Below are positions 1 through 64,000 of a DNA stretch of 64,000 bases, piece after piece. The notes under the pieces were generated by a model. That model saw only the letters and a list, made by a program, of their open reading frames with translations. It ran no database searches and was not told where the DNA came from. The DNA is taken from contig NZ_JASTLC010000001.1 of NCBI RefSeq assembly GCF_030499575.1, positions 10,232,155 through 10,296,154 of the forward strand, read 5' to 3'. Source of the stretch: Streptomyces sp. DG2A-72. Its GTDB lineage: Bacteria > Actinomycetota > Actinomycetes > Streptomycetales > Streptomycetaceae. Both the position numbers and the translations under genes were made by a program. Every line of letters begins with the position of its first letter. The first letter of the stretch is position 1.

Positions 1-160
1 CGTAGGCACCACATGAGGCGAAGGTGAGAACCACCCTGTCGCCGTGGTGAAGAGAGGTGACGCCCGCCCCGACCTCCTCCACCACATGTCGACTCCTACC
101 GTACGTCAGTTGCAGGTCGTGAAAACGGGTCGTAGCTCCCGACCCAACGGGACAGACGAG

Positions 161-199
161 ATTAAGGGCCCCGCTCTCTGACACAACGGGGCCCTTAAT
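161..199. terminator. Strong hairpin, probable transcription terminator
   Basis: An exact 13-base inverted repeat (ATTAAGGGCCCCG at 161-173, its complement at 187-199) encloses a 13-base loop. It lies just past the 3' end of the small secreted-protein gene that is read leftwards, so it most likely terminates that gene; the A/T-rich arm tips would let it work in both directions. Bases 1-160 show no gene that I can support. Confidence 0.75.
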
Positions 200-240
200 T
201 GTGATGTTCGCTTCGTGGATCAGTACCAAAGGTACAAGAT

Positions 241-522
241 TCAATGGCCCTCTACGTCTGGGCGGCAGTCGTAGGGATAACCCAACCACTTGTAGAACCA
301 TTTACCATCGTCTATGCAGTCGTTGATATTTGGGTAGCCGCCGTAGAAATGCCAATCTGCGGGCACGGCCGAGGAAGCCTGAACGGAGCTCCGCTCTGCT
401 GCCTGCGTCGCGTCCGCGGGTGTCGCCGCTGCTACTCCAGCACCCACCAATGGCAGCATGCCGACGGTGACTACGGTCGCCACGACCGTCACCACGCGGC
501 GGGGCCATGTAGCTCTCTTCAT
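241..522 (-). CDS. Small secreted protein of unknown function
   Basis: This is a 93-residue protein with a clear Sec signal peptide: MKR start, a hydrophobic stretch of about 20 residues, and an AAA-type cleavage region near residue 33. The mature part is about 55 residues, aromatic and acidic, with two cysteines (NDCIDDG and YDCRPD) that could form one disulfide. The ATG at 522 is preceded by GAAGGGACGAAG, a good ribosome binding site. It is the most downstream of three small secreted-protein genes on the same strand, separated by gaps of 227 and 60 bases, so each may have its own promoter. I do not recognise the family. Confidence 0.7.
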   Translation of the reverse strand: MKRATWPRRVVTVVATVVTVGMLPLVGAGVAAATPADATQAAERSSVQASSAVPADWHFYGGYPNINDCIDDGKWFYKWLGYPYDCRPDVEGH

Positions 523-749
523 GTCTTCGTCCCTTCATGTGGTGCCGGCCGGAACCGGTACCGTGACAGCTGGATTAGCGATGGAATGCCTTCAGACCGT
601 CGCGGCTTCCCTCGATCAACCTGGCAGACAGCCGCCGATGCAGGGGCACGTCCACTATCTGGGTGGAGGTCAGCCCGGACTCGATGGGGGAAGCCTGCTC
701 AGCCTGCACCGGCTGAGCAAAAGGGCGGCGGCCACTTCGTGTTGAAGCG

Positions 750-1229
750 TCAGACCCAGTCTTGGTACTGGCCCCCATTACACCTGGCGGTGCGGAATCC
801 GCTGTCGTCACTGTCGTCGATACAGCGGTCGGTGGCCTGGTTCCTGAAGGTGAGGCGCCCTTGATGATGACGAATGACGCCCCAGCTTACGTTCTCTGAG
901 CTGTCGCAGGATTGCGTGCTGAATCCCCGAGGGCCGTCGTAGATGCATCGTTGAGTCGCCACGTTCTGGAAACGGCGTGTGCCGTCGTTGAAAACGTGGA
1001 CGTTCCAGTTTTGGAAATCGCTGCCGTTGCATGGGAAGGTCCGAAATCCCAGGTTGCTGTCGTCCATGCACCTATCTGTGCCCAGGCTGTGGAAGGTGTT
1101 CACGACGAGCACAGCGGTAGCATTGTCGCCGGACGCCCCTGCGGCTTCGGCGGTGCCCGGGGTTCCGAGCAGCGCGCCAGCACACAGTAAAGGCATCAAT
1201 AATGCCGTGATCGATTTTCTCGTTCTCAT
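750..1229 (-). CDS. Secreted ricin-type beta-trefoil lectin domain protein
   Basis: The protein has 159 residues: a Sec signal peptide (cleavage near AEAAGA, about residue 30) followed by one ricin B-type beta-trefoil. The three-fold internal repeat is visible, each repeat holding a Cys-x-D-D or Cys-x-Y-D element and ending in a Q/S-x-W motif (QNWNV, VSWGV, QDWV). The whole mature protein is this single domain, with no attached hydrolase. Domains of this family usually bind sugars, so a free extracellular lectin or a protein folded on the same scaffold is likely. Six cysteines in the repeats would give one disulfide per lobe. Confidence 0.85.
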   Translation of the reverse strand: MRTRKSITALLMPLLCAGALLGTPGTAEAAGASGDNATAVLVVNTFHSLGTDRCMDDSNLGFRTFPCNGSDFQNWNVHVFNDGTRRFQNVATQRCIYDGPRGFSTQSCDSSENVSWGVIRHHQGRLTFRNQATDRCIDDSDDSGFRTARCNGGQYQDWV

Positions 1230-1289
1230 CGAGTTACCCCGTCGTCGATGTCTCTGATGGCCGAGCGGCCCGAGGGCTCATTTGACTGT

Positions 1290-1730
1290 CTACCACCAGT
1301 CCGTGCACACGATCTGCCCGCTGGCCTCGCCACAAGCCCGCATCACGCGACTGTTGTCGTCGAAGGCGGCGGTATACAGGCCTGTGTCAGTTCCCAGCAT
1401 GCTGAAGCCGAGTCGGGGCTCCCACCTACCGGCGCCCGCCTCGTGTATGTTCCGGGCGCGGTCCAGCCATATCGAGTCGTACTTGCGACCGTTCGAAATC
1501 CGACCCCAGGCACAGCCGGTGCCATCGTGGTAGCGCAGCTCGTACAGCACACCACTGGCCGACCGTACCGATCTCGCGGTCGTTGGATTGGCCAGCCCCG
1601 ACGGATCGCTCCAATCCGTACAAGCCTGCTGCTTGGCTGGGGCAGCTTGAGCCGATGGCGCCATCAGCATGCCACCGATGGCGGCACTCGCCGCCAATGC
1701 GATTCCTGCACTACGAAACAGAAAACTCAT
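1290..1730 (-). CDS. Secreted DUF2690-like protein
   Basis: This 146-residue protein starts with a typical Sec signal peptide (cleavage near AQAAPA). The mature part shows the pattern I associate with DUF2690: an early Cys-x-D-W, an ELRYHDGTGCAWGRI-type core in which a conserved Cys and W-G/A-R-I follow ELRY, and a C-terminal pair of cysteines. Function is unknown for the family; in actinomycetes it is found as free secreted proteins or behind XRE-type regulators. It is the first of three small secreted genes on this strand. The ATG at 1730 follows a GAGGGGATCG stretch that can serve as ribosome binding site. Confidence 0.7.
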   Translation of the reverse strand: MSFLFRSAGIALAASAAIGGMLMAPSAQAAPAKQQACTDWSDPSGLANPTTARSVRSASGVLYELRYHDGTGCAWGRISNGRKYDSIWLDRARNIHEAGAGRWEPRLGFSMLGTDTGLYTAAFDDNSRVMRACGEASGQIVCTDWW

Positions 1731-1974
1731 CGATCCCCTCTACTTCGGTTCTGCCCTAGCCATGATCTTTGCGAGCTCTGAAGTGTTCGGCTCTCACCGA
1801 ACGCCTGCCTGATTGATTCACCAGTTCGCATCGCGTCACCGGCCAGGGCGACTGATTCGGTCTTGAGGGAGACCATGACCACACGGCGGTTGTCAGGCAA
1901 GGGGGAGCGCCCCTCTCTGGACAATCAAACACTCCGGACAATTCTCTGACCAGGCGTTCTGTGCTTGAACGGGG

Positions 1975-2645
1975 TTGCGGACGTACCGCTCGGGATGTGC
2001 GGTCATTGACATCACGCTCGTTGTCGCGGACGCCGGATACGGTGATGCCTCTGCCTTTCGCCGTGGCCTGGAGGAGCGCAATCCGCCCTATGCGGTGGGA
2101 ATTTCCTCCCGCCACACCGCCGACCGCCAATGTCCGGCCGGTCCAGCCTGCCTATGCGGGTACCGGTCGGCCACCGAAAATGCAGTATCTCGACCGGCCC
2201 CGGAGTGTGAAAAAACTGGTCATCCAAGCCGGCCGGGCGGCCGCGAGGCGGGTGTCCCGGCGGGAAGGCTCCCGGCGGGGCAACAGCCAAAGCGGCTTCA
2301 ACCGCATCTACTCACGGTTCGTGGCCCTGCATATCCGCCCCGCCGGACGGGGCATCCCCACAGCTACCCATGATCCCGAGCTGCCCGAGCGCTGGCTGCT
2401 GGCGGAACGGCCGGCCGGCGAGAGCGAGTCGGTGCAGTTCTGGCTGTGCCCTTCTGGGCACGACTACCGCGAGACGAAACAGGCCCTGGGATTTGCCTAC
2501 TTCGAAGGGCGCGCATGGAAAACGGCTGGCACCACCGCGTCATGCTCGTCTCCGCAGCCCACGTCTTCTGCACTCTGCAACGACTGGCGCACCGCCCAAA
2601 AGACACAGGACCGCCTGCCCCGCCTGCACCGCGACATACCCACAT
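1975..2645 (+). pseudogene. IS701-family transposase remnant (C-terminal half)
   Basis: Three reading frames together give a recognisable IS701-type DDE transposase. VVADAGYGDASAFRRGL is read from about 2011, a stretch with YAGTGRPP and LPERWLL follows in another frame from about 2150, and HDYRETKQALGFAYFEGR then GWHH with a run ending FCTLQRLA come at 2460-2590. At least two frameshifts and the missing N-terminal half make it nonfunctional. 1731-1974 holds no gene that I can support. The remnant lies tail to tail with the STAND/WD40 gene that follows. Confidence 0.7.
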
Positions 2646-2686
2646 GCGTCAGGTGGAGACCGGGCCAAGGCGTGTCGCGTGCTGTG

Positions 2687-5600
2687 TCAGCGGTCGGTAG
2701 GGCAGGGCGGGTCGTACGCGATGGCGGGGAAGTAGCGGCGCCACTCGGCGCGCGTGATGCGGGGATGGGCCAGGACGCAGATCCGCGCTGCCGTCGGCTG
2801 CAGGCGGGTTGGCCACAGCCGGGCGGTCCGGTCCTCGCTCGATGTGAGTAGCGTGCCGTCGTGCGGGGCGAACGCGACGGCATATACCTGGCCGGTGTGG
2901 CCGGTGAGCACGGCGTCGGCCCGCGGATGGCGCAGGTCGCTGACGTCCCACAGGCGGGCGGTGCCGTCCTGGCCTGCGGTGGCGAGGGTACGGCCGCCGG
3001 GTGCGAAGGTCACGCCCTGGACACCACCGACGTGGCCGGTCAGCATGGCGAGGGCGCGAGGCCGTCCCGAATCGCCGACGTCCCACAGGCGGGCGGTGCC
3101 GTCGAGCCCGGCGGTGGCCAGCGTGCGGCCGTCGGACGCGAACGCCACGGCCTGGACCGTGTCAGTGTGTCCTGCCACCGTGCCCAGACGTCGTGGTTTG
3201 GAGGGGCGGCGGACGTCCCACAGGTGCACATCGTTCAAGGTGGTGACGGCCAGTACGCCTCCGTGCGGGCTGAACGCCACGGAGATGGAACCGGCGTCCT
3301 CTTCCAGTACGCCGGCGGCTCGCGGCCGGCGCGGGTCGCTGGCGTCCCAGAGCCGGATCCGGGGGACGCCGCCTCCGGCGGTCGCGATCAGGTGGCCGTC
3401 CGGCGAGAGCGAGACCGTCCGCACGTCCGCACCCGTCCGGACGGACGCCACGCGCATCGGTCGGGTGGGGGACGTGACGTCCCACAGCCCGACCGTGGTG
3501 TCGATGTTCCCGGTCGCCGCTGTGCGGCCGTCCCGGCTGAAGGCCACGGCTTTGACCTGCCCGGTGTGCCCGGTCAGGGTGGCCATCGGCACGGGTCGCC
3601 GGTCGGGGCCGTGGATGTTCCACAGTCGCGCGGTGTAGTCCTCGCTGCCGACGATGGCAAGTCGCCCGTCAGGACTGACGGCCGCAGTCGACAGGGCCTC
3701 TCCGTGGCCGCCCAGCACCGCCCCGGGTACGTCGGTGAGGGCGACGGTGTGATCCGAACTCGCCGAGGCCAGCGTCCGGCCGTCTGGACTGAAGGTAAGA
3801 GACCAGATGTTGTTGGTGTGGTTGGCGAGCTGTTCCAGGGGGCGGGGCCGGCGGCGGTCGGATAGGTCCCACAGCCGTACAGCCTGGTCCCAGCCGCCGG
3901 TCGCCACCGTCCGCCCGTCCGGGCTGAAGGCGACGGCAAGGAAGGGCGCGGTGTGCCCGGTCAGCGGAGTACGGGCAGCCGGCTCGGCGCGATCAAAGAC
4001 GTCCCACAGCTGGACCTGGTGGTCCGCGCCGGCCGCCGCGAGCGTACGCCCGTCGGGGCTGAACGCGACCCCGGACACCGCGCCTTCGCGCGTCGGCAGC
4101 CAGGCCACTCGGCGTGGTCGGCGGGAGTCCGCCACGTCCCACAGCGCGGTACGGCCGTCATCCGAGGCGGTCGCCAGCGTCCGGCCGTCCGGCGCGAAGG
4201 CGACCGCGCCGACGGTCGCCGTATGACCCGTCAGCAGTGCCAGCCGGCGCGCGGAGCGCGGCCGGGAGACGTCCCACAGCCCTGCCGTGCCGTCCGCGCT
4301 CGCCGTGGCCAGGGTCCGCCCGTCCGGGCTCAGCACCACGCGGAACACGGCCTCGCGGTGCGCGGGGAGCCCGATCAGCAGCTCCAGTGTGTCTCCTGCG
4401 GCGACGTCCCAGATCCGGACCGAGCCGTCGTATGCCCCGCTCACCAGGATCCGGCCGTCGGCGCTGTACGCCAGCGACTCGACGTCCTCCGGCTGGTCCC
4501 CGGGGGCGGTCGCGATCACCTTCGGGGGTCGGGTGACGTCCCAGATGCGGATCTTTCGGTCGTCTCCTCCGGTGGCCATCCGCCGGCCGTCGGGGCTGAA
4601 CGCCACGGTGTTCACCTCGTGCCGCAGACGGGTGGCCATGGGCGCGGCGAAACTGCTCAGCAGCGCGCCCCGGGCGGCGAGCGTGGGGGACAGGCGGTAC
4701 GCGGCCAGGCTCAGCTGGGCCGCCAGCGCGGGGTCGACCCGACGCAGGTCGGCGGCCTCTTCGGCGACCTTCTCGGACAGGGCGCGATCCCGCTGGTCGT
4801 TCGCCGACCGCTCGGCCCGCACCGCAACCACGGCCGCGACGAGGGCCAGCACCAGCAGCACCGCCATACCGCCGGTGACCTGGCGGGAGCGGCGCGTGCG
4901 CCTGCGGTCGCCGACGGAGCTGGCAGCGAGGAAGGTTCTCTCCAGGTCGTTCATGCTGCTGCCGTGGCGCTGCGTCCAGCTCTGCGCGGCGGCGAGCCGG
5001 CCGCCGCGGTAGAGCAGCTCCCGGTCGTGGTCGAACTCGTCCCAGGAGATGGCCGCCTCGGTCAGTCGGCGATGGGTGAGCAGGTCCTCGCGGTCGTCGG
5101 CGAGCCATCCGCGCAGCCGCGGCCAGGCGCCGATCACCGCCTCGTGGGACACCTCCACGCTGTCCGCGCCGTGCTCGCCGAGGGTGACCAACCGTGCGGC
5201 GGCCAGCGTGTCGAGCAGCCTGCCGACGGTGCCAGGGTCGGCGAGTCCGGCCAGCTCGGCCCGGGAGATCCGGCGCCGAGTGTCCTCGGTGCCCTCACCG
5301 AGCGCGGTCAGCCGCAGGAAGACGGTGCGTAGGACCTCCCGCTCCCGCTCGTCGGCCGACGTGTACACCGCTTCCGCGCTCTGGGCCACCGCGCCGCGCA
5401 AGCCTCCGCTGGCCTGGTAGTCGGGCGCCCGCAGTGCCGGTCCGCTGCCTCGCAGCCAGGTCTGGCGCAGTACGTGCGACAGTAGCGGAAGCGATCCGGG
5501 TCGGCCGTCGGCCTCGGCGAGCAGGGTGCCGACCAGGTCCGGATCGACAGTCACGCCCAGGTGCGTGGCCGGTCCGGTGACGATCTCGCGCAGCTCAGCG

Positions 5601-6667
5601 CCAGAGGGTGCCGCGATGGGCAGCTGCCGGCTCTCGCGCAGCACGCCCGCAAGGCTGGGATGTGCACAGCAGTGGGCGTAGAAGTCGGCGCGCACGGCCA
5701 GCAGGACCCGGATCCCGTCGTCGGGGACACCGCCCAGGGCAGCCACGGCGGTGAGGAAGGCGTCCCGCTCGGCCGCGTCCGGGCACAACGTGAACACCTC
5801 CACGAACTGGTCGATGACCAGCAGGAGTCCGTCGTCCTGCGAGCCATGCCCGGCCGGCCGGATACTCAGTTCGGCACAGAGGGCAGCGGGGTCCTCGCTG
5901 AGGCGTGAGGCCAGTGACTGGACCGCTTCGTCGCGGGACCTGCCCGCTTCACGCCCGGTGGTGTCCGGCCGGTCTGCGGGTGAGTCCGCCACCGGCGCCC
6001 GGTCAGCGTGCTCGTCACGCTCATCCTCAGCCGGTCCGGCCGCCGCGTGGGTCAAATGCACGGCTGCTCGGGCCAGTTCGCTCAGCGGCCGGGCACCCGG
6101 CGTCAGGCGGTAGTGGCGCAACCGCGGTCGTAGCACAGGCAGCACCCCGGCATGGATGAGGGAGGATTTGCCGCTTCCGGAGGCCCCGAATACCGCGGTC
6201 AGCGAGGTCTGGCCCGGGCGCTCGACTGCCAGGACTGTCTGCTCGACCAGCCCTCGCCGGCCGAAGAACACCTCGGCGTCCCGCTCGGTGTAAGCGGCCA
6301 GCCCCGGGTAGGGGCAGGGCGGTCTCTCGTCGGCAGTCTCCTCGGGGGCCTGTTCGGGCACGTCACGGTTCAACGCCTGCGCGGCCGCAAGCCACCGCGC
6401 CTCCCACTCACCGGCATCGCCGCCGCAAGCCCGCACATACGCGAGCGTCACCTCCAGCGTAGGGAGCCGGTCGCCCTTGGCCGCGTCGGCCAGGGTGCTC
6501 GCCGCATAGTGCGCCTTCTTCGCCAGGACCCGATAGGCGGGCGAGCCCGCGAGCGCCCGTAACTCCCGCAGTCCCCACGCCAGTTTGGCCACCGGTCCGG
6601 AGGACGGGTCCACCGGACGCTGTGGTCGGCCGACCCGGGGGCGGTGCTCGCGGCCGGCTTCACTCAT
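2687..6667 (-). CDS. XRE-STAND ATPase with 14 WD40 repeats
   Basis: This intact 1326-residue protein is a signal-transducing STAND NTPase. An XRE-like helix-turn-helix segment covers about residues 30-100. A CPYPGL-x-FFGR entry motif leads into the P-loop GASGSGKSSL (residues 161-170), with a Walker B-like LLLVIDQF further on. A winged-helix/arm region follows, then one hydrophobic segment (VLLVLALVAAVVAV) before the repeats. I count fourteen WD40 units with the signature SPDGRTLATAS...LWDV, enough for two seven-bladed propellers. The ATG at 6667 is chosen because it leaves only the conserved region; a longer reading frame upstream is the antisense of the adjoining transposase. Such proteins act as ligand-triggered switches; whether this one is a regulator or a defence sensor cannot be told from sequence. 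Confidence 0.9.
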   Translation of the reverse strand: MSEAGREHRPRVGRPQRPVDPSSGPVAKLAWGLRELRALAGSPAYRVLAKKAHYAASTLADAAKGDRLPTLEVTLAYVRACGGDAGEWEARWLAAAQALNRDVPEQAPEETADERPPCPYPGLAAYTERDAEVFFGRRGLVEQTVLAVERPGQTSLTAVFGASGSGKSSLIHAGVLPVLRPRLRHYRLTPGARPLSELARAAVHLTHAAAGPAEDERDEHADRAPVADSPADRPDTTGREAGRSRDEAVQSLASRLSEDPAALCAELSIRPAGHGSQDDGLLLVIDQFVEVFTLCPDAAERDAFLTAVAALGGVPDDGIRVLLAVRADFYAHCCAHPSLAGVLRESRQLPIAAPSGAELREIVTGPATHLGVTVDPDLVGTLLAEADGRPGSLPLLSHVLRQTWLRGSGPALRAPDYQASGGLRGAVAQSAEAVYTSADEREREVLRTVFLRLTALGEGTEDTRRRISRAELAGLADPGTVGRLLDTLAAARLVTLGEHGADSVEVSHEAVIGAWPRLRGWLADDREDLLTHRRLTEAAISWDEFDHDRELLYRGGRLAAAQSWTQRHGSSMNDLERTFLAASSVGDRRRTRRSRQVTGGMAVLLVLALVAAVVAVRAERSANDQRDRALSEKVAEEAADLRRVDPALAAQLSLAAYRLSPTLAARGALLSSFAAPMATRLRHEVNTVAFSPDGRRMATGGDDRKIRIWDVTRPPKVIATAPGDQPEDVESLAYSADGRILVSGAYDGSVRIWDVAAGDTLELLIGLPAHREAVFRVVLSPDGRTLATASADGTAGLWDVSRPRSARRLALLTGHTATVGAVAFAPDGRTLATASDDGRTALWDVADSRRPRRVAWLPTREGAVSGVAFSPDGRTLAAAGADHQVQLWDVFDRAEPAARTPLTGHTAPFLAVAFSPDGRTVATGGWDQAVRLWDLSDRRRPRPLEQLANHTNNIWSLTFSPDGRTLASASSDHTVALTDVPGAVLGGHGEALSTAAVSPDGRLAIVGSEDYTARLWNIHGPDRRPVPMATLTGHTGQVKAVAFSRDGRTAATGNIDTTVGLWDVTSPTRPMRVASVRTGADVRTVSLSPDGHLIATAGGGVPRIRLWDASDPRRPRAAGVLEEDAGSISVAFSPHGGVLAVTTLNDVHLWDVRRPSKPRRLGTVAGHTDTVQAVAFASDGRTLATAGLDGTARLWDVGDSGRPRALAMLTGHVGGVQGVTFAPGGRTLATAGQDGTARLWDVSDLRHPRADAVLTGHTGQVYAVAFAPHDGTLLTSSEDRTARLWPTRLQPTAARICVLAHPRITRAEWRRYFPAIAYDPPCPTDR

Positions 6668-6689
6668 CGGTGCACCCGCCACGCCCCGG

Positions 6690-7073
6690 CTCCACGTGGT
6701 GTGGTGCCCCAAGTACCGCCGTCGCGTGCTCGGTGGCAGGGTCGCGGTCCGGCTGCGTGAGCTGATCGAGCAGAAGGCCGCCGAGAAGGGCTGGGAGATC
6801 ACCGCCCTTGAGGTGATGCCCGATCACGTGCACCTGTTCGTCAAGCGCGATCCGAAGGCTTCCGCCTCCTACGTCGCGAACCCGTTCAAGGGGTTCACCT
6901 CCAGCGTGCTGCGGGAGGAGTTCCCGCACCTCAAGAGCCGTATGCCCACGCTGTGGTCGTCGTCGTTCTTCGTCGCCTCGGTCGGCGCGGTCAGCGCGGA
7001 CACGGTGGAGAAGTACATCAACACGCAGTGGGAACGGCCCTGGACGAAGAAGCAGAAGGAGGGCAACGCGTGA
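6690..7073 (+). pseudogene. tnpA: IS200/IS605 TnpA transposase, N-terminally truncated
   Basis: The reading frame encodes the HUH/Y1 transposase of the IS200/IS605 group. HVVWCPKYRRRVLGG opens the conserved part, the HUH metal site is in MPDHVHLFVK, and the catalytic tyrosine is in VEKYINTQ. The usual 20-25 residue N-terminus is missing: upstream sequence in this frame is the antisense of the STAND gene's start, so the junction near 6680 deleted the beginning. The stop overlaps the GTG of the following tnpB, the normal arrangement in this family. Confidence 0.8.
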
Positions 7074-8045
7074 TACGCGCCTATAAGTTCCTCCTTCGCC
7101 CCACCACCCGCCAGGCTCAAGCCTTGGGCGAGATGCTGCGGGATCACTGCTCCCTCTACAACGGGGCCTTGCAGGAACGCCGCGACGCCTACCGGCACGC
7201 CTCGAAGACCTCGATCAAGTACGGGCAGCAGTCCGCGCCGCTCAAGGAGATCCGGGCGGTCGACCCCGAGCGTCAAGGCCGCTGGTCGTTCTCCTCGCAG
7301 CAGGCCACCTTGCGCCGCCTGGACAAGGCGTTCCAAGCCTTCTTCCGCCGCGTGAAGGCCGGTGAGAAGCCCGGACATCCCAGGTTCCGGGGCGTGAACT
7401 GGTTCGACACCGTGGAGTTCCCGAAGGACCGGGACGGCTGCCGGTGGGACTCCACCCCACACGACCCCGTCACCCGAGTACGGCTGCAAGGCGTCGGGCA
7501 CGTCCGCGTGCACCAGCACCGGTCTGTCAAGGGGCGGGTCAAGACCGTCAGCATCAAGCGCGAGGGGCGGCAGTGGTACGTCGTCCTCGCCTGTGACAAC
7601 GTGCCCGCCGAACCGCTCCCGGCCACGGGCGCGGTGACTGGCATCGACATGGGTGTCACGCACTTCCTCACCACGTCCGAGGGCACGCACGTCGAAAACC
7701 CTCGGCACGGCAAGCGCAACGCCGACGCCTTGGCCGAAGCTCAGCGCGCCCTCAAGGTGTTCCCGCGCCGGAAGCGGGAGAACCGCACCGCCAAGCACCG
7801 CCGGGCAGTGGAGAAGGTGGCCAAGCTGCACCGCAAGGTGCGCCGTCAGCGCACCGACCACGCGCACAAAGCCGCGCTCGCCCTGGTCCGCGACTACGAC
7901 CAGATCGCGCATGAGCGGCTGAACATCGCGAACATGGTTCGCACCCCCAAACCGAAGCCCGACCCCGAGACCCCCGGCGCGTTCCTGCCGAACGGCGCCG
8001 CCTCGAAGGCCGGACTCAACCGCAGCATTCTTGACGCGGGTTGGG
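7070..8045 (+). pseudogene. tnpB: TnpB (IS605-type RNA-guided nuclease family), C-terminally truncated
   Basis: The gene starts with GTG at 7070, overlapping the tnpA stop. MIRAYKFLLRPT is a typical TnpB start, and the RuvC-I aspartate (GIDMGVTHF) and the RuvC-II glutamate (YDQIAHERLNI) are present. Similarity stops at SKAGLNRSILDAGWG, about residue 325. The zinc-finger and the third RuvC aspartate are missing because an IS630 fragment is joined in at about 8046. A guide-RNA region at the 3' end of the element would have been lost too. It is therefore dead as a nuclease. Confidence 0.8.
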
Positions 8046-8927
8046 GGGTATTCCTGGGATCTGCCCGAGCGGCGCGAGATCAAGAAGATCGCGAAGTCCA
8101 AGCCGACCGAACACGACCTGCCCTTTTCGACCTGGAGCCTGACCAAGCTGGCGGACTTCCTGGTCGCCGAGGGGGTGGTCGACGACATCAGCCACGAGGG
8201 ACTGCGCATCCTGCTCCGCGAGGAAGGCGTCTCCTTTCAACGCCTGAAGACCTGGAAGACCTCCCGCGACCCCGACTACGGGGCCAAGAAGGCCCGCGTC
8301 GAACACCTCTACGCGATCGCCGACGGCGAGGTGATACCCGAGGAGGACGAGCCCGAAGTCGTCTTCTGCATGGACGAGTTCGGACCGCTCAACCTGATGC
8401 CCCACCCGGGCCGGCAGTGGGCCGAACGCGGGGGCAAGCACAAGGACCCCGACCGCGAACCACGCCACAGGCGGCGGGCGACCTACAACCGCTACGGCGG
8501 AGTACGTCACCTGTTCGCCGCCCTGGACCTGGCCAAGGACAAGCTCTACGGCCACATCAAGCCGGTCAAAAAGCGCACTCAGTTCCTGGAGTTCTGCCGC
8601 TACCTGCGTAGCCTCTACCCGCCCGAGGTCCGTATCGCGATCGTCTGTGACAACTTCTCCCCGCACCTGACCACGAAGAAGTGCCAGCGGGTCGGCACCT
8701 GGGCGGCCGCGAACAACGTCGAGATCGCCTACACCCCGACCAACAGCTCCTGGCTCAACCGCATCGAAGCCCAGTTCACCGCCCTGTGCTACTTCACCCT
8801 TGATGGCACCGACCACGCCAGCCACAAGGAGCAGGGCAGCATGATCCGCCGCTACATCATCTGGCGAAACCACCACGCCGACGACCGGCGCCTGCGCGCC
8901 GTCGTGGACAGGGCCAACGTCGCCTGA
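8046..8927 (+). pseudogene. IS630-family transposase, N-terminally truncated
   Basis: About 290 residues of an IS630-type DDE transposase are open from WDLPERREI onward. The catalytic residues are visible: Asp in VVFCMDEFG, Asp in IAIVCDNFSPH, and Glu in SSWLNRIEAQF. The N-terminal helix-turn-helix region is absent; the sequence joins directly to the cut tnpB, so one insertion or deletion event explains both truncations. A TTG at 8031 could start a short version, but without the DNA-binding part it is unlikely to transpose. The end lies only 21 bases before the deaminase gene. Confidence 0.75.
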
Positions 8928-8948
8928 AACCGCATGAAGGCAGGGAAG

Positions 8949-9386
8949 ATGACCACACACACCGACTGTGTCGACCACGAACTGATCCGGGCAGCGGCGC
9001 ACGTCGCGGCCACACGCTGCGGGGGCGACAACCACACCATGGCGGCTGCGGCCCGCGCCCGGGACGGCCGGATCGTCACCGCGGTGAACGCCTACCACTT
9101 CACCGGAGGCCCCTGCGCGGAGCTGGTCCTGATCGGCACCGCTGCCGCCCAGGGTGCCTATGACCTGGACACCATTGTCGCCGTGGGTGACCGTGACCGA
9201 GGCGTCGTGCCCCCATGTGGCCGCTGCCGCCAGGTCCTTCTTGACTACTTTCCAGCCCTCAAGGTCATCGTCGGGACAAAAGACGGACTCCGAACGGTGC
9301 CCGTCACTGACCTGCTTCCCGAAAGCTACATATGGGCGGACCACCAGCTCGACGCGGAGGAGAGCGCACCACTCAGCACGAACTGA
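8949..9386 (+). CDS. Blasticidin-S-deaminase-like cytidine deaminase
   Basis: This 145-residue zinc hydrolase of the cytidine deaminase superfamily carries NAYHFTGGPCAELV (zinc ligand Cys56, proton shuttle Glu58) and PPCGRCRQVLLDY (zinc ligands Cys90 and Cys93). The Cys-Ala-Glu triad in place of His-Ala-Glu, the YHFTGGPCAELV block and a C-terminal LLPESYIW closely match the fungal and Bacillus blasticidin S deaminases as I remember them. The likely reaction is hydrolytic deamination of the cytosine of blasticidin S or a related nucleoside, giving resistance; ordinary cytidine is the alternative substrate. The ATG at 8949 follows AAGGCAGGGAAG; an in-frame ATG at 8934 is less well placed. It sits right behind transposase debris, which suggests transfer. 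Confidence 0.8.
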   Translation: MTTHTDCVDHELIRAAAHVAATRCGGDNHTMAAAARARDGRIVTAVNAYHFTGGPCAELVLIGTAAAQGAYDLDTIVAVGDRDRGVVPPCGRCRQVLLDYFPALKVIVGTKDGLRTVPVTDLLPESYIWADHQLDAEESAPLSTN

Positions 9387-9464
9387 GGCCCCAGGCGGTT
9401 ACAGGGCAAACGTTGCCTGCGGCGGCACTAGCTGCAGGATTGCTCGCACGCTGAAGGTGGGGGA

Positions 9465-9481
9465 GGGGAGCCCGGCTCCCC
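9465..9481. terminator. Short GC hairpin between convergent genes
   Basis: GGGGAG at 9465-9470 pairs with CTCCCC at 9476-9481 around a five-base loop. It lies between the 3' ends of the deaminase gene and the MerR gene, where a shared terminator is expected. The stem is short and has no T tract, so this is tentative. Confidence 0.4.
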
Positions 9482-9496
9482 GGGACGCCGCGACCG

Positions 9497-10141
9497 TCAT
9501 CCGCCGTACCGCCGCCGCGAGTGGTGTTCCTGCGCAAGCCGCCTCAGAGCCAGCAGTGCGGGCTCCAGCAGGACGGTCAGCAGGACGGCGCGCTCCGCCT
9601 GCTCCAGCGGATCGCCCGCGTCCTGGAGCTGGTCGAGGTCCAACGCGGCGGTGCGGTCGGCGAGTTCGGCATACGGCAGCAAGGACCGCCAGTCGAAGTC
9701 CACTCCGAGTGCGCGCAGCGTCTCAAGCGTCTCGGCGACGACGAGGGCCGCGGGCGGGTGCGGGGAGGTCTGCCAGCCCATCTCCGCGGTCAGCGCCGCG
9801 ACTTCGGACAGCCCGGCCGTATCGGCGCCACCCGAGTCATCCGGTTCGTCCGGCGTGCTGCGGCGCTCGGCGGGCACGACCCCCAGCACCAGCCCGAGCA
9901 GCACATGCACATCCCCCAGATGCTCGTCCACGGCGGCCAGTACGTCCTTGGTGGCACTGACCGACAGTCCGCGCACCCCGATCAGCGAGCGGATCAGACG
10001 CAGTCGGCGCAGATGGCTCTCGTCGTAGTCGGCCTGGTTGGCGGCCGTGGCCCGGCCGGGCGGCAGCAGCCCGTCCCGCAGGTAGTACTTGATCGTGGGG
10101 ATGGAGACACCACTGCGACGGCTCAGCTCGGAGACCCGCAT
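9497..10141 (-). CDS. MerR-family transcriptional regulator
   Basis: The 214-residue protein opens with the MerR winged helix-turn-helix: RVSELSRRSGVSIPTIKYYL recognition region (residues 2-21), then DYDESHLRRLRLIRSLI. The rest is a helical effector region rich in Leu and Ala without the cysteines of metal-sensing MerR proteins, so a small organic effector is more likely. It is transcribed away from the DUF3291-type gene, and the 124-base gap between them holds a 12-base direct repeat that is a candidate operator. This layout suggests that it controls its divergent neighbour and itself. Confidence 0.85.
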   Translation of the reverse strand: MRVSELSRRSGVSIPTIKYYLRDGLLPPGRATAANQADYDESHLRRLRLIRSLIGVRGLSVSATKDVLAAVDEHLGDVHVLLGLVLGVVPAERRSTPDEPDDSGGADTAGLSEVAALTAEMGWQTSPHPPAALVVAETLETLRALGVDFDWRSLLPYAELADRTAALDLDQLQDAGDPLEQAERAVLLTVLLEPALLALRRLAQEHHSRRRYGG

Positions 10142-10202
10142 CAGGCACCGCCCCTTCCCTGTCCCGCTGGTGATTCCACGGGGTCCTGAATCCCGCTGGC
10201 TA

Positions 10203-10236
10203 ATGGATAGTGTCGCTGCCTACTATGGATAGTGTC
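10203..10236 (+). promoter_or_regulatory. 12-base direct repeat in divergent promoter region
   Basis: ATGGATAGTGTC occurs at 10203-10214 and again at 10225-10236, start to start 22 bases, about two helical turns, between the MerR gene and its divergent neighbour. TACTAT at 10221-10226 could be a -10 hexamer for the rightward gene. The spacing would put two bound proteins on the same DNA face. Whether the MerR protein binds here is inferred from position only. Confidence 0.45.
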
Positions 10237-10265
10237 ACTCACCACTCCCTGAAGGCGAGGCCACC

Positions 10266-10688
10266 GTGCCGACACTGCCCTGGACCATCCCGAATCCGCC
10301 CCCGCCGCACGGCACCGCGTTCGTCATGGCATCCCGCTTCGAAGTCCGGTCGGCCACAGACGTTCCCCGCTTCTTCCTGCGCTCCCTGGCCGCCTGGAGC
10401 CAGGTACGCAACGCCCCGGGCGCATACGGCGCCTCGCTCATCGCCCGGCCGCTCAAACGCGTGTTCTGCACGCTGTCGGCCTGGGAAGACCGCGATGCGC
10501 TGTACACGTACGCCAGAACCGAACCGCACCGCGGCATCATGACGTCCCTGCGCCCGACGATGCGCACCTCCACCTTCACCTTCTGGGAGGTCGACGCCGG
10601 TCAGCTGCCCCTTACTTGGGCCGAGGCCGAACAGCGCCTGACCGAGCAGGCCCGCAACGACGCGGCGGGCAGCGGAGCCGCCGGCTGA
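10266..10688 (+). CDS. DUF3291/monooxygenase-like small protein
   Basis: The 140-residue protein has a ferredoxin-like layout similar to DUF3291 and the spheroidene-monooxygenase-like family: a beta strand with FVMASRFEVRS, then FFLRSLAAWSQVRNAPGAYGASL, then FCTLSAWEDRDALYTYART and the hydrophobic TSTFTFWEVD. Proteins of this fold bind haem or small aromatics, but no catalytic residue can be named with confidence. The GTG at 10266 follows GAAGGCGAGG. It is divergent from the MerR gene, which probably regulates it. Confidence 0.7.
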   Translation: MPTLPWTIPNPPPPHGTAFVMASRFEVRSATDVPRFFLRSLAAWSQVRNAPGAYGASLIARPLKRVFCTLSAWEDRDALYTYARTEPHRGIMTSLRPTMRTSTFTFWEVDAGQLPLTWAEAEQRLTEQARNDAAGSGAAG

Positions 10689-11031
10689 TCAACCAGCCCT
10701 CGGCTCCGGGGTTCCCGCACCCGGGCACCGCCGACGCCCGGCGTGCCCTTCGCGTCGTACCGCACACCGTCTGCACGCTGCCGAGGGTCCGCGGGCATCG
10801 TCCTGCGCCTGACCGCAGCCACACAGGCCCTCGCGCCGCGCCCGTGGACACTCGCCCGGGCGGCGGCGCACCCGGGCACCTTCGGGCGAACGCCTCGAAC
10901 TGGCCCGCGCCTACGCCGATTTCGCCCCCGCTCCCGGTCTTCCCGGCGACCCCGAGCGGCCGCGACCTCCATCAACGCGCCCGTCTCGATCACCAAGATC
11001 CCGCGCTGGTGCATCACCCGAGACCGCCGTA
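10689..11031. other. Intergenic stretch without a supported gene
   Basis: This 343-base stretch lies between the DUF3291-type gene and the convergent methyltransferase gene. It has coding-like base composition but no reading frame with recognisable motifs or a ribosome binding site on either strand. It may be the eroded remainder of a gene. Confidence 0.4.
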
Positions 11032-11694
11032 TCAGCTCCCGTCATCGGGTTTTTGGGCCAGGAAGCCGGCGACCGTCCTTTTCGCACCGTCGCCGGGTGC
11101 CTGTACGAGCCGCGCGGTGACGACGAGCCCGGCCTGCTCGAGCAGTTCGGCAAGCTGGTCCGCGGGCTGCAGATACGACGTGAACGACACCGGATGACCG
11201 CCGTATGCCGTCTCCGGCCGCAGCCGCTCACCGTCTCCCGCGTATCCGGCCATGAACAGCCGGCCCCCGGGTGCGAGGGTGCGGTGGAACTCGGCGAACA
11301 CGGTCGGCAGCAGTTCCGGCGGCGTGTGATGGGTGGAGTAGTAGGCGAGGATCCCCCCAAGCCCACCGTCCTCGATCTCGAGCGCGGTCATCGACCCCAC
11401 CAGAAAGCGGAGCTCCGGATAGGCCTCACGGGCCATTTCGACCATCCTCGGCGACACATCGACACCGAACGCCGGCACGCCCAGCCCGGCCAGATACGCC
11501 GTCACCTTCCCGGGCCCGCACCCCAGATCCGCGACCGGTCCCCGCCCGCCGCCCTGCATGAACTCGGCGAAGACCCCCAGCATCGCCCGCGACAACGGAT
11601 CCAACTCACGCGGGTCCGGGACGCGTTCGGTATAGGCGGCGGCGACGGTGTCGTACGACTCACGGACAGCAGCGAGGTAGGACGGCTCATTCAT
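11032..11694 (-). CDS. Class I SAM-dependent methyltransferase
   Basis: This 220-residue protein has the Rossmann methyltransferase core. Motif I is VADLGCGPGKVTAYLAGLG (about residues 54-72), an acidic turn after strand 2 is in FGVDVSPRMVEMAR, and LAPGGRLFMAGYAG forms the post-IV strand. The YDTVAAAYTERVPD start is typical of small-molecule methyltransferases of the UbiE/type 11 group. The substrate cannot be predicted. It stands alone between a gene desert and the RidA gene, which has the same direction but lies 89 bases upstream. Confidence 0.85.
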   Translation of the reverse strand: MNEPSYLAAVRESYDTVAAAYTERVPDPRELDPLSRAMLGVFAEFMQGGGRGPVADLGCGPGKVTAYLAGLGVPAFGVDVSPRMVEMAREAYPELRFLVGSMTALEIEDGGLGGILAYYSTHHTPPELLPTVFAEFHRTLAPGGRLFMAGYAGDGERLRPETAYGGHPVSFTSYLQPADQLAELLEQAGLVVTARLVQAPGDGAKRTVAGFLAQKPDDGS

Positions 11695-11783
11695 GAGGGG
11701 AATCTAGGCGACAGCACTGACACCCGACCGCCGGCCCATGCCTTCCCGCCGTAGCCCGCTTCAGTCGATGGCCGCGCCCGGCA

Positions 11784-12191
11784 TCAGTCGATGACGGCGA
11801 CGGCCTCGACCTCGACCAGATGCTCAGGCACATCCAGTGCCGCGACGCCCAGCAGTGAGCCCGGCGGGACCGGGGTGATCCCCAGCCTCGCCGCCGCCCG
11901 GCCGAGCCCGTCCAGGAGGAGAGGCATCTTGTCCGGGACCCAGTCGACGGCGTAAATGGTCACCTTCGCCACGTCGTCGAAGGTGGCGCCGGCCGCGGCC
12001 AGGGCGGTGGCGATGTTGAGGTAGCACTGCTCGACCTGAGCGGCGAGATCGCCTGCGCCCACCGTGACCCCGTCGGCGTCCCAGGCGACTTGACCGGCGA
12101 TGAAGACCAGCTTCGACCCGGTCGCGATCGACACCTGCCGATAGGCGTCGACCTTCGGCAGTCCGTCGGGGTTCACCAGAGTGATGGCCAT
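11784..12191 (-). CDS. RidA-family (YjgF) protein
   Basis: The 135-residue protein belongs to the RidA/YjgF/UK114 family, trimeric enzymes that hydrolyse reactive enamine/imine intermediates. Visible features are LVFIAGQVAWDADG near residue 28, the CYLNIATALAAAGATFDDVAKVT helix-strand unit, and VPPGSLLGVAALDVPEHLVEVEAVAVID at the end. In place of the catalytic arginine of true RidA (usually R in the segment before the last strand) there is a Gly-Ser-Leu context, so it may belong to a non-archetypal subgroup. The ATG at 12191 follows GGAGGCAGGCAGC; longer upstream reading frame is not conserved. Confidence 0.85.
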   Translation of the reverse strand: MAITLVNPDGLPKVDAYRQVSIATGSKLVFIAGQVAWDADGVTVGAGDLAAQVEQCYLNIATALAAAGATFDDVAKVTIYAVDWVPDKMPLLLDGLGRAAARLGITPVPPGSLLGVAALDVPEHLVEVEAVAVID

Positions 12192-12300
12192 GCTGCCTGC
12201 CTCCGTTGCGAGAAGAAATGCTCTCTTGTGGTTACTCAGGCACCGTAGGAGAGTGAGCGATGACTTGGAAGAACGCACTTTTCGGTGACTGGGGAACCTG

Positions 12301-12630
12301 ATGGTGACCAAGCGGCTGCTCAAGGGCTTGCCCGAGGACGCTGACCTGCGGCGCGCGGACTCCCTGGCGCGGCAGACCTTCTCGGACGTCGCCAACAAGA
12401 TCGAGGGTGTCGGCACCAAGATGCTCACCCACGCTCTCGGTGCGTGCTTTGGATGGCTGCGCCGCAAACACCGCCGCGCCACCTGGAAGGAACTCCGCCG
12501 CAGATTCGCCTGCGACGGATAGTGGCCGCCACCGGCGATGTGGTCTTGTTCGACCCGTCCGCGGTGAAGATCACTTACTACCGCTACCGGGGAACGAAGT
12601 TCCCACCGCCGTGGCCGAGCACTGCGTGAG
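12301..12630 (+). pseudogene. Group II intron reverse transcriptase/maturase, C-terminal remnant
   Basis: The frame from 12301 carries the maturase X-domain end: FGWLRRKHRRATWKELRRRF. After a frameshift near 12520 a second frame gives ITYYRYRGTK followed by PPPWPS, the usual C-terminal tail of actinobacterial group II intron proteins. The polymerase part is absent, with a stop only a few codons before 12301. Directly downstream is an RNA domain V element, which supports this identification. Confidence 0.7.
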
Positions 12631-12661
12631 GAACACCGGCAGGTTCGCCGGGACTTGTGGA

Positions 12662-12695
12662 GAGCCCGGTGCTCGGTAACGGGCACGCCGGGTTC
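12662..12695 (+). ncRNA. Group II intron domain V
   Basis: The 34-base element starts with GAGCCCGGTGC and ends with GCACGCCGGGTTC, folding as a bulged hairpin capped by a GTAA tetraloop. Length, the GAGC start, the GGTTC end and the GNRA loop all match the catalytic domain V. The following bases to about 12750 can form another stem (domain VI-like). The intron's 5' half is missing, so it cannot self-splice as it stands. Confidence 0.75.
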
Positions 12696-12862
12696 GGGAG
12701 GTTCGGGGAAACCCACCGGTGGAAACACCGACAGGGTGCCCCGAACCGAGCTCACCTGCTGCTGGATTCGTTGTTACGGCAGGGCGGTCGACGGTCCGAG
12801 TCCGACACGATCGCTCCGTGCGCCCGCCAGGGCACCTGCCCTGCGCTGAACGCGGCGGGTGG

Positions 12863-13315
12863 CTACCGGGAGCGCCAGTAGTCGCCGGTGCGGTCGGTGG
12901 TCTTGAGGACGCGGTACGGTCCCGGTTCGGCCGGCCAGACCTGCAGCAGGTGCTCTTCCGGCTCGTCGCCCTCACCCGCGTCGGTGTCCGAGCCCCACAG
13001 GGTCATGGCATCGCCGGACCAAGGGAGGGAGGCTTCCGCGACGTTGTCCCAGGAGGCGTCGTCGACCGGCGGTGATACGGACCAGGTCTCCGCGGTGATC
13101 CGGACGTCGCCGATGTGCGTGCCACAGGTCACCGATGCCGCCGTCGCGCCTTCCTCGGTGACGGCCACGACGCCGGCCTCCACGGGATTGACGAAACGCC
13201 GGGGTGGGTCTTACGGGTTGACGATCGCATAGGTGTTGCTCTCGACGAACACAAGCTCGCTGGCGCGCGTGAGTGGTCCTGTGCCCTCAGATCCCCCGGG
13301 CATGGTCTCGGCCAT
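12863..13315 (-). pseudogene. Hypothetical gene interrupted by one in-frame TAA
   Basis: An ATG at 13315 with a perfect AGGAGGT ribosome binding site (13324-13330) opens a frame that reads 34 residues to VESNTYAIVNP, meets TAA at 13211-13213, and continues in the same frame with DPPRRFVNP and then 106 residues without a stop. The downstream part (WSVSPPVDDASWDNV, PYRVLKTTDRTGDYW) has strong third-position GC and looks like a small actinobacterial family of unknown function. A TAC-to-TAA change would explain the break. The downstream piece could restart at GTG 13183, but there is no good ribosome binding site there. The start overlaps the end of the preceding HEAT/WD gene. Confidence 0.6.
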
Positions 13316-14468
13316 GGCTGCGCACCTCCTTGCCGGCTTCGAGGGCCGGGACGCACCGCGAGTGGCACGTCCCGGCCATGAGCAGTGTCTCGGTCGTCCC
13401 GGCCTCGGCCGGGTCCCGCCGGGAGCGTACGGTCAGCTCTTCGAGGGGGCAGCCAGTCGGGAGCCGCGGCCGCGCCGCCGGGTGGGAGGATGACGCGCAC
13501 CCAGAACCGGTCGTTCTCCAGCAGGCGGTTGTCGTTGTACCAGGGTCTGCGGTAGTCCCGGCCCCCCGCGACGTTCTGGCCCGCGTCGATCATGTGCCAA
13601 GAGAAGTCCGTGGCCGAAGGCAGCGCCCACAGGCGCACTCCGCGATCGGTGCCGACACACACGCGGGAGCCGTCCGGCGTCACCACCAGGCTTCGCACGC
13701 TGCCCTCGACTCCGGACAACGGGTCGGATCGGCTGGAACCCATCCGCAGTCCAGTACCGCTCGGCTCGCGCGGGCGAGGGCGCTCAACTCGGCGAACGCG
13801 CGCTGCTCGACGGGGTCAGCGGGTGTCCACTCCGCCTCGTCGAGCATGCGCAGCATCCGCCCTCCCCAAGCCGGCGGTGCTGCGAACGCCAGCCGCCACA
13901 GGGACTCCCACCGCTCCGTCGCGCCGAGAATCCCGGCGATGGCCGACCAGTCCCGGTCGGTCACCATGGCAAACCGCCTGGATGGCCGCCCGCCCACGAC
14001 CGCCCGTACCCACTGCAGGCACGTCTCGTCGCGGGCGCGTTCGGCCAGGTGGAAACGGAGCATGTCGTCGCCGCGCTCGTGCACCTCGCGCAGCGCCGTC
14101 CCCGTCGCATCGAGCCTGCGGTATCGCTCGACGTCGCCGGTCAGGAACGACAACACCGCATCACGCTGACCATCCGAATGCCGGTGGCCGGCCTCCTTGA
14201 CCAGACGGGCGAGCCACGGATCGCCCGTCTCCAGCAGCGCATCGCAGGCCGCATCCACCAGGGGCTGCTCGGCAAGCCCGGTGAACGCCGTCCGCGCGCT
14301 GTCCGCGACCTTGGCGTCCCTGTGAGACACCAAGAGGGACACGGCGATCACCGCAAGAGCCCGGACCGAGGTCGGCGTTTGAAGCTTCGAGAGCCGCCGC
14401 ACGGCTCGGCGGCGCTCCCACCAGCCGCCCGACTCCACCCGCTCGACGAGGACCCCGACACTGTCCAT
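13287..14468 (-). pseudogene. HEAT-like/WD repeat protein with two frameshifts
   Basis: From the ATG at 14468 a 240-residue helical region reads like degenerate HEAT repeats (RRRAVRRLSKLQTPTSVRAL, DSARTAFTGLAEQPLVDAA). Near 13745 the frame changes and a WD-type strand unit follows (VVTPDGSRVCVGTDRGVRLWALP). Near 13455, in a run of five C, the frame changes again and a GC-rich-codon tail runs to TGA at 13287. The second shift is a single base in a homopolymer, so a sequence error is possible. The first may be a deletion that fused the N-terminus to the end of a longer WD protein. Function unknown. Confidence 0.5.
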
Positions 14469-14513
14469 CCCGCTCCGTCAACTCGCTGAACACGAACCCA
14501 CGTCACTGACGCT

Positions 14514-14780
14514 ATGGCCGTGTCTGCGGGACCGGTCCCGCAGACAGCCGAGCGACAACTTGCCGAGCACCGTCCCGTCCACGCCCTGATCTGGGGCATG
14601 GCCGGGAAGGGAAGCCTGCGCCACCGGCGCGCCTTACGGGACGCGTTCCTGGCCGCCGTGAGCACCGGCCTCGCCGCGGAGCCGGACGGGCATCGTCATG
14701 AGCTGGTCACGGCCACAGGCCGCGGGCGCGGAACTGCATCACCCGGTAGGGCCAGTTGTCCTCGCTGTGCCACTGGCTGA
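14514..14780 (+). CDS. Possible small hypothetical protein
   Basis: An 88-residue frame with strong third-position GC runs from ATG 14514 and overlaps the 3' end of the DUF4185 gene on the other strand by 74 bases. Its first 70 codons look coding, but I recognise no family and see no clear ribosome binding site. It could be the end of a lost larger gene. Confidence 0.3.
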   Translation: MAVSAGPVPQTAERQLAEHRPVHALIWGMAGKGSLRHRRALRDAFLAAVSTGLAAEPDGHRHELVTATGRGRGTASPGRASCPRCATG

Positions 14781-15789
14781 CCGCCAAGTGCAGGTCGTTC
14801 AGCGTGGAGCCCGGGATGACGTATCCGCCGTACAGCTGCGCGACGTGCGTGTCGTCCTCGTTGCCCCAATCCGTGCCCCAGATAAGGGTCTGGCGGAGGG
14901 CAGTGGTGAGGTCGGAGGTCGGGGTGTCCATGACGATGGCGTCGATGCGGTAGTCACCGGCGTTGAACCAGGTAAGGATCCACTTCCCTTCTGCCGGCAT
15001 CGGGCGCAGGCACAGCTCGCCGAAGGCGCCCTCCAGGATGGGCGTGGGCGGGTTCCCCCAGGCCCATGCTCCGTTCAGGAAGCCCCAGGTCTCGTAGGCC
15101 GCCGGGTCGGCGATCGCCTCGGCGCGGACCCGTTGCAGGATGATCGGCTTGTCGCGCTGGAAGCCGGTGGAGTAGAGATACACGAACCCGTCGTTCCCCA
15201 GGCTCCAGCTGAGCTGCTGGAACAACCCGCCGTGCACGTCCGGGGGCCATGTCGCGCCGGTGAAGGCCCAGGTCGCGCCGTAGTCGTCCGAGCGCCAGAG
15301 CTCCGTGCGCACCACGTTGCCCAGTTCCCCCTGGTTCAGGATGACGTGCAGGTAGGTGGTGCTGCCGATGGTGATCCCGTCGGTGGGCAGGATGGTGGAG
15401 TACTCACCGTTGTTGTGGTCGTACGGCCACAGCTGCTGCGCGGCCTCACCACCGACCGCGCCGGACCAGGTGACCCCGGCGTTCAGGTCCGTGGTCGTCG
15501 AGTACAGCGCCACCGGGGAGCGCCACCAGCCGGCGCCGACGGCCGGGCCCTCGAAGGTGTCGCCGAAGAAGAACAGCAGACGGCCGTCGGCCGTGGGGAC
15601 GGGGATGCCCAGGTCGGTGGCCTCCATGCGGAAACGGGTCGTCAGGCCCGGACCGGTGAGGTCGGCGATCTTGTTCACCTGCAACTGCCGCGGGGACGAC
15701 GCGGCCCGGGCGGTAGCGGGGGCCAACGACCCCAGCGCGCCCGCGACGGCGGCTCCCGCCGCGGTCCTTAAGAACGTAGCTCGTTTCAT
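14707..15789 (-). CDS. Secreted DUF4185 protein, candidate glycoside hydrolase
   Basis: This 360-residue exported protein has an N-terminal signal (KRATFLRTAAGAAVAGALG, cleavage near ATARAA). The rest fits DUF4185: a five-bladed-propeller-like series with LLFFFGDTFEGPAVGAG, TVWRSDDYGATW-like blades and a C-terminal YRVMQFRARGL. Some DUF4185 proteins have been shown to be endo-D-arabinanases (family GH183), so attack on arabinan or arabinogalactan is a reasonable prediction, not a demonstrated one. The acidic residues in GDTF and DTPTSD are candidates for the active site. It is a single gene in a scrap region and is intact. Confidence 0.75.
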   Translation of the reverse strand: MKRATFLRTAAGAAVAGALGSLAPATARAASSPRQLQVNKIADLTGPGLTTRFRMEATDLGIPVPTADGRLLFFFGDTFEGPAVGAGWWRSPVALYSTTTDLNAGVTWSGAVGGEAAQQLWPYDHNNGEYSTILPTDGITIGSTTYLHVILNQGELGNVVRTELWRSDDYGATWAFTGATWPPDVHGGLFQQLSWSLGNDGFVYLYSTGFQRDKPIILQRVRAEAIADPAAYETWGFLNGAWAWGNPPTPILEGAFGELCLRPMPAEGKWILTWFNAGDYRIDAIVMDTPTSDLTTALRQTLIWGTDWGNEDDTHVAQLYGGYVIPGSTLNDLHLAVSQWHSEDNWPYRVMQFRARGLWP

Positions 15790-15913
15790 GTTGCCTCGTT
15801 CCTCAGCTCTGTCGTGTGGTCAGCCCTTGGCGGACCCGTGGACACCCCCGATGCGCTACAGCCGCCCGGACCGGTCATGACGATGACAGGCCGGACCGGG
15901 GACCCCTCCCGAG

Positions 15914-16245
15914 CGATACGATCACCGCCGACACCAGCAAGCTGACGTCGGGCGTCCATCACACGGCGGGCACGCTCAACCAGCCCCGCAACATCATCAA
16001 GTCCGGCATCCCGCTGGGCGAGATCACCGCATCTGGTCTGTATGCCCCGTACAACTCCGCGGCCGGCGGCGGCACCCAGATCCTCGCCGGATTCCTCGTT
16101 GCCGAGACCGCATTCACCCCCGGCTCCGCGAAGACCGCGGGCGCACTGCTCTGGCGCGGCGAGGTGTATGCGGCGAAGCAGCCCGTCGCCTTCGCGCCCC
16201 CGGCCGCCGCGAGCACGACCGCCTTCATCAACGCTCCAGGTAGGC
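15914..16245 (+). pseudogene. Phage head decoration protein remnant
   Basis: A conserved block runs from SDTITADTSKLTSGVH through IPLGEITASGLYAPY and AGFLVAETAF to ALLWRGEVYAAKQP, the pattern of the lambda-D-like decoration proteins of actinophages (TLNQPR and IKSG included). The natural start codon seems to be lost: the codon before SDTIT is CCG, and upstream sequence in frame is unrelated. The 3' end runs into unrelated sequence at about 16245. No other phage gene is nearby, so this is an orphan fragment of a prophage. Confidence 0.6.
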
Positions 16246-16266
16246 GGCGCATTTGAACCGTCTCGC

Positions 16267-16812
16267 ATGCACAATCAAATCCGCGGCGGGTCGAAGAGAG
16301 TCAAGGAGAATTTCCTCCCCAGAATTCGGGGCGGGTTCGCGGGCGGGCTGGTCTTCGGAGTCACCTTTGGGCTCGCAAGGGCGGTCTATGTGGGTTGCCC
16401 CGCTTACCCCTGGACCGTGATCGCCTCGACGCTCGGGTTTTGGCTCCTGGCCGGGCTTGCACTCGGACTGGCGGTCGGGCTCGTACTCGCTCTCATGGCC
16501 GGGCTTGAGGCTCTCATCGAGACAGAATCCTCGGTAAGCCCGTCGGATCTGTTGAACACGAACCGCAGGACCGTGCTCGCCCAAGTGCTTGCGGTCGAAC
16601 TGACGATCGGGCTCGGGTATGGAATCGTCGTCGCGCCTGCGAACGGGTTCGAGAAGGGGGTCACGACTGGGCTCGCGAGCGGCTTTGCGGTCGGCCTTGG
16701 GGTCGGCACGTTGACGGCTTGGGGCCGGTGGGTGGTCCTGGTCCGAGTCTGGCTACCCCTGACGGGTCGGCTCCCCTGGGCGGTGAACGCCTTCCTGGAC
16801 GACGCCTACCAG
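16267..16812 (+). pseudogene. C-terminal fragment of a multi-pass membrane (NACHT-associated) protein
   Basis: From ATG 16267 about 180 residues contain several glycine-rich hydrophobic segments (GLVFGVTFGLARAVYVG, LLAGLALGLAVGLVLALMAGL, IGLGYGIVVA, GFAVGLGVGTL) followed by a stretch ending LPLTGRLPWAVNAFLDDAYQRGAV. In Streptomyces this tail closes large NACHT-type ATPases whose C-terminal half is membrane embedded; this assignment rests on memory. The reading frame is lost at about 16812, where an IS1380 fragment of the other strand begins. The NTPase part is absent. Confidence 0.5.
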
Positions 16813-17316
16813 CGAGGCGCGGTCTGCACGATCTCCAGCCAGATGCGGTGCTGGGCGGTGCGGTGGAGGGGGGGCGGGTCCGCAACCCGGTGGCCCGGGC
16901 GGCCCGGATGCGGTCCTCGGCCCGGGCCCGCAGCCGGCGACGGAGCTCGAGCTCCGCGATTGGCCGGCCGGATGTGTTGGTGGGGAAGCAGGTAAGCCAC
17001 ATGCCGTCCGCATCGGTCAGCCTCAACTGGGCTCCCGGGTGGGGCCGTTCCTTGCGGACGATCAGCCGCCTCCCCTTCGGCCAACCCTCCAGGACGTCGC
17101 CGGTGAGTTCGGCGACCATGCGCCGTCACGGATCTCGCCGCCTGCCTCGACGGCCGGTATCCAGGCGGATGCCGGAACTTTGAGCACCTGCTCGTGAATC
17201 GCATCCGTGATCACCATGCCGACCGAGTAGGACAACCACCGTCCTCGCCGGGCCAGCCAGGCCACGAAGTCATGGGTGCTGCTCGCGGAGTTGGTGCGGA
17301 TCAGGGTCTGGCGTAC
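16806..17316 (-). pseudogene. IS1380-family transposase remnant
   Basis: Read leftwards, three frames give consecutive pieces of one transposase: IRTNSASSTHDFVAWLARRG and EQVLKVPASAWIPAVEAGG (17310-17116), then LTGDVLEGWPKGRRLIVRKE, a segment with PHPGAQLRLTDADG, and IAELELRRRLRARAEDRIRA (17119-16880), then HRTAQHRIWLEIVQ (to 16806). Frameshifts lie near 17117 and 16880. Both ends of the element are missing. It separates a membrane protein fragment from a P-loop ATPase fragment. Confidence 0.7.
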
Positions 17317-17335
17317 ACGGCCTTCTCGCGAGCTA

Positions 17336-17802
17336 CTGCTGATCGGCGGTGCTCCGAGCGAGTTCTGCCGCGAGTGGGTGAAGTCCTCGTTCGACGCGTC
17401 GGCGGGGAGGAACAACAACTGGCACAAGAGAATCCATGACCTGCGACTGCACGTACGCGGGGCGCGCGGTCTGTGTCCCGCGTGGCGGTTGTCCATCGAG
17501 GACGTGGTGCACATGGTCGGCAGGCCGACCATCGGCAAGACCACCTTGCTCGCCGTCCTGGCGGTGTGGGCAACAGGACGCCCGCTACACGATTACACGA
17601 TGGCGTTGGTATCGGGCGATGTGCTCTCGGTGCTGAACCTGGTGGGTGTGACCTGAGTCGGCGTCTACCGGACTCTGCAGCGCCGATCTTGGGCGCGTGC
17701 ACGCGCGGGCAGCATCTGCACCAGCTGCATCGGCCCGCCAATCCCCGGGTAGCTGGGGTGGAGTCGCTTCGCGACGAGCGGCTGCGCTGGGTGGTCGACG
17801 GC
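17336..17802 (+). pseudogene. P-loop ATPase remnant, possibly of a pPIWI-RE system
   Basis: The frame from about 17336 reads CREWVKSSFDASAG, ARGLCPAWRLSIEDVVHM, then the P-loop VGRPTIGKTTLLAVLAVWA and MALVSGDVLSVLNLV. After a frameshift near 17650 it continues with SAAPILGACTRGQHLHQLHR and DERLRWV. This layout resembles the pPIWI_RE_Z helicase of the bacterial pPIWI-RE defence system as I remember it; the Walker A is certain, the family is not. Start and end are both missing. It may be what is left of a defence island cut by the IS1380 insertion. Confidence 0.45.
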
Positions 17803-18399
17803 GTGTCACCTCCAAAGTGCGATGCCACAGCTGACGCTTCCGGTGAACCTTGGCGATGCTCCTTGTTACGGACGTCTCGAGACCGAGCAGGGCGAGGTCG
17901 AGAAGGCGAACGCCCGAGATGAGCAGTGTGCGTGCCCGCTGCCCTTCCGATGCGGTCGGCACGAGGTGGCACGTGCTCTGGTAGACGCCTCGATCTGGGT
18001 GGCCACCGCTCCGAGCCTGTTGTACTGCTGTGTCCCTGCGCACCAGCGGTATCTCGAACTGGCTGACGAGCGCTCCCCACCCGCCGAGCGGATGGGGAGC
18101 GCCTGCCGTCAGGTCCTGGGTCTGTGGAGAGCGTCGATGGCCTTCGCGACCAGCGCCCGCGCCTCCACTCCATACACCGCCATGCTTCGCATCCGCTCGA
18201 ACACGTCCGCGCACACCACGATGTCAATGGCCGGTGGGACCGTCACGCGCGCTGACCCGACGGACGATCTACCCCACAGGGTGCATCCGCCACCAGCATG
18301 AGACCCCGGAACTGAGTCACGCGAGCCCCTGTGAACAGCCGACTTCAAGATGGCGCTCGCTCAGTGGTATTTCATCTTGCGGTCTTGGTTCTCATGCCG
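17803..18399. other. Gene-poor stretch with a possible small minus-strand ORF
   Basis: No convincing gene fills this stretch. The best candidate is a minus-strand frame at 18109-18348 (79 codons) whose last 45 codons, from VTVPPAIDIVVCADVF to LHRPRT, have strong third-position GC; I recognise no family and see no ribosome binding site. Confidence 0.3.
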
Positions 18400-19998
18400 T
18401 CATCGGGCGGCGACCATCTCGATGTCCTCTGCCTCCTCCGAGGCATCCGCGGGGATGGCATTGCTCGGACCGCGGAGGAGGATGTAGACGAGCAGCACGC
18501 CCATGACGACCACGCCTGCCCACATGGACTGCTGCCATCCGTCGACGTAGGACTGCTTTGCGGCGTGGACCAGGTCCTGCGCCTGTGGGCCTGCGTTGCC
18601 CGACGCCTCGATGGCGTTGGCGATGCCGTCCCGTGCGGTGTCCGCGGTCCCCTCGGGGATGCCGTCCAACCTGTCGTCGATGGCGTTGCGGTAGCCGGCC
18701 GTCAGGATTGCGCCGAGCATGGCGACGCCGAGTGCGGTGCCGAATTCGCGGGTGACATCGTTGAGGGCGGAGGCGACGCCTTGCTTCTCCTGCGGCAGAG
18801 AGCGGGTGATGGCCTCGGTGGACGGCACCATGGACAGACCCATGCCGACGCCCATGAGAATAATGCCGGGCAGGATCTTCAGGTATCCATCGTCGACGGA
18901 GACGAACAGGGCCATGAGCGCCAGGCTGACGCCGGTCAGCGCGATCCCCAAGGCCATGGTCGAGCGGGGGCCGATGCGCACGGCCATCTTGGGGGCCACG
19001 TTGGCGGACGTCATGATCCCGATGGCCAGGGGCATCAGCGCCGCCGCGGACAGCAGTCCCGACCAGTCGAGCACGGCCTGGAGGAACGGGAAGAGGACCA
19101 CTTGGACGCCCCCCTGGACACCGAAGACCACTACCAGCGTGATCGAGCCGCCGGACAGGCCGCGCTCACGGAACAGGCGCATGTCCAGCAGCGCGGCGTC
19201 CCGGCGGCGCAGCTCCCAGAGCACGAAACCGACCGCGGCGATGAGGCCGACGGCGAGGCTGATCAGAGTCAGAGGTTCGGTCCAGCCGCTCTCCGGTCCC
19301 TCCTGCAGGACGAAGATGAGGCCGACCACAGCGACGGTGGATGCCAGTGCGCCGACGGCGTCGAAGGCGTGGGCGGAGCGCTCATGGGAATTGGGCACCG
19401 ACTTCAGGGTCAGGGCCAGGGCCACGACCACCAGGGCTACGGGCAGGGCGAACAGCCAGCGCCAGTCGGCGACGTCGGTGAGAAAGGCGGAGAGGAACAT
19501 GCCCAGGACGCCGCCGCCTCCGGCGACGCCGGTCCACACGCCGATCGCCTTGCCGCGCTGCTCCTCGGGGAAAGTGGAGGTGATGACGGCCAGGGTGATG
19601 GGCATGATCATTGCTGCGCCGACACCGGCGACCAAACGCGCGGCAAGCATCAGCTCAGCGGTCGGGGCCACGGCCCCCGCAATGCTCGCGACGCCGAAGA
19701 CGGCCAGCCCGGCGATCAGCATGGGCTTGCGGCCTAAGCGGTCACCGATCGCACCGAGCGGCAGCAACAGCGCGGCCAGGGCGAGGGTGTAGATGTTGAT
19801 GATCCACAGGACCGTGTCCTGCGAGGCGTCGAACTCGACGGCCATTTGCGTCTGGGCGACGATCAGCCCGGCCACTGACGCGATGACGGCCATCAGCGCT
19901 ATCGAGACGGCGGTCAGGATCGCGCGCAGCTGACGCGCATCCGGCACGCCCCCGCCGCTCCCGTCAGGGGGTGCCGCCTTTGCAGGGTTCGTACTCAT
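18400..19998 (-). CDS. DHA2-family (EmrB/QacA-like) drug exporter
   Basis: This 532-residue membrane protein has about 14 hydrophobic segments, the size and topology of 14-TM drug:proton antiporters. Motif A of the family is visible as LGAIGDRLGRKPMLIAGL between segments 2 and 3, and motif C as GVAGGGGVLGMFLSAFL in segment 5. It starts at ATG 19998 (MSTNPAKAAPPDG). The probable role is export of a hydrophobic antibiotic or similar compound. A palindrome 380 bases upstream might be its operator, but the TetR gene that usually accompanies such exporters is not present. Confidence 0.9.
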   Translation of the reverse strand: MSTNPAKAAPPDGSGGGVPDARQLRAILTAVSIALMAVIASVAGLIVAQTQMAVEFDASQDTVLWIINIYTLALAALLLPLGAIGDRLGRKPMLIAGLAVFGVASIAGAVAPTAELMLAARLVAGVGAAMIMPITLAVITSTFPEEQRGKAIGVWTGVAGGGGVLGMFLSAFLTDVADWRWLFALPVALVVVALALTLKSVPNSHERSAHAFDAVGALASTVAVVGLIFVLQEGPESGWTEPLTLISLAVGLIAAVGFVLWELRRRDAALLDMRLFRERGLSGGSITLVVVFGVQGGVQVVLFPFLQAVLDWSGLLSAAALMPLAIGIMTSANVAPKMAVRIGPRSTMALGIALTGVSLALMALFVSVDDGYLKILPGIILMGVGMGLSMVPSTEAITRSLPQEKQGVASALNDVTREFGTALGVAMLGAILTAGYRNAIDDRLDGIPEGTADTARDGIANAIEASGNAGPQAQDLVHAAKQSYVDGWQQSMWAGVVVMGVLLVYILLRGPSNAIPADASEEAEDIEMVAAR

Positions 19999-20380
19999 GG
20001 ATTCCTCTCAAAAAGGGCATGCAGAATCAGTGCTGGAGGTCAGGTTGTGGTGGCGCCCCGTGTTGCAGCGAGGGCTGTGTCGGTGTCAGCAGCGCCGACA
20101 GAGGGAGTTGATCTGGGAGGCGGCCGGCGCCCCATGTTGTCGGGCAGCTCCTCCATCGGCAGCTTCAGGCCGTCCAGGCCCTCGGTATGAGCCTGCATCT
20201 GGGCCGGGCACCGCGAGGATGTGGCGGGCCGCGACTGTGCCGTCGGTGAGATGTACTCATGCGATGCCGCCGCCCTCGCTGGTCATTGGCTTCCTGTACC
20301 GAAACTGATGACGAGGATGTTGATCGTCAGACCAATCAGCGCCGACCAGCGACTTTTGACAGCCATAAGTAAATGATAGT

Positions 20381-20409
20381 CAATCTCGCTTGAGAGTCAG
20401 TCGAGATTG
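20381..20409. promoter_or_regulatory. Inverted repeat upstream of the exporter, in a gene-free gap
   Basis: CAATCTCG (20381-20388) and CGAGATTG (20402-20409) form an 8-base inverted repeat with a 13-base centre that itself contains TGAGAGTCA, within an AT-richer patch (TTGACA at 20356-20361 nearby). Such a site would suit a TetR dimer. The rest of 19999-20582 has no supported gene and may be the erased site of a divergent regulator gene. Confidence 0.4.
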
Positions 20410-20582
20410 GGTGGAACTCGCCGTTCCGGCGTCGGCGCGGATTGGTGTGACGCTGGAGGAGCACCAGGTCAGCGCCGTCCCGGCTCGCTCTTCCGTGACC
20501 GGAACTGCAGGATCCTCAACGGCACCGCGCTCGACGTCTGCGGAGGCCGGATGAGGCGATTGCCCTCGTCGGCGGAGGGGAG

Positions 20583-22157
20583 TCAGTTCTTGACATTGCC
20601 CTTGACGTGCCGCTCTACGAACTCGTGGGCCAGGTCGCCGAACTGCTCACCGAAGGCCAGGGACCTCTCGGTCGTCTCCCTGAAGTGGACGCCGCCATCC
20701 ACCCGGCTCCTGGCACACGCCTTGTTGAATTCGGAGAAGGTGGCGAAGTGCACCTTGACGTCCTTGGCAGGGGTGATCCCCGGCTCCACCCGCGACGTGC
20801 CGGCCGGGAAGTCGATCGTCCAGTCCAGTTCGTCGGAGCCGAAGTAGCGCCGTGCCGCCTGCGCCGCGGCGGCACACAGCGACGTGCTGCCCGACGGGTA
20901 TTCCGGGTGGTCGCCCGTCGGCAGGTAGCCGACCCACTCGTTGGCCGGAAGGTCGTTGACCGTGCCCTTGCCCGGACCGCCCCAGGCCGTCAGTTTGCTG
21001 CGGCCGTACACGTGCCGAACCGCGCTGACCGGCCGCACGGCGTCGAACCCGGCCTTGTGGTGCCAGGCGGCGATCAGCGTGTCGAAGGTCGCCAGGATGT
21101 GCCGGAGCGACCACTGAACCCAGCCGTGCACGCCCATCTCGTCGTTCTGGTCGTGCTTGCGGGCGAGGACGAGGGAATGGTGCCCGATCCCCCAGAGCTT
21201 GTTGTCCATGATCTCGGCGATCGCCTTGCGCTCGTCGGTGAGCGAGGCCGACGCCTCCACGATCTCGTCCACCGCGCGCTTGTAGGCGCGGGGGTTGGTG
21301 TGGTCGCTGAAACGGGGCGCGGCGAGCTTGAACTGGTCCGGGTGCCGGAAGATGTGGGGCTTGGTCAGCCCGATCTGCGGTGTCACGAAGTGCTGAGCGA
21401 CGAAGATGCCCATATCCCCCGGGCCGCCGCCGACACGACGGCCGTTGTGGGCGCCCAGCTGCGGCTGCCAGCGCGAGGGGTCGACCAGCTTGTAGGGCGT
21501 GTTCACGGGCACGTAGCCCGTGTAGTCCGCCCACGGCTTGGGGTGGTACTTACGGCCGCCCTCGTGGCCGAGAACGTTCATGCCATCGTTCTTCAGCGCC
21601 TCCCAGGTGGCCTTGGCCGCCACATTGCCGATGCCGACCGGGGTGGTCAGGTTCTCCGACTCGTCGTCGGGGTTCAGGCCGAGCCCTGTCATCAGCTGCC
21701 GCAGGCCGCCCGCAAACTGCGGCAGCAGACGCTTCCAGATGCCGAGCTGGACATAGAGGGTGGCGATGTTCAAGTTCCGGTTGGTGGCGGACTCGCTGGA
21801 GGGGCGGCGGGGGATCCTGGAGTAAACGCCGACCGCGGTCTCGTGGTACGGCGCCAGTGCGTCGAAAGCCGCCAGCATCGCCACGCGGCTCGTCCACAGG
21901 AAGATGGTCGCGTCCATCGGGCCGATGAGCGCCAGCCTGCCCTCTTCGCCGACCGGCGCTTCAGTGGGCTGGGTCCACTTGACGTAGTTGTCCTTGTCGA
22001 GGTCGAAGTCGATCTCGGCTGCCTTCTCGCCGGTGGCGGCACTGGCCGTGCGGGAGAAGGCCAGCATGGACAGCGCAGCTGCCGAAGCACCGCCGACCAG
22101 CAGCGGTCGACGGCCCAAAGAGGAACCTGAGCCAGGAGTGTGTCCGGAAGTCGTCAT
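20583..22157 (-). CDS. Vanadium-haloperoxidase-like PAP2-superfamily protein, Tat signal
   Basis: This 524-residue protein has a twin-arginine signal (SLGRRPLLVGGASAAALSML, cleavage near ASAATG). Its C-terminal half carries the acid-phosphatase/haloperoxidase core: K and RP in HKAGFDAVRPVSAVR, PEYPSGSTSLCAAAA, and SRVDGGVHF with the histidine that would bind vanadate. The family position that is His in PSGH is Ser here (PSGST). I recall the same in close Streptomyces relatives, so it is a subgroup feature, but it removes the acid-base histidine and makes haloperoxidase activity doubtful. The ATG at 22157 follows AAGGAG. A decayed paralogue lies directly upstream on the same strand. Confidence 0.8.
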   Translation of the reverse strand: MTTSGHTPGSGSSLGRRPLLVGGASAAALSMLAFSRTASAATGEKAAEIDFDLDKDNYVKWTQPTEAPVGEEGRLALIGPMDATIFLWTSRVAMLAAFDALAPYHETAVGVYSRIPRRPSSESATNRNLNIATLYVQLGIWKRLLPQFAGGLRQLMTGLGLNPDDESENLTTPVGIGNVAAKATWEALKNDGMNVLGHEGGRKYHPKPWADYTGYVPVNTPYKLVDPSRWQPQLGAHNGRRVGGGPGDMGIFVAQHFVTPQIGLTKPHIFRHPDQFKLAAPRFSDHTNPRAYKRAVDEIVEASASLTDERKAIAEIMDNKLWGIGHHSLVLARKHDQNDEMGVHGWVQWSLRHILATFDTLIAAWHHKAGFDAVRPVSAVRHVYGRSKLTAWGGPGKGTVNDLPANEWVGYLPTGDHPEYPSGSTSLCAAAAQAARRYFGSDELDWTIDFPAGTSRVEPGITPAKDVKVHFATFSEFNKACARSRVDGGVHFRETTERSLAFGEQFGDLAHEFVERHVKGNVKN

Positions 22158-22200
22158 GATGATGCTCCTTGTCCTGCCTCTAAAGAGGAGGGAAGAGGGA

Positions 22201-23143
22201 TTAATGACCGTGCCATGGGCCCTCTGGGCTCTTGGGACCAGAGGAGCGGGGGGAGGCTGAGCGCGGCGGTGGGCTGCGGTGCTGGTGCCCGTCGCCGTGG
22301 CAGTAGGCGATGCCCCACAGCCTGTTGTCGAAGACCTCCGCGAGCACCTTCTGCTCGTCGGTGAGCGAGGCCGGCGCCTCCAGGATCCCGTCCACCGAGC
22401 GCTGGTAGGCGCGGACGTTGGTGTGGTCGGTGTGATCGGGCGGACGCAGTGGGAATTGGCTCGGGTCGGTGAAGGTTTAGGGCTCGACCAGGTTGTCGCC
22501 GGTGTAGTCCTCAAAGGGCTGGCCGTCGTACTTCCGGCCCTCGTTGCCAAGGAAATTCATGCCGTCCCTCAGCCGGGCCTTGACGGCGGCTGTGCCGGCT
22601 ACGTCGCCGATGCCGACAGGGCTGGTCAGATTCTCCGACTCGTCGTCGGGGTTCAAGCCGAGCGCGGCGAACAGGCTCCGGACGCCCGGCACCTGCTTCG
22701 GCAGTATGACCCTGATCACCTGGTACTGGGCATGCAAGCAGGCGATGTTCATGGTCCGGTTCGTGGACTCGCTGGAGGGGCGGCGGGGGATCCGGGCGTG
22801 CACGCCGACCGCGGTCGGGTGGGAGGGCGTCACCGCGTCGAACCACGAAACAAGGACGACGTGGGCCATCCAGAGGATTACGGTCACGTCCATGGGGCCA
22901 GAGATGCGCCAGGGCCGTCCCCTTGGTGTCCTGGTCCTCTTCGCTGGGCCGGGTCCATGCGATGTAGCTGCCGGTGCCGAGATCAAAGTCGATCTTGGGC
23001 GGCTCGTCGCCCTGTCGGGCAGCGGCCGTTCCGCCGAGTCCCATAGCCGGCGCCGCCGCACCGTTGGCTCTACCGAGCAGAAGCGACCTGCGCGGTGGTG
23101 AAAAAGCTGATACTGGAGCGGGTCTTCGTCCAGACGCCGCCAT
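22201..23143 (-). pseudogene. Decayed paralogue of the haloperoxidase-like gene
   Basis: The order of segments follows the intact neighbour. ATG 23143 opens with a twin-arginine-like PPRRSLLLG; then come PPKIDFDLGTGSYIAWTRP, a frameshift near 22905, MDVTVILWMAHVV, and a tract with ARIPRRPSSESTNRTMNIA, LGLNPDDESENLTSPVGIGD and YDGQPFEDYTGDNLVEP with a stop at 22477. After a gap, SVDGILEAPASLTDEQKVLA and FDNRLWGI follow in another frame near 22400-22310. The region between and everything after this (including K-RP, PSGS and the vanadate histidine) is deleted. It is a tandem duplicate that has been lost. Confidence 0.75.
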
Positions 23144-24154
23144 GGTGCGCCCCGTTTCTTTGAGGAGCTGGATTTCCAGAAGTGTGTGGTCGGTGTCCTG
23201 GTAGGGGCGCCCACGAAGGGTGCGGTCGCAAACTCCTTTTCCTCAGCCGGCTTGAGCTTGTCAGATGCAGGCTTGAGGATTCCTTGGATAACGCTCGAAT
23301 TCCGCTGTCCATGTTTAGGCTTGCCCGCGACCCTCGATGAGGGGACGAGTTGCAACCTGTAGCGTTACGAACTCCCGCCACGGGCCGACCCGTCAGCCGG
23401 ATGACTCCAGAAGCGCCCACCGTCGACGATCCCGCAGTCAATCTAGTGCTTCCTCGCGGGGGCGTCAGGATCTCCGAGTCTTGCTGTCCTGGAGAGGGAA
23501 GATGACACCACAGTTCGCCGGGAATCCACCCTCTTAGGTGGACAGAATCGGCCAGACATTATGACGCGAAAACGTCGCATCGACCTGTCGGGCTGATTCC
23601 TCGATGGTCGAGTGCATCCCCCAATGCCTTCGGACCTCAAGTACTCCAAGCAGTCGATGTCGATCATTTATTCTAGGGAACCTCTTGTTCGCGAGCGGCC
23701 TTACCAGCCGCCGCTCGAAAGTCACTCGGCGTGCATTAGGGAAAGGAATCTTCTTGGTATGCCGACTGCCCGGCGCCGAAATTCGCGGGGTGACGAAATT
23801 GGGGCGTACCATGCCCGTGTGCCTGCTCATCATAGGCAAGAAAAATGTCAGACCGACGTCCTGATCACGAACGGTAGTTCGTCATACCTGCAGTAGCGTG
23901 GGCTGGCGGCTGGGTGGTTCGGTCGAACAGCGGCGCCAAGAGTCAACTGCCGTGCTGGGGGCCGAAGATGACCGCCCTCCGTTCGTGTCCGCACGCGCCA
24001 GGCCCGTTGGGGGAGTACGCGGCCCGGTTTGTACTCCAGTTGTAGATCGTGATCTCGATGGTGAGGGGCGCCGAGGAGACAGGTGGTCAGTGTCGATCAT
24101 CCGGACGAGATCGACCACGCCACCGAGGGTGTCCGTTCCTTCTCGCCTACCCGA
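23144..24154. other. AT-richer stretch without a supported gene
   Basis: This kilobase has visibly lower GC than its surroundings, most of all at 23400-23890. The longest plausible frame is 23612-23896 on the plus strand (94 codons), but its codon use is unlike Streptomyces, no motif is recognised, and a competing frame lies on the other strand at 23534-23839. Foreign or eroded DNA is the best description. Confidence 0.4.
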
Positions 24155-24559
24155 CTACTCAAGTCCACCGAGACGGAGGGCGTCCCTTAATGCGCTGAGC
24201 TTCTCGGTCGTCGCCGGGGTCCGCTCCTTCGCCTGTCCAGCGAGTCGGAGGGCATCCTCAATCTCGTTGAGTTTCGCGTAGGGCAGGGCGCCCGCCCGCT
24301 CGATCAAGTCGTCCCGGGACACGGTGGTCAGCCACGTGCAAGGGGTAAAGCCCGGACACGGGAACGCGAACCGCAGCACGCCTTCAAAGGGCAGTCCTTC
24401 CATGGCGCCTACTGCCACTTCGACGCCCAGACCGCTGATGTCGACGCCCGCCGGAGCCACGACCTGCATCACCCGGATCCCGGACGCGTCGCCTTCCGAC
24501 AGCAGTACGACCGGCCGCCGCTCGTCGAACTCGACCCACCAGACTTCGCCACGTTGCAC
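24155..24559 (-). CDS. MazF/PemK-family toxin-like protein without visible antitoxin
   Basis: The 134-residue protein starts at GTG 24559, placed 7 bases after GGAGG. VQRGEVWWVEFDERRPVVLLS is the hallmark beginning of the MazF/PemK SH3-like barrel (normally RGEIWWVDLG...RPVVVVQ), and VVAPAG and SRDDLIERAGALPYAKLNEIEDALRLA match the later strand and C-terminal helix. Family members are mRNA interferases. Between the barrel start and the usual RPV motif it is shorter than typical toxins, and a 30-residue C-terminal extension follows. No antitoxin-like frame is found within 300 bases on either side, so it could be an orphan or a nontoxic relative. Confidence 0.65.
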   Translation of the reverse strand: MQRGEVWWVEFDERRPVVLLSEGDASGIRVMQVVAPAGVDISGLGVEVAVGAMEGLPFEGVLRFAFPCPGFTPCTWLTTVSRDDLIERAGALPYAKLNEIEDALRLAGQAKERTPATTEKLSALRDALRLGGLE

Positions 24560-24696
24560 ATGTCCTCCTGACACAGGACGGCAGGCGGACGCTGCGCGAC
24601 CCTGACGCGCTGTGGAGACGGGTGCGGCCACGTTGATCATCGGTGTGTGAAGACAAACGATCACGCAGTGGCCGCAGTCACAGCGTAGACCCTCCC

Positions 24697-24876
24697 CGCT
24701 GGCAGGAGGCGTTCGATGGCCTGATGAGCCGGATAGCCGGGCGGTTCGCGCGGGTCGAACCCCGCCTCCGGGCCAAGCGCTTGGCGCTGGGCCTGCTGTC
24801 GGATCTGCCGCGCAAGAACTGCTGGACGATCGCAGAGTGGGCCGGGGAGGCCACCCCTGGCCTGGTAGAGGCGTAA
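24697..24876 (+). pseudogene. IS701-family transposase, N-terminal fragment
   Basis: WQEAFDGLMSRIAGRFARVE and LGLLSDLPRKNCWTIAEWAG are the conserved start of IS701-type transposases. The similarity ends at GEATP and a stop follows at 24876. It is the complementary portion to the C-terminal remnant at 1975-2645, but lies 22 kb away, so the two are not obviously one element. Confidence 0.65.
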
Positions 24877-25628
24877 AGGGCCTCTGAACAGGTGCTTTGC
24901 TGTCTCGGTACAGGTTCCCGTTTTCCGTCTAGCTCGGTCCTCATCTGGGTGATTCCGGCTGTTCCTGACCGCTACTGGTCACGCGCTGGTCACGTGACCA
25001 ACCGTCGGGGGCGGCCCCTGCGAAGCTTCTCGACGACGTCCTCGTCGAGCTGCGACGGCTCCGACCCGCCTGCCCCGACCCCCCCAGCGACCACTCTCCT
25101 GCTCATGCTGTACGAGGCGTACGAGGGTGGCAGCGACACCGTCAAAAGCGGCGGTGGTGGCCTTCGGGATCCACCCGCGAGTGGTCGGGGACGTGGCAGC
25201 CGCCGTCTCTACTCTGCACCGTGGGCCGGAGATAGGACGCCGGGGCCAGGGGATGGGCGGAAGCCCAGTGCGTAGCTCCGCCGAAGGCGTCCTTGACGGC
25301 TCGGCACGGCTCGCACACTCCACGAGCGGGCGGCCCTGGCTCGCCACCTGCGAGGTGCTCGCTTTCGCTCCCCACTCGGTTTGGTAACGGAGCAAGTGAG
25401 GCGACGAGTAGTCCTGGCCGAATCCAGAGATGCTCATCAGGATCATGCGCTCAGGGTTACTCGGACGCCTGCCTCCCGCTGCCCGTACGGTCCACTCGGG
25501 CGCGGCCGCCCGTGCCCGCTTGGAGGGGGCAAAGGCAGACCATGACCAACGTCGCCATCGATGGGTGGACTGGTGCCGGGAGGCCGCCGACGTGTCGGTG
25601 GCGGCCTCCCAGTGTTCATGCGCTCTGA
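24877..25628. other. Gene-poor stretch
   Basis: No frame in this 750-base stretch has family motifs together with a good start. Several overlapping frames exist on both strands, with mixed codon use. The one striking element is a palindrome at 24987-25000, listed separately. Confidence 0.35.
24976..25000. repeat. Perfect 14-base palindrome with an extra half site
   Basis: TGGTCACGTGACCA at 24987-25000 is a perfect palindrome, and its left arm TGGTCACG is repeated at 24976-24983, 11 bases earlier. This is the geometry of an operator with an added half site one helical turn away. No adjacent gene can be named as its target. Confidence 0.4.
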
Positions 25629-26413
25629 TCAGCTCAGCTCGTCGGGGTAGAACGGTCCGAACCTGTTGTTCACCTTGCTGGTGCTCCAGTTGATCTGGTC
25701 GACCCACTCGGAGATACGGGAGGCCACCTTCTTCTGGGTGGTGGTGACTCTTTCGACGGCCCCGACGAGAAAGCCGGCGCGCAGCAGCGGATGCTGGTCA
25801 CCCGATGCGAGTTCGCGGTCGAGCCACTGAGATGCCAGCGGACGGTAGTCGCCGCGCATGCCGGAGACCAGCAGGTGCGGCGTACTGATGTAGTTCCCGG
25901 CGTCCTCCTGGACGAGCAGGCGCAGGTTCTCGAAGCGCTCCCATGCCTCGGTGAATGCGCTCTCGTTGGCCACCACGTGCCCGGTGAAGATGGGCTTGAG
26001 GTACCCGTGTACCCGTGCCGCGGAGGTGCGCAGGCCGAGAACCGTCTCGGGCCCGAGCAGGGCCGCCGCGGGCATGTCGGCCCTGCGCATGATGTCCTCG
26101 GCACGGGTGCCGGTGAGCAGGCGGGCCGCCAGCGGCCAGCGCTCGGCCGCGATGGCGGCGATACCGGCGCTGTGCAGGAGCAGGGTGGCCGGCGCGCGGC
26201 GCAGGTCGTTGAGCGCCCTCTGCCCGTTACCCCAGGTGACGGTTGCGAGGCGCTCGATGTCGGCGAACCAGTACCGGTCTGTGGTGTCGTTGCCCCAGTA
26301 GGCGGTGACCGCGGCGAGGGCGGCCAGCGTCTCGTCTCGAACTTTGCCTCTTGGAGGCGGTCGACGAGGTTGGCTTGGATCTCCTGGAGGCGTGGCATCT
26401 GGGCTGGATCCAC
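25629..26413 (-). pseudogene. C-terminal fragment of a hypothetical protein fused to an integrase-like scrap
   Basis: About 240 residues from RDETLAALAAVTAYWGN to FGPFYPDELS form a well-coded helical protein end (LLLHSAGIAAIAAERWPLAA, RADMPAAALLGPETVLG). I do not recognise the family and the natural N-terminus is missing. A frameshift near 26345 joins it to a short frame from ATG 26413 reading MPRLQEIQANLVDRLQEAKFE, which resembles the C-terminal tail of Streptomyces tyrosine recombinases. Both parts look like leftovers. Confidence 0.4.
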
Positions 26414-26519
26414 GAGCAGTAGGGGGCATCTGACACAGGCTTCTCTGAACTAGCGATCGCTACTCGAGGCTCTGTGTAAACCGCTGGCAGCTGGGTCCTC
26501 GCCGGGCAAGGATGCAGCC

Positions 26520-27143
26520 ATGCGCTATGCCAGCACCGACCCCGAGCTCATGGACCTGGTCCGACGATTCGTCACGCCCGGCCGGCGGTACCTGCGGCTG
26601 GGTGGAAGCTCGCTGCGGTTGAGCGGGCCTGAGCGCGACCTTTTCATGAGGGAGCTGGTCCAGGCTGCCGGGGAGATCACTCCCGCTGAGCTAGGCATCC
26701 TTTTCGAAGGCGGTTGGCGAGAGCGTAAGACTGCCTCCTGGCTGGTTGTTGTAGCCGGCAGGACCGAGTTCCGCAGCCGCATCGGCGAACTCCTGCTGGC
26801 CAGCGGAGGCCCCTACGGCGGGTCCTACTGCATCACTCTTGCCACTTTCGGCACCAGCGCGGACGCCGATCTGGTCTGCAGATACCTTGATCGCTACTTG
26901 CCTCAACCCGACCTCGTCTACGACCAGACCTTTGCTCTCAGCACACTGCTTCACCTCGATGCCGTCCTCGGGACCGAGCGAGCATCCCGATACCTTGCCG
27001 CCGGTGGCCTGTGGCAGCAGTGGACCGATGCCACGTCGAACATGGTGCGAGATCCGCAGGAGTACCGGCAGGTCGTGGACCAGCTCTGTTCCTTCGCCAG
27101 CGAGTGCGCTGAACTCTTCGCCAGAATGGAAACCAGGCGCTGA
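26520..27143 (+). CDS. DUF6000-like protein
   Basis: The 207-residue protein begins MRYASTDPELMDLVRRFVTP and continues with LVQAAGEITPAELGILFEGGWRE-type helical text, a glycine-rich YGGSYCITLATFGT block and CRYLDRYLPQPDLVYDQ. I associate this order with DUF6000, an uncharacterised family of Streptomyces, often near toxin or immunity genes. No signal peptide or membrane segment is present. It appears intact, with ATG at 26520 and stop at 27143, and is followed 60 bases later by another small gene on the same strand. Confidence 0.65.
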   Translation: MRYASTDPELMDLVRRFVTPGRRYLRLGGSSLRLSGPERDLFMRELVQAAGEITPAELGILFEGGWRERKTASWLVVVAGRTEFRSRIGELLLASGGPYGGSYCITLATFGTSADADLVCRYLDRYLPQPDLVYDQTFALSTLLHLDAVLGTERASRYLAAGGLWQQWTDATSNMVRDPQEYRQVVDQLCSFASECAELFARMETRR

Positions 27144-27202
27144 TCCTCCCGGCCTGACCGCTGGACGCCGACTGCTTCGCACCCCTCGGTAGAGTCTGGA
27201 CA

Positions 27203-27478
27203 ATGACAGGAAACCAGGGCCGCTGGCCAAAGATCGACCAGGATGGTGGCATCGAGGACGTGACACTCCTCATCCTGGAATGGCTGGGTGAGCAGGGCGT
27301 GAATGCCATGATCAGGATTGACGCCGAGAGGGTGGCTGATAACGCGCCGGCGCGGACGTTCGCAGCCAGCGGCGGTCCCTTGGAGCACGGCATGCGTGCT
27401 GATGGGAGGACTGTGCAGCAATGCATGTCCACAGCCCTGTCCCAGCTGCGTGAGGCCGGGCTGTCGGTTCCGTTTTGA
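27203..27478 (+). CDS. Small hypothetical protein
   Basis: A 91-residue frame from ATG 27203 encodes a soluble acidic-neutral protein (DVTLLILEWLGEQGVNAMIRID near the start, CMSTALSQLREAGL near the end). Its style is that of small immunity or DUF proteins, but I do not recognise the family. It may be co-transcribed with the DUF6000-like gene. No clear GGAGG precedes the start. Confidence 0.5.
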   Translation: MTGNQGRWPKIDQDGGIEDVTLLILEWLGEQGVNAMIRIDAERVADNAPARTFAASGGPLEHGMRADGRTVQQCMSTALSQLREAGLSVPF

Positions 27479-27693
27479 TCCTCGTCTTCGCTCGCCTCTG
27501 GGTTCGATCATGACGTTGGTCTCGGCGTCCCAGCGGTTCCTGCGGACCGGCTGAAGCCCGGCATGCCGAGCTGGACCGCAGCCGACTGTCTCTCGGCTAG
27601 TGCGTCGACCTGGGCGAGCTTGTCTTTGGCACCGGCCAAGCTGACACGAAGCCCCTCAACTGAAGTTTCCCCGTGATCTTGGATACTCGTCGG

Positions 27694-28581
27694 TTATGCC
27701 GCGAGGGCGTGTTGGTGCCGCTGCCTGGTCTCGGCCGGGGTGAGGTAGCCGAAGGTCTTGTGCTTGCGCAGGCGGCGGCGGTTGTAGAAGGTCTCGATAA
27801 AGGTGAAGACTTCGGCGCGGGCGGTGGCCCGGTCGGGCCAGATGCGGGTGCCGATCTCTTCCTTGAGCAGGGCCCAGAAACTCTCCGCGGCCGCGTTGTC
27901 GAAGCATGATCCGGTGCGTCCGCAGCTGTTCCGCAGTCCCAACTCCCTTATTCGGTCGCAGAATTGGGTCGAGGTGTATTCGCTGCCGCGGTCACTGTGG
28001 ATCACGCAGCCAGGCTCCAGGTTCCCTCGGCCGTAGGCCATGTCGAGGGCGTCCACGACGAGTTCTGCGCGGTGGTGATCAGCCATGGCATAACCGACGA
28101 CCTCGCGGGTGGCCAGGTCCAGCCAGCGGGCGAGGTAGAGCCAGCCCTCGGCAGTGGGCAGGTAGGTGATGTCGCCGACCAGCTTGATCCCGGGCCGCTC
28201 GGCGTGGAAGTCGCGGCCGATCAGGTCAGGGGCCGGCTTCGCCTTCTTGTCGGGCCGGGTCAACGAGCGGCGCTTGCGCCGGGTGACGCCTCGGATGTCG
28301 CGCTCGCGTATCACGCGGGCGATGCGCTTGCGGTTCACTCGCCGCCCCAGACGCCGCAGTTCGGCGTGGATGCGCGGGACACCGTAGGTGTGGCGGGAGG
28401 CGACGTGCAGCACTGTGATCTCGTGCGCGAGCGCGTCGTCGGCGGCCTGCCGGGCATGGCGGGCGGTCTCGCCCTCGCGCCACGCGTAGTAGGAGGAGCG
28501 GGCGACGTGCAGCACCCGGCACAACAGAACAATCGGGTAGTTCGCCTTCTCCGCATGGATGAACCGGCACAACTCGCTCAC
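27694..28581 (-). CDS. IS3-family transposase OrfB
   Basis: The 295-residue integrase-type transposase has an HTH_21 region (SRHTYGVPRIHAELRRLGRRVNRKRI) followed by the rve DDE core: Asp in VGDITYLPT, Asp in IHSDRGSEYTS, Glu in FDNAAAESFWALLKEE. Its ATG overlaps the TGA of orfA (ATGA), so the two may be coupled or joined by -1 frameshifting to OrfAB, as is usual in IS3 elements. The frame is complete, so this copy may be active. Confidence 0.9.
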   Translation of the reverse strand: MSELCRFIHAEKANYPIVLLCRVLHVARSSYYAWREGETARHARQAADDALAHEITVLHVASRHTYGVPRIHAELRRLGRRVNRKRIARVIRERDIRGVTRRKRRSLTRPDKKAKPAPDLIGRDFHAERPGIKLVGDITYLPTAEGWLYLARWLDLATREVVGYAMADHHRAELVVDALDMAYGRGNLEPGCVIHSDRGSEYTSTQFCDRIRELGLRNSCGRTGSCFDNAAAESFWALLKEEIGTRIWPDRATARAEVFTFIETFYNRRRLRKHKTFGYLTPAETRQRHQHALAA

Positions 28582-28877
28582 CGGTCGTTCTCCTTCACGA
28601 AGAAGGCGGTCGCTTTTTTCAGGATCTCGATCGTCTGCTGCTGCTCGCGGTTCTCCCGCCGCAGCCGCTTGAGCTCCTCGCGCTCGGCACTGCTCAATTC
28701 ACCGGGAGTGCCCTCGCCCTGCTCCGCCTTCGCCTTGCGGTACCAGCCACGCAGGGACTCGGAGCTGATGCCGAGTTCCCGGGCGACTGCCGTGACCGTC
28801 TTGCCCGAGGAGTCGACGAGCGCGATCGCGTCCCGCTTGAACTCTTCGGTGTACCGCTTCGTGTACTTGCTTCCCAC
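28578..28877 (-). CDS. IS3-family OrfA (DNA-binding)
   Basis: This 99-residue protein has an HTH_Tnp_1 domain (YTEEFKRDAIALV, TAVARELGISSESLRGWYRK) and a C-terminal leucine-zipper-like coiled coil (LKRLRRENREQQQTIEILKK). It binds the element ends and pairs with OrfB. It is the upstream gene of IS copy A and ends in the 4-base overlap with orfB. Confidence 0.9.
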   Translation of the reverse strand: MGSKYTKRYTEEFKRDAIALVDSSGKTVTAVARELGISSESLRGWYRKAKAEQGEGTPGELSSAEREELKRLRRENREQQQTIEILKKATAFFVKENDR

Positions 28878-29037
28878 CTGGTGCTACTTCCTCTGGAACC
28901 TCAGGTCCCAGTCTCCAGGTGTCCACGATCAAGGGGAAGGTTCACGGTTTTGATTGACCCCGCCTGCCGCACGTCGCACCGCTCCATGCGGCCCCACGCC
29001 GCGAAGGAATGACCGGCAGCCGAGCACGGCCCTGCCG

Positions 29038-29517
29038 TCACCCCATCAAGGGCTGGAGAACAACGACACCCACAACCTCATCCCCACCGGGCCATCCCAC
29101 ACGCCCGCCGTCACGCAGCTCGCTGACGGCGAGTTGCTCCATGCTGCCCACAACCGCCCGACAACCTGCACAAACACGGCACTTGACGTTCCTCGCCCCT
29201 TCAGGAATGACAATTACTCCCCTGGTCATGGCCCCGACCATGCGGGAGGACGACACCTTGGTCAACACGCGCTTACGCCCGGCCCGCTGGTTGTCCTTGA
29301 TCGGCACCTTGCCGATACGGACACGCTCAGCAAGGTCGACCCGCTGGTGGTGACCCAGGTGACGGCCGACCAACTCAAGAACCTCAGCATCACGGCCGGT
29401 GACGCGCAGCCGGTCCTGAATCCGGGCCCCGGACGGGGCCGCGACGGTGAACGGGTCAGCGAGTACACGAAGATGCTCCTTCTTCCGCCTGCGCGCCACT
29501 CGCTGACCTCCTCTCAA
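29038..29517 (-). pseudogene. tnpB: IS607-type TnpB, N-terminal remnant
   Basis: The first part of this frame (RIQDRLRVTGRDAEVLELVG, RKRVLTKVSSSRMVGAMTR) matches the N-terminus of actinobacterial IS607 TnpB proteins (normally LTAASSSRWAGAITR). After about residue 95 the sequence is unrelated and the RuvC core is absent. The left border is IS copy A. It follows the IS607 tnpA on the same strand in the usual order. Confidence 0.55.
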
Positions 29518-29555
29518 CTCGACTACCGAAAGTATCTATCTTGGCCAATACTGGC

Positions 29556-30230
29556 CTACAAATCGTGTTCGCTGACCGTGGACTTGACCGCTCTGGTGAG
29601 TGCGCGGGCCTTCGCGGAACGCGGCCCGTACAGGCGCCCAGAGAACGACGTGACCACTGCGAGCATGTCCCGCACCAGATCCCCATCGCCGACACCATCC
29701 AGCTCCTCGTCCCCGCCCACGATCTCCAGCCGGCAAGCCCACGACGGCAGCACCACCTCAGCCAACAGGCCCGTACCAAACCGCGCCAGCCGCTCATCAT
29801 GCGTGACCAGCAGCGCAGTCACGCCCTCCTGCTGGCAGGCCCGCAGCGCCCGGCGAAGACTCTTGCGCTTGTCCGACAGTCCCGAGGCGACATCGAAGAA
29901 CTCCCCAGCCACCGGCCGGCTACCGGCAGCGTCCCGAAGCCGGGCAAGCTGTCGGTCCAGATCCCCTTCGCCCCGCTGACGGTGCGAGGACACACGCCCA
30001 TACAGCACCACCGAGCCATCGCGCTCAACCGGTCGGCCCCGCGTCCGCGCAACCCCGTCCAGGTCGCCCACGCGGAAGATCCGCCGACCGCCCGGAGACC
30101 TCCGGTCCTCCAGCAGACCTTCGAGGGTGTACGGCCGAAGCGTCCGCGTCGACACCCCAAGCCGCTTCGCAGCCCGCCCAAAGAGATGATCCCGACAAGG
30201 GCAGCGAGCCCCACGCCGACGTCCGGGCAT
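29556..30230 (-). CDS. tnpA: IS607-family serine recombinase TnpA
   Basis: The 224-residue frame from ATG 30230 has an N-terminal MerR-like helix-turn-helix (AAKRLGVSTRTLRPYTLEG) and a resolvase domain: YGRVSSHRQRGEGDLDRQLARL with the nucleophile Ser, DVASGLSDKRKSLRRAL, LLVTHDERLARFGTGLL and MLAVVTSFSGRLYG with the C-terminal arginine-rich helix. All catalytic-core motifs are present. The start is uncertain, because the normal N-terminus before AAKRLG is degenerate and the open frame extends upstream; the HTH may be damaged. Its partner tnpB is a remnant. Confidence 0.7.
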   Translation of the reverse strand: MPGRRRGARCPCRDHLFGRAAKRLGVSTRTLRPYTLEGLLEDRRSPGGRRIFRVGDLDGVARTRGRPVERDGSVVLYGRVSSHRQRGEGDLDRQLARLRDAAGSRPVAGEFFDVASGLSDKRKSLRRALRACQQEGVTALLVTHDERLARFGTGLLAEVVLPSWACRLEIVGGDEELDGVGDGDLVRDMLAVVTSFSGRLYGPRSAKARALTRAVKSTVSEHDL

Positions 30231-30407
30231 CCACGTCCGGACGTCCGGAGACGCATCTGGACACGACAAAGCCCCCCGAACGCGACGAACACAACGGGGG
30301 ACGGCCTGCTGAGCAGCACTAATACTGGCAATATAGGTGGTATGACCGATTTGTTTAGCGGTGGAGGCTTCACCGCCCCCACTGTGTGCGGGTGAGCAGG
30401 AGGCGCG

Positions 30408-32618
30408 GTGACGGCTGACAAGGCTGGCTCCGTGAGCGACGCAGAGCCGCCCGAGCTGCTGCTGTTCGGCTCCCCGGCAGCCCCTGGCGAAGACGCCTGG
30501 GGGGAAGGAGCGCCGGTCACGGAGACGCTGGACCTCGTCCTCCACCATGCGACAACATGCCTGGACGGCCTGGGCGCCCTGGTGCACCGGCATGATCCTG
30601 CCGCCGGTCGGCTGCGCCTGGTCGCGGCCAGTGGGCTTGCCCGGGCAGGCGTGGGGGAGTGGGCGGATCTGCCCGACGAGCAGGACGTGGCGCCCGCGCA
30701 CGCCGTGCGGCGTGGTGCCTTCGTCTGCGTTGCCGGGGACAGCCTGGGGATCGGCGCGGCCGGCACGGCGGCAATACCTCTCCCCGGCGCCGATGGGCCG
30801 GTCGGTGTGCTGTCCGTGCTCACGGCAGGGCCCGGTGAGCCAGATGAGGCGCAACGGTCCCTACTGCATGCGTTGGCGGCGTGGGCCGGTGCGCGCCTAA
30901 GTGGCGGGGCGGCCACGTCGCCCGGCCCTGGTCCGGTGGCCGGGGCCAAGCGATCTGTACGCATGGGTGAGCTGACCGCCGCGCTGGCTGAGGCCGTCAC
31001 CTCCCACGACGTTGTGCAGGCAGTGGCTGAGTTCGTCCTGCCCCCGTTCGGTGCCGACGGGCTGGTGTTTCAGATGCTGGAAGGCGGCCGCCTGAAAGTC
31101 GTCGGCGCCGCCGGATATCCGCAGGAATTCCTCAGTCTGGTCGACGGGATCCCGCTCGCCGCCCATGCCTCTTTCCACGATGTGGTGCGAACTCGTACTC
31201 CTCGGTTCATCGAGTCGACGGCCGAGGCTTTCAGACGCTATCCGGCGCTGAGGCATGTGCACGAGGTGTCACCGAAGGAGGCGTGGGCGTTTCTGCCCAT
31301 GATGGCCTCCGGACGCGTCATCGGCTTGTGTGTGGTGTCCTTCAGTGAGCCGCGTTCCTTCAGCGACGAGGAGCGCACCTTGCTGACGGCGCTGAGCGGC
31401 CTGGTCGGTCAGTCCCTGGAGCGGGCCCGCCTCTACGACCTGGAGCACGCCCGGGCCCAGGAACTGCAGCGCGGACTGCTGCCCAGGACGCTGCCCCGCC
31501 TGCCCGCCGCCAGCGCCGCCGCCCGGTACCTGCCCGCGGGCCGGGGCGAGGAAGTGGGTGGCGACTGGTACGACGTGATTCCGCTGTCCGCCGACCGGGT
31601 CGCCATGGTGATCGGCGACGTCATGGGGCACGGCATCACCGAGGCGGCCATCATGGGTCGGCTGCGTACCGCCGTACGCACCCTCGCCGACCTGGAGATG
31701 CCCCCCGACGAGTTGTTCAGCCGTCTCAACGACCTGGTCTCCGAGCTTGGCGAGGACTTCTACGCCACCTGCCTGTACGCCATTTTCGACCCCGTCGCGC
31801 GCACGTGCACGTACTGCCTGGCCGGTCACCCCCCGCCGGTTGTCGTCCACCCCGATGGCACCGTACACAGCCCCGAGGGGACTCCCGACCCTCCGCTGGG
31901 GGCCGCCAGCCCGCCCTTCGCCACTCACCAACTGCACTTGCCAGACGAGAGCCTTGTCGTCCTGTGCACCGACGGGCTCATCGAATCCGCCACCCGGGAC
32001 ATCGACCAGGGACTCGCTCAACTGCGGCAGATCCTCTCCCAGGGCACGGCCCACACCGCCTGTTTCGAGGCCGCCGACGAGGACGACGATGTCCGATGCC
32101 TGGAGGAGCTGTGCGACAGGGTCGTCTCGGCTCTGCTGCCCGACCAGGGGCAGACCAATGACGACGCCGGCCTCCTCGTCGTCCATACCCGGTGCGCCGC
32201 CGCCCGTGATGTCGCCTCCTGCAGCCTTCCCGACGATCCCCGGGCAGCCGGACAGGCCCGCGAATACATCCGCAAACAGCTCGACACATGGGGGCTGGGC
32301 GACCTCGCGCTGACCACGGAGCTACTGGTGAGCGAGCTGGTCGGCAACGTCGTCCGGCACGCCAAGGGCCCCATCCGCCTGCGCCTGCTGCGCAGCCGCT
32401 CACTGATATGCGAGCTCTACGACGGCAGCCTCACCACCCCCCGCATCCGCCACGCCAGTTACACCGACGAAGGCGGACGCGGCCTGCAACTCATTGCCGC
32501 CCTTTCCCGGCGTTGGGGCGCCCGCTATCTCCAGGACGGCAAGTGCATCTGGACGGAGCAGGACCTCCCGCTTGCGCATGCCTCCGGAGAACCTGGGCGC
32601 ACAAGCGTTCTCGCGTAG
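30408..32618 (+). CDS. GAF-GAF-SpoIIE phosphatase with anti-sigma-type ATPase domain
   Basis: This 736-residue protein is a partner-switching regulator. Two GAF-like sensor domains (about residues 35-165 and 185-335) precede a SpoIIE/RsbU-type PP2C phosphatase (about 360-570) with GGDWYDVI, IGDVMGHG, AGHPPPVV and VVLCTDGLIE, whose acidic residues bind metal. The C-terminal 120 residues form an RsbW-like HATPase (N box ELLVSELVGNVVRHA, G box DEGGRGLQLI). Phosphatase and kinase in one chain usually act on anti-sigma antagonists. The GTG at 30408 follows AGCAGGAGG. It is the only intact large gene inside the inverted IS pair. Confidence 0.9.
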   Translation: MTADKAGSVSDAEPPELLLFGSPAAPGEDAWGEGAPVTETLDLVLHHATTCLDGLGALVHRHDPAAGRLRLVAASGLARAGVGEWADLPDEQDVAPAHAVRRGAFVCVAGDSLGIGAAGTAAIPLPGADGPVGVLSVLTAGPGEPDEAQRSLLHALAAWAGARLSGGAATSPGPGPVAGAKRSVRMGELTAALAEAVTSHDVVQAVAEFVLPPFGADGLVFQMLEGGRLKVVGAAGYPQEFLSLVDGIPLAAHASFHDVVRTRTPRFIESTAEAFRRYPALRHVHEVSPKEAWAFLPMMASGRVIGLCVVSFSEPRSFSDEERTLLTALSGLVGQSLERARLYDLEHARAQELQRGLLPRTLPRLPAASAAARYLPAGRGEEVGGDWYDVIPLSADRVAMVIGDVMGHGITEAAIMGRLRTAVRTLADLEMPPDELFSRLNDLVSELGEDFYATCLYAIFDPVARTCTYCLAGHPPPVVVHPDGTVHSPEGTPDPPLGAASPPFATHQLHLPDESLVVLCTDGLIESATRDIDQGLAQLRQILSQGTAHTACFEAADEDDDVRCLEELCDRVVSALLPDQGQTNDDAGLLVVHTRCAAARDVASCSLPDDPRAAGQAREYIRKQLDTWGLGDLALTTELLVSELVGNVVRHAKGPIRLRLLRSRSLICELYDGSLTTPRIRHASYTDEGGRGLQLIAALSRRWGARYLQDGKCIWTEQDLPLAHASGEPGRTSVLA

Positions 32619-32690
32619 CGGCAGTCAGTGTCCCTCGAAACAGTTATCCGGGCAGGCGCCCGGCCGGGGCCCCGGGGCTGCTCGGTGTGT

Positions 32691-33030
32691 TCAGCAGTCG
32701 ATGGTGATGGAGGCTCCTGCAACGCGGGAGGCGCACGCGCACATCGTTCGGCCGTCGGCGTTGACGTTCCGAGAGAAACACGTCCTGGTCGTCGACCTTG
32801 CCGGCCACGTCGAGTATCGAGACTCTGCACAGGCCGCATTCGCCGCGGCGGCAGTCGTACATCATCTCCACTCCGGCGCTTTGCAGGGCGTCCAGGAGTC
32901 TGGCGCCAACGGCTACGTCGATGCGCACCCCGTGTGCGGGAGCCTCTACGCGGAACGGGCTGCGGGCAGGGCTCCGCTCGCGCCGAACGTTTCGAAGCGG
33001 AGCCCGCCGGGTGGTCTGACGGCGTGCTGC
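32691..33030 (-). pseudogene. Ferredoxin domain of a phthalate-dioxygenase-reductase-like protein, remnant
   Basis: HGVRIDVAVGARLLDALQSAG and YDCRRGECGLCRVSILD are the plant-type [2Fe-2S] domain that ends reductases of ring-hydroxylating oxygenases (PDR/VanB type), with the first three cysteine ligands. After a frameshift near 32775 the frame with NADGRTMCACASRVAG supplies the fourth cysteine and the TGA at 32691. Another shift near 32960 leads back to LRFETFGASGA, the linker of such reductases. The FMN/NAD domain is missing. Confidence 0.65.
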
Positions 33031-33109
33031 CAGGCTGCTCACAACGGCTGTGAGCAGGCCCATCGGGCGTCAGACGTTGCCCTTGCCGAAAATCTCATCC
33101 GACCTGGTG

Positions 33110-33469
33110 GGGGCCGGTGTGCGGGATGCATGGGAGCTTGGCGGCGGTTACCCGATGCAGCGCTGTGGCCGGATGTCCTTCGGGTCGGTGGGCTCGTCGT
33201 CGCCGGCGCCTACGCCTTGCCGGCGCGCGGGCGGACGTGGGGCGCGTGTGCAGCCCGGGCCAAGCGCAGGATGTGGTTTCGGTCGTACGGAGAATGCTGC
33301 GCGATCTCACCCTGGGAGTCACACGGCCGTCCGGCCGCAGTTCGCAGAGGCCGAAGCCGGTGTGCACGCTGCCGTCGTCCTCACCGACCAGCGTGCGCCG
33401 CCGATGGCCGAGTTCGTCGTACGGCGGCTCGGGCACCTCGGCGGCCCGGCGCACCAGGTGGCTGGTCAT
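33110..33469 (-). pseudogene. Cupin-domain protein remnant coupled to the amidohydrolase
   Basis: ATG 33469 overlaps the amidohydrolase stop (ATGA), showing that it was the next gene of the operon. MTSHLVRRAAEVPEPPYDEL and VHTGFGLCELRPDGRV look like the start of a ureidoglycine-aminohydrolase-type cupin. The metal-binding histidine motifs expected next are lost, and the remaining frame has unrelated arginine-rich text. A deletion and frameshift near 33320 are likely. Confidence 0.5.
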
Positions 33470-34818
33470 GCCGTGGGCTTCGCCTCCTTCGCTGCCAGGA
33501 GCCGGTCCCGGGACTCCTCGACGAGCCGCAGCGCCCGTGCGGTGTCGGCGGTCAGCCTGCCGTCGCGTTTGCGGATCACGCCGTCGACGACAACGGTCTC
33601 GACGTTGGACACGTCCGCGCACAGCGTCACGGCGGCCGCGGCGTCGTGCACGGGGGCGACGTTCAGCGCGGTGGCGTCGATCGCGACGATGTCGGCGCGC
33701 TTGCCGGGGGTGAGCGAGCCGGTGCGCTGTTCCAGGCCCGCGACGTGGGCGCCGTTGACGGTGGCGATCTCCAGCATCTGGCGTGCCGTCAACATCGTCT
33801 CGGGCACCGGCAGGTTGGCCTGCCAGCAGTCGGCGTTGACCCGGGCGCGTTCGGCGCCGAAGGCGGCGCGGATCTGGGTGAACATGTCGCCGGGCACGGT
33901 GGTGACGACGTCGATGCTCAGGGACGGCCGCAGCCCGTGCTCGATGGCCTTCATCACGGGCGGCCAGCCGTGCCCCATCTGCTCCTCGACCTGCGGCGCG
34001 ATCGAGACCGTACCGCCGCTGTCGGCGACCATCCGCCACTCCTCCTCGTGGAGGTAGCAGCAGTGGATGTAGGTGGTGTCGGGGCCGAGGAGCCCCAGGT
34101 CGTGGAGCTGCTTGACCATGCCGAAGCGGCCGGCCAGCCGCCCCATGGCCACGTGCACGGTGATCGGGATGCCGAGGTCGCGGGCGAGTGTCCACTCGGC
34201 GGTGACGACGTCGTTGGTGCAGAAGCCGGGGCCGCGGGTGGCCAGCGCCATGGTCAGCAGGCCGTCGTCGGAGGCGAAGTACTTGGCGTGGATACGGCGT
34301 ACGTCGTCGGCCGGCATCGCGATCTTGCTGTCGAACAAGTAGTCGGCGAGGGAGGTGTTGGCGCTGCCGTACGCGTACTGGGCGCGGATGCCGGTCTCCG
34401 TGAGCGCCTGGATCGCGGCGTCCGGGTGGGCGGGCGTATTGTTGATGTGCGACCAGTCGACCAACGTGGTGATGCCGGCGTTCAGGCATTCCAAGGCACC
34501 GGCGAGGTTGCCCGCGTAGACGTCTTCGGGCGTGTACAGCGGCGCGAACGTGTCGAGGATGTCGACGAAGTAGTCGTCCAGCGTGGCGTCGGGGGCGACG
34601 CCCCGGATCGGGGCCTCCCAGGTGTGCCGGTGGGTGTCGACGAAGCCGGGGATCACGATGCGGCCGGTCATGTCGAGGACCTCGGCGTCGGCGCTGATCT
34701 CGCGCTGCACGGCCGTGATCCTGCCGTCCTCGATGAGGACGTCCCCCTGGGGCAGCTCTCCGATGCCGGGATCCATCGAGATCACGTGGCCGGAGCGCAG
34801 GAGCATCCGATTGGTCAT
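33466..34818 (-). CDS. TRZ/ATZ-type amidohydrolase
   Basis: This 450-residue metal-dependent hydrolase belongs to the cytosine deaminase/atrazine chlorohydrolase group. The HxH pair is in DTHRHTWEAP (about residue 64), further ligands are His in PITVHVAMG and His in YIHCCYLHEEEW, and the catalytic Asp is in LSIDVVTT; GKRADIVAID is the usual C-terminal beta-sandwich motif. It hydrolyses a C-N or C-Cl bond of a ring or guanidine compound; the substrate is unknown. The ATG at 34818 follows GGGAGGAAGGGCG. With the cupin and ferredoxin remnants it suggests a former catabolic operon for an N-heterocycle. Confidence 0.85.
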   Translation of the reverse strand: MTNRMLLRSGHVISMDPGIGELPQGDVLIEDGRITAVQREISADAEVLDMTGRIVIPGFVDTHRHTWEAPIRGVAPDATLDDYFVDILDTFAPLYTPEDVYAGNLAGALECLNAGITTLVDWSHINNTPAHPDAAIQALTETGIRAQYAYGSANTSLADYLFDSKIAMPADDVRRIHAKYFASDDGLLTMALATRGPGFCTNDVVTAEWTLARDLGIPITVHVAMGRLAGRFGMVKQLHDLGLLGPDTTYIHCCYLHEEEWRMVADSGGTVSIAPQVEEQMGHGWPPVMKAIEHGLRPSLSIDVVTTVPGDMFTQIRAAFGAERARVNADCWQANLPVPETMLTARQMLEIATVNGAHVAGLEQRTGSLTPGKRADIVAIDATALNVAPVHDAAAAVTLCADVSNVETVVVDGVIRKRDGRLTADTARALRLVEESRDRLLAAKEAKPTA

Positions 34819-34962
34819 CGCCCTTCCTCCCATGGGGTGTTCAGTACGCGGCGAGTGCGCGGACCGTCGTCACGACCGCCGAAGCAGTGGCGCGGCTCCT
34901 CTGCTTCCTCTGGGACCGTCCGTCCCAGTATCAGGCTGTCCGGGCAGCGGGGGAACTTCAAT

Positions 34963-35208
34963 CGCGCTCGTCGACTCCTTGGGCAAGACGGTCACGGCAG
35001 TCGCCCGGGAACTCGGCATCAGCTCCGGGTCCCTGCGTGGCTGGTACCGCAAGGCGAAGGCGGAGCAGGGCGAGGGCACTCCGGTGAATTGAGCAGTGCC
35101 GAGCGCGAGGAGCTCAAGCGGCTGCGGCGGGAGAACCGCGAGCAGCAGCAGACGATCGAGATTCTGAAAAAAGCGACCGCCTTCTTCGTGAAGGAGAACG
35201 ACCGGTGA
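34963..35208 (+). pseudogene. IS3-family orfA, copy B, truncated and frameshifted
   Basis: IALVDSLGKTVTAVARELG and LRGWYRKAKAEQGEGTP match OrfA of copy A. One C is lost in the CTCCGGTGAATTG stretch (copy A has CTCCCGGTG), which brings a stop at 35090 before the coiled coil. The start codon is absent. Confidence 0.8.
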
Positions 35209-36091
35209 GCGAGTTGTGCCGGTTCATCCATGCGGAGAAGGCGAACTACCCGATTGTTCTGTTGTGCCGGGTGCTGAAGGTCGCCCGCTCCTCTACTACG
35301 CGTGGCGCGAGGGCGAGACCGCCCGCCGTGCCCGGCAGGCCGCCGACGACGCGCTCGCGCACGAGATCACAGTGCTGCACGTCGCGTCCCGCCACACCTA
35401 CGGTGTCCCGCGCATCCACGCCGAACTGCGGCGTCTGGAGCGGCGAGTGAACCGCAAGCGCATCGCCCGAGTGATGCGCGAGCGCGACATCCGAGGCGTC
35501 ACCCGGCGCAAGCGCCGCTCGTTGACCCGGCCCGACAAGAAGGCGAAGCCGGCCCCTGACCTGATCGGCCGCGACTTCCACGCCGAGCGGCCCGGGATCA
35601 AGCTGGTCGGCGACATCACCTATCTGGCCACTGCCGAGGGCTGGCTCTACCTCGCCCGCTGGCTGGACCTGGCCACCCGCGAGGTCGTCGGTTATGCCAT
35701 GGCTGATCACCACCGCGCAGAACTCGTCATGGACGCCCTCGACATGGCCTACGGCCGAGGGAACCTGGAGCCTGGCTGCGTGATCCACAGTGACCGCGGC
35801 AGCGAATACACCTCGACCCAATTCTGCGACCGAATAAGGGAGTTGGGACTGCGGAACAGCTGCGGACGCACCGGATCATGCTTCGACAACGCGGCCGCGG
35901 AGAGTTTCTGGGCCCTGCTCAAGGAAGAGATCGGCACCCGCATCTGGCCCGACCGGGCCACCGCCCGCGCCGAAGTCTTCACCTTTATCGAGACCTTCTA
36001 CAACCGCCGCCGCCTGCGCAAGCACAAGACCTTCGGCTACCTCACCCCGGCCGAGACCAGGCAGCGGCACCAACACGCCCTCGCGGCATAA
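35205..36091 (+). pseudogene. IS3-family orfB, copy B, frameshifted
   Basis: The frame from ATG 35205 matches OrfB of copy A up to VLKVARSS, where a single base is missing (GCTCCTCTACTAC against GCTCCTCCTACTAC), and the rest continues in another frame to 36091 with all three catalytic residues (GDITYLAT, HSDRGSEY, AESFWALLKEE). This copy cannot make a full transposase by itself, but the ends could still be moved by copy A. Confidence 0.85.
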
Positions 36092-36126
36092 CCGACGAGT
36101 ATCCAAGATCACGGGGAAACTTCACA

Positions 36127-36726
36127 TGCATCAGATGGCGGGCTGCTGGAGCGGGCTTCGGCGCTGCTGCGACGCTTCTCATCGCAACCTGTAGTTCGTC
36201 CGGTACCACGCCTTCGGGCTCGGCCGGGGGCGTCGCGGTGTCCGCCACCACTTCGAGCGCGCCAGCATCCGCCAACACGTCCTCGGCGGCTCCGGCCCAC
36301 GCAGCGGCCGAGCAGGCCAAAGCGGCGTACGTCGCGATGTGGCAGGACATGGCGCAGGCGGGGAGGACCTCGAACTGGAAGTCTCCGAGGCTGGCGGCTC
36401 ACGCCACCGGAGACGCGTTGTCGGCGATGTCCCGCATTCTGTACGCGGATCATCTCAACGGACTTGTCAGCAAGGGGGCACCGAGGAACCGTCCCGAAGT
36501 GACCTCGGCGACCCCGACAGCCAGGCCGACCACGATGATGATCGAGGACTGCGGAGACTCGACGCACTGGCTGCAGTACCGGAAGGACACCGGCAGGCTC
36601 GCCGACGCAACCCCGGGCGCCCGACGTGCGATTACAGCTGAGGTGCAGCAACAGTCGGACGGCACTTGGAAGGTGACGCGCTTCGCAGTCGAGGGGCTGG
36701 GCTCATGCGGAGGCGCTCAGCGGTGA
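36127..36726 (+). pseudogene. Lipoprotein gene of a tad-type operon, start removed by IS copy B
   Basis: Directly at the IS end the frame reads a hydrophobic segment with a lipobox-like LLIATCSSS, a Ser/Ala/Thr-rich linker, and a globular part (AYVAMWQDMAQAGRTSNWKSP, WLQYRKDTGRLADATPGARRA). No ATG, GTG or TTG lies in frame between the IS and the lipobox, so the IS has removed the start; the frame continues upstream only into antisense-like IS text. In related operons this lipoprotein precedes the secreted, SAF and CpaF genes. It overlaps the next gene by 22 bases. Confidence 0.6.
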
Positions 36727-37742
36727 TCTTCGGCCTGGCGCTGGCAGTCACGGCAGTCGGCGCGGGAACCGCGGTTGCCGGTGATGAATGGGGAGCAGCG
36801 GACTGTTCCCAGAACCCGTTGCCCGGATGCGAACTCAGCGCCGGGAGGGACGGCCGTCAGGGTGCACCTCGGCACGACAGTGGTGAGGCCTCGCCAGGCG
36901 ACGACAGCAGGGGCGGTGGCGGAGACACCGGCGGTGGCCAAGACGTGCCGACGAGCCGAAACCCGGATCTGAACCGGGCAAACTGCTCCTACCGACGGAG
37001 CGACTACCAGCCCCCGCCCGGGGCGGTACAGGCCGCGTACGTTCAGCCGTCCGGCGGGGCGGCGGTGGCCCAGCCTGCGGTGTACACGCCGACCTCGCCG
37101 AGCACTGTGCTGTCGGTCGCAGATCCAAAGCCAGGGGAGTCCGGGGCTTGGTACGTATACAAGTGCGCCGCCGGAGGGGTACGGGACGCGCTTTACCGTG
37201 CGCCGGTGTGGATCCCGGATGGGCCACAGCAAGCTGCCGAGGCTCCTCAACCGAGTCCGGCGGAGCTCGCCCAGATGGCACGTGACCAGCTGCGGTTGCC
37301 GTCGCTCGCAATCGAGTCGAGTCCGGCGGGTGAGCAACTGGTAAGTCTGCCGACCTGGTTGTGGCTGGACCGTGGCGACTGGGGCTCGGTGTCTGCAACG
37401 GCTTCGATGCCTGAGGTCTCGGTGACAGCCACAGCGCGACCGACGTCGGTGGACTGGGCGATGGGCGACGGCAGCTCGGTGACGTGCAAGGGCCCAGGGA
37501 CGCCGTACGGCACGAAGCGCCAGTCGTCGGGCAGCCCTCAGAGCGCATCTCCGGATTGCGGCCACACCTACCACACTTCTTCCGCCGAACAACCGGACAA
37601 CGCATTCCCCGTGTCGGCGACCGTGCACTGGACGGTGACCTGGGAAGGCGCCGGCGAGAGTGGTGCCTTCCCCGATCTGATGACTACATCGCAAGCGGCG
37701 TTCCGCGTCGTAGAGAGTCAGGCGCTGAACAGCGGTCGGTGA
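36705..37742 (+). CDS. Secreted protein of the tad-type operon, function unknown
   Basis: This 345-residue exported protein starts at ATG 36705 with a signal peptide (MRRRSAVIFGLALAVTAVGA, cleavage near AVAGDE). A Gly/Asp-rich linker (GDDSRGGGGDTGGG) leads to a domain with YVYKCAAGGVRDALYRAPVWI and a late PKD-like segment (VDWAMGDGSSVTC, CGHTYHTSS, FPVSATVHWTVTW). Genes of this type stand in front of SAF, ParA-like and CpaF genes in Streptomyces. The WAMGDG...C...Y pattern suggests an immunoglobulin-like fold. The start overlaps the preceding lipoprotein gene, so they are one operon. Confidence 0.7.
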   Translation: MRRRSAVIFGLALAVTAVGAGTAVAGDEWGAADCSQNPLPGCELSAGRDGRQGAPRHDSGEASPGDDSRGGGGDTGGGQDVPTSRNPDLNRANCSYRRSDYQPPPGAVQAAYVQPSGGAAVAQPAVYTPTSPSTVLSVADPKPGESGAWYVYKCAAGGVRDALYRAPVWIPDGPQQAAEAPQPSPAELAQMARDQLRLPSLAIESSPAGEQLVSLPTWLWLDRGDWGSVSATASMPEVSVTATARPTSVDWAMGDGSSVTCKGPGTPYGTKRQSSGSPQSASPDCGHTYHTSSAEQPDNAFPVSATVHWTVTWEGAGESGAFPDLMTTSQAAFRVVESQALNSGR

Positions 37743-37854
37743 CCTCGAGTCCTCTCCTTCTTGATCTGCGGAAGAAGAGACAACTTCCACGCAGTCGTGA
37801 TCGCCGCGTCGGTGGCGTGGTGCTGAGCAGTCCTGTGCCACTAGGAGGAATTTG

Positions 37855-38565
37855 ATGAGCACCCGTGCGCCAACGCACTCGGATCCAGAGACGAGGGATG
37901 GGGCGTTCCCGGCCGGCCGCTGGGCTGGCCGTCGTGACGGACAAACACCTGCCCGAGGGGTCGGAATCTCACGGCTCCGCAGCACGCCGTATCTGCTACT
38001 CGGAGTGCTCCTGGTCGTCGGCTGCACGACCGGCGGGGTGGTGGTGGCCACCCAGATGGGGCACCGCGAGGCAGTGCTCGCTCTGGCCCGCCCCGTGACC
38101 GTCGGCCAGGAACTGTCTGCCCGGGACGTGCGAGAGGCGAGCCTGTCGGTGGACAGTGGACTTGCGGTGATCCCCGCGCGCTCCCGAGCATCCGTGGAAG
38201 GGCGCGCCGTTGGCTACTCCATGCCGGCGGGGACGCTGCTGACAAAGGACGTACTGGGCGAAGCTCGAGTTCCCCCAGCCGGGCAGGCTGTGGTCGCAGT
38301 GGGAATCAAGCCTGGTCAGTATCCCCCGGACCTGCGGGCAGGCAACCGCGTCACGGTGGTCGTGGCGGCGACGAGTGATCAATCCACCGGTTCGGCTTCT
38401 TCCCGTTCCTCGGCGTGGGACGCGACGGTGACGGGCGTCCACTTGGACACCGACGAGCTGACTACCACGGTGTCCCTGCAGATGGCTCAAGACGACGCCC
38501 GCGAGCTGGCTGCGGAGCCAACTGGGCAGGTCAGCGTCCTCATGGTGCATGGAGGCGCACAGTGA
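37855..38565 (+). CDS. SAF-domain protein (RcpC/CpaB-like)
   Basis: The 236-residue protein has one transmembrane segment (STPYLLLGVLLVVGCTTGGVVV) followed by a SAF domain (ALARPVTVGQELSARDVREASL, GRAVGYSMPAGTLLTKDVLG) and a beta-rich C-terminus. It is the CpaB/RcpC-like periplasmic component of tad/flp pilus systems. The ATG at 37855 lies 6 bases after AGGAGG. Its TGA overlaps the GTG of the following ParA-like gene, so they are translationally coupled. Confidence 0.8.
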   Translation: MSTRAPTHSDPETRDGAFPAGRWAGRRDGQTPARGVGISRLRSTPYLLLGVLLVVGCTTGGVVVATQMGHREAVLALARPVTVGQELSARDVREASLSVDSGLAVIPARSRASVEGRAVGYSMPAGTLLTKDVLGEARVPPAGQAVVAVGIKPGQYPPDLRAGNRVTVVVAATSDQSTGSASSRSSAWDATVTGVHLDTDELTTTVSLQMAQDDARELAAEPTGQVSVLMVHGGAQ

Positions 38566-39384
38566 CGCTGGTGGCGTTGTGCAGTTTGAAAGGCTCTCCT
38601 GGCGTCACGACGGCCGCGCTCGGCCTGGCATCACGGTGGCCAGCTGGAGAGCAGCCGGTGGTGGTGGAGTGCGACCCGGCCGGAGGCGCCCTGCTCGCCC
38701 GCTTCGGCTTGGATACGTCTCCGAGTCTGGTGAGCCTGGCCGCTGCAGTACACCGAGGCGCGGAGCCTGGGCTCGTGTGGCAGCACACCCAGCGACTGTC
38801 CGGGGGCCTGCCGGTCGTGGCCGGCCCGGCCGGACCGGAGCAGGCGCGCTTCGCTCGTACAGATCACCGGGGCCGGAGCCGCCCCGCTGCGGTGCGCCGC
38901 GGACCGGCCCGGCACGGTCGTGATCGCGGATTGCGGCAGGAACGACCCAGGCTCCGCGGCCCAGGGCATCCTGCGAGCGGCAGACATGACGCTACTGCTC
39001 GCCCGCTCCCAGAACGACGCCCTGATGCATGTGGCCGCCAATCTGGACAGGGTCTTGCGCTGGTCGCGCCATCCCCGCTTCGTGCTGGTAGGCGACGGCT
39101 ACCCCACCGCCGAGGTCGCCCACACGCTGGGGATCGAGGTGATCGGCCGCATCCCGCACGATCGCAGTGGTGCGGCAGTGTTGAGCGGACGGCCCGCACG
39201 GCGCTCTGCCCCGGCACAATCCCCGCTCGGCCGGGCCTTGGCCCGCATTGCCGCCACTTGCGCCTCCGCCCCACCTCAGAGGGAGCAGGAGAACGCGGCG
39301 GAGTTGCCCGGCAGGGGTAGCGGCAGACCTCCCGAATCGAGGCGGTGCGATTCGCCGGGCTCTCAGGAAGAGGTGCCGCGATGA
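38562..39384 (+). pseudogene. ParA/MinD-like ATPase (CpaE/TadZ-type), frameshifted
   Basis: GTG 38562 opens VTLVALCSLKGSPGVTTAALG, a deviant Walker A (KGSPGVTT) of the ParA/MinD superfamily, then VVVECDPAGGALLARFG. Near 38862 one base is missing or added; the second frame continues with LVQITGAGAAPLRC, TVVIADCGRND, ARSQNDALMHVAANLDRVLRW to 39384. Both parts are well conserved, so a sequence error is possible. TadZ/CpaE-like proteins position the secretion ATPase. The end overlaps the cpaF start. Confidence 0.7.
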
Positions 39385-39869
39385 GTACACCAGGAAGAGG
39401 ACATGCCTCTCTTCCGTACGGTGGCGCCTTTCCCCCGCATGGACCCGCTGGGCAGTCGTCAGCAAGTGGCACTGGGGCTCGCTCGGTGGGTGTCGATGCC
39501 GGCGAGATGGAGATCGGTTCTTCCTCAGAGCAGCTGCGACACCGCTTGATGCGCGAGCTTCCGACGCGGCTGGCTGCTCTGGCTCGCGCCGACGAAGCCG
39601 ATGGCCGCCCCGCGATGGAGGATGCCCAACGCCGTGCTCGGGTGGAGAAGACCCTCTCGGACGTCGCGGAGGAGCACGCCCGGATGTTGCTCACGCGCGG
39701 GGAGAGTCTCGTGGCCCCGGATGTCGAGCAACAGGTGATCGCCGCCGTGCTGGCGGAAGTGCTTGGGCTGGCAGGGCTGGAGCCGCTGCTGCGGAACCCG
39801 GACATCGAGAACATCAACATCAACGGTGATCGCGTCTTCGTGCGCTACGCCGACGGCCGGCGCGAGTAG
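39381..39869 (+). pseudogene. CpaF/TadA secretion ATPase, only the N-terminal domain
   Basis: ATG 39381 starts a 162-residue frame with the helical N-terminal region of CpaF/TadA (LRHRLMRELPTRLAALAR) and the beginning of the N1 domain (APDVEQQVIAAVLAEVLGLA, LEPLLRNPDIENININGDRVFV). It ends at DGRRE followed by TAG. In the normal protein, of about 450-550 residues, this point is followed by RLPPV and the ATPase domain. The next bases (CTGCCGCC) still fit, and then unrelated G/T-rich sequence begins at about 39885. The operon is therefore cut here; all membrane and pilin genes are missing. Confidence 0.75.
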
Positions 39870-39938
39870 CTGCCGCCTGGGTGGTGCGGGTTTCGGGGAG
39901 GGGGTTGTGGGTCTGTGTGTGGGTGGTCGGTGGCATGG

Positions 39939-39973
39939 GTGTGGGGTGTGGGGTGTGGGGTGTGGGGTGTGGG
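39939..39973 (+). repeat. Five tandem GTGTGGG units
   Basis: GTGTGGG is repeated five times without interruption, directly after the broken cpaF gene. The strand is strongly G/T rich, with G runs suitable for quadruplex formation. Confidence 0.85.
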
Positions 39974-40003
39974 GTTGGTTGTGTAGGTCGGTCAATGGCT
40001 TGC

Positions 40004-40031
40004 AAAGAACCGTCCAACCGGTATATTTCTT
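40004..40031. promoter_or_regulatory. Candidate gamma-butyrolactone receptor box upstream of the monooxygenase
   Basis: AAAGAACCGTCC (40004-40015) followed by AACCGGTATATTTCTT (40016-40031) has the imperfect two-fold pattern A/T-rich, CCG, CGG, A/T-rich, that ArpA/ScbR-type receptors recognise. AAGAA and TTCTT are mirror ends. It lies about 100 bases before the start chosen for the monooxygenase. The in-frame ATG at 39995 would put the site inside the gene. Confidence 0.5.
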
Positions 40032-40032
40032 G

Positions 40033-40090
40033 TTCGTTGGTGGGTTCGTTGGTGGGTTCGTTGGTGGGTTCGTTGGTGGGTTCGTTGGTG
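40033..40090 (+). repeat. Tandem 12-base repeat (TTCGTTGGTGGG)
   Basis: Four full units of TTCGTTGGTGGG and a partial fifth follow each other. If translated in the monooxygenase frame they give Ser-Leu-Val-Gly repeats, which are not part of the enzyme fold. They more likely form the 5' leader. Confidence 0.85.
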
Positions 40091-40129
40091 TGGGTGGTTG
40101 GGGGGGTGGGGTTGGTGTGGGGTTTGCGG

Positions 40130-41722
40130 GTGGAGGTGGTGGTTGTGGGTGGGGGGCCGGTGGGGTTGGTTCTTGCTGCGGAGTTGGCGGGGTTTGGGGT
40201 GCGGACGGTGGTGGTGGAGTCGGCTGTGGGTGTGTCGGGGTGGCCGAAGGCGACGACGTTGCATGCGCGTGCGGTGCAGTGTTTGGTGAGGCGTGGTTAT
40301 TTGGGGGGGTTGGTGGGTGGGGGTGGTGTGGGGGGTGGTTTGTTTCATTTTGGGGGGATTCCGGGGTTGGTGATTTCGGTTCCTGCTGGGGAGCCGGAGG
40401 CGGTGTTGAAGTGTTCGCAGGAGGAGTTGGAGCGTCATTTTGAGTGGCGGGCGCGGGTGGCTGGTGCGTGGGTTTTGCGTGGGTATCGGGTGACGGGGGT
40501 GTGGCAGGGGCGGGAGGGGGTGGGTGTTACGGCGCAGGGTCCGGGGGGGCGGGTGGGGTTGGTGGGTGGGTATTTGGTGGGGGCGGATGGTGCGCGCAGT
40601 GTGGTGCGGGAGCAGGGGGGTTTTGTGTCGCGGACGTGTCCGGCCACGGTGTCGGCGTTGGCGGGTGATGTTCGTGTGGTGGGGGGTGGGGTTCTTGAGG
40701 CGGGGTGGCATCGTACGGAGCGGGGGTGGATTGTTGCCAAGGAGGTGGCGGGGGGTGTGGTGCGGTTGCGGACTCTTAATTGCGGGGGTGCGCATGTTGA
40801 GCGTGGTGTGCCGCTGACTTTGGAGGAGTTGCGGCGGGAGGTGTGCTGGATCGCGGGGCGGGATGTCGCGTTGGGGGAGGGGAGGTGGTTGAGCAGGTTC
40901 AGTGATTTCTCCCGGTTGGCGGTGTCCTACCGCAGGGGGCGGATCTTTTTGGCGGGGGATGCGGCGCATGTGCATTTCCCGATCGGTGGGCAGGGGCTGT
41001 CTACCGGGCTGCTGGATGCGGTCAACCTCGGCTGGAAGCTTGCGTTTACGGTGCGTGGCGGTGCGGGCGCGGGGCTGCTGGACACCTATGATGCCGAGCG
41101 CCGGCCTGCTGCTCAGCGGGTTATCGACAGTGCGCGGGCCCAGTTGGCTCTGATGCGGCCGGGGCCCGAGTTCGACCGGCTGCGTGTGCTGTTCGGCCGG
41201 TTGCTGGCCGGTGGCGGGGAGGGTGGCGCGCTGGCGGCCATGGTCAGTGCCCAGGACACGGTTCTTCCGCCGCGTACCGCGCGGCCCTCTCCGTGGGAGG
41301 GAAGGTTTTTGCATAATGTCCAGCTGGCTACCCGTGAGGGTCCTGCTGATGTGATCGGGCTGCTGCGTGAGGGCCGGCCCCTGCTGCTGCTGTTCGGTGA
41401 GCGGGGCGGCCGTTATCTTCGGCAGGCGCGGGGCTGGGGCTCGCTGCTGCGTATCGTGCGGGCGGCGCGGACGCCGCAGCTGCCGTGCGAGGCGCTGCTG
41501 GTGCGGCCCGACGGGTATGTCGCCTGGGGGCCGGGGGGTGAGGGGCTTGAGGCGGCGCTGGGGCAGTGGTTCGGCGGCCCCCCGGACACCCCGGACACCC
41601 CGGACACCCCGGTCACCCCGGTCACCCCGGTCACCCCGGGCATCCCGGCTGCCCCGGCTGCCCCGGCTGCCGGGGGTGCCCGGGGTGTGGTGGCGGGGGG
41701 TCTGGCTGGCTGGGGTGTCTAG
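40130..41722 (+). CDS. FAD-dependent aromatic monooxygenase
   Basis: This is a 530-residue group A flavin hydroxylase. VEVVVVGGGPVGLVLAAELA is the dinucleotide-binding motif at the start, DGARSVVREQGG is the DG motif, and FLAGDAAHVHFPIGGQGLSTG is the second FAD motif (GD). The C-terminal thioredoxin-like domain ends in a Pro-rich tail coded by 9-base repeats. I chose GTG 40130, which begins the Rossmann motif; GTG 40115 or ATG 39995 are alternatives. Such enzymes act on aromatic polyketides, or in butyrolactone-type signal synthesis by Baeyer-Villiger-like steps. The first 1 kb has few C on the coding strand, unlike the rest. Its stop overlaps that of the convergent tetR1. Confidence 0.85.
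   Translation: MEVVVVGGGPVGLVLAAELAGFGVRTVVVESAVGVSGWPKATTLHARAVQCLVRRGYLGGLVGGGGVGGGLFHFGGIPGLVISVPAGEPEAVLKCSQEELERHFEWRARVAGAWVLRGYRVTGVWQGREGVGVTAQGPGGRVGLVGGYLVGADGARSVVREQGGFVSRTCPATVSALAGDVRVVGGGVLEAGWHRTERGWIVAKEVAGGVVRLRTLNCGGAHVERGVPLTLEELRREVCWIAGRDVALGEGRWLSRFSDFSRLAVSYRRGRIFLAGDAAHVHFPIGGQGLSTGLLDAVNLGWKLAFTVRGGAGAGLLDTYDAERRPAAQRVIDSARAQLALMRPGPEFDRLRVLFGRLLAGGGEGGALAAMVSAQDTVLPPRTARPSPWEGRFLHNVQLATREGPADVIGLLREGRPLLLLFGERGGRYLRQARGWGSLLRIVRAARTPQLPCEALLVRPDGYVAWGPGGEGLEAALGQWFGGPPDTPDTPDTPVTPVTPVTPGIPAAPAAPAAGGARGVVAGGLAGWGV
41582..41635 (+). repeat. Six tandem 9-base repeats coding Pro-Asp/Val-Thr
   Basis: Three CCGGACACC and three CCGGTCACC units code (PDT)3(VTP)3-like text at the C-terminus of the monooxygenase, followed by similar CCGGCTGCC units coding Ala-Ala-Pro. 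The array can vary in length without breaking the frame. Confidence 0.8.
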
Positions 41723-42378
41723 GGCCGGCGTGCGGATGTGGCCAGTGCCTGAAGTTCCTCGAAGACCGCTGCGCCGCGGCTCTCGGTGAGGTCTGCGGAG
41801 GTCAGGACGGAGGACAGGACCACGCTGGGCAGCAGGTGCCGCAGCAGGGCGGCGACCCTGTTCAGCAGGTCCTGGTAGTTGCACATGGCCTGGGACATGG
41901 CCTGGACGCCGGCGAAGGAGCCCACCATGACGTCGGCGGTTTCCTTCGGCTGGACGTGCGGGAGCAGTTCGCCTTGGGTCTGTGCCTTTTCCAGCAGTTC
42001 GGTGACGACCTCGGCCCAGCGTACGAAGGGGCCGCTGCGGTCGAGTCCGTGGGCCTGCTGGTCGAGTGAGAGCCGCACGCCTGCCCGTACCATCGGGTCG
42101 GTCTGCAGCCGGTATGCCTGCAGCAGCACGGTGTCCACGATCTGCTGGATCTTGCAGGCGCGGTCGGGGATGGGCAGCTGCTGGTCCTGCTCGTGGAGCA
42201 CTCCTTGGGCCAGGTGTTCCTTCGAGGGGAAGTGGAAGTACAGGGCCCCCTTGGTCACGTCGGCCGCGGCGAGGATCTCGCTGATGGTCGCGGCCTGGTA
42301 GCCGCGTTCCTCGAAGATCCTGGCCGCGGCGACGAGGATCGTTCGCCGTGTCCGGATTGCCCGGTCCTGCTTGACCAT
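41719..42378 (-). CDS. Gamma-butyrolactone receptor-type TetR repressor
   Basis: This 219-residue protein begins MVKQDRAIRTRRTILVAAAR, and the helix-turn-helix reads ISEILAAADVTKGALYFHFPSKEHLAQGVL, the exact style of ArpA/ScbR/BarA receptors. The ligand-pocket tryptophan of the family is visible in FVRWAEVVTELL. It is expected to repress target promoters until a butyrolactone-type signal binds. The ATG at 42378 follows GGAGGCCGAC. A receptor-box-like sequence 40 bases upstream suggests autoregulation, and its neighbours are a monooxygenase, a reductase and an AfsA-type synthase, a standard signalling set. Confidence 0.9.
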   Translation of the reverse strand: MVKQDRAIRTRRTILVAAARIFEERGYQAATISEILAAADVTKGALYFHFPSKEHLAQGVLHEQDQQLPIPDRACKIQQIVDTVLLQAYRLQTDPMVRAGVRLSLDQQAHGLDRSGPFVRWAEVVTELLEKAQTQGELLPHVQPKETADVMVGSFAGVQAMSQAMCNYQDLLNRVAALLRHLLPSVVLSSVLTSADLTESRGAAVFEELQALATSARRP

Positions 42379-42415
42379 GTCGGCCTCCTCCAATCGATGA
42401 GCCCGGAGACCCCTT

Positions 42416-42439
42416 ACAAAAAAACCGTCTAGTTTGTAT
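42416..42439. promoter_or_regulatory. Candidate receptor box upstream of tetR1
   Basis: ACAAAAAAACCG (42416-42427), then TCT, then AGTTTGTAT (42431-42439) resembles the autoregulatory elements of butyrolactone receptors, with A/T-rich arms around ACCG-N-CTAGTTT. It lies 38-61 bases before the tetR1 start codon, where it can overlap the promoter. Confidence 0.6.
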
Positions 42440-42510
42440 CTTACAGGTAGTCGCGTGGTGCGCAGCCCTCCGGTCGTGCCGAATTCAAGGAATGGCGTGA
42501 AGCCTGCAGG

Positions 42511-42545
42511 CGGACGACGGACGACGGACGACGGACGACGGACGA
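42511..42545 (+). repeat. Five tandem CGGACGA units
   Basis: CGGACGA repeats five times between tetR1 and the divergent reductase gene, followed by two GGGACGA variants. It occupies the region where the reductase promoter should be. Confidence 0.85.
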
Positions 42546-42640
42546 GGGACGAGGGGGCTGTGGGGCGCGGCAGGTGCGGTCGGTGTGTGGCAGGCAGGCG
42601 GGCATGCGGGCAGGCATGCGGGTGGGTGGGGAGGGGTGTG

Positions 42641-43555
42641 ATGATTCTCGTGACGGGGGCCACCGGGACGGTGGGCCGGGAGGTGGTCCGGCTGCTGGGG
42701 GCGGATGTGGGCGTTCGTGTCATGGCCCGGGATCCGGCACGGGTGAGGGGGGCGTCTGAGACTGCGGAGATAGTTGCGGGGGACTACAGGGATCCGCGGT
42801 CGCTTGGCCGGGCTCTGGCGGGGGTTCGCACGGCGTTCCTGGTGACCGGTGATGTCGCCGGCGGTGACGATGTCCGGTTCATTCGTGCTGCGCAGATGGC
42901 CGGTGTCGGGCGGGTGGTGAAGCTCTCGGCGGCCGCTGTTGTTGACCGCTGTGCCGATGACCTGGTCACCCGGTGGCAGCGTGCCGGTGAGGAGGTGTTG
43001 TGTGCCTCGGGTCTTCAGTGGACTGTGCTGCGTCCGCGCGCGTTCATGTCCAATACGCTGTCCTGGGCGCGGTCCGTGCGCTGCGAAGGCGTGGTCCGGG
43101 CGCTGTATGGGTCGTCTGTCAATGCCTGCGTGGATCCCCGGGACGTCGCGGAGGTGGCCGTGCGCGTCCTGACCGAGGACGGGCACGCGGGAGGGGCCTA
43201 CACGCTGACCGGGCCGGAGGCGCTCAGTGCGGCTCAGCAGGTGGATCAGCTCGGCCGGCTGCTCGGGGTGCCGTTGCGCTTGGAGGAACTGAGCCCGGGC
43301 CAGGCGCGCCTCGCGCTGGGCCGGCGCTATCCGGTGCCGGTCGTCGAGGCGCTGCTGCAGAGCGCGGAACGTCAGCGGGCGGGAGCCAAGGCGCAGGTTC
43401 AGGACACGGTGCGCGCGGTGACCGGCCGCCCGGCCAGAACCTTCCGTGTCTGGGCGAAGGACCATCTGGCGGCGTTCGTGCCCGGCGCGGCGGATGAGGC
43501 GGGGCAGTCGCCGCGCCGGGCGGGTCATGGCACGGGCCGCTGGCTCACTGGGTGA
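42641..43555 (+). CDS. NmrA-like NAD(P)-binding reductase
   Basis: The 304-residue protein is an atypical short-chain dehydrogenase. MILVTGATGTVGREVVRLLG is the Rossmann motif, RVMARDP the cofactor-specificity turn, VKLSAAAVVD the strand 5 region, and WTVLRPRAFMSN the substrate-side block. The normal YxxxK pair is absent, as in NmrA-type proteins. It starts at ATG 42641 behind GGGGAGGGGTGTG. Its position between the receptor gene and the AfsA gene suggests a step in signal-molecule synthesis, like the reductases found near other afsA homologues. Its C-terminal 35 codons lie in a 161-base tandem duplication. Confidence 0.8.
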   Translation: MILVTGATGTVGREVVRLLGADVGVRVMARDPARVRGASETAEIVAGDYRDPRSLGRALAGVRTAFLVTGDVAGGDDVRFIRAAQMAGVGRVVKLSAAAVVDRCADDLVTRWQRAGEEVLCASGLQWTVLRPRAFMSNTLSWARSVRCEGVVRALYGSSVNACVDPRDVAEVAVRVLTEDGHAGGAYTLTGPEALSAAQQVDQLGRLLGVPLRLEELSPGQARLALGRRYPVPVVEALLQSAERQRAGAKAQVQDTVRAVTGRPARTFRVWAKDHLAAFVPGAADEAGQSPRRAGHGTGRWLTG

Positions 43556-43756
43556 GGCAGGCCATGGTGACGGTGGAGCGGGTCACGAGCCGTGCCGGAA
43601 CTTTCGGTGTCTGGGCGATGGGCCGTGTGGCGGTGTTCGCGTCCGGCGCGGCGGATGAGGCGGGGCGGCCGCCGCGCCGGGCGGGTCATGGCACGGGCCG
43701 CTGGCTCACTGGGTGAGGGGGGCCATGGTGACGGTGGAGCGGAACACGAGCTGCCC
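43435..43756. repeat. 161-base tandem duplication across a convergent gene end
   Basis: Two units offset by exactly 161 bases share most positions (for example GTGTCTGGG at 43446 and 43607, CGGATGAGGC at 43491 and 43652, GTGACGGTGG at 43567 and 43728). Unit 1 codes the end of the reductase; unit 2 holds the last codons of the AfsA-type gene on the other strand. Each unit thus carries a copy of both gene ends. Confidence 0.85.
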
Positions 43757-44695
43757 TTCCTGGTGTCCGGTCACGAGCACGGACTGCGGCCGGTCCGTGT
43801 CCGTGCCGGGCGCAGGGCGCGCTTCGATCAGGCAGGGCGTGTGCAGTTCGGCGTAGCGCTTGAACTCGCTGGTGATGTCCAGGGGGATGACCGGGCGCCC
43901 CGCGGTGGCGGCGGTGGCCTGGCGGGCGGCCTCGAGCAGCACCATGCCCGGTACGTGGTCGGTGGGGTGGTCGAAGAGGACGGGGTGGCGGGTGTCGACC
44001 CTGAGCTGCCAGGAGTTGGGCTGCCCGATGGGGGACAGGACGACGTCCATGGGGGAGACCCGGCCGACGTCCTGGGGTGCTATCGGGGCGGTGAGGGGCA
44101 GCGCGGGCCGCCCCCCGTCCAGCTGCTGGGTGCGCAGGCGGTTGTATGTCGCCGGCTGCACACAGGTGAAGTCGGCGCGTCCCGTTGCGGCGATGTGAGG
44201 GCCCCGGCGGATGGTGACGTTGTAGTGGAACCCTGCCAGGTTGCCGCGGCGCCACTTGACGTCGTGGCAGGTGATGTCCAGCTCGAGCGAGGCGGGTGCG
44301 CTGCCGACCCGCAGGTGCGCGGGCCGGACGTCGATCGCGAGGTCCCACATGAGGAAGTGGTGGCCGAGCGGGACGCCGTACTCGGTGTGCGCCAGGAGGA
44401 TGCCGGCCTGGCGGATCGTTTCGGCAGCGATCAGCGGGTCGTGGCAGTCGTCCACGTTGACGAAGAAGCTGTGTCCGCGGGGCCACTGGGCCTCGACGCA
44501 GAAATGATCGTCGTCCATGCGCGCCCAGTCGGTCAGCATGACCTCGGCGACGCTCGCGCGGTGGACGAATTCCTTGGGGACCGTGGTGGTCAGGGACCGG
44601 TGGGGCAGGGCACCGGTCCCGGTAAGGGCCGTGTCGCTCCCGGTGTGTGCCGCGCTGCGTATCGCGCGGTTCCTGTGGAACGTGCTCGCAGACAT
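43706..44695 (-). CDS. AfsA-type butyrolactone signal synthase
   Basis: This 329-residue protein has the AfsA double hot-dog architecture. The first domain runs from VPKEFVHRASVAEVMLTDWA through HSFFVNVDDCHDPLIAAETIRQ, and the second contains VDTRHPVLFDHPTDHVPGMVLLEAARQA with a repeat of the same D-H-x-x-D-H-x-P-G-M core. AfsA enzymes join a beta-ketoacyl-ACP with dihydroxyacetone phosphate, the first committed step to gamma-butyrolactones. The ATG at 44695 follows AGGGGGAATC, and a receptor box lies 60-85 bases upstream. It faces the reductase gene tail to tail. The product could also be a butenolide or methylenomycin furan; the sequence cannot decide. Confidence 0.92.
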   Translation of the reverse strand: MSASTFHRNRAIRSAAHTGSDTALTGTGALPHRSLTTTVPKEFVHRASVAEVMLTDWARMDDDHFCVEAQWPRGHSFFVNVDDCHDPLIAAETIRQAGILLAHTEYGVPLGHHFLMWDLAIDVRPAHLRVGSAPASLELDITCHDVKWRRGNLAGFHYNVTIRRGPHIAATGRADFTCVQPATYNRLRTQQLDGGRPALPLTAPIAPQDVGRVSPMDVVLSPIGQPNSWQLRVDTRHPVLFDHPTDHVPGMVLLEAARQATAATAGRPVIPLDITSEFKRYAELHTPCLIEARPAPGTDTDRPQSVLVTGHQEGQLVFRSTVTMAPLTQ

Positions 44696-44754
44696 GATTC
44701 CCCCTGAGCCGCTGTGGCTTGAATGTAAGTGGCAGAGCCCTCAGGAGAGCGAAG

Positions 44755-44779
44755 ATACATACCACCCGGTTTAATTTCT
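44755..44779. promoter_or_regulatory. Candidate receptor box upstream of the afsA homologue
   Basis: ATACATACCACC (44755-44766) followed by CGGTTTAATTTCT (44767-44779) fits the receptor-box pattern with ACATACC and GGTTT half sites. Repression of the synthase by its own receptor is known for this family. The rest of 44696-45030 contains no gene that I can support. Confidence 0.6.
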
Positions 44780-45030
44780 AGAAGGAACGCGGCACTCCGC
44801 CCGGCGCGAAAAGGAGCGGCGCATTCCCCGATGTGCGGGTGATCGCCTGGCGGCCTGTGGCCCGCCCGGGACCCGCAGGTCGTCCCCGCACGCCGGGCCG
44901 TGTGACGGCTGGTGTCTGCCGGGGCGGGTCAGGGGCGGCCCGCCGGCGCACCTCAAGTGATCTCAAAGCCATTCTTGAGCGGCCTGCCCGACCGTGTCCC
45001 TAAGGCCCGAGGTGAAGGGGGAGCGGTCGG

Positions 45031-45219
45031 ATGGACGGGAGGGAAGTCCTGATCAGGGTGGAGCGGGGCCGGCCCGACGAGGCGGAACTGGCCGCCGTGG
45101 TCGCGGTGCTGCTCGCCGTGCGGGCGCCCGCACGCCAGGCGCCCGGGCAGCCGCCGGTCGCCGGGATGCGGTGGTGGCGCACGCCGGACGCCTACGCGGC
45201 GCCCGACGGCTGGCACTGA
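45031..45219 (+). CDS. Acyl-CoA carboxylase epsilon subunit
   Basis: This 62-residue protein has the layout of actinobacterial AccE/PccE: a first strand LIRVERGRPDEAELAAVVAVL, an Ala/Pro-rich linker, and the WRTPDAYAAPDGWH end (usually W-x-x-x-x-R-x-P-x-x-W). The epsilon subunit binds and activates the beta subunit encoded next. It starts at ATG 45031 after AAGGGGGAG. 133 bases separate it from accB, and that gap contains its own receptor box, so the two may be transcribed separately. Confidence 0.75.
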   Translation: MDGREVLIRVERGRPDEAELAAVVAVLLAVRAPARQAPGQPPVAGMRWWRTPDAYAAPDGWH

Positions 45220-45271
45220 GGCCGGGGGCCGGCGCTGAGGCCGGCGGCGGCCCCCGCAATACGTACAATAG

Positions 45272-45289
45272 AAACCGCGCGTGCGGTTT
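45272..45289. promoter_or_regulatory. Palindromic receptor box upstream of accB
   Basis: AAACCGC (45272-45278) and GCGGTTT (45283-45289) form a perfect 7-base inverted repeat with a 4-base centre, flanked by ATAG and GTTAT. It is the most symmetric of the receptor-box-like sites in this window and ends 63 bases before the accB start codon. Confidence 0.65.
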
Positions 45290-45352
45290 GTTATTATGCT
45301 GTCACGATCCGGGACGGGGCCTGAACGGTCTTGTCCCAGGAAGGCACCTGAC

Positions 45353-46945
45353 ATGGCGATGACGACTGCCCTGGCACCGGCCGGACCGGGGCCCACCGAT
45401 ATCCGCGGGCGGGTGGCGGAACTGCACGGCATCCGTGAGCAGGCGCTGGCCGGTCCCGGTGGGAAGGCGACCGCGGCGCAGCACGCCAAGGGCAAGCTGA
45501 CCGCGCGGGAGCGGATCGGGCTGCTGCTGGACGCGGGTTCCTTCCGGGAGGTCGAGCAGCTGCGCCGGCACCGGGCGACCGGTTTCGGGCTGGAGATGAA
45601 CAAGCCGTACACGGACGGTGTGATCACCGGCTGGGGGACGGTCCAGGGCCGTACGGTCTTCGTGTACGCGCACGACTTCCGCATCTTCGGCGGTGCGCTG
45701 GGCGAGGCCCACGCCACGAAGATCCACAAGATCATGGACATGGCGCTTGCCACCGGGGCGCCGCTGGTGTCGCTGAACGACGGCGCGGGGGCCCGTATCC
45801 AGGAGGGTGTCTCGGCGCTTGCCGGGTACGGCGGCATCTTCCAGCGCAACACCAGGGCTTCGGGTGTGATCCCGCAGATCTCGGTGGTGCTGGGCCCGTG
45901 CGCGGGCGGCGCGGCCTACAGCCCGGCGCTGACCGACTTCGTGTTCATGGTCCGTGAGACCTCGCAGATGTTCATCACCGGCCCGGACGTGGTCAAGACG
46001 GTGACCGGTGAGGAGATCACGCAGAACGGCCTGGGCGGCGCGGACGTGCACGCCGAGACCTCCGGTGTGGCCCACTTCGCCTACGACGACGAGGAGACGT
46101 GCCTGGCGGAGGTGCGCTACCTGCTGTCGATGCTCCCGCAGAACAACCGGGAGGCCCCGCCGAGGGCGCTGGGCGGTGACCGGGCCGAGAGGCGCTCGGA
46201 GGTGCTGCTGGACCTGGTGCCGGCCGACGGCAACCGGCCCTACGACATGGCCGCCGTCATCGAGGAGATCGTCGACGACGGCGAGTACCTCGAGGTCCAC
46301 GAGCGCTGGGCCCGCAACATCATCTGCGCGCTGGCCCGGCTGGACGGCCAGGTCGTCGGCATCGTCGCCAACCAGCCGCAGTCCCTGGCCGGGGTCCTGG
46401 ACATCGAGGCGTCGCAGAAGGCCGCACGCTTCGTCCAGATGTGCGACGCCTTCAACATCGCGCTCGTCACCCTGCTGGACGTCCCCGGATTCCTGCCCGG
46501 CGTCGGCCAGGAGCACGGCGGGATCATCCGGCACGGCGCGAAGCTGCTGTACGCCTACTGCAACGCGACCGTGCCGCGGATCTCGCTGATCCTGCGCAAG
46601 GCCTACGGCGGCGCGTACATCGTGATGGACTCGGCGTCCACCGGCGCCGACCTGACCTACGCCTGGCCGACCAACGAGATCGCCGTGATGGGCGCCGAGG
46701 GCGCGGCGGGCGTCATCTTCCGCCGGCAGATCGCCGAGGCGGAAGACCCCGAGGCCATGCGGCACAAGATGGTCAAGGAGTACAGGACCGAGCTCATGCA
46801 CCCCTACTACGCGGCCGAGCGCGGCCTGGTCGACGACGTCATCGACCCGGCCGCCACCCGCGAGGTCCTCATCCGCTCCCTGGCCATGCTCCGCAGCAAG
46901 CACGCCGACCTGCCCTCCCGCAAGCACGGCAATCCCCCGCAGTAG
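45353..46945 (+). CDS. Acyl-CoA carboxylase beta (carboxyltransferase) subunit
   Basis: The 530-residue protein is a complete PccB/AccB-type carboxyltransferase: HAKGKLTARERIGLLLD at the start, LNDGAGARIQEGVSALAGYG and GPCAGGAAYSPALTDFVFMV for the acyl-CoA oxyanion hole, DVPGFLPGVGQEHGGIIRHG and RKAYGGAYIVMDS for the biotin side. The residue after MV in the DFVFMV segment decides substrate preference in this family, but I would not call acetyl- versus propionyl-CoA from reading alone. The ATG at 45353 follows AGGAAGG. No alpha subunit is present in the window, so it must share one encoded elsewhere. In the cluster it would supply malonyl-CoA for the polyketide and for the NphT7-type enzyme. 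Confidence 0.9.
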   Translation: MAMTTALAPAGPGPTDIRGRVAELHGIREQALAGPGGKATAAQHAKGKLTARERIGLLLDAGSFREVEQLRRHRATGFGLEMNKPYTDGVITGWGTVQGRTVFVYAHDFRIFGGALGEAHATKIHKIMDMALATGAPLVSLNDGAGARIQEGVSALAGYGGIFQRNTRASGVIPQISVVLGPCAGGAAYSPALTDFVFMVRETSQMFITGPDVVKTVTGEEITQNGLGGADVHAETSGVAHFAYDDEETCLAEVRYLLSMLPQNNREAPPRALGGDRAERRSEVLLDLVPADGNRPYDMAAVIEEIVDDGEYLEVHERWARNIICALARLDGQVVGIVANQPQSLAGVLDIEASQKAARFVQMCDAFNIALVTLLDVPGFLPGVGQEHGGIIRHGAKLLYAYCNATVPRISLILRKAYGGAYIVMDSASTGADLTYAWPTNEIAVMGAEGAAGVIFRRQIAEAEDPEAMRHKMVKEYRTELMHPYYAAERGLVDDVIDPAATREVLIRSLAMLRSKHADLPSRKHGNPPQ

Positions 46946-47019
46946 CACCACGCCCACGGGACGCGGGACGCCGGTGCGGCGGCGGCCCCCGGTCTCCCGC
47001 TCTGTGTAGGAGAGTGCAC

Positions 47020-47709
47020 ATGGTCAAACAGGAGCGAGCGGTGCGCACCCGGCACGCGCTGATCCAGGCCGCGGCCGCGGTGTTCGCCGAGGAAGGCTTC
47101 GTCACCGCCTCGCTGAGCACCATCAGCGGCCGGGCCGGTGTCAGCAACGGTGCGCTGCACTTCCACTTCGCCAGCAAGAACAGGCTCGCCGAAGCGGTCC
47201 GGGCCCAGGCCGCCGAGGCCCTCGGGCGGATCACCGAGACGGCGCGGGCCCGCCACGGCGACTCCCTGCAGACGGTGGTGGACGCCACGCACGAGCTGAT
47301 GGACAGCCTCGCCCGCGACATCGTGGTCCGCGGCGGCTTCGAACTCGCCGGCGACGCCGCGCGCCGGGGCGGGCCCTCCCTGCGCAGGCAGTGGCAGCGC
47401 TGGGTGGAGGACAGCCTGCGCCGGGCCGAGCGCAGCGGCGCCCTGGCCCAAGGGGTGTCCGCCGCGGACGGCGCCCGCGTCATCGTCGCCGCGACCGCGG
47501 GCTTCGAGATCCTCGGCGGCGAGGACGTCTCCTGGCTCTCCCGCCGCAGCGTCACCCGCTTCTGGGAGGTCCTGCTGCCGCTGCTCGCCGGCCGGCAGAA
47601 CCTGGACGGGCTGGTGTGCGCGGGCTCGAACCTGCTGACCGCCGTCCCCCCGCAGGAGCAGTCCGCGCGGGCCAGCCCCCCAAATTTGCATACCAAGAGG
47701 TCTGTTTAA
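47020..47709 (+). CDS. Second receptor-type TetR regulator (possible pseudo-receptor)
   Basis: This 229-residue protein starts MVKQERAVRTRHALIQAAAAVF and has the helix-turn-helix LSTISGRAGVSNGALHFHFASKNRL, clearly related to tetR1 and the ArpA/ScbR family. The pocket tryptophan is in RQWQRWVEDSLRRAE. Clusters of this type often carry a second receptor homologue that senses antibiotics or no butyrolactone at all (ScbR2/JadR2-like); the more diverged N-terminus is consistent with this. The ATG at 47020 follows GTAGGAG, 74 bases after accB, and the two may be co-transcribed. Confidence 0.85.
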   Translation: MVKQERAVRTRHALIQAAAAVFAEEGFVTASLSTISGRAGVSNGALHFHFASKNRLAEAVRAQAAEALGRITETARARHGDSLQTVVDATHELMDSLARDIVVRGGFELAGDAARRGGPSLRRQWQRWVEDSLRRAERSGALAQGVSAADGARVIVAATAGFEILGGEDVSWLSRRSVTRFWEVLLPLLAGRQNLDGLVCAGSNLLTAVPPQEQSARASPPNLHTKRSV

Positions 47710-47710
47710 G
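47688..47710. promoter_or_regulatory. Weak receptor-box-like sequence at the end of tetR2
   Basis: GCATACCAAGAGG (47688-47700) and TCTGTTTAAG (47701-47710) resemble ATACC-N-GGTTT-type half sites, 265 bases before the SARP gene. It overlaps the tetR2 stop codon. The match is poorer than that of the site at 47873. Confidence 0.35.
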
Positions 47711-47742
47711 ACCTGGGCCTCAGTTGCATCTTCCCCGCTACC

Positions 47743-47761
47743 CCTTGAGGATCCCTCAAGG
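47743..47761. terminator. Small hairpin after tetR2
   Basis: CCTTGAG (47743-47749) and CTCAAGG (47755-47761) pair around GATCC, 34 bases after the tetR2 stop. It may terminate the acc-tetR2 transcript or serve as an operator. Confidence 0.4.
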
Positions 47762-47869
47762 ATGCCCCGCGAACGCCTTGAGTTCCACTGGAGATCGAGC
47801 ATCCGGCCTGCTCGGGGGACGCATGACCTCGACTCGGAGCGGAAGAGATACAGGATGCGCGGTTTGATA

Positions 47870-47899
47870 TTGACATACCGCACGTGCTGTTTTTAGTCT
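47870..47899 (+). promoter_or_regulatory. Promoter of the first SARP gene with receptor box in the spacer
   Basis: TTGACA at 47870-47875 and TAGTCT at 47894-47899 have an 18-base spacer. The spacer and -35 edge contain ACATACCGCACG (47873-47884) and TGCTGTTTTTA (47885-47895), an ArpA-type box centred on CACGTG. An additional GCGGTTT half site lies at 47859-47865. A receptor bound here would block RNA polymerase directly. The start codon is 76 bases downstream of the -10 hexamer. Confidence 0.6.
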
Positions 47900-47974
47900 T
47901 GGCAGGGAGCCGGACTGGCCTTTGCTGGCGGCCACGGACTGACCGGAGCTCGTGCATAAGACAGGGGAGATCGC

Positions 47975-48817
47975 GTGGACATCAAGGTACTGGGCGCACT
48001 GGCCGTCACGGAGAACGGCGTCTCCATCACGCCGACGGCCCCCAAGCCGCGCCAGGTTCTGGCTCTGCTGGCACTGCACGCCGACCGGGTGGTGCCCGTC
48101 TCCGCCCTCATCGAGGAGCTGTGGGGCCTCACCCCGCCGCGCAGCGCCCGCACCACCCTGCAGACCTACGTCCTGCAGCTGCGGGAACTCATCGCCGTGG
48201 CCCTGGAGCAGGACGGCCACGGCGGTGCGGACGGACCCGGCGCACCGCGCACCGCCAAGGACGTGCTGGTGACGATGCCCGGCGGCTATCTGCTGGCCAG
48301 CGGCGGCGGACCCAGTGACGTCCGCCTGTTCGAGCGTCTTGCGGGCATGGGATACCGGGCCATGGACGCGGGTGACTTCCCCGGCGCCGCACGCCAGCTG
48401 CGCGAAGCGCTCACGCTGTGGTCCGGCACCGCCTTCGCGGACGTGCAGGTCGGGGAGCAGCTGGAGACGGAGATCAAGCGTCTTGAGGAGAGCCGGCTGT
48501 GCGCTCTTGACCAGCGTATCGAGGCCGATCTGCGGCTGGGACGCCACCGTGAACTGCTGGCCGAGCTGACGGTTTTGGTGAACCGTTACCGCACGCACGA
48601 GAGCCTGCACGGCCAGTTCATGCTCGCGCTGTACCGCTCGGGGCGGCGCGGAGAGGCCCTGGAGGCCTATCAGCGGCTGCGTGCCACGCTCGTACGCGAC
48701 CTCGGTCTGGAGCCGTCCGCGGGGCTGCAGCGCCTGCAGCGGTCCGTCCTGACGGCCAGCCCCGAGTCCACGGCGGCACCTCACGCGGCCAAGGAGCGGC
48801 TCGTGTCGACGAGCTGA
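47975..48817 (+). CDS. SARP-family transcriptional activator 1
   Basis: This 280-residue protein is a short Streptomyces antibiotic regulatory protein: an OmpR-like winged helix (MDIKVLGALAVTENG, PKPRQVLALLALHADRVV, LIEELWGLTPPRSARTTLQTYVLQLR; about residues 1-95) and a bacterial transcriptional activator domain (LFERLAGMGYRAMDAGDFPGAA to RDLGLEPSAGLQRLQR; about 110-260). It binds heptameric direct repeats and recruits RNA polymerase. It starts with GTG 47975 after AGGGGAG. The receptor box in its promoter makes it the likely link between signal and biosynthesis. Confidence 0.92.
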   Translation: MDIKVLGALAVTENGVSITPTAPKPRQVLALLALHADRVVPVSALIEELWGLTPPRSARTTLQTYVLQLRELIAVALEQDGHGGADGPGAPRTAKDVLVTMPGGYLLASGGGPSDVRLFERLAGMGYRAMDAGDFPGAARQLREALTLWSGTAFADVQVGEQLETEIKRLEESRLCALDQRIEADLRLGRHRELLAELTVLVNRYRTHESLHGQFMLALYRSGRRGEALEAYQRLRATLVRDLGLEPSAGLQRLQRSVLTASPESTAAPHAAKERLVSTS

Positions 48818-49616
48818 GTGCCCGCGCCCGCCCCCGGGGGCCTGCGCGCAGCGGGTGGCACCCGGTGGCCGGCGCCCCGGAACGCGGCAGGCGCCGGCCC
48901 CCGAGGCCGCCGAGCCGTCCACGCCGCCCTGATCCGCGGGCGCGCCGCCGCCCCTGGTGCACGGCCCGAACACGCCGGCGCCCCTGGGGGATCCGGCAGT
49001 GGCCCGGCAGCGCGGCCCGCACGGACCGTACGCCGGCTCTCCCGCCACGGCCGCCACCGTCTGCGCCGTCACGGCCCTGAGCGCGCAGAAGGACACCGCA
49101 GCCCGCCCCGCCCTGCCCCGGCCCGGCCCGCCCGCCTTGCCGCCGGTGCCGTCCCCCGGCCGCCGAAGCCGCGGTGCACACCGTGGCCGGCTTTCGCCGC
49201 CCTGCCCCCGGACGGCCGGCCCTCCCGCCGCCCGGGCCGCTGATCACGCATCCGGGCCCTCCCCCCACCGGCTGCGCCGGAGCCGCGCGCTTCCCCTGAC
49301 GCGGGGACAGACGGCACCCGTCCCCGCCGGGCATGCCCGGCGGGCGGAGCGGCCGGGTTCCCGCATTTCGGTTTCTCTGCAGCAAAACTCCACGGGAGCG
49401 GGGACCGGAAAGAGTATTCCGTGATACGCCGGACGCGTCCGGTGCCAGGAGGCGTCCGCTATTCCTGAGCGGATCAATTGTGCGGATCCAGGTGTTCCGC
49501 TGAAACATCCTCGAGCTCTGGTCGAAGAAAGGAGGGTGTGGCGCGATTTTGGCTAGTGTGCTGACGGTGACGGAATTCAGCCATGAGAGGAACTCGGCGA
49601 GCTACGGAGGAAAGCA
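48818..49616. other. Very GC-rich intergenic stretch between the two SARP genes
   Basis: No gene with motifs or a convincing start is seen; the open frames have arginine/proline-rich text typical of noncoding high-GC DNA. The last 120 bases hold the probable promoter of the second SARP gene. Confidence 0.45.
49511..49528 (+). promoter_or_regulatory. Possible SARP heptamer repeats upstream of SARP 2
   Basis: TCGAGCT at 49511 and TCGAAGA at 49522 are spaced by 11 bases, the period of SARP binding sites, about 90 bases before the gene. TAGTGT at 49555-49560 could be a -10 hexamer, but the distance to the repeats is larger than usual. This is a guess from spacing. Confidence 0.3.
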
Positions 49617-50438
49617 GTGAAGATTCAGGTTCTGGGTCCGTTGAGTGCCGAGGTCAATGGGGGATCGATTGTCCCGACGGCCGGTAAGCCGCGGCAGATT
49701 CTTTCCCTGCTGGCCCTCTACCCGGGACGGGTGATGCCCGTTCCCATGCTCATGGAGGAAATCTGGGGAACCGAGCCGCCGCAGAGCGCGCTCACCACGC
49801 TGCAGACCTACATCCTCCAACTGCGCCGGCGCCTGGGCACCGCGATGGGGCCCGACGCCCCCGGCACGGCCAAGGAAGTGCTGGCCACCCGCCACGGCGG
49901 CTATCTGCTGCAGATACCGGCCGAGAGCGTCGACGTGCACGAGTACGAACGCATGGTCACCGAAGGCAGGTCGGCTTTCGAGACCGGGGACGACGCGACC
50001 TCGGCCGCCCGTTTCCGGCAGGCGCTGGAGCTGTGGCGCGGCCCCGCGCTGGTCGACGTACGGGTCGGACCGATCCTCGGGATCGAGGTCATGCGCCTGG
50101 AGGAGAGCCGGCTCGGCACCGTCGAGCGGCGGATCGACGCCGATCTGCGGCTCGGCCGGCACGCCGAACTCATCGCGGAACTCGCCGAGCTGACGGCGCG
50201 CTACCCGCAGCACGAAGGGCTGCACTCGCAGGCCATGGTGGCCATGTACCGGTCGGGGCGGCAGGCATCGGCCCTCGCCGTCTACCGGCAGCTGCGCAAC
50301 CGGCTGATCGACGAACTGGGCGTCGAGCCCTCGCCGCAGGTGCAGCGGCTGCACCAGGCCATGCTGGCCGTCGACCCGCAACTGGACGTCGTCGCCGGAG
50401 TGCGGCGCAGCTCGACCTTCGATCTTTACGCCGCCTGA
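49617..50438 (+). CDS. SARP-family transcriptional activator 2
   Basis: The 273-residue protein has the same two-domain layout as SARP 1: MKIQVLGPLSAEVNGGSIVP, GKPRQILSLLALYPGRVM and EEIWGTEPPQSALTTLQTY in the winged helix, then a BTAD region (YERMVTEGRSAFETGDDATSA to NRLIDELGVEPSPQVQRLHQ). It begins with GTG 49617, 7 bases after GGAGG. No receptor box is seen upstream, so it may be switched on by SARP 1 in a cascade and activate the genes to the right. Confidence 0.92.
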   Translation: MKIQVLGPLSAEVNGGSIVPTAGKPRQILSLLALYPGRVMPVPMLMEEIWGTEPPQSALTTLQTYILQLRRRLGTAMGPDAPGTAKEVLATRHGGYLLQIPAESVDVHEYERMVTEGRSAFETGDDATSAARFRQALELWRGPALVDVRVGPILGIEVMRLEESRLGTVERRIDADLRLGRHAELIAELAELTARYPQHEGLHSQAMVAMYRSGRQASALAVYRQLRNRLIDELGVEPSPQVQRLHQAMLAVDPQLDVVAGVRRSSTFDLYAA

Positions 50439-50995
50439 GGCCGGCCGGAGCGGGGGCCTGCGCCGTCCTCAGTGCCTATGGGTGAGCCCGGATTCTGAGA
50501 GGCCTGGTGGCCTGAGCCCGGTGGGAATTTGCGAGGAGGCCGGGCGTGTGTGCCCGGGGCTGCGGCCGGCGGCTGCAGCCCGGCCACACGCTCTGACACC
50601 CTGCATGGCCCGGCAGTGTGGGCGCGCGCACTGTCCACGTCCCGAGCCGGCGCGGCCCTTTTGCCGCCCGGGGCGGCGGGCCACCTGCAGGGCGGGTGAG
50701 CCGTGCGCGAGGCGGTGCACCGCCAGGTTTCGAACGGGCCACCACCGCACCCGCGGATTCCCCGGGCGGGAGGGGGCACTGCCCGAAGGCTGCGGTCATC
50801 TTCTCGGCCCTACCGACCGCAGGAGCATCGGATACCGGCTCTGAACGGTGGAGCCGCCCGGTTCCGCGCTCGCTGCGTCCTGTGCAGGTCGTGTCTCGTT
50901 GTGCCGGGAACACGCCGCGGGCTGGTCCGCCTCGTGCCTCACGCAGCGTTCGTACCAGATGCCCGTGAGGCGTCAGTTGCGTCGTACGGCCGCTG
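50439..50995. other. Intergenic stretch without a supported gene
   Basis: No frame with motifs, a good start or consistent codon use is seen on either strand. It separates the regulatory island from the frameshift-rich biosynthetic part. Confidence 0.45.
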
Positions 50996-51886
50996 TTACT
51001 TCACCGGCTCCGGCTCCGGCGTGCTCTGCGTCTTGGCCGAGTCCTGCGGATCGGCCGGGGTCTTCACGCAGTCCAGCAGGAGCTGGGCGACGTCGACGAC
51101 CTGGATGGACTTCTTCGCCTTGCCGTCGTTCTTCTTGCCGTTGACGGAGTCGGTCAGCATCACGAGGCAGAACGGGCAGGCGGTGGACACGATGTCCGGG
51201 TTCACCGACAGCGCCTCGTCGACCCGCTCGTTGTTGATGCGCTTGCCGATGCGCTCCTCCATCCACATCCGCGCGCCGCCGGCGCCGCAGCAGAAGCCGC
51301 GCTCCTTGTGGCGGTGCATCTCCTCGTTGCGGATGCCGGGACGCTGGCGATGATCTCGCGCGGGGGCGTGTAGATCTTGTGACCGGGGTGATGGGGACCA
51401 GCCTGCCCGCATCCACGAGGTGCTGGAGCAGCTGGGTGTGGTGGATGACCTCGTAGTCGCCGCCGAGCTGCGGGTACTCGTTGCCGATCGTGTTCAGGCA
51501 GTGCGGGCAGGTGGCGACGATCTTCTTCGAGGACTTCGGCTTCTTGGTGCTCTCGTCCTCGTCGTCCTCGCCGAACGCCATGTTCAGCGCGGCCACGTTC
51601 TCCATGCCGAGCTCCTGGAACAGCGGCTCGTTGCCCAGGCGGCGGGCGGAGTCACCGGTGCAACCAGTGCGCCACACCGACGACGCCCCACCGGTTCATC
51701 CGGGTGTGGCCGAGGAACTCCTTCACCAGGGCCGCGCCGCGCCGGCAGGGGTGGTCGGTCCGGGCGCGGGCCGGCACCGGCTGTCCGAGCTTGAAGTACC
51801 GGATGAACTCGCCGATGGCGCGTGCGAACAGCGCCGAGCCGACGACGGCAAGGGAGGAGCGCAACAATGATCGCGGCGAGTTGCAT
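50996..51886 (-). pseudogene. Fe-S oxidoreductase (GlpC/HdrD-like), internal deletion and frameshifts
   Basis: Read leftwards: MQLAAIIV from ATG 51886, a frameshift, then FARAIGEFIRYFKLGQPVP and VKEFLGHTRMNRWGVVGVAHW (the membrane-anchored start of the approximately 750-residue actinobacterial protein). The middle is deleted, and LGNEPLFQELGMENVAALNM with CPHCLNTIGNEYPQLGGDYE (first CCG-type cysteine motif) follow. After another frameshift near 51410 come GFCCGAGGARMWMEERIG and STACPFCLVMLTDSV (second cysteine motif) to the stop at 50996. Intact copies are chromosomal housekeeping genes, so this is a stray, broken copy. Confidence 0.7.
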
Positions 51887-52293
51887 GGGCGGGCTCCCCG
51901 TACCGGCGAGAACGGGCCTACTGGGCGGTAACTTGTGGGCTCGGTCGGAGAGTACCCACTTCGGACTCCGCAAGGTGGCCAGGCCGCGGTGATCGGTGTC
52001 GCGGGCCCCGCCCCGGCTGCGGCGGTTCCGGCAGCCCGGCTGCACGCCCCAAGGGCCTGCACGGCCAGGGGAGTTGCGGTGCGCAGCGGTGCGGTGCCCG
52101 CCGGGCCGGCAGGTCTGGCACCGCTGCGGGCTCCAGAGGCAATCGAGGGTCTTTCACCTTGCCCTGCACCCGGGGGCTGTGCGCGGCTGCTCGCCTTCGG
52201 GCGGGCCTCAGCCCGCTCTCCAGGGATGCTTGAGGCTGTCCGGCGATTCTCGAACCGCACCCCTGCGCCCCAGGGGGAGGCCAAGGAGGATGC
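51887..52293. other. Intergenic stretch without a supported gene
   Basis: Some 400 bases between divergent genes. I see no coding signature. It should hold the promoter of the thioesterase gene, but no clear hexamers stand out. Confidence 0.4.
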
Positions 52294-53046
52294 CATGCCG
52301 GACGACCAGCCAGTGCGGCTGCACTGTTTCGCGCACTCCGCGGGGGTGTCTCCGTCTTCGACGGCTGGGCGGAGCGCGCCGGACCCGGGGTGGAGGTCAG
52401 GGCGCTGTGCCTGCCGGGGGGTGAACGGCGGCGGTCCGAACCCCGGGTGACCACGCACGAGGCGCTGCTCGCCGATGTGCTGCCCCAGTTCACCGACCCG
52501 TGCTCGGGCCCCTACGTCCTGTACGGGCACGGTCTGGGCGCCATGGTCGCCCTCACCGTGACGCGCGCCCTGCACGAGGCGGGGATGCCCGGCCCCGCGC
52601 TCCTTGCCGTCAGTGCCTGCCCGCCGCCCCACGTGCCCTGCGCGCTGGCGGATGTCCGCGGGGCGAGTGATGCCGAAGTGCTGCACATCCTGGGCGGCAA
52701 CGGCGCCGTGCCGCCCGGCAGCGACGAAGGGATCTGGCTGCGGGCCATGCTGCCGGTGCTCCGCGCCGACCTGGAGCTGGCAAAGGCCCTGGAAGAGGCG
52801 GCCCGCACCCCCTCGTCCAGGGGTCCGCTGAGCACACCGGTCCTCGTCCTCGCCTCGCAGGCGAACCCGCTTGCGCCGCCTGCGATCACCGACGGCTGGT
52901 GGCAGTGGACCGAGGGGCCCGTCCGCTCGCGCACCGTCCCCGGACGTCACTTCTTCGTACGCGGCGGCCGTGAACTGCCGCGGCTGCTGGGCCGGGCCTG
53001 CCGCGTCGCCGGCCGCCTCGCCCGCGAGCGCGTGCCCGTCGGCTGA
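52294..53046 (+). pseudogene. Type II thioesterase-like hydrolase, frameshifted, nucleophile Ser replaced
   Basis: ATG 52294 reads VRLHCFAHSAGV, then one base is off in a run of five G near 52350 and the next frame continues DGWAERAGPGVEVRALCLPG to the stop at 53046. This is the alpha/beta-hydrolase fold of editing thioesterases of polyketide and peptide synthases. The elbow that is normally GHSMG reads YGHGLGAMVAL, so the nucleophilic serine is Gly. The terminal histidine is present (PGRHFFVRGG). If the base calls are right the protein would be inactive as a thioesterase. Confidence 0.65.
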
Positions 53047-53234
53047 GCCCGCGCTCCGGCCACCCGGTGCGGGCAGGAGCGCCTGCGCCCTCGGAATCAC
53101 AGTGCGATGCACGTCAGCCGGCGGATACGGGGGCAGCGCTTCACCCGCTCATGCTCCAGCGGTTTTCATCCGGCCGTCCGAATTCTGTTCGCGTCCCCGT
53201 CCCGTCCGCGTAAGGCAAGGAGAGAGGTGTCCAG

Positions 53235-54188
53235 ATGTCTGCTGAGCTCGCGGACAAGACCGCGCACACGGTGCACGTGTCCGCACCCGCCGGTGTGGTC
53301 TACGCGCTGATTACCGACGCGGCGAAGTGGCCGCTCTACTTCTCCCCGGTCATCCATGTGGAGCAGCTGGACTTCGACGGCGAACGGGGGTGGCTGAGGA
53401 TGTGGTCCCTCATGGACGGCCTGCTGAAATCGTGGACCTCGTGGCGGCACCTGGACCCGGTGCAGCGCCGCGTGGACTTCCGGCAGGAACTGCCCGCGTC
53501 CCCGTTCGACTCGATGGGCGGCACCTTGAACGTGCGTTCGCAGGGCCCGCACCGTACCGAGCTGGAACTGCTGTACGACTACAGCATCACCGGGGACCGG
53601 CCCGATGACGTGGCGTGGGCGCAGCGGGCCACCGGCGGCAACAGCCGCGCCCAGCTCGCCGACGTGAAGGCCTTCGCCGAGCGGTGGACGCGCCTGGACG
53701 AACTGGTCCTGTCCTTCGAGGACTCGGTGCGCATCCACGGCCCGGCCGAGCTGGTCTACGACTTTCTCTACCGGGCCGGGGCCTGGCCCGAACTGGTCCC
53801 GCACGTCACCCGGGTCGACCTCACCGAGGACGCGCCCGGAGTGCAGCGCATGACCGTACAGACGCTGACCGAGTCCGGTTCGCACAGCGCCGAGTCGGTG
53901 CGGATCTGCTTCCCGCACGCGGGCCGCATCGTCTACAAGGAGACCGCGACCTCCCCCCTGCTGGGGGCACACACCGGCGAATGGTCCGTCGTCCCGGACG
54001 AGACGGGGGTGACCGTCCTCGCGCAGCACAGCGTCGTGCTGCGCGAGGAGAACATCACCGCCGTGCTGGGCGAGCAGGCGGGCCTGGCACACGCCCGCTG
54101 GCATGTGCGCCAGACCCTCGGCCGAAACTGCCGGGCCCTGCTGGCCCTGGCCAAGCAGCACGCGGAAAGCGCCGTCCGCATGCTGTGA
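53235..54188 (+). CDS. Didomain polyketide aromatase/cyclase
   Basis: The 317-residue protein has two SRPBCC/START-type helix-grip domains: the first from HTVHVSAPAGVVYALITDAA with WPLYFSPVIHVEQLD, the second from SVRIHGPAELVYDFLYRAG with WPELVPHVTRVDLTED. This duplication is typical of didomain aromatase/cyclases of type II polyketide clusters, which fold and aromatise the first ring of a C9-reduced poly-beta-ketone bound to ACP. It starts at ATG 53235 after AAGGAGAGAGG. No ketosynthase, chain-length factor or ACP gene is in the window, so those must lie beyond 64 kb or elsewhere. It is intact in a region where most genes are frameshifted. Confidence 0.9.
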   Translation: MSAELADKTAHTVHVSAPAGVVYALITDAAKWPLYFSPVIHVEQLDFDGERGWLRMWSLMDGLLKSWTSWRHLDPVQRRVDFRQELPASPFDSMGGTLNVRSQGPHRTELELLYDYSITGDRPDDVAWAQRATGGNSRAQLADVKAFAERWTRLDELVLSFEDSVRIHGPAELVYDFLYRAGAWPELVPHVTRVDLTEDAPGVQRMTVQTLTESGSHSAESVRICFPHAGRIVYKETATSPLLGAHTGEWSVVPDETGVTVLAQHSVVLREENITAVLGEQAGLAHARWHVRQTLGRNCRALLALAKQHAESAVRML

Positions 54189-54358
54189 CCGCGGCCGGGC
54201 GCGGGCGGCCGCGCCCAAAAGCAGCCCTGCGCACGGGAAACGGCAGCGGTGTGCTGCGGGAATCCTTGGAAAGGAGTCGAGCCGCGGCACAAAGGAAAGC
54301 AGTGCCTCGCCGGGCACCCCGTACCGTGGTTTTTGCCCGGACATGGCGAGGAGCTGCA

Positions 54359-54724
54359 ATGTTCAATGACATAGGCGCGCTTGAGCTGGTGATGCTCGCG
54401 ATTCTTGCCGTGCTCATCTTCGGCCCGGACAAGCTGCCGAAGGTAATTCAGGACGCGGCCCGGATCATCCGGAAGGTCCGTGCCTTCTCGGACCAGGCCC
54501 AGCAGGACATCCGCGAGGAACTCGGCCCCGAGTTCAAGGACGTCAACTTCGAGGACCTGAATCCCAAGACGTTCATCCGCAAGCAGCTGGGCGACGACGA
54601 ACTGGGGCTCAAGGAGATCCGTAACGGCTTCGACCTGCGCACACAAGCGGCAGAAGTCGCCGACGCGGTGAACGGCCAGGAGAGCGAGTCGCCCCGCAGG
54701 CCCGGACCCCCCTCGCCGCCGTAG
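54359..54724 (+). CDS. tatB: Twin-arginine translocase subunit TatB
   Basis: This 121-residue protein has an N-terminal transmembrane helix (IGALELVMLAILAVLIFGPDKLP), the Gly-Pro hinge of TatA/B proteins, and a long amphipathic helix (IQDAARIIRKVRAFSDQAQQDIREEL) followed by ELGPEFKDVNFEDLNPKTFIRK, characteristic of actinobacterial TatB rather than TatA. It is the third Tat component; tatA and tatC lie 6-7 kb downstream on the other strand. Tat genes are normally chromosomal housekeeping genes, so a set inside a biosynthetic region is notable. Confidence 0.85.
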   Translation: MFNDIGALELVMLAILAVLIFGPDKLPKVIQDAARIIRKVRAFSDQAQQDIREELGPEFKDVNFEDLNPKTFIRKQLGDDELGLKEIRNGFDLRTQAAEVADAVNGQESESPRRPGPPSPP

Positions 54725-55188
54725 CCGCCACCTGAACGTCCCCGCCCCGCCCCCCCCTTTTTGAGGCAACGCCCCTTGGCCGGGGCGCCGGCCCGCCTGG
54801 GCCCGGCGCGGCCGGGCCCGGCGCCCCGGCTGGTGTGGTCACGGGCCCTGCCCTGGGGCACCGCTCGGCCCCCGCTGCACACCCGCTTGGGAAAACGGAC
54901 GCCGGCGCCGTACGGCAACTAGCGTGCTTAGCCCGACCGTTGTGGACGTCCAGGCCAGGAGGCCGTCATGGGGGACAGGCACGACAGCCCGGCCCGGCCC
55001 ACGCATACGCCGCCCTGCGCCGCCCGCGCCGCATCCACCCCTGCCAGCCCCGCCTGCCCGGGCCGGTGCGTGGCCTTCCACCGTGCCGCCGCCCCGGCCC
55101 CGTACGGCGCGAGGGGACGTGATCCGTCCGCCGCCCCGGCCGGGCCGCCGCCGCCTGGCCCGGCGGCCGGGTCGTTCTAGGAGCCCGC
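54725..55188. other. Intergenic stretch without a supported gene
   Basis: High-GC, proline/arginine-rich frames only. GGAGCCCGC at the end is the ribosome binding region of the following gene. No terminator-like hairpin beyond general GC complementarity can be pointed out. Confidence 0.4.
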
Positions 55189-58100
55189 ATGCCCGTTCAG
55201 CGCCCGCAGAAAGGAGAGAGGGTACCCGGCCCTCGCGACGGACCGCACACCCCGGCCACCATGACTGTTCACCGTTGCCCCCACGCGCCGATCTCCGTGC
55301 TCGTCGCCCCCGGCCCCGCCCCGTACGCGAGCCGGTGGGACCTCGAGCTGCGCGGGCCGCTCGACCGTGCCGCCCTGGACCACATCCTGGGCGAGCTCAG
55401 CGCCGATGACCTGGATCGGCCGGTGCCGCAGCACCAGCTGCTGCGGCACGGCCCCGACCACCACACGCTGCGGTTGTGGGCGACGCAGGCAGGGCCCGCC
55501 GCCTTGGTTTCGGGCCGCCTCGCCGATCGGCTCACCGAGCCGCCGCCGGCCGCCGGCCACCCGCTGACCACCGCCCAGCGCGCGGTCCTCGCATCCGGCG
55601 CAGCGCACCGCTATGAGGCGGTGCTGCTCGCAACGGACGCTGTGCCGGACGCGAGCGCGCTGCGCGAGGCCCTGGGTGCCGTCCTGGCCGCCCACCCTCA
55701 GCTGCGCTCCCGCATCTGCGGCCCGGACGGCCGGCTCACCGCCCAGGCCCAGGACGGGGCGGCAGGTCACCAGGATCCGCTGGTGGAGAGGGAGTTCACC
55801 AACGAGGCCGACTTCGGCGCGGCTGTGGACTTCACCGGCCGCACGCTCGACGCGCGCGCCGGCATCCAGCTGCGGGCGCTGCTCGCCAGGGACCGCCGTC
55901 CGGCCGGACCGCGTGCCGACCGGCTTGCCGTGGTCGCGCATGAGCTCGCCGTGGACGCCGCGTCCTGGCGCATCCTGCTCGACGACCTGGCCGCCGCCCT
56001 CGACGCGGTTGGTGCCGGACGTCCGGCGCGGCCGCAGCACCGGCCCGACGGCCTGGCCGACTGGATCGGCGAACTGCGGGAGCTGGCCCGTGACCCCGCC
56101 GAGGCGCGGCACTGGAGCCTGGTCGCCGGGCGCAGGCAGCGGGCGGGCGTTTCCCGCCGGCCCGCCCCGCCGGCCAGGCCGGGCGATGCGCCCGACGCCG
56201 CCCCGGCGCCCGCCCGCACGGCCGGGCTTGGGGAGGCCCGCCGCACCGGGTTCGTCCTGGACGAGGACCACACCGAGCGGATCGTCCAGGTCCTGGCCCG
56301 GCGGCTCGCGCTGACCCCGCAGAGGCGCTGACCGGCGTGTTCGCCCTCGCCCTTGCCCGCTGGCAGGGATCCGATGAGGTCAGCTTCGACGTACGCAGCG
56401 ACCCCCGCAGCGGCCGGCGGAGCCTACGACACCACGTGGGCCGGCTCACCGACCCCTACCCGGTCCATCTCACACCGGACCAAGGCCTCGACCCGCTTCG
56501 CCAACTGACCGCTCTGGCCGGCCCCTTGGCCGACTGCGCGGGCGGCGCCCCGGCGGCGCCGGCTTCGGAGCCTGCCGCGAGCGGAGCCCCGATCCGCCGC
56601 TGCGGCGCCGGCTGCGCGAACTGCCGCCCGCCCGGACGTGTCGTGACCGTGCCCGGCCCCGGCGAACTGCTGCCGCGGCTCCGCCCGCCCCGCGCGCGCC
56701 GGCGCACCGGGCCGGCCCCTGCACCGTGTCGAGGCGGGGGCCCGAGCTCGCCGACGGCCGGCTGCACATCACTCTCGACTGGGCCACCGCCCCGGCCCAC
56801 GGCGTCACCGACACATCGGTGGCCGCCCTCAAGGACCTGCTGCAGGATCTGCTGGCAGAACTGGCCGACGAGCCCGCCACCCCGGCTCCGCTCGTCTTGC
56901 GGGCCACCCCCCAGCAGTCGGCGCTGTACACGGGCGGCGAGGGACGGCCCGGCACCGGACGCCATGTCGAGCAGCTCGTATGGCTCTGGCACGGCCCGCT
57001 CGACGCCGGCCGCTTCGCCGCAGCCTGGCAGTCGGTCTTCGACTGCGAGACGGTGCTGCGCACCGCGTTCACCGGCGGCGGCGAACCGCTGCTCGTGGTG
57101 CACGACCGGGTCACGCCCGAGATCACCCGCCGGGCCATCAGCGACGACGACTGGCACCCCTTCCTCGAGCGGGACCGGCTGCGCGGCTTCGACCTGCACT
57201 GCCCCGCACTGCTGCGCCTCACCCTGCTGGAGGCGCAGCGGACCCCGCCCGCCCCCGCCATCGCCCCCACCCGGATCCTGGCTGAGCTACCACCGGGCCC
57301 TGCTCGACACCTGGAGCGCGCACATCCTGCTGCGCGAGTTCTACCGCGCCTATCTCCGCCGGCGGCATCCTGCCCGGCGGTGAGCGCCGCCCCGACCTGC
57401 GCGACTACACGGCCTGGGTCGCGGCCCAGAACCCGGAGCCCGCCCGCGGGTTCTGGGCGCGCAGCGCGCCCCCACGGTGCGGCTCCACGGCCCGGCCGGC
57501 CCGCCGCCACCGGCCTGACCGGCGCCGGCCGCGCCCGGCTCCGCCTGGATCCCGCCGACACCGCCCGCCTCGCCCGCTGGGCCGGCACCTGGGGCACGGC
57601 CGAGAGCAGCGTGCTGCAGGCCGTCTGGGCCATGCTGATCTACTGGGCCTCCGGCGCCACCAAAGCGGCCCCCGTCTGTTTCGCGGTGACCGTGTCGGGA
57701 CGCGGCATACCGCTGGACGGCGCGGCCCGGATACCGGGGCCGCTGCACAACCCGCTCCCCATGACCGTCGAGGTGGACCCGGCGGGCACCGTGCCGCGTC
57801 TGCTGCGGCAACTGCGCGACCGCGCCATGGAGATGTCCGCATACGAATGGGTACCCGCCGACTGGATCCGCGCCTGGAGCCACAGCAGCGTGGACGCCGA
57901 CACCGTCATCGCCTTCGAGGATCCGCCCCATCCGGTGGAAGGCCTGGAGGCCGAACTCGCCGCCCACGGTCTGCGGGCCGAGTTCCCCGGCATCCTGCCC
58001 GCCCACTCCGTGCTCCCCGTCGGGCTGCTGGCCCACCACGACAGCGCGGGCGGCCTGGTCCTCACGGAGGTACACGACCGGGCCCAGCTCGGGGAGGAGG

Positions 58101-58882
58101 CGGCCGGCGCGCTGCTGGCGCACAGTGCCCTGCTGCTGCGTGAACTTCCCCTGTGGGCGGACGAGTCCACCACGGTCGAAGAAGCCCTGCAGTTCCTTGA
58201 GGGCAGCACCGTACCCCTCATGGCCGACGCCTTCAGGGACGGCCAGGACACCCCCTTGGTCACCCTGCGCGCGGCGCGCCAGGACCAGGCGGGGACGATC
58301 TGCCTGATACCGCCGCCGGGCGCCCCCCTGACCTGCTACGACCTGCTGGCCCACGCCTATCCGGGCCCCCAGGAACTGCTGGTGCTCCCCGCCGAAGCCG
58401 ACCCTGACGGCGCACAGCCCGCCCTCACCGCGCTCGGCAGGGACCAATCCCTGCTGCTCGGCGGATTCTCCGGAGCCGGCGCCGGCGCCTGTGACATCGC
58501 CCGGCGCATCGCGGCGGACGGCGGCCGCCCGCCGCGGGTGGTACTCGCCGGTGCGACGGCAGACGAGTGGGAGCGGGCCCGCGATCTGGCCGGAGCCCTG
58601 AAGGCCGCCACCGAAGGGGCCATCGACGACGCCGACGGCGCGAGGGGCACCCCGGGGGGCGGCCCCGCAGCCGCGTGCCCGACGGCCGCGGCTGCGGGGC
58701 AGCCGCACCCCGGGGTGCGCCCGGTGCCCGCCGGGGCGCCGCCTGCCCGCCGTTTTCCCCACCGCTCCGCAAGGCGTTTTCCCCACCGCTTTTCGAGCGT
58801 TTTTCGTGTGACGTTGTGCAGGGTGGCTGATGCACGGGCGGCCCCCGCCCGGTTGCCGCGGACTCGTCCGCAGGAGCTCTGA
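55189..58882 (+). pseudogene. NRPS-like protein: two condensation-type domains and a thioesterase-like end, frameshifted
   Basis: The gene starts at ATG 55189 after AGGAG. The first domain (HPLTTAQRAVLASG, VVAHELAVDAASWRILLDDLAAAL) is of the epimerisation/condensation type with a degenerate HHxxxDG. Near 56330 the frame shifts to FALALARWQGSDEVSFDVRS. A second condensation domain begins with ATPQQSALYTGG, has SYHRALLDTWSAHILLREFY as its HHxxxDG region in another frame, and ends with VCFAVTVSGRGIPLDG and HNPLPMTVEVDP. The last 180 residues look like a thioesterase-type hydrolase (ICLIPPPGAP, SLLLGGFSGAGAGACDIARR with a Ser nucleophile elbow). No adenylation or carrier domain is seen. At least four frame changes interrupt it although all pieces are in order. 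It may catalyse amide or ester bond formation on carrier-bound substrates made elsewhere. Confidence 0.6.
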
Positions 58883-58979
58883 GCCGTCGGGAGCCTCATG
58901 CACGCGCCGGCGTCATGGCTCGGTGGCTCGTACAAGCCCGGCCGCCACCCCACGCGAGCCGGCCGGACAGGAGGATCGG

Positions 58980-59121
58980 ATGTACGACACCGAAGAAGAG
59001 GGCAGCAGGATGCCCAACGGAGCGGATGGATCTTTCCCTGCCGCACGTCCCGCCGCTCCGGCTTGCCGGAATCGACGAAGACGACACCTTGGAGCCCCAC
59101 GTCGTGCGCGGTATCGACTGA
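58980..59121 (+). pseudogene. Very small ORF with strong ribosome binding site, probably frameshifted
   Basis: ATG 58980 follows ACAGGAGGATCGG, one of the best ribosome binding sites in this part. The frame starts YDTEEEGSR; a second frame with high third-position GC continues DLSLPHVPPLRLAGIDEDD to a stop at 59121. A one-base change near 59010 would give a peptide of about 47 residues. I do not recognise it. It could be a short regulatory or precursor peptide, or the beginning of a lost gene. Confidence 0.35.
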
Positions 59122-59590
59122 TTGCCAGGACGGCCCGGGCGGCGAGGCGCGTCGCTGCGGCCCGGGCAATCCTCGACCGAGGTGCGAGTGGACCTTGTCT
59201 GACAGCCTGCGAAGACAGCCGCGAGGCGAAGGTGCAGGGAGCGGTCATGAAACGGTCAGTGTTCGCGTCGCGGCCGGCAGGCGATCTCACGGCGGACCAT
59301 TGCGCCGCGCCCGCTCGGTGGCGGTCCCTGGTGACCTTCGGGGCCCACCCAGCCGCTCGGCCGAGGCGTATCACGCGGCGGGCGGCCCCTCTTCGGCCTC
59401 GTGCACTCAGGATCCCTTCGCACACGCCCGGCAAGGCCCGCCGCCCGCCCACCCCGAGCGATTGCGCTGCGGCACCTGCCGCTCTCTGAAGACGGAGCGG
59501 CAGCTCGCCCTGTGAGCTGTGGCCGGGCGTACGACGCCGGACGGCGTGTTTTTGACGGCAGCTGACGACGCGGCCGGGCCGGCCGGTCGA
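59122..59590. other. Intergenic stretch without a supported gene
   Basis: Mixed frames only. ATTGCC (from 59120) and GGGCAAT (to about 59172) could pair across a GC-rich stem after the small ORF as a weak terminator. Nothing else is recognised. Confidence 0.35.
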
Positions 59591-60250
59591 GACGGTGGTG
59601 ATGACCTCGTCGATGTCCAGCCGCGGGGAGCGCGGCAACCAGGCGTCCGGGCCCGGCTTGCCGATGTTGACGATCATCAGCGGCCGCGGTCGTCGTCCAG
59701 GAAGCTCCTTCCGGACGCCGGCGAAGTCGAAACCGGTCATCGGGCCGGCGGCGAGGCCGGCGGAGCGGACGCCCATGATGAAGTACGCTGGCCCTGCAGG
59801 GCGCCGTTGACCAGGGCGGACCGCTCGCGGACCGGGCGCTCGGCGTAGAGCATGTCCTTGACCTGCTGGGGAAGCCGGAGAGAGCAGCTTGGGCAGTTCC
59901 TCGTGGAAACTCGTTGTCCACGGAGAGGATCGCGACCAGCGGGGCAGTGGCGGTCTTCGCGCGTGTTGGCCCTGGCCATGTGCTGCGACCAGGCGGCCGC
60001 GGGCTTCTCTTGGCGGAGCGGACGAGGGCGATGCGCAGCGGGGCCTGGTTGAAGGCGGTCGGGCCGTACTTGACCAGGCGCGCGCGCGCGCGCGCGCGCG
60101 CGCGCGCGCGCGCGCGCGCGCGCGCGCGCGCGCGGCTTGAGATCGCCTGGACCCGCCGCTGGGTCACCGGCTCGTCGGTGAACGTGTTGGCGGTTCTGGC
60201 CTCCCGGAACAGGAGGTTCTGGGGCGGTGGTGCCAAGGACAAGCGACATG
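59591..60250 (-). pseudogene. Nitroreductase-family (RutE-like) oxidoreductase, heavily frameshifted
   Basis: Read leftwards from ATG 60250 the pieces are MSLVLGTTAP; NLLFREARTANTFTDEPVT; then a GC dinucleotide run; LVKYGPTAFNQAPLRIALVR; AKTATAPLVAILSVDNEF; VKDMLYAERPVRERSALVNG; MGVRSAGLAAGPMTGFDFAG; LMIVNIGKPGPDAWLPRSPR. In this order they match the malonic-semialdehyde-reductase subgroup of FMN-dependent nitroreductases. Each junction is a change of frame. The good conservation of every piece suggests base-call errors rather than age. Its role in the cluster is unknown; such enzymes can reduce aldehydes, quinones or enones. Confidence 0.7.
60078..60134. repeat. 57-base uninterrupted GC dinucleotide repeat
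   Basis: GC is repeated 28 times plus one G, in the middle of the nitroreductase-like gene at the place where the family normally has two or three residues (AI-YD-LVKYG). Such a run forms Z-DNA and is extremely hard to sequence; it may be an assembly artefact. Confidence 0.9.
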
Positions 60251-60657
60251 GCTGCAACCTTTGTGTCAGGGGCGGTGGACCAGCGTGCGGGCACTGCGCG
60301 GAGCACGCCCGTGTCTCCCGGGAACCCCCGGTCGTGCGTGATCGCTCGACACCGCGCGGCCCCGGTCGCCTGAACGCGCCGGCCGGATTGCGAACGTGCC
60401 GGGGCCGGCGGCGGCCGGCGCACGAGGACGCGGCACGGCGAACCGTCCGATCCCGGCGAGCGCGGCACGCCTCGGCGGGCAGGCGAGCTGTCCGAGCAGC
60501 ATCCCGGGCGCAGCGACCAGCAGGTGCGGGGCGGACACGGCGGTGCAGGTCGTGACATGGCGGCCGCTGCGCAAGGCGTGACCCCTTCGGCCGCCCGGGC
60601 CACGGGGCGGCCTTGCTCGTCTGCGCGCGGGGAGCTGCTGGTCACCGCCGCGGCCCG
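60251..60657. other. Stretch without a supported gene between the nitroreductase and tatC
   Basis: No frame with motifs is recognised. It contains the putative start region of the nitroreductase-like gene and the 3' flank of tatC. Confidence 0.35.
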
Positions 60658-61624
60658 TCAGGTGATGTCGTCGTGGCCGTTCAGCCGCCGCTCCTGGTCC
60701 GGGCCGGCCTGCGCGGTGACGTGCGGTGCCGCGTACACCGTAGCTCGGCCGCGTCCACGTCCTGCGGGCAGAGGCCGAGGGGGGACGCTTCGTCGTCGCC
60801 GAGGCCGGCGTCGGGGTCGTTGCGGGCGCGGCGTCTGTCGTTGAGCAGGCAGATGACCAGCGCGATGACGCACAGGAGCGGCGTATCGGGGCGGCCAGCG
60901 ACAGCATGGTCAGCGGGTCACCGGTCGGCGTGGCGAACGCGGAGAACAGGGCGATGCCCATGAGCATGCCGCGCCACCAGCCGGCCAGCCGCTTCCCGGG
61001 TCAGCACTTTGGTGATGTTGAGCAGCACGAGCAGCAGCGGCAGCTCGAAGGCGAGCCCGAAGACGATCACCATGCGGGTGACCAGGTCGAGGTAGTCGTC
61101 GACCGGGAGCAGATTCTGACGGTGTCCTGGGCGAGAAGCCGACAAGGGCGGTCCGCGGTCTGCGGGAAGAATCACGTAGGCGAGCACGGCACCGCCGAGG
61201 AACAGCGGCACACCGGCGCCGACGAAGGCCAGCGCGTACTTCCTCTCACGGGTGTGCAGGCCGGGAGCCATGTGAAGGCCCACAGCTGGTAGAGCCAGAT
61301 CGGCGATGCCAGGACCACGCCGGACATGAGCGAGACCTTGAGCGCGATCGAGACGGGCGCGCCGAGCCCGTTGACGGTCATGTCGGCGCACGGCACGCCG
61401 CCGTTCGCCTGCCGGCGCGAGCGGTCCGCACAGCCCACGGAGTCCAGGATCGGCCTCAGCAGGAAGTCGATCAGTTCCTTGTAGAAGACAGCGGCGACGA
61501 CCGTGACGACCAGGACGCCCAGGACCGACTTGAGCAGCCGGTTACGCAGCTCACGCAGGTGCTCCGCGAGGGGCATGCGCCCCTCGGCCGTCTCTCTTGT
61601 CCTGCTTGCTGTAGTCTTCAGCAC
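60658..61624 (-). pseudogene. tatC: Twin-arginine translocase subunit TatC, frameshifted
   Basis: From GTG 61624 the frame reads GRMPLAEHLRELRNRLLKS (the conserved cytoplasmic start), VVTVVAAVFYKELIDFLLRP, the periplasmic loop with VNGLGAPVSIALKVSLMSG, and ASPIWLYQLWAF. Then, in other frames, come KYALAFVGAGVPLFLGGAVL, NLLPVDDYLDLVTRMVIVFG, LAFELPLLLVLLNITKVLT, and GIALFSAFATPTGDPLTMLS, completing six membrane segments. The tail ends in RRLNGHDDIT at 60658. At least three single-base shifts are needed. It follows tatA in the usual order. Confidence 0.8.
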
Positions 61625-61665
61625 CCCACGTTCCTCCGTCGTGCGGCGGCCGTCGGAACGCGGCG

Positions 61666-61949
61666 TCAGCTGTGGATGGTGTGGCGCGGCTCGGTCACCG
61701 CACGGGAGCCGGTCACGTCCCCTGGCGCGGCCTTCAGGGTGCGGGGCGCGGCCTGCCCGGCGGCCTCAGCGGGGTTGTGCGCGGTCGCCGCCGCCTCGTC
61801 GTCCTTCTTCATCGCCTTGGCCTCGCTCTTGAGAACGCGAGCGGACTTGCCGAGCGACCGGGCCATTTCCGGCAGTTCTTCGCGCCGAAAAGCAGCGCGA
61901 TGAGAGCAACTATCAGAACGATCTCCAGGGGCTTCAGATTGCCTGTCAT
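61666..61949 (-). pseudogene. tatA: Twin-arginine translocase subunit TatA, one frameshift
   Basis: ATG 61949 reads NLKPLEIVLIVALIALLFGA, the TatA membrane helix and hinge. One base is missing near 61880, and the next frame gives LPEMARSLGKSARVLKSEAK with MKKDDE, the amphipathic helix, and a short tail to 61666. Apart from this shift the protein is canonical. tatC follows after 41 bases. Confidence 0.8.
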
Positions 61950-62092
61950 GTGCCACTTCCTTCTTGCCGAAGCAGGGATCTGTTGCTCATGTGGAGGTAC
62001 CGGCCAAATGGAGCACGACGAGAGGAGAATATGATGCGAGGAAGGCCGTCGGGTGGCCGTGCAACTGTCTCGAGCCGTTTTCCAGGGCCTCT

Positions 62093-63125
62093 TCACCATT
62101 CGACCAGCGCGAAACTCGCCGCCATGCCCCCGCCGAAGCCGGCCAGGAGGATCAGCTCGCCCGGGGCGGAAGGCGCCCGCGCGGGCGGCCGCGTCCAGGG
62201 TGATCGGGATGGAGGCGGCTCCCGTGTTGCCGTAGTGGTCAGCGTGCGGTGCATGGTGGCGCGGGGCATGGCCAGGTCCGTGAGGACTTCGTCGAGCATG
62301 ACGCCGTTGGCCTGGTGCGGGATGACGTGGCTGATGTCGGCGGGCTCGACACCGGCCTCGTGGAGGAATCCCTTGACCAGCTGCGGCAGCTGCTCCACGA
62401 CGAAAAGCGGCGCATCTGCCTGTCCATCGCGAAGTACTGCAGGCCCGCGTCGAGGCCGGCCCGGTCCAGGGCAGCCGGCTGCCGCCCGCGGGCACCTGGA
62501 TCAGGCCCGAGAGGTCACCGAACGTGTGCAGCGCGACATGCCGCACGAGCGGGCCCTTCTCGGTCGTGCCCAGGACCATCGCGCCGGCGCCGTCCCCAAC
62601 AGCACGACCGTCTTGCGGTCGGCCGGGTTCAGGATGCGCGAGTACACGTCCGCGCCGATGACCAGCGCATAGCCGCCCCGCCGCAGGATCACGCTGCCGA
62701 CCGCGGAGAGCGCGAACACCGTGCCGGAACACACCGCGTTGACGTCGAACGCCGCGGTGCCGGCCGCGCCGAGGTTTTGCTGGACATAGGCCGCCGTGGG
62801 CGGCCTGGGGCTGGTCCGGCGTGGACGTGGCGACCGCGATCACGGACAGCTGCTCGGCGGTGATGCCGGCCGACTCCATCGCGGCACGCGCCGCGGCCGT
62901 CGCCAGATCCGAGGTGGCCTGCCCGACGGCGGCCCAACGCCGCTGGCGGATCGCGGTCTTACGGGTGATCCAGGCGTCGTCCACCCCGGCCGGCGCACCG
63001 ACTTCGTCGTTGGAGACGACCCTTGGCGGCACGTAGGTGCCCGTACCGAGAATCCTGACATCGATGGCGCCGACGATCCGGTCCGGCCCGTCGGCACCCG
63101 GACCGAGGTTCTTGACATCCCTCAT
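62093..63125 (-). pseudogene. NphT7-type acetoacetyl-CoA synthase (KAS III fold), frameshifted
   Basis: ATG 63125 follows GGGGAGGGC. The first frame gives RILGTGTYVPPRVVSNDEVG, APAGVDDAWITRKTAIRQRR and [19 protein letters not shown]. Other frames supply CSGTVFALS with the catalytic Cys, [56 protein letters not shown] with the catalytic His, YGNTGAASIPITLDAA with the catalytic Asn, and ILLAGFGGGMAASFALVEW ending at 62093. This is very close to NphT7 of the naphterpin producer, which condenses acetyl-CoA with malonyl-CoA to acetoacetyl-CoA. About four frame changes occur. It follows HMG-CoA synthase, its partner in the mevalonate pathway. Confidence 0.85.
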
Positions 63126-63202
63126 GCGCGTGCCCTCCCCTACTCTTAAAATGGGTCTGTGAACACAGGTGTGAAAGGCCGGCAGGTATGCGGCCATGAC
63201 TG

Positions 63203-63253
63203 ACCCGTTGCGCGGGCAGCCCGCGAGAAGGCTGCCCACGCAGCGCAACGGGT
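63203..63253. terminator. Long hairpin between mvaS and the nphT7-like gene
   Basis: ACCCGTTGCGC (63203-63213) pairs exactly with GCGCAACGGGT (63243-63253), and the inner GGGCAGCC (63214-63221) pairs with GGCTGCCC (63230-63237). It starts 14 bases past the mvaS stop and should end or attenuate transcription before the nphT7-like gene. Confidence 0.75.
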
Positions 63254-63266
63254 GCTCAAGGTGCTG

Positions 63267-64000
63267 CTAGCGCGTCTGGTAGAGGCGCTTGTGGCCGCTG
63301 AGCCCGGCCAGCCGAAGGGCCCGGTGGTCTGTGCCTCGGTGGCGTGGTGGCCGCCGTCGGTCGGGAAGGACCGCGCGTGCAGCGCGCGGTAGCCGGCGAG
63401 AGTCGACGGGCTTGCGCTGGGTGATCGCCTGAGCTTGGCCCGGTGCGCAGGTGCTCGCGGTAGCCGGCGACCACGGTGGCGGCGAAGAACTCGGCGACGC
63501 TGCCGGAGCCGTAGCTGAACAAGCCGACGGGCCGGCCGGTCAGGTCGTCTGCCTGGTCGAGCAGCGCGGCGAGGGCGAGGTACACCGACGCGGTGTAGCT
63601 GTTGCCGATCACGGTGTTGTAGGCCGTGGTGCGGGCGATGGCGCGCGCGATGTCGTCCTTGTCGGTGTCGTAGCCGCAGTAGTTCAGCAGGTGGCGGTGC
63701 GCCTTGTAGGCCATCTTCGTGAACGGCTGGTGGTAGCAGAACGCGGCGAACTCCTCGAGCGTGCGGCCGCCCTGCTCCGCGTAGTCCTTCCAGGTGCCCT
63801 CGACGGCCTGCAGATACGCGTTGATGACTCCTGCCCGTCGACCAGGGCCGCATCCCGGGCGTTGGGCCGCCAGAAGTCCATGACGTCGGCGGTGAACAGG
63901 CCGGAGGGGTCCTCGATGCGCACCAGGGCGGGATCCGCGCCGACCAGCATGGCCACCGCCGCCGCGCCCTGGGCGGCCTCACCGGGGCTGTCCAGCTCGT
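63267..64000 (-). pseudogene. mvaS: HMG-CoA synthase, 3' part, running off the window, frameshifted
   Basis: Read from the right border: AMLVGADPALVRIEDPSGLF and ADVMDFWRPNARDAALVDGQ; after a frame change YHQPFTKMAYKAHRHLLNYC-type text with the catalytic His region of HMG-CoA synthase; TTAYNTVIGNSYTASVYLAL and GLFSYGSGSVAEFFAATVVA, the family signature; then, in another frame, YRALHARSFPTDGGHHATE and HKRLYQTR with TAG at 63267. The N-terminal third with the catalytic Cys lies beyond 64000. The enzyme joins acetoacetyl-CoA and acetyl-CoA to HMG-CoA. At least two frameshifts fall in the visible part. Confidence 0.85.

Follow-up and report, generated by a model that had tools for sequence, protein, structure and literature searches.

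A predicted butyrolactone-type autoregulator island with a core of known gene order beside a probable chlorinated meroterpenoid cluster in Streptomyces sp. DG2A-72

A stretch of 64,000 nucleotides from Streptomyces sp. DG2A-72 (hereafter the window) carries, at 39,995–50,438, a compact set of signalling, regulatory and precursor-supply genes. We propose, with a probability of roughly 75%, that this set forms an autoregulator island of the SagA/SagR type, situated beside the genes it governs, and controls an adjacent cluster for a chlorinated meroterpenoid. Gene families, receptor-box-like palindromes, gene order, the repeat setting and promoter copies described below were observed by computation. 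The island is a known and widespread Streptomyces module in a new setting. The original prediction of a control island composed of signal synthase, receptor, pseudo-receptor and SARPs and fronting a biosynthetic region is supported, though most of that region falls beyond the limits of the window.

Gene content of the island

Profile matches and homology confirm the gene set that had been read from the sequence, namely AfsA, an NmrA-like reductase, an FAD monooxygenase, two ScbR-type TetR proteins, two SARPs and the epsilon and beta subunits of an acyl-CoA carboxylase. The first gene, on the forward strand at 40103..41722 (start approximate), encodes an FAD-dependent monooxygenase of the aromatic-ring-hydroxylase type (PF01494, 197 bits; PF21274, Rng_hyd_C, 69 bits). 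Its domain begins near 40130, which places the real start at about 40103–40130 and not at the start of the open reading frame, 39995. On the reverse strand, TetR1 (41719..42378) is a ScbR-type receptor (NF041196, 230 bits at a cut-off of 150) and its best match in the PDB is AvaR1 (187 bits). It is followed on the forward strand by an NmrA-like NAD(P)-binding reductase (42641..43555, start approximate within the open reading frame 42434–43555; PF13460, NAD_binding_10, 75 bits; PF05368, NmrA, 56 bits) and on the reverse strand by the AfsA/ScbA-type signal synthase of 329 amino acids (43706..44695; PF03756, 166 bits in two stretches). Where nmrA and afsA converge, their 3' ends are overlaid by a tandem duplication of about 160 bp (43430..43751), whose halves, 43430–43590 and 43590–43751, are 89.5% identical. 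The afsA sequence is the same in both ends of contig C1 and is out of frame in contig C3, in which a run of C is 2 bases shorter, by either an assembly error or a true difference between copies.

Two carboxylase genes follow on the forward strand. The 62-residue product of 45031..45219 had no match of its own in a search of the profile library, and is assigned as the epsilon subunit by its 76% identity to the annotated epsilon gene at the same place on NBC_00564. The beta subunit, or carboxyltransferase, AccB (45353..46945; PF01039, 670 bits), is probably of the acetyl-CoA, malonyl-CoA-forming type, judging from its sequence. The closest PDB chain, 7w5u ('Acetyl-CoA carboxylase complex, beta-chain'), scores 950 bits, the chain ranked second 635. 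An Ile rather than an Asp at the position of PccB 422 marks beta subunits of the acetyl-CoA type. AccB carries the motif GGAYIVM, as do 7w5u and the altered chain 1xnw, which we take to be an engineered variant of an Asp enzyme.

TetR2 (about 47020..47709, forward strand) is ScbR-like (NF041196, 180 bits), and its C-terminal tail differs in contig C3, again by assembly error or true copy difference. One report (PMC7480387) describes a tendency, with exceptions, that sets pseudo-receptors, with a basic pI, apart from receptors, as for SfbR2 (8.74) and SfbR (6.54). The predicted pI values of TetR1 (6.60) and TetR2 (10.77) fit this tendency, and TetR2, which combines ScbR-family membership with a basic pI, is a probable pseudo-receptor of the ScbR2/AlpW type. 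Two SARP activators on the forward strand complete the island, SARP1 at 47975..48817 (PF03704, 151 bits; PF00486, 33 bits) and SARP2 at 49617..50438 (PF03704, 160 bits). Beyond them, also on the forward strand, thioesterase and aromatase/cyclase genes (52327..54188; PF00975, PF10604) follow the island as they do on NBC_00564, with 75% and 73% identity to their counterparts there.

Receptor-box-like palindromes

Boxes had been predicted before the monooxygenase, tetR1, afsA, accB and SARP1 genes, and all five sites were recovered, SARP1 having two, by a palindromic model of 22 bp. The model was trained on the upstream regions of relatives, 80 in number, with the window excluded. Also kept out of the training set were the locus L065, matches below 55% identity, matches beginning past query residue 25 and any upstream sequence of less than 120 bases. 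In the whole 64 kb, the nine best places of this model all fall inside the island: 42420 and 42416 between tetR1 and nmrA, 47873 and 47846 before SARP1, 45270 before accB, 40005 before the monooxygenase gene, 44753 and 44757 before afsA, and 47688 at the 3' end of tetR2. By chance, 0.01–0.02 places of at least 15 bits are expected per 10.5 kb.

Per-promoter models, each trained on another promoter type of the relatives and with 1% shuffle thresholds of 3.2–6.5, were then applied to the same sites. At the divergent promoter of tetR1 and nmrA (42418..42441) the predicted box scores 28.9 bits with the combined model and 26.5 with the AfsA-only model, and before afsA (44753..44776) it scores 15.2 and, with the TetR1-only model, 16.7 bits, so that the receptor and synthase promoters are each recognized by a model made from the opposite promoter. 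The predicted box before accB (45270..45291) reaches 26.7 bits, or 27.2 with the SARP1-only model. Before SARP1 stands a pair 27 bp apart, of which the distal member (47846..47867) scores 20.8 bits and the proximal one (47873..47894) 28.2 bits (15.5 and 22.5 bits, respectively, with the AccB-only model). The predicted box before the monooxygenase (40005..40026) scores 18.6 bits (14.5 with the AccB-only and 12.9 with the SARP1-only model); of 18 relatives, only 9 have a box of at least 15 bits here, and differences at 40022–40030 alter the right half of the box on contig C3. No box was found upstream of SARP2, either in the window or in any of 13 relatives.

With a cut of 15 bits, the TetR1-only model recovered accB boxes in 1 of 24 relatives and SARP1 boxes in 9 of 26, the random control being 32 of 2000 270-mers at or above that score, drawn from loci that themselves contain true boxes. 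Since this model misses most accB and SARP1 boxes of the relatives, no single uniform motif covers all the boxes, which may be bound by more than one protein. These counts weakened the single motif for all promoters, which was replaced by the per-promoter models. Possibly, two box spacings set the signal genes (afsA, tetR1) apart from the output genes (accB, SARP1 and the chloroperoxidase genes described below), with incomplete separation.

The signal synthase and related systems

A PF03756 hot-dog-domain synthase one gene away from the ScbR-family receptor TetR1 is the arrangement of an AfsA system. In a midpoint-rooted tree of proteins collected by their similarity to the window AfsA, the latter falls within a group of 43 sequences (support 98/96) together with the AfsA of plasmid pSA3239, the only characterized synthase in the tree, and its expected grouping with functional synthases is borne out to the extent of this one protein. 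Its place beside the proteins of loci L068, L069 and L071 has a support of only 84/87; 12 of the 62 inner branches of the tree are open and several long sequences were flagged. We take the pSA3239 AfsA to be SagA and its receptor SagR, the record itself naming no genes.

SagA/SagR is described as a GBL autoregulator–receptor system controlling the auricin regulatory genes (PMC8910723). This description of what we regard as the closest described system speaks against a butenolide, or some other product of AfsA, as the signal, which would leave the logic of the island unchanged and make the name butyrolactone wrong. We lean against that alternative while giving it real weight: AvaR1, the best solved relative of TetR1, is a receptor of a butenolide-type autoregulator according to the title of its report (PMC5744401), and initial studies of the kinamycin system are reported to predict a signal other than a gamma-butyrolactone (PMC7343708).

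The arrangement had been thought unusual, a view that does not hold for its core. In the auricin region of pSA3239 (Streptomyces lavendulae), monooxygenase, receptor, NmrA and AfsA genes have the same order and orientation as in the window and two SARP genes come next, as here, with identities of 59%, 69%, 65% and 56%, respectively. The plasmid differs in that no accB was found in the 29 kb examined, type II PKS genes are nearby and other ScbR-type genes stand elsewhere. The presence of the core module near type II PKS genes suggests that it is portable. On the linear plasmids of NBC_00564, NBC_00019 and S. camelliae, the islands comprise monooxygenase, receptor, NmrA, AfsA, AccB, TetR2 and both SARP genes, then a thioesterase-like hydrolase; unlike that of the window, these islands are plasmid-borne. 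In NBC_00019, afsA and accB are separated by three genes in addition to that for the epsilon subunit, and S. camelliae has SARP1 ahead of TetR2. In NBC_00564 and NBC_00019 methionine-cycle genes follow the island, whereas only a 68-residue metH-like stretch was found on contig C3; no counterparts of the methyltransferase genes in the NBC_00564 cluster were found there either.

Nor is a precursor-supply gene amid signalling genes unusual, as had been suggested. The gene accB adjoins afsA in 21 of the 38 genome loci whose AfsA is at least 50% identical; the 17 others lack an AccB match of at least 70%, the contig ending first in some (e.g. L033 and L065), and L064 and L065 come from one genome. 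Among the plasmid matches listed, accB lies near afsA in at least 18 of 60 records, a lower bound because the best 60 of 161 AfsA records were crossed with the best 60 of 815 AccB records, one best place being taken from each: 28 of the 60 AfsA records recur among the AccB records, 18 with the two genes within 10 kb and 10 with the genes farther apart. The notion of an exceptional placement of accB was tested and dropped.

The kinamycin alp cluster of S. ambofaciens has the minimal PKS alpABC, in contrast to the type III PKS in the cluster of this strain; AlpX, encoded in an operon with alpW, may be a carboxylase subunit. The coelimycin scb/cpk cluster of S. coelicolor differs in its core genes cpkA-C, in having no type III PKS, in its scbB-type partner and in gene order. 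The alp cluster resembles the present one in being duplicated in terminal inverted repeats, in the receptor AlpZ, AlpW and the activator AlpV, and in a nearby afsA-like gene and creE-like monooxygenase (PMC7343708; PMC12181624). The coelimycin cluster likewise unites precursor-supply genes (accA1, cpkP and cpkK) with scbA, scbR, scbR2 and activator genes (PMC6667686).

The probable meroterpenoid cluster and its chloroperoxidase promoters

Clusters for THN meroterpenoids of the napyradiomycin type unite mevalonate genes and a type III PKS with aromatic prenyltransferases and chloroperoxidases of the NapH type. All members of this set are present on contig C3, mostly outside the window, and the vanadium chloroperoxidases match NapH3 and NapH1; the product is probably a napyradiomycin-like chlorinated naphthoquinone (THN) meroterpenoid. 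The likeness to napyradiomycin, furaquinocin and related clusters extends to cupin, aminotransferase and adenylate-forming enzyme genes. In strain Je 1-369, too, a furaquinocin-like cluster is reported to lie within an inverted repeat, of 160 kb (PMC9686526). Among the papers listed by our literature searches, none linked a butyrolactone receptor to napyradiomycin-type clusters.

Two chloroperoxidase genes of the cluster are preceded by copies of the SARP1 promoter, 72–75% identical to it, which include both boxes (19.2 and 16.2 bits before one gene, 21.4 and 13.9 before the other) and the first SARP codons. Such a copy was seen in this strain only, before none of 28 other chloroperoxidase genes examined. 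The genomes sampled were 9 strong matches among the 23 others with a match, which gave 13 stretches, and of the 8 plasmid records that matched a chloroperoxidase 7 were included; several of the 28 genes lie side by side in a single record, and their start positions were inferred from alignments. A NapH1-like chloroperoxidase inside the window (open reading frame 20583–22550) has neither box nor promoter copy. We give an even chance to promoter capture, in which the SARP1 promoter with its box pair and first codons was copied before the two genes and chlorination would answer directly to the signal, in parallel to the SARPs. The copies could instead be inert leftovers of recombination with no regulatory role, a tenable if somewhat less probable explanation: some 500 bp separate the boxes from the coding starts, and beyond about 17 codons the SARP-like frame no longer follows SARP1, but both boxes of each pair were retained in copies that have otherwise diverged considerably.

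The probable terminal inverted repeat described below also carries a presumed modular PKS (C3:56810–82506) and another afsA/scbR pair, and control could therefore be shared or directed elsewhere. It is unlikely, in our estimation, that the main target is this PKS, or the aromatase and condensation genes, with the meroterpenoid cluster a mere neighbour. A second accB and a biotin-carboxylase-type gene in the repeat would suit such a target, as would the type II PKS neighbours of the module on pSA3239. Against it, the box pairs precede two chloroperoxidases of the meroterpenoid cluster itself, and on two plasmids of relatives the island, followed by thioesterase-like, aromatase/cyclase and condensation genes, lies near mevalonate and type III PKS genes, homologues of which are present on contig C3.

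Setting at the chromosome end

From its inner boundary at 39877, the window to 64000 is the share of a probable terminal inverted repeat that falls inside it. This part matches the left end of contig C1 (26746..2737) and contig C3 (212372..188362), with many gaps in the BLAST alignments. Both ends of C1 match C3, inverted, and stop within it, and the far end of C3 is the point at which the two chromosome arms part. Telomere-like palindromes are found at base 1 of C3 (7 inverted-repeat pairs in 420 bases) and not in its last 420 bases (0 pairs). At the level of the assembly, an inverted copy thus stands at both chromosome ends with the telomere outward, and the butyrolactone island is probably the innermost part of a terminal inverted repeat of about 212 kb. 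The island is therefore likely present in two copies. That C3 is a separate linear plasmid which swapped ends with the chromosome, the less likely of the two readings of this contig, is quite improbable: linear plasmids do carry the module in relatives, but palindromes at one end only, the coincidence of the other end with the divergence of the arms, the stopping of C1 inside C3 at both ends and the failure of six queries (plasmid primase, ParA, ParB and RepL2 genes) to find a relative on C3 all speak against it.

The outer 4 kb of the window are an error-prone contig end. A condensation-domain gene forms one frame of 1109 amino acids on C3 and is split into three in the window; annotation was therefore based on C3, and a direct reading of the outer window was given up. 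When the original prediction was made, neither the placement in an inverted repeat nor the error-prone end could be seen, nor the greater part of the meroterpenoid cluster.

Proposed mechanism and significance

In the proposed model, the chemistry of the signal, the binding of DNA, the operons, the direction of control and the product are inferred. AfsA and the NmrA-like reductase would produce a butyrolactone-type signal. Before it accumulates, TetR1 would occupy the boxes before tetR1/nmrA, afsA, accB-tetR2, SARP1 and the monooxygenase gene; its accumulation would free these promoters, and SARP1 and SARP2 would switch on the cluster. AccB and AccE, with an alpha subunit encoded elsewhere, would increase the supply of malonyl-CoA to the type III PKS. 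Later, TetR2, whose gene probably shares a transcript with accB, would turn the output off. The target would be the cluster for a chlorinated naphthoquinone meroterpenoid that lies next to the island in the inverted repeat; two of the vanadium chloroperoxidase genes of this cluster may have joined the regulon through an acquired copy of the SARP1 promoter.

A portable signal module thus stands beside a halogenated meroterpenoid cluster, probably duplicated at the chromosome ends, and this arrangement suggests that the cluster might be woken by removal of TetR1 or TetR2 or by addition of the signal. If the copied promoters are active, they would provide a clear case of tailoring enzymes recruited into a signal regulon.

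Gene content and distribution of the island

Domain searches found in the island (39,995-50,438) the gene types that the original prediction had named: a FAD monooxygenase, an NmrA-like reductase, the signal synthase AfsA, two ScbR-type TetR proteins (TetR1 and TetR2), an acyl-CoA carboxylase beta subunit (AccB) and two SARP activators. Similarity to an annotated gene identifies the 62-aa ORF at 45031-45219 as the epsilon subunit (AccE). In the long ORF of the monooxygenase the domain begins only at residue 84, so the true start lies at about 40103-40130 rather than at 39995. The nearest relative of AccB is a chain deposited under the name acetyl-CoA carboxylase beta, and its GGAYIVM motif contains Ile, a residue taken as a mark of acetyl-CoA enzymes. 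No alpha subunit was seen among the island genes, and PF02785 has seven matches in the genome, one inside the repeat at C3:54373 (C3 being a 212,372-base contig). A tandem duplication of about 160 bp (43430-43751; 89.5%) spans the convergent 3' ends of nmrA and afsA.

Species-representative genomes contain 67 such loci, 38 of them with an AfsA at least 50% identical, and AccB (at least 70%) lies within 2.5 kb in 21 of these 38. All eight genes (monooxygenase, TetR1, NmrA, AfsA, AccB, TetR2, SARP1 and SARP2) occur together in the genomic loci L040, L041 and L046 and on three plasmids (L100-L102), and accB lies within 10 kb in at least 18 of the 60 listed plasmid AfsA records. Plasmid pSA3239 shares the monooxygenase-receptor-NmrA-AfsA core but, unlike the island, has no accB in the 29 kb fetched. 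From these counts and the pSA3239 core it follows that the arrangement is ordinary for the island's family: the kind of locus had been recognized correctly, but it had been judged rarer than it is, and a precursor-supply enzyme among the signalling genes is not what sets it apart.

A probable terminal inverted repeat

The window forms the final 64 kb of the chromosome contig C1. From 39,877 outward, it matches the left end of C1 and the end of C3, with many gaps; its outermost 4 kb match less well (97.8% with C3, 95.6% with the left end). On either side C1 terminates within C3, which itself ends at the point where the two arms diverge and starts with telomere-like palindromes (seven inverted-repeat pairs in the first 420 bases, none in the last 420). 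Most simply, this is a collapsed terminal inverted repeat about 212 kb long, whose innermost genes, those of the island, would be present in two copies. The afsA frame reads as intact and the same in both C1 ends and as broken in C3, where a C-run is 2 bases shorter. Within the island, the three copies differ most at 39877-40100, a G/T-rich repetitive stretch with strong strand bias just inside the repeat boundary. Farther inward lies an inverted 1.16-kb pair (27661-28826 and 34961-36124; 98.7% identical), probably an insertion sequence pair since one copy carries an rve-type integrase ORF (35216-36091).

Predicted receptor boxes and proposed control

A 22-bp palindromic model was trained on relatives' upstream regions only (80 sequences, from AccB, SARP1 and TetR1 promoters). 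The nine top-scoring places of the 64-kb window all fall inside the island, and the boxes predicted before monooxygenase, tetR1, afsA, accB and SARP1 are all among them; in Markov sequences, sites of at least 15 bits arise at 0.01-0.02 per 10.5 kb. At this cut, relatives carry a box before AfsA in 22 of 24 cases and before NmrA, whose region is shared with TetR1, in 19 of 20. The counts for TetR1 (30/30), SARP1 (26/26) and AccB (20/24) are those of the training sets. Boxes also precede the monooxygenase (9/18) and TetR2 (6/16), and none was found before AccE (0/4) or SARP2 (0/13).

Separate models were built from one promoter type each, with thresholds at 1% of shuffles. The AfsA-only model found TetR1 boxes in 30 of 30 relatives and the TetR1-only model found AfsA boxes in 24 of 24; likewise, SARP1-only found AccB in 23/24 and AccB-only found SARP1 in 26/26. 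Two spacings emerge from the consensuses: afsA and tetR1 have a AAACCGGCCGGTTT-like one, accB and SARP1 an AAACCG-N6-CGGTTT-like one. AfsA and AccB are clearly set apart (AfsA-only finds AccB in 2/24, AccB-only finds AfsA in 3/24), but the other types are not: SARP1-only detects AfsA in 22/24 and TetR1 in 30/30, AccB-only finds TetR1 in 23/30, AfsA-only finds SARP1 in 14/26, and TetR1-only finds SARP1 in 22/26 and AccB in 12/24, figures that at a 15-bit cut become 9/26 and 1/24.

AfsA probably makes a butyrolactone-type signal. The pI values are 6.60 for TetR1 and 10.77 for TetR2; a pI tendency that distinguishes receptors from pseudo-receptors, with named exceptions, has been described (PMC7480387), and by this tendency TetR1 is receptor-like and TetR2 pseudo-receptor-like. 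Because accB and tetR2 run in the same direction, 74 bp apart, behind one box, malonyl-CoA supply and late shut-off would probably be switched on together. Malonyl-CoA is used by THN-type type III PKS (PMC7463872).

The biosynthetic region

Past SARP2 lie thioesterase, aromatase/cyclase and condensation-domain genes. Farther out on C3, mostly beyond the window, are six mevalonate-pathway genes and genes for cytochrome b, a type III PKS, a cupin, a DegT aminotransferase, an adenylate-forming enzyme, a polyprenyl synthase, aromatic prenyltransferases and a P450. Two further genes there are presumably CreE/CreD-like; elsewhere such genes carry the annotations FAD/NAD(P)-binding protein and pcaB/adenylosuccinate-lyase family. 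Most of these outer C3 genes share 61-94% identity with their counterparts in a cluster on plasmid NBC_00564, and one prenyltransferase shares 46%. Queries with metK, metF, ahcY, methyltransferase and phenazine genes gave no match on C3, and metH matched a 68-aa stretch only. Vanadium chloroperoxidases are encoded by two genes on C3, of which the one searched matched NapH3 best (616 bits), and by one in the window (20586-22157, minus strand), 18 kb inside the inverted-repeat boundary, matching NapH1 (842 bits); upstream of the latter is a partial second chloroperoxidase frame (22300-22905, minus strand; 49% match). This gene set, together with the NapH-like chloroperoxidases, makes a napyradiomycin-like chlorinated naphthoquinone meroterpenoid the likely product. 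Among the matches listed in the openly licensed literature, none dealt with control of napyradiomycin-type clusters by butyrolactones.

Other features of the repeat include TatA/B-like (54359-54724) and TatC (C3:190748-191701) genes within the meroterpenoid region; on the KMM 9044 plasmid, too, an annotated TatB adjoins an SRPBCC-family gene. A presumed modular PKS at C3:56810-82506, judged from size and internal repeats only (4535-, 1801- and 2151-aa frames), is accompanied by a second accB, also with GGAYIVM (C3:83956-85542). A second afsA, 40% identical and divergent from a second ScbR-type gene, lies at C3:121276-123289 (L020), with weak box-like sites at C3:121918 and 122257, and a 16.1-bit box-like site (C3:96633, L025) lies where the gene for a SigH-like sigma factor starts (C3:95896-96501, minus strand).

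Promoter copies before chloroperoxidases

Upstream of both C3 chloroperoxidase genes, at C3:157331-158884 (L028) and C3:147507-149072 (L027), the SARP1 promoter and the first ~17 SARP1 codons align at 72-74% over 181-203 bp, with both boxes retained in each copy and their 27-bp step unchanged. Local alignment scores were 91.5 and 97.0, against 30.5 and 25.0 for the best of 100 shuffles; the window chloroperoxidase scored 24.0, below its shuffle maximum of 34.0. No such copy precedes any of 28 chloroperoxidase genes from nine other genomes and seven plasmid records, the best of which scored 26.5 against 84.5 and 86.0 for the C3 copies. Two of these 28 have an upstream box of at least 15 bits, L129 (20.0 bits, with a second of 12.0) and L135 (19.5 bits).

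The element is matched somewhere in 30 of 392 genomes drawn from the genus, this one included, and is whole only here; the best others cover at most about 170 of its 554 bases. The SARP1 promoter was matched in 55 plasmid records, the best place in each, as listed, being a SARP gene, no listed feature or an unannotated record. Promoter capture by the two C3 chloroperoxidase genes is a candidate reading of these alignments. The module is already known; its setting is new, and one unusual feature lies outside the window.
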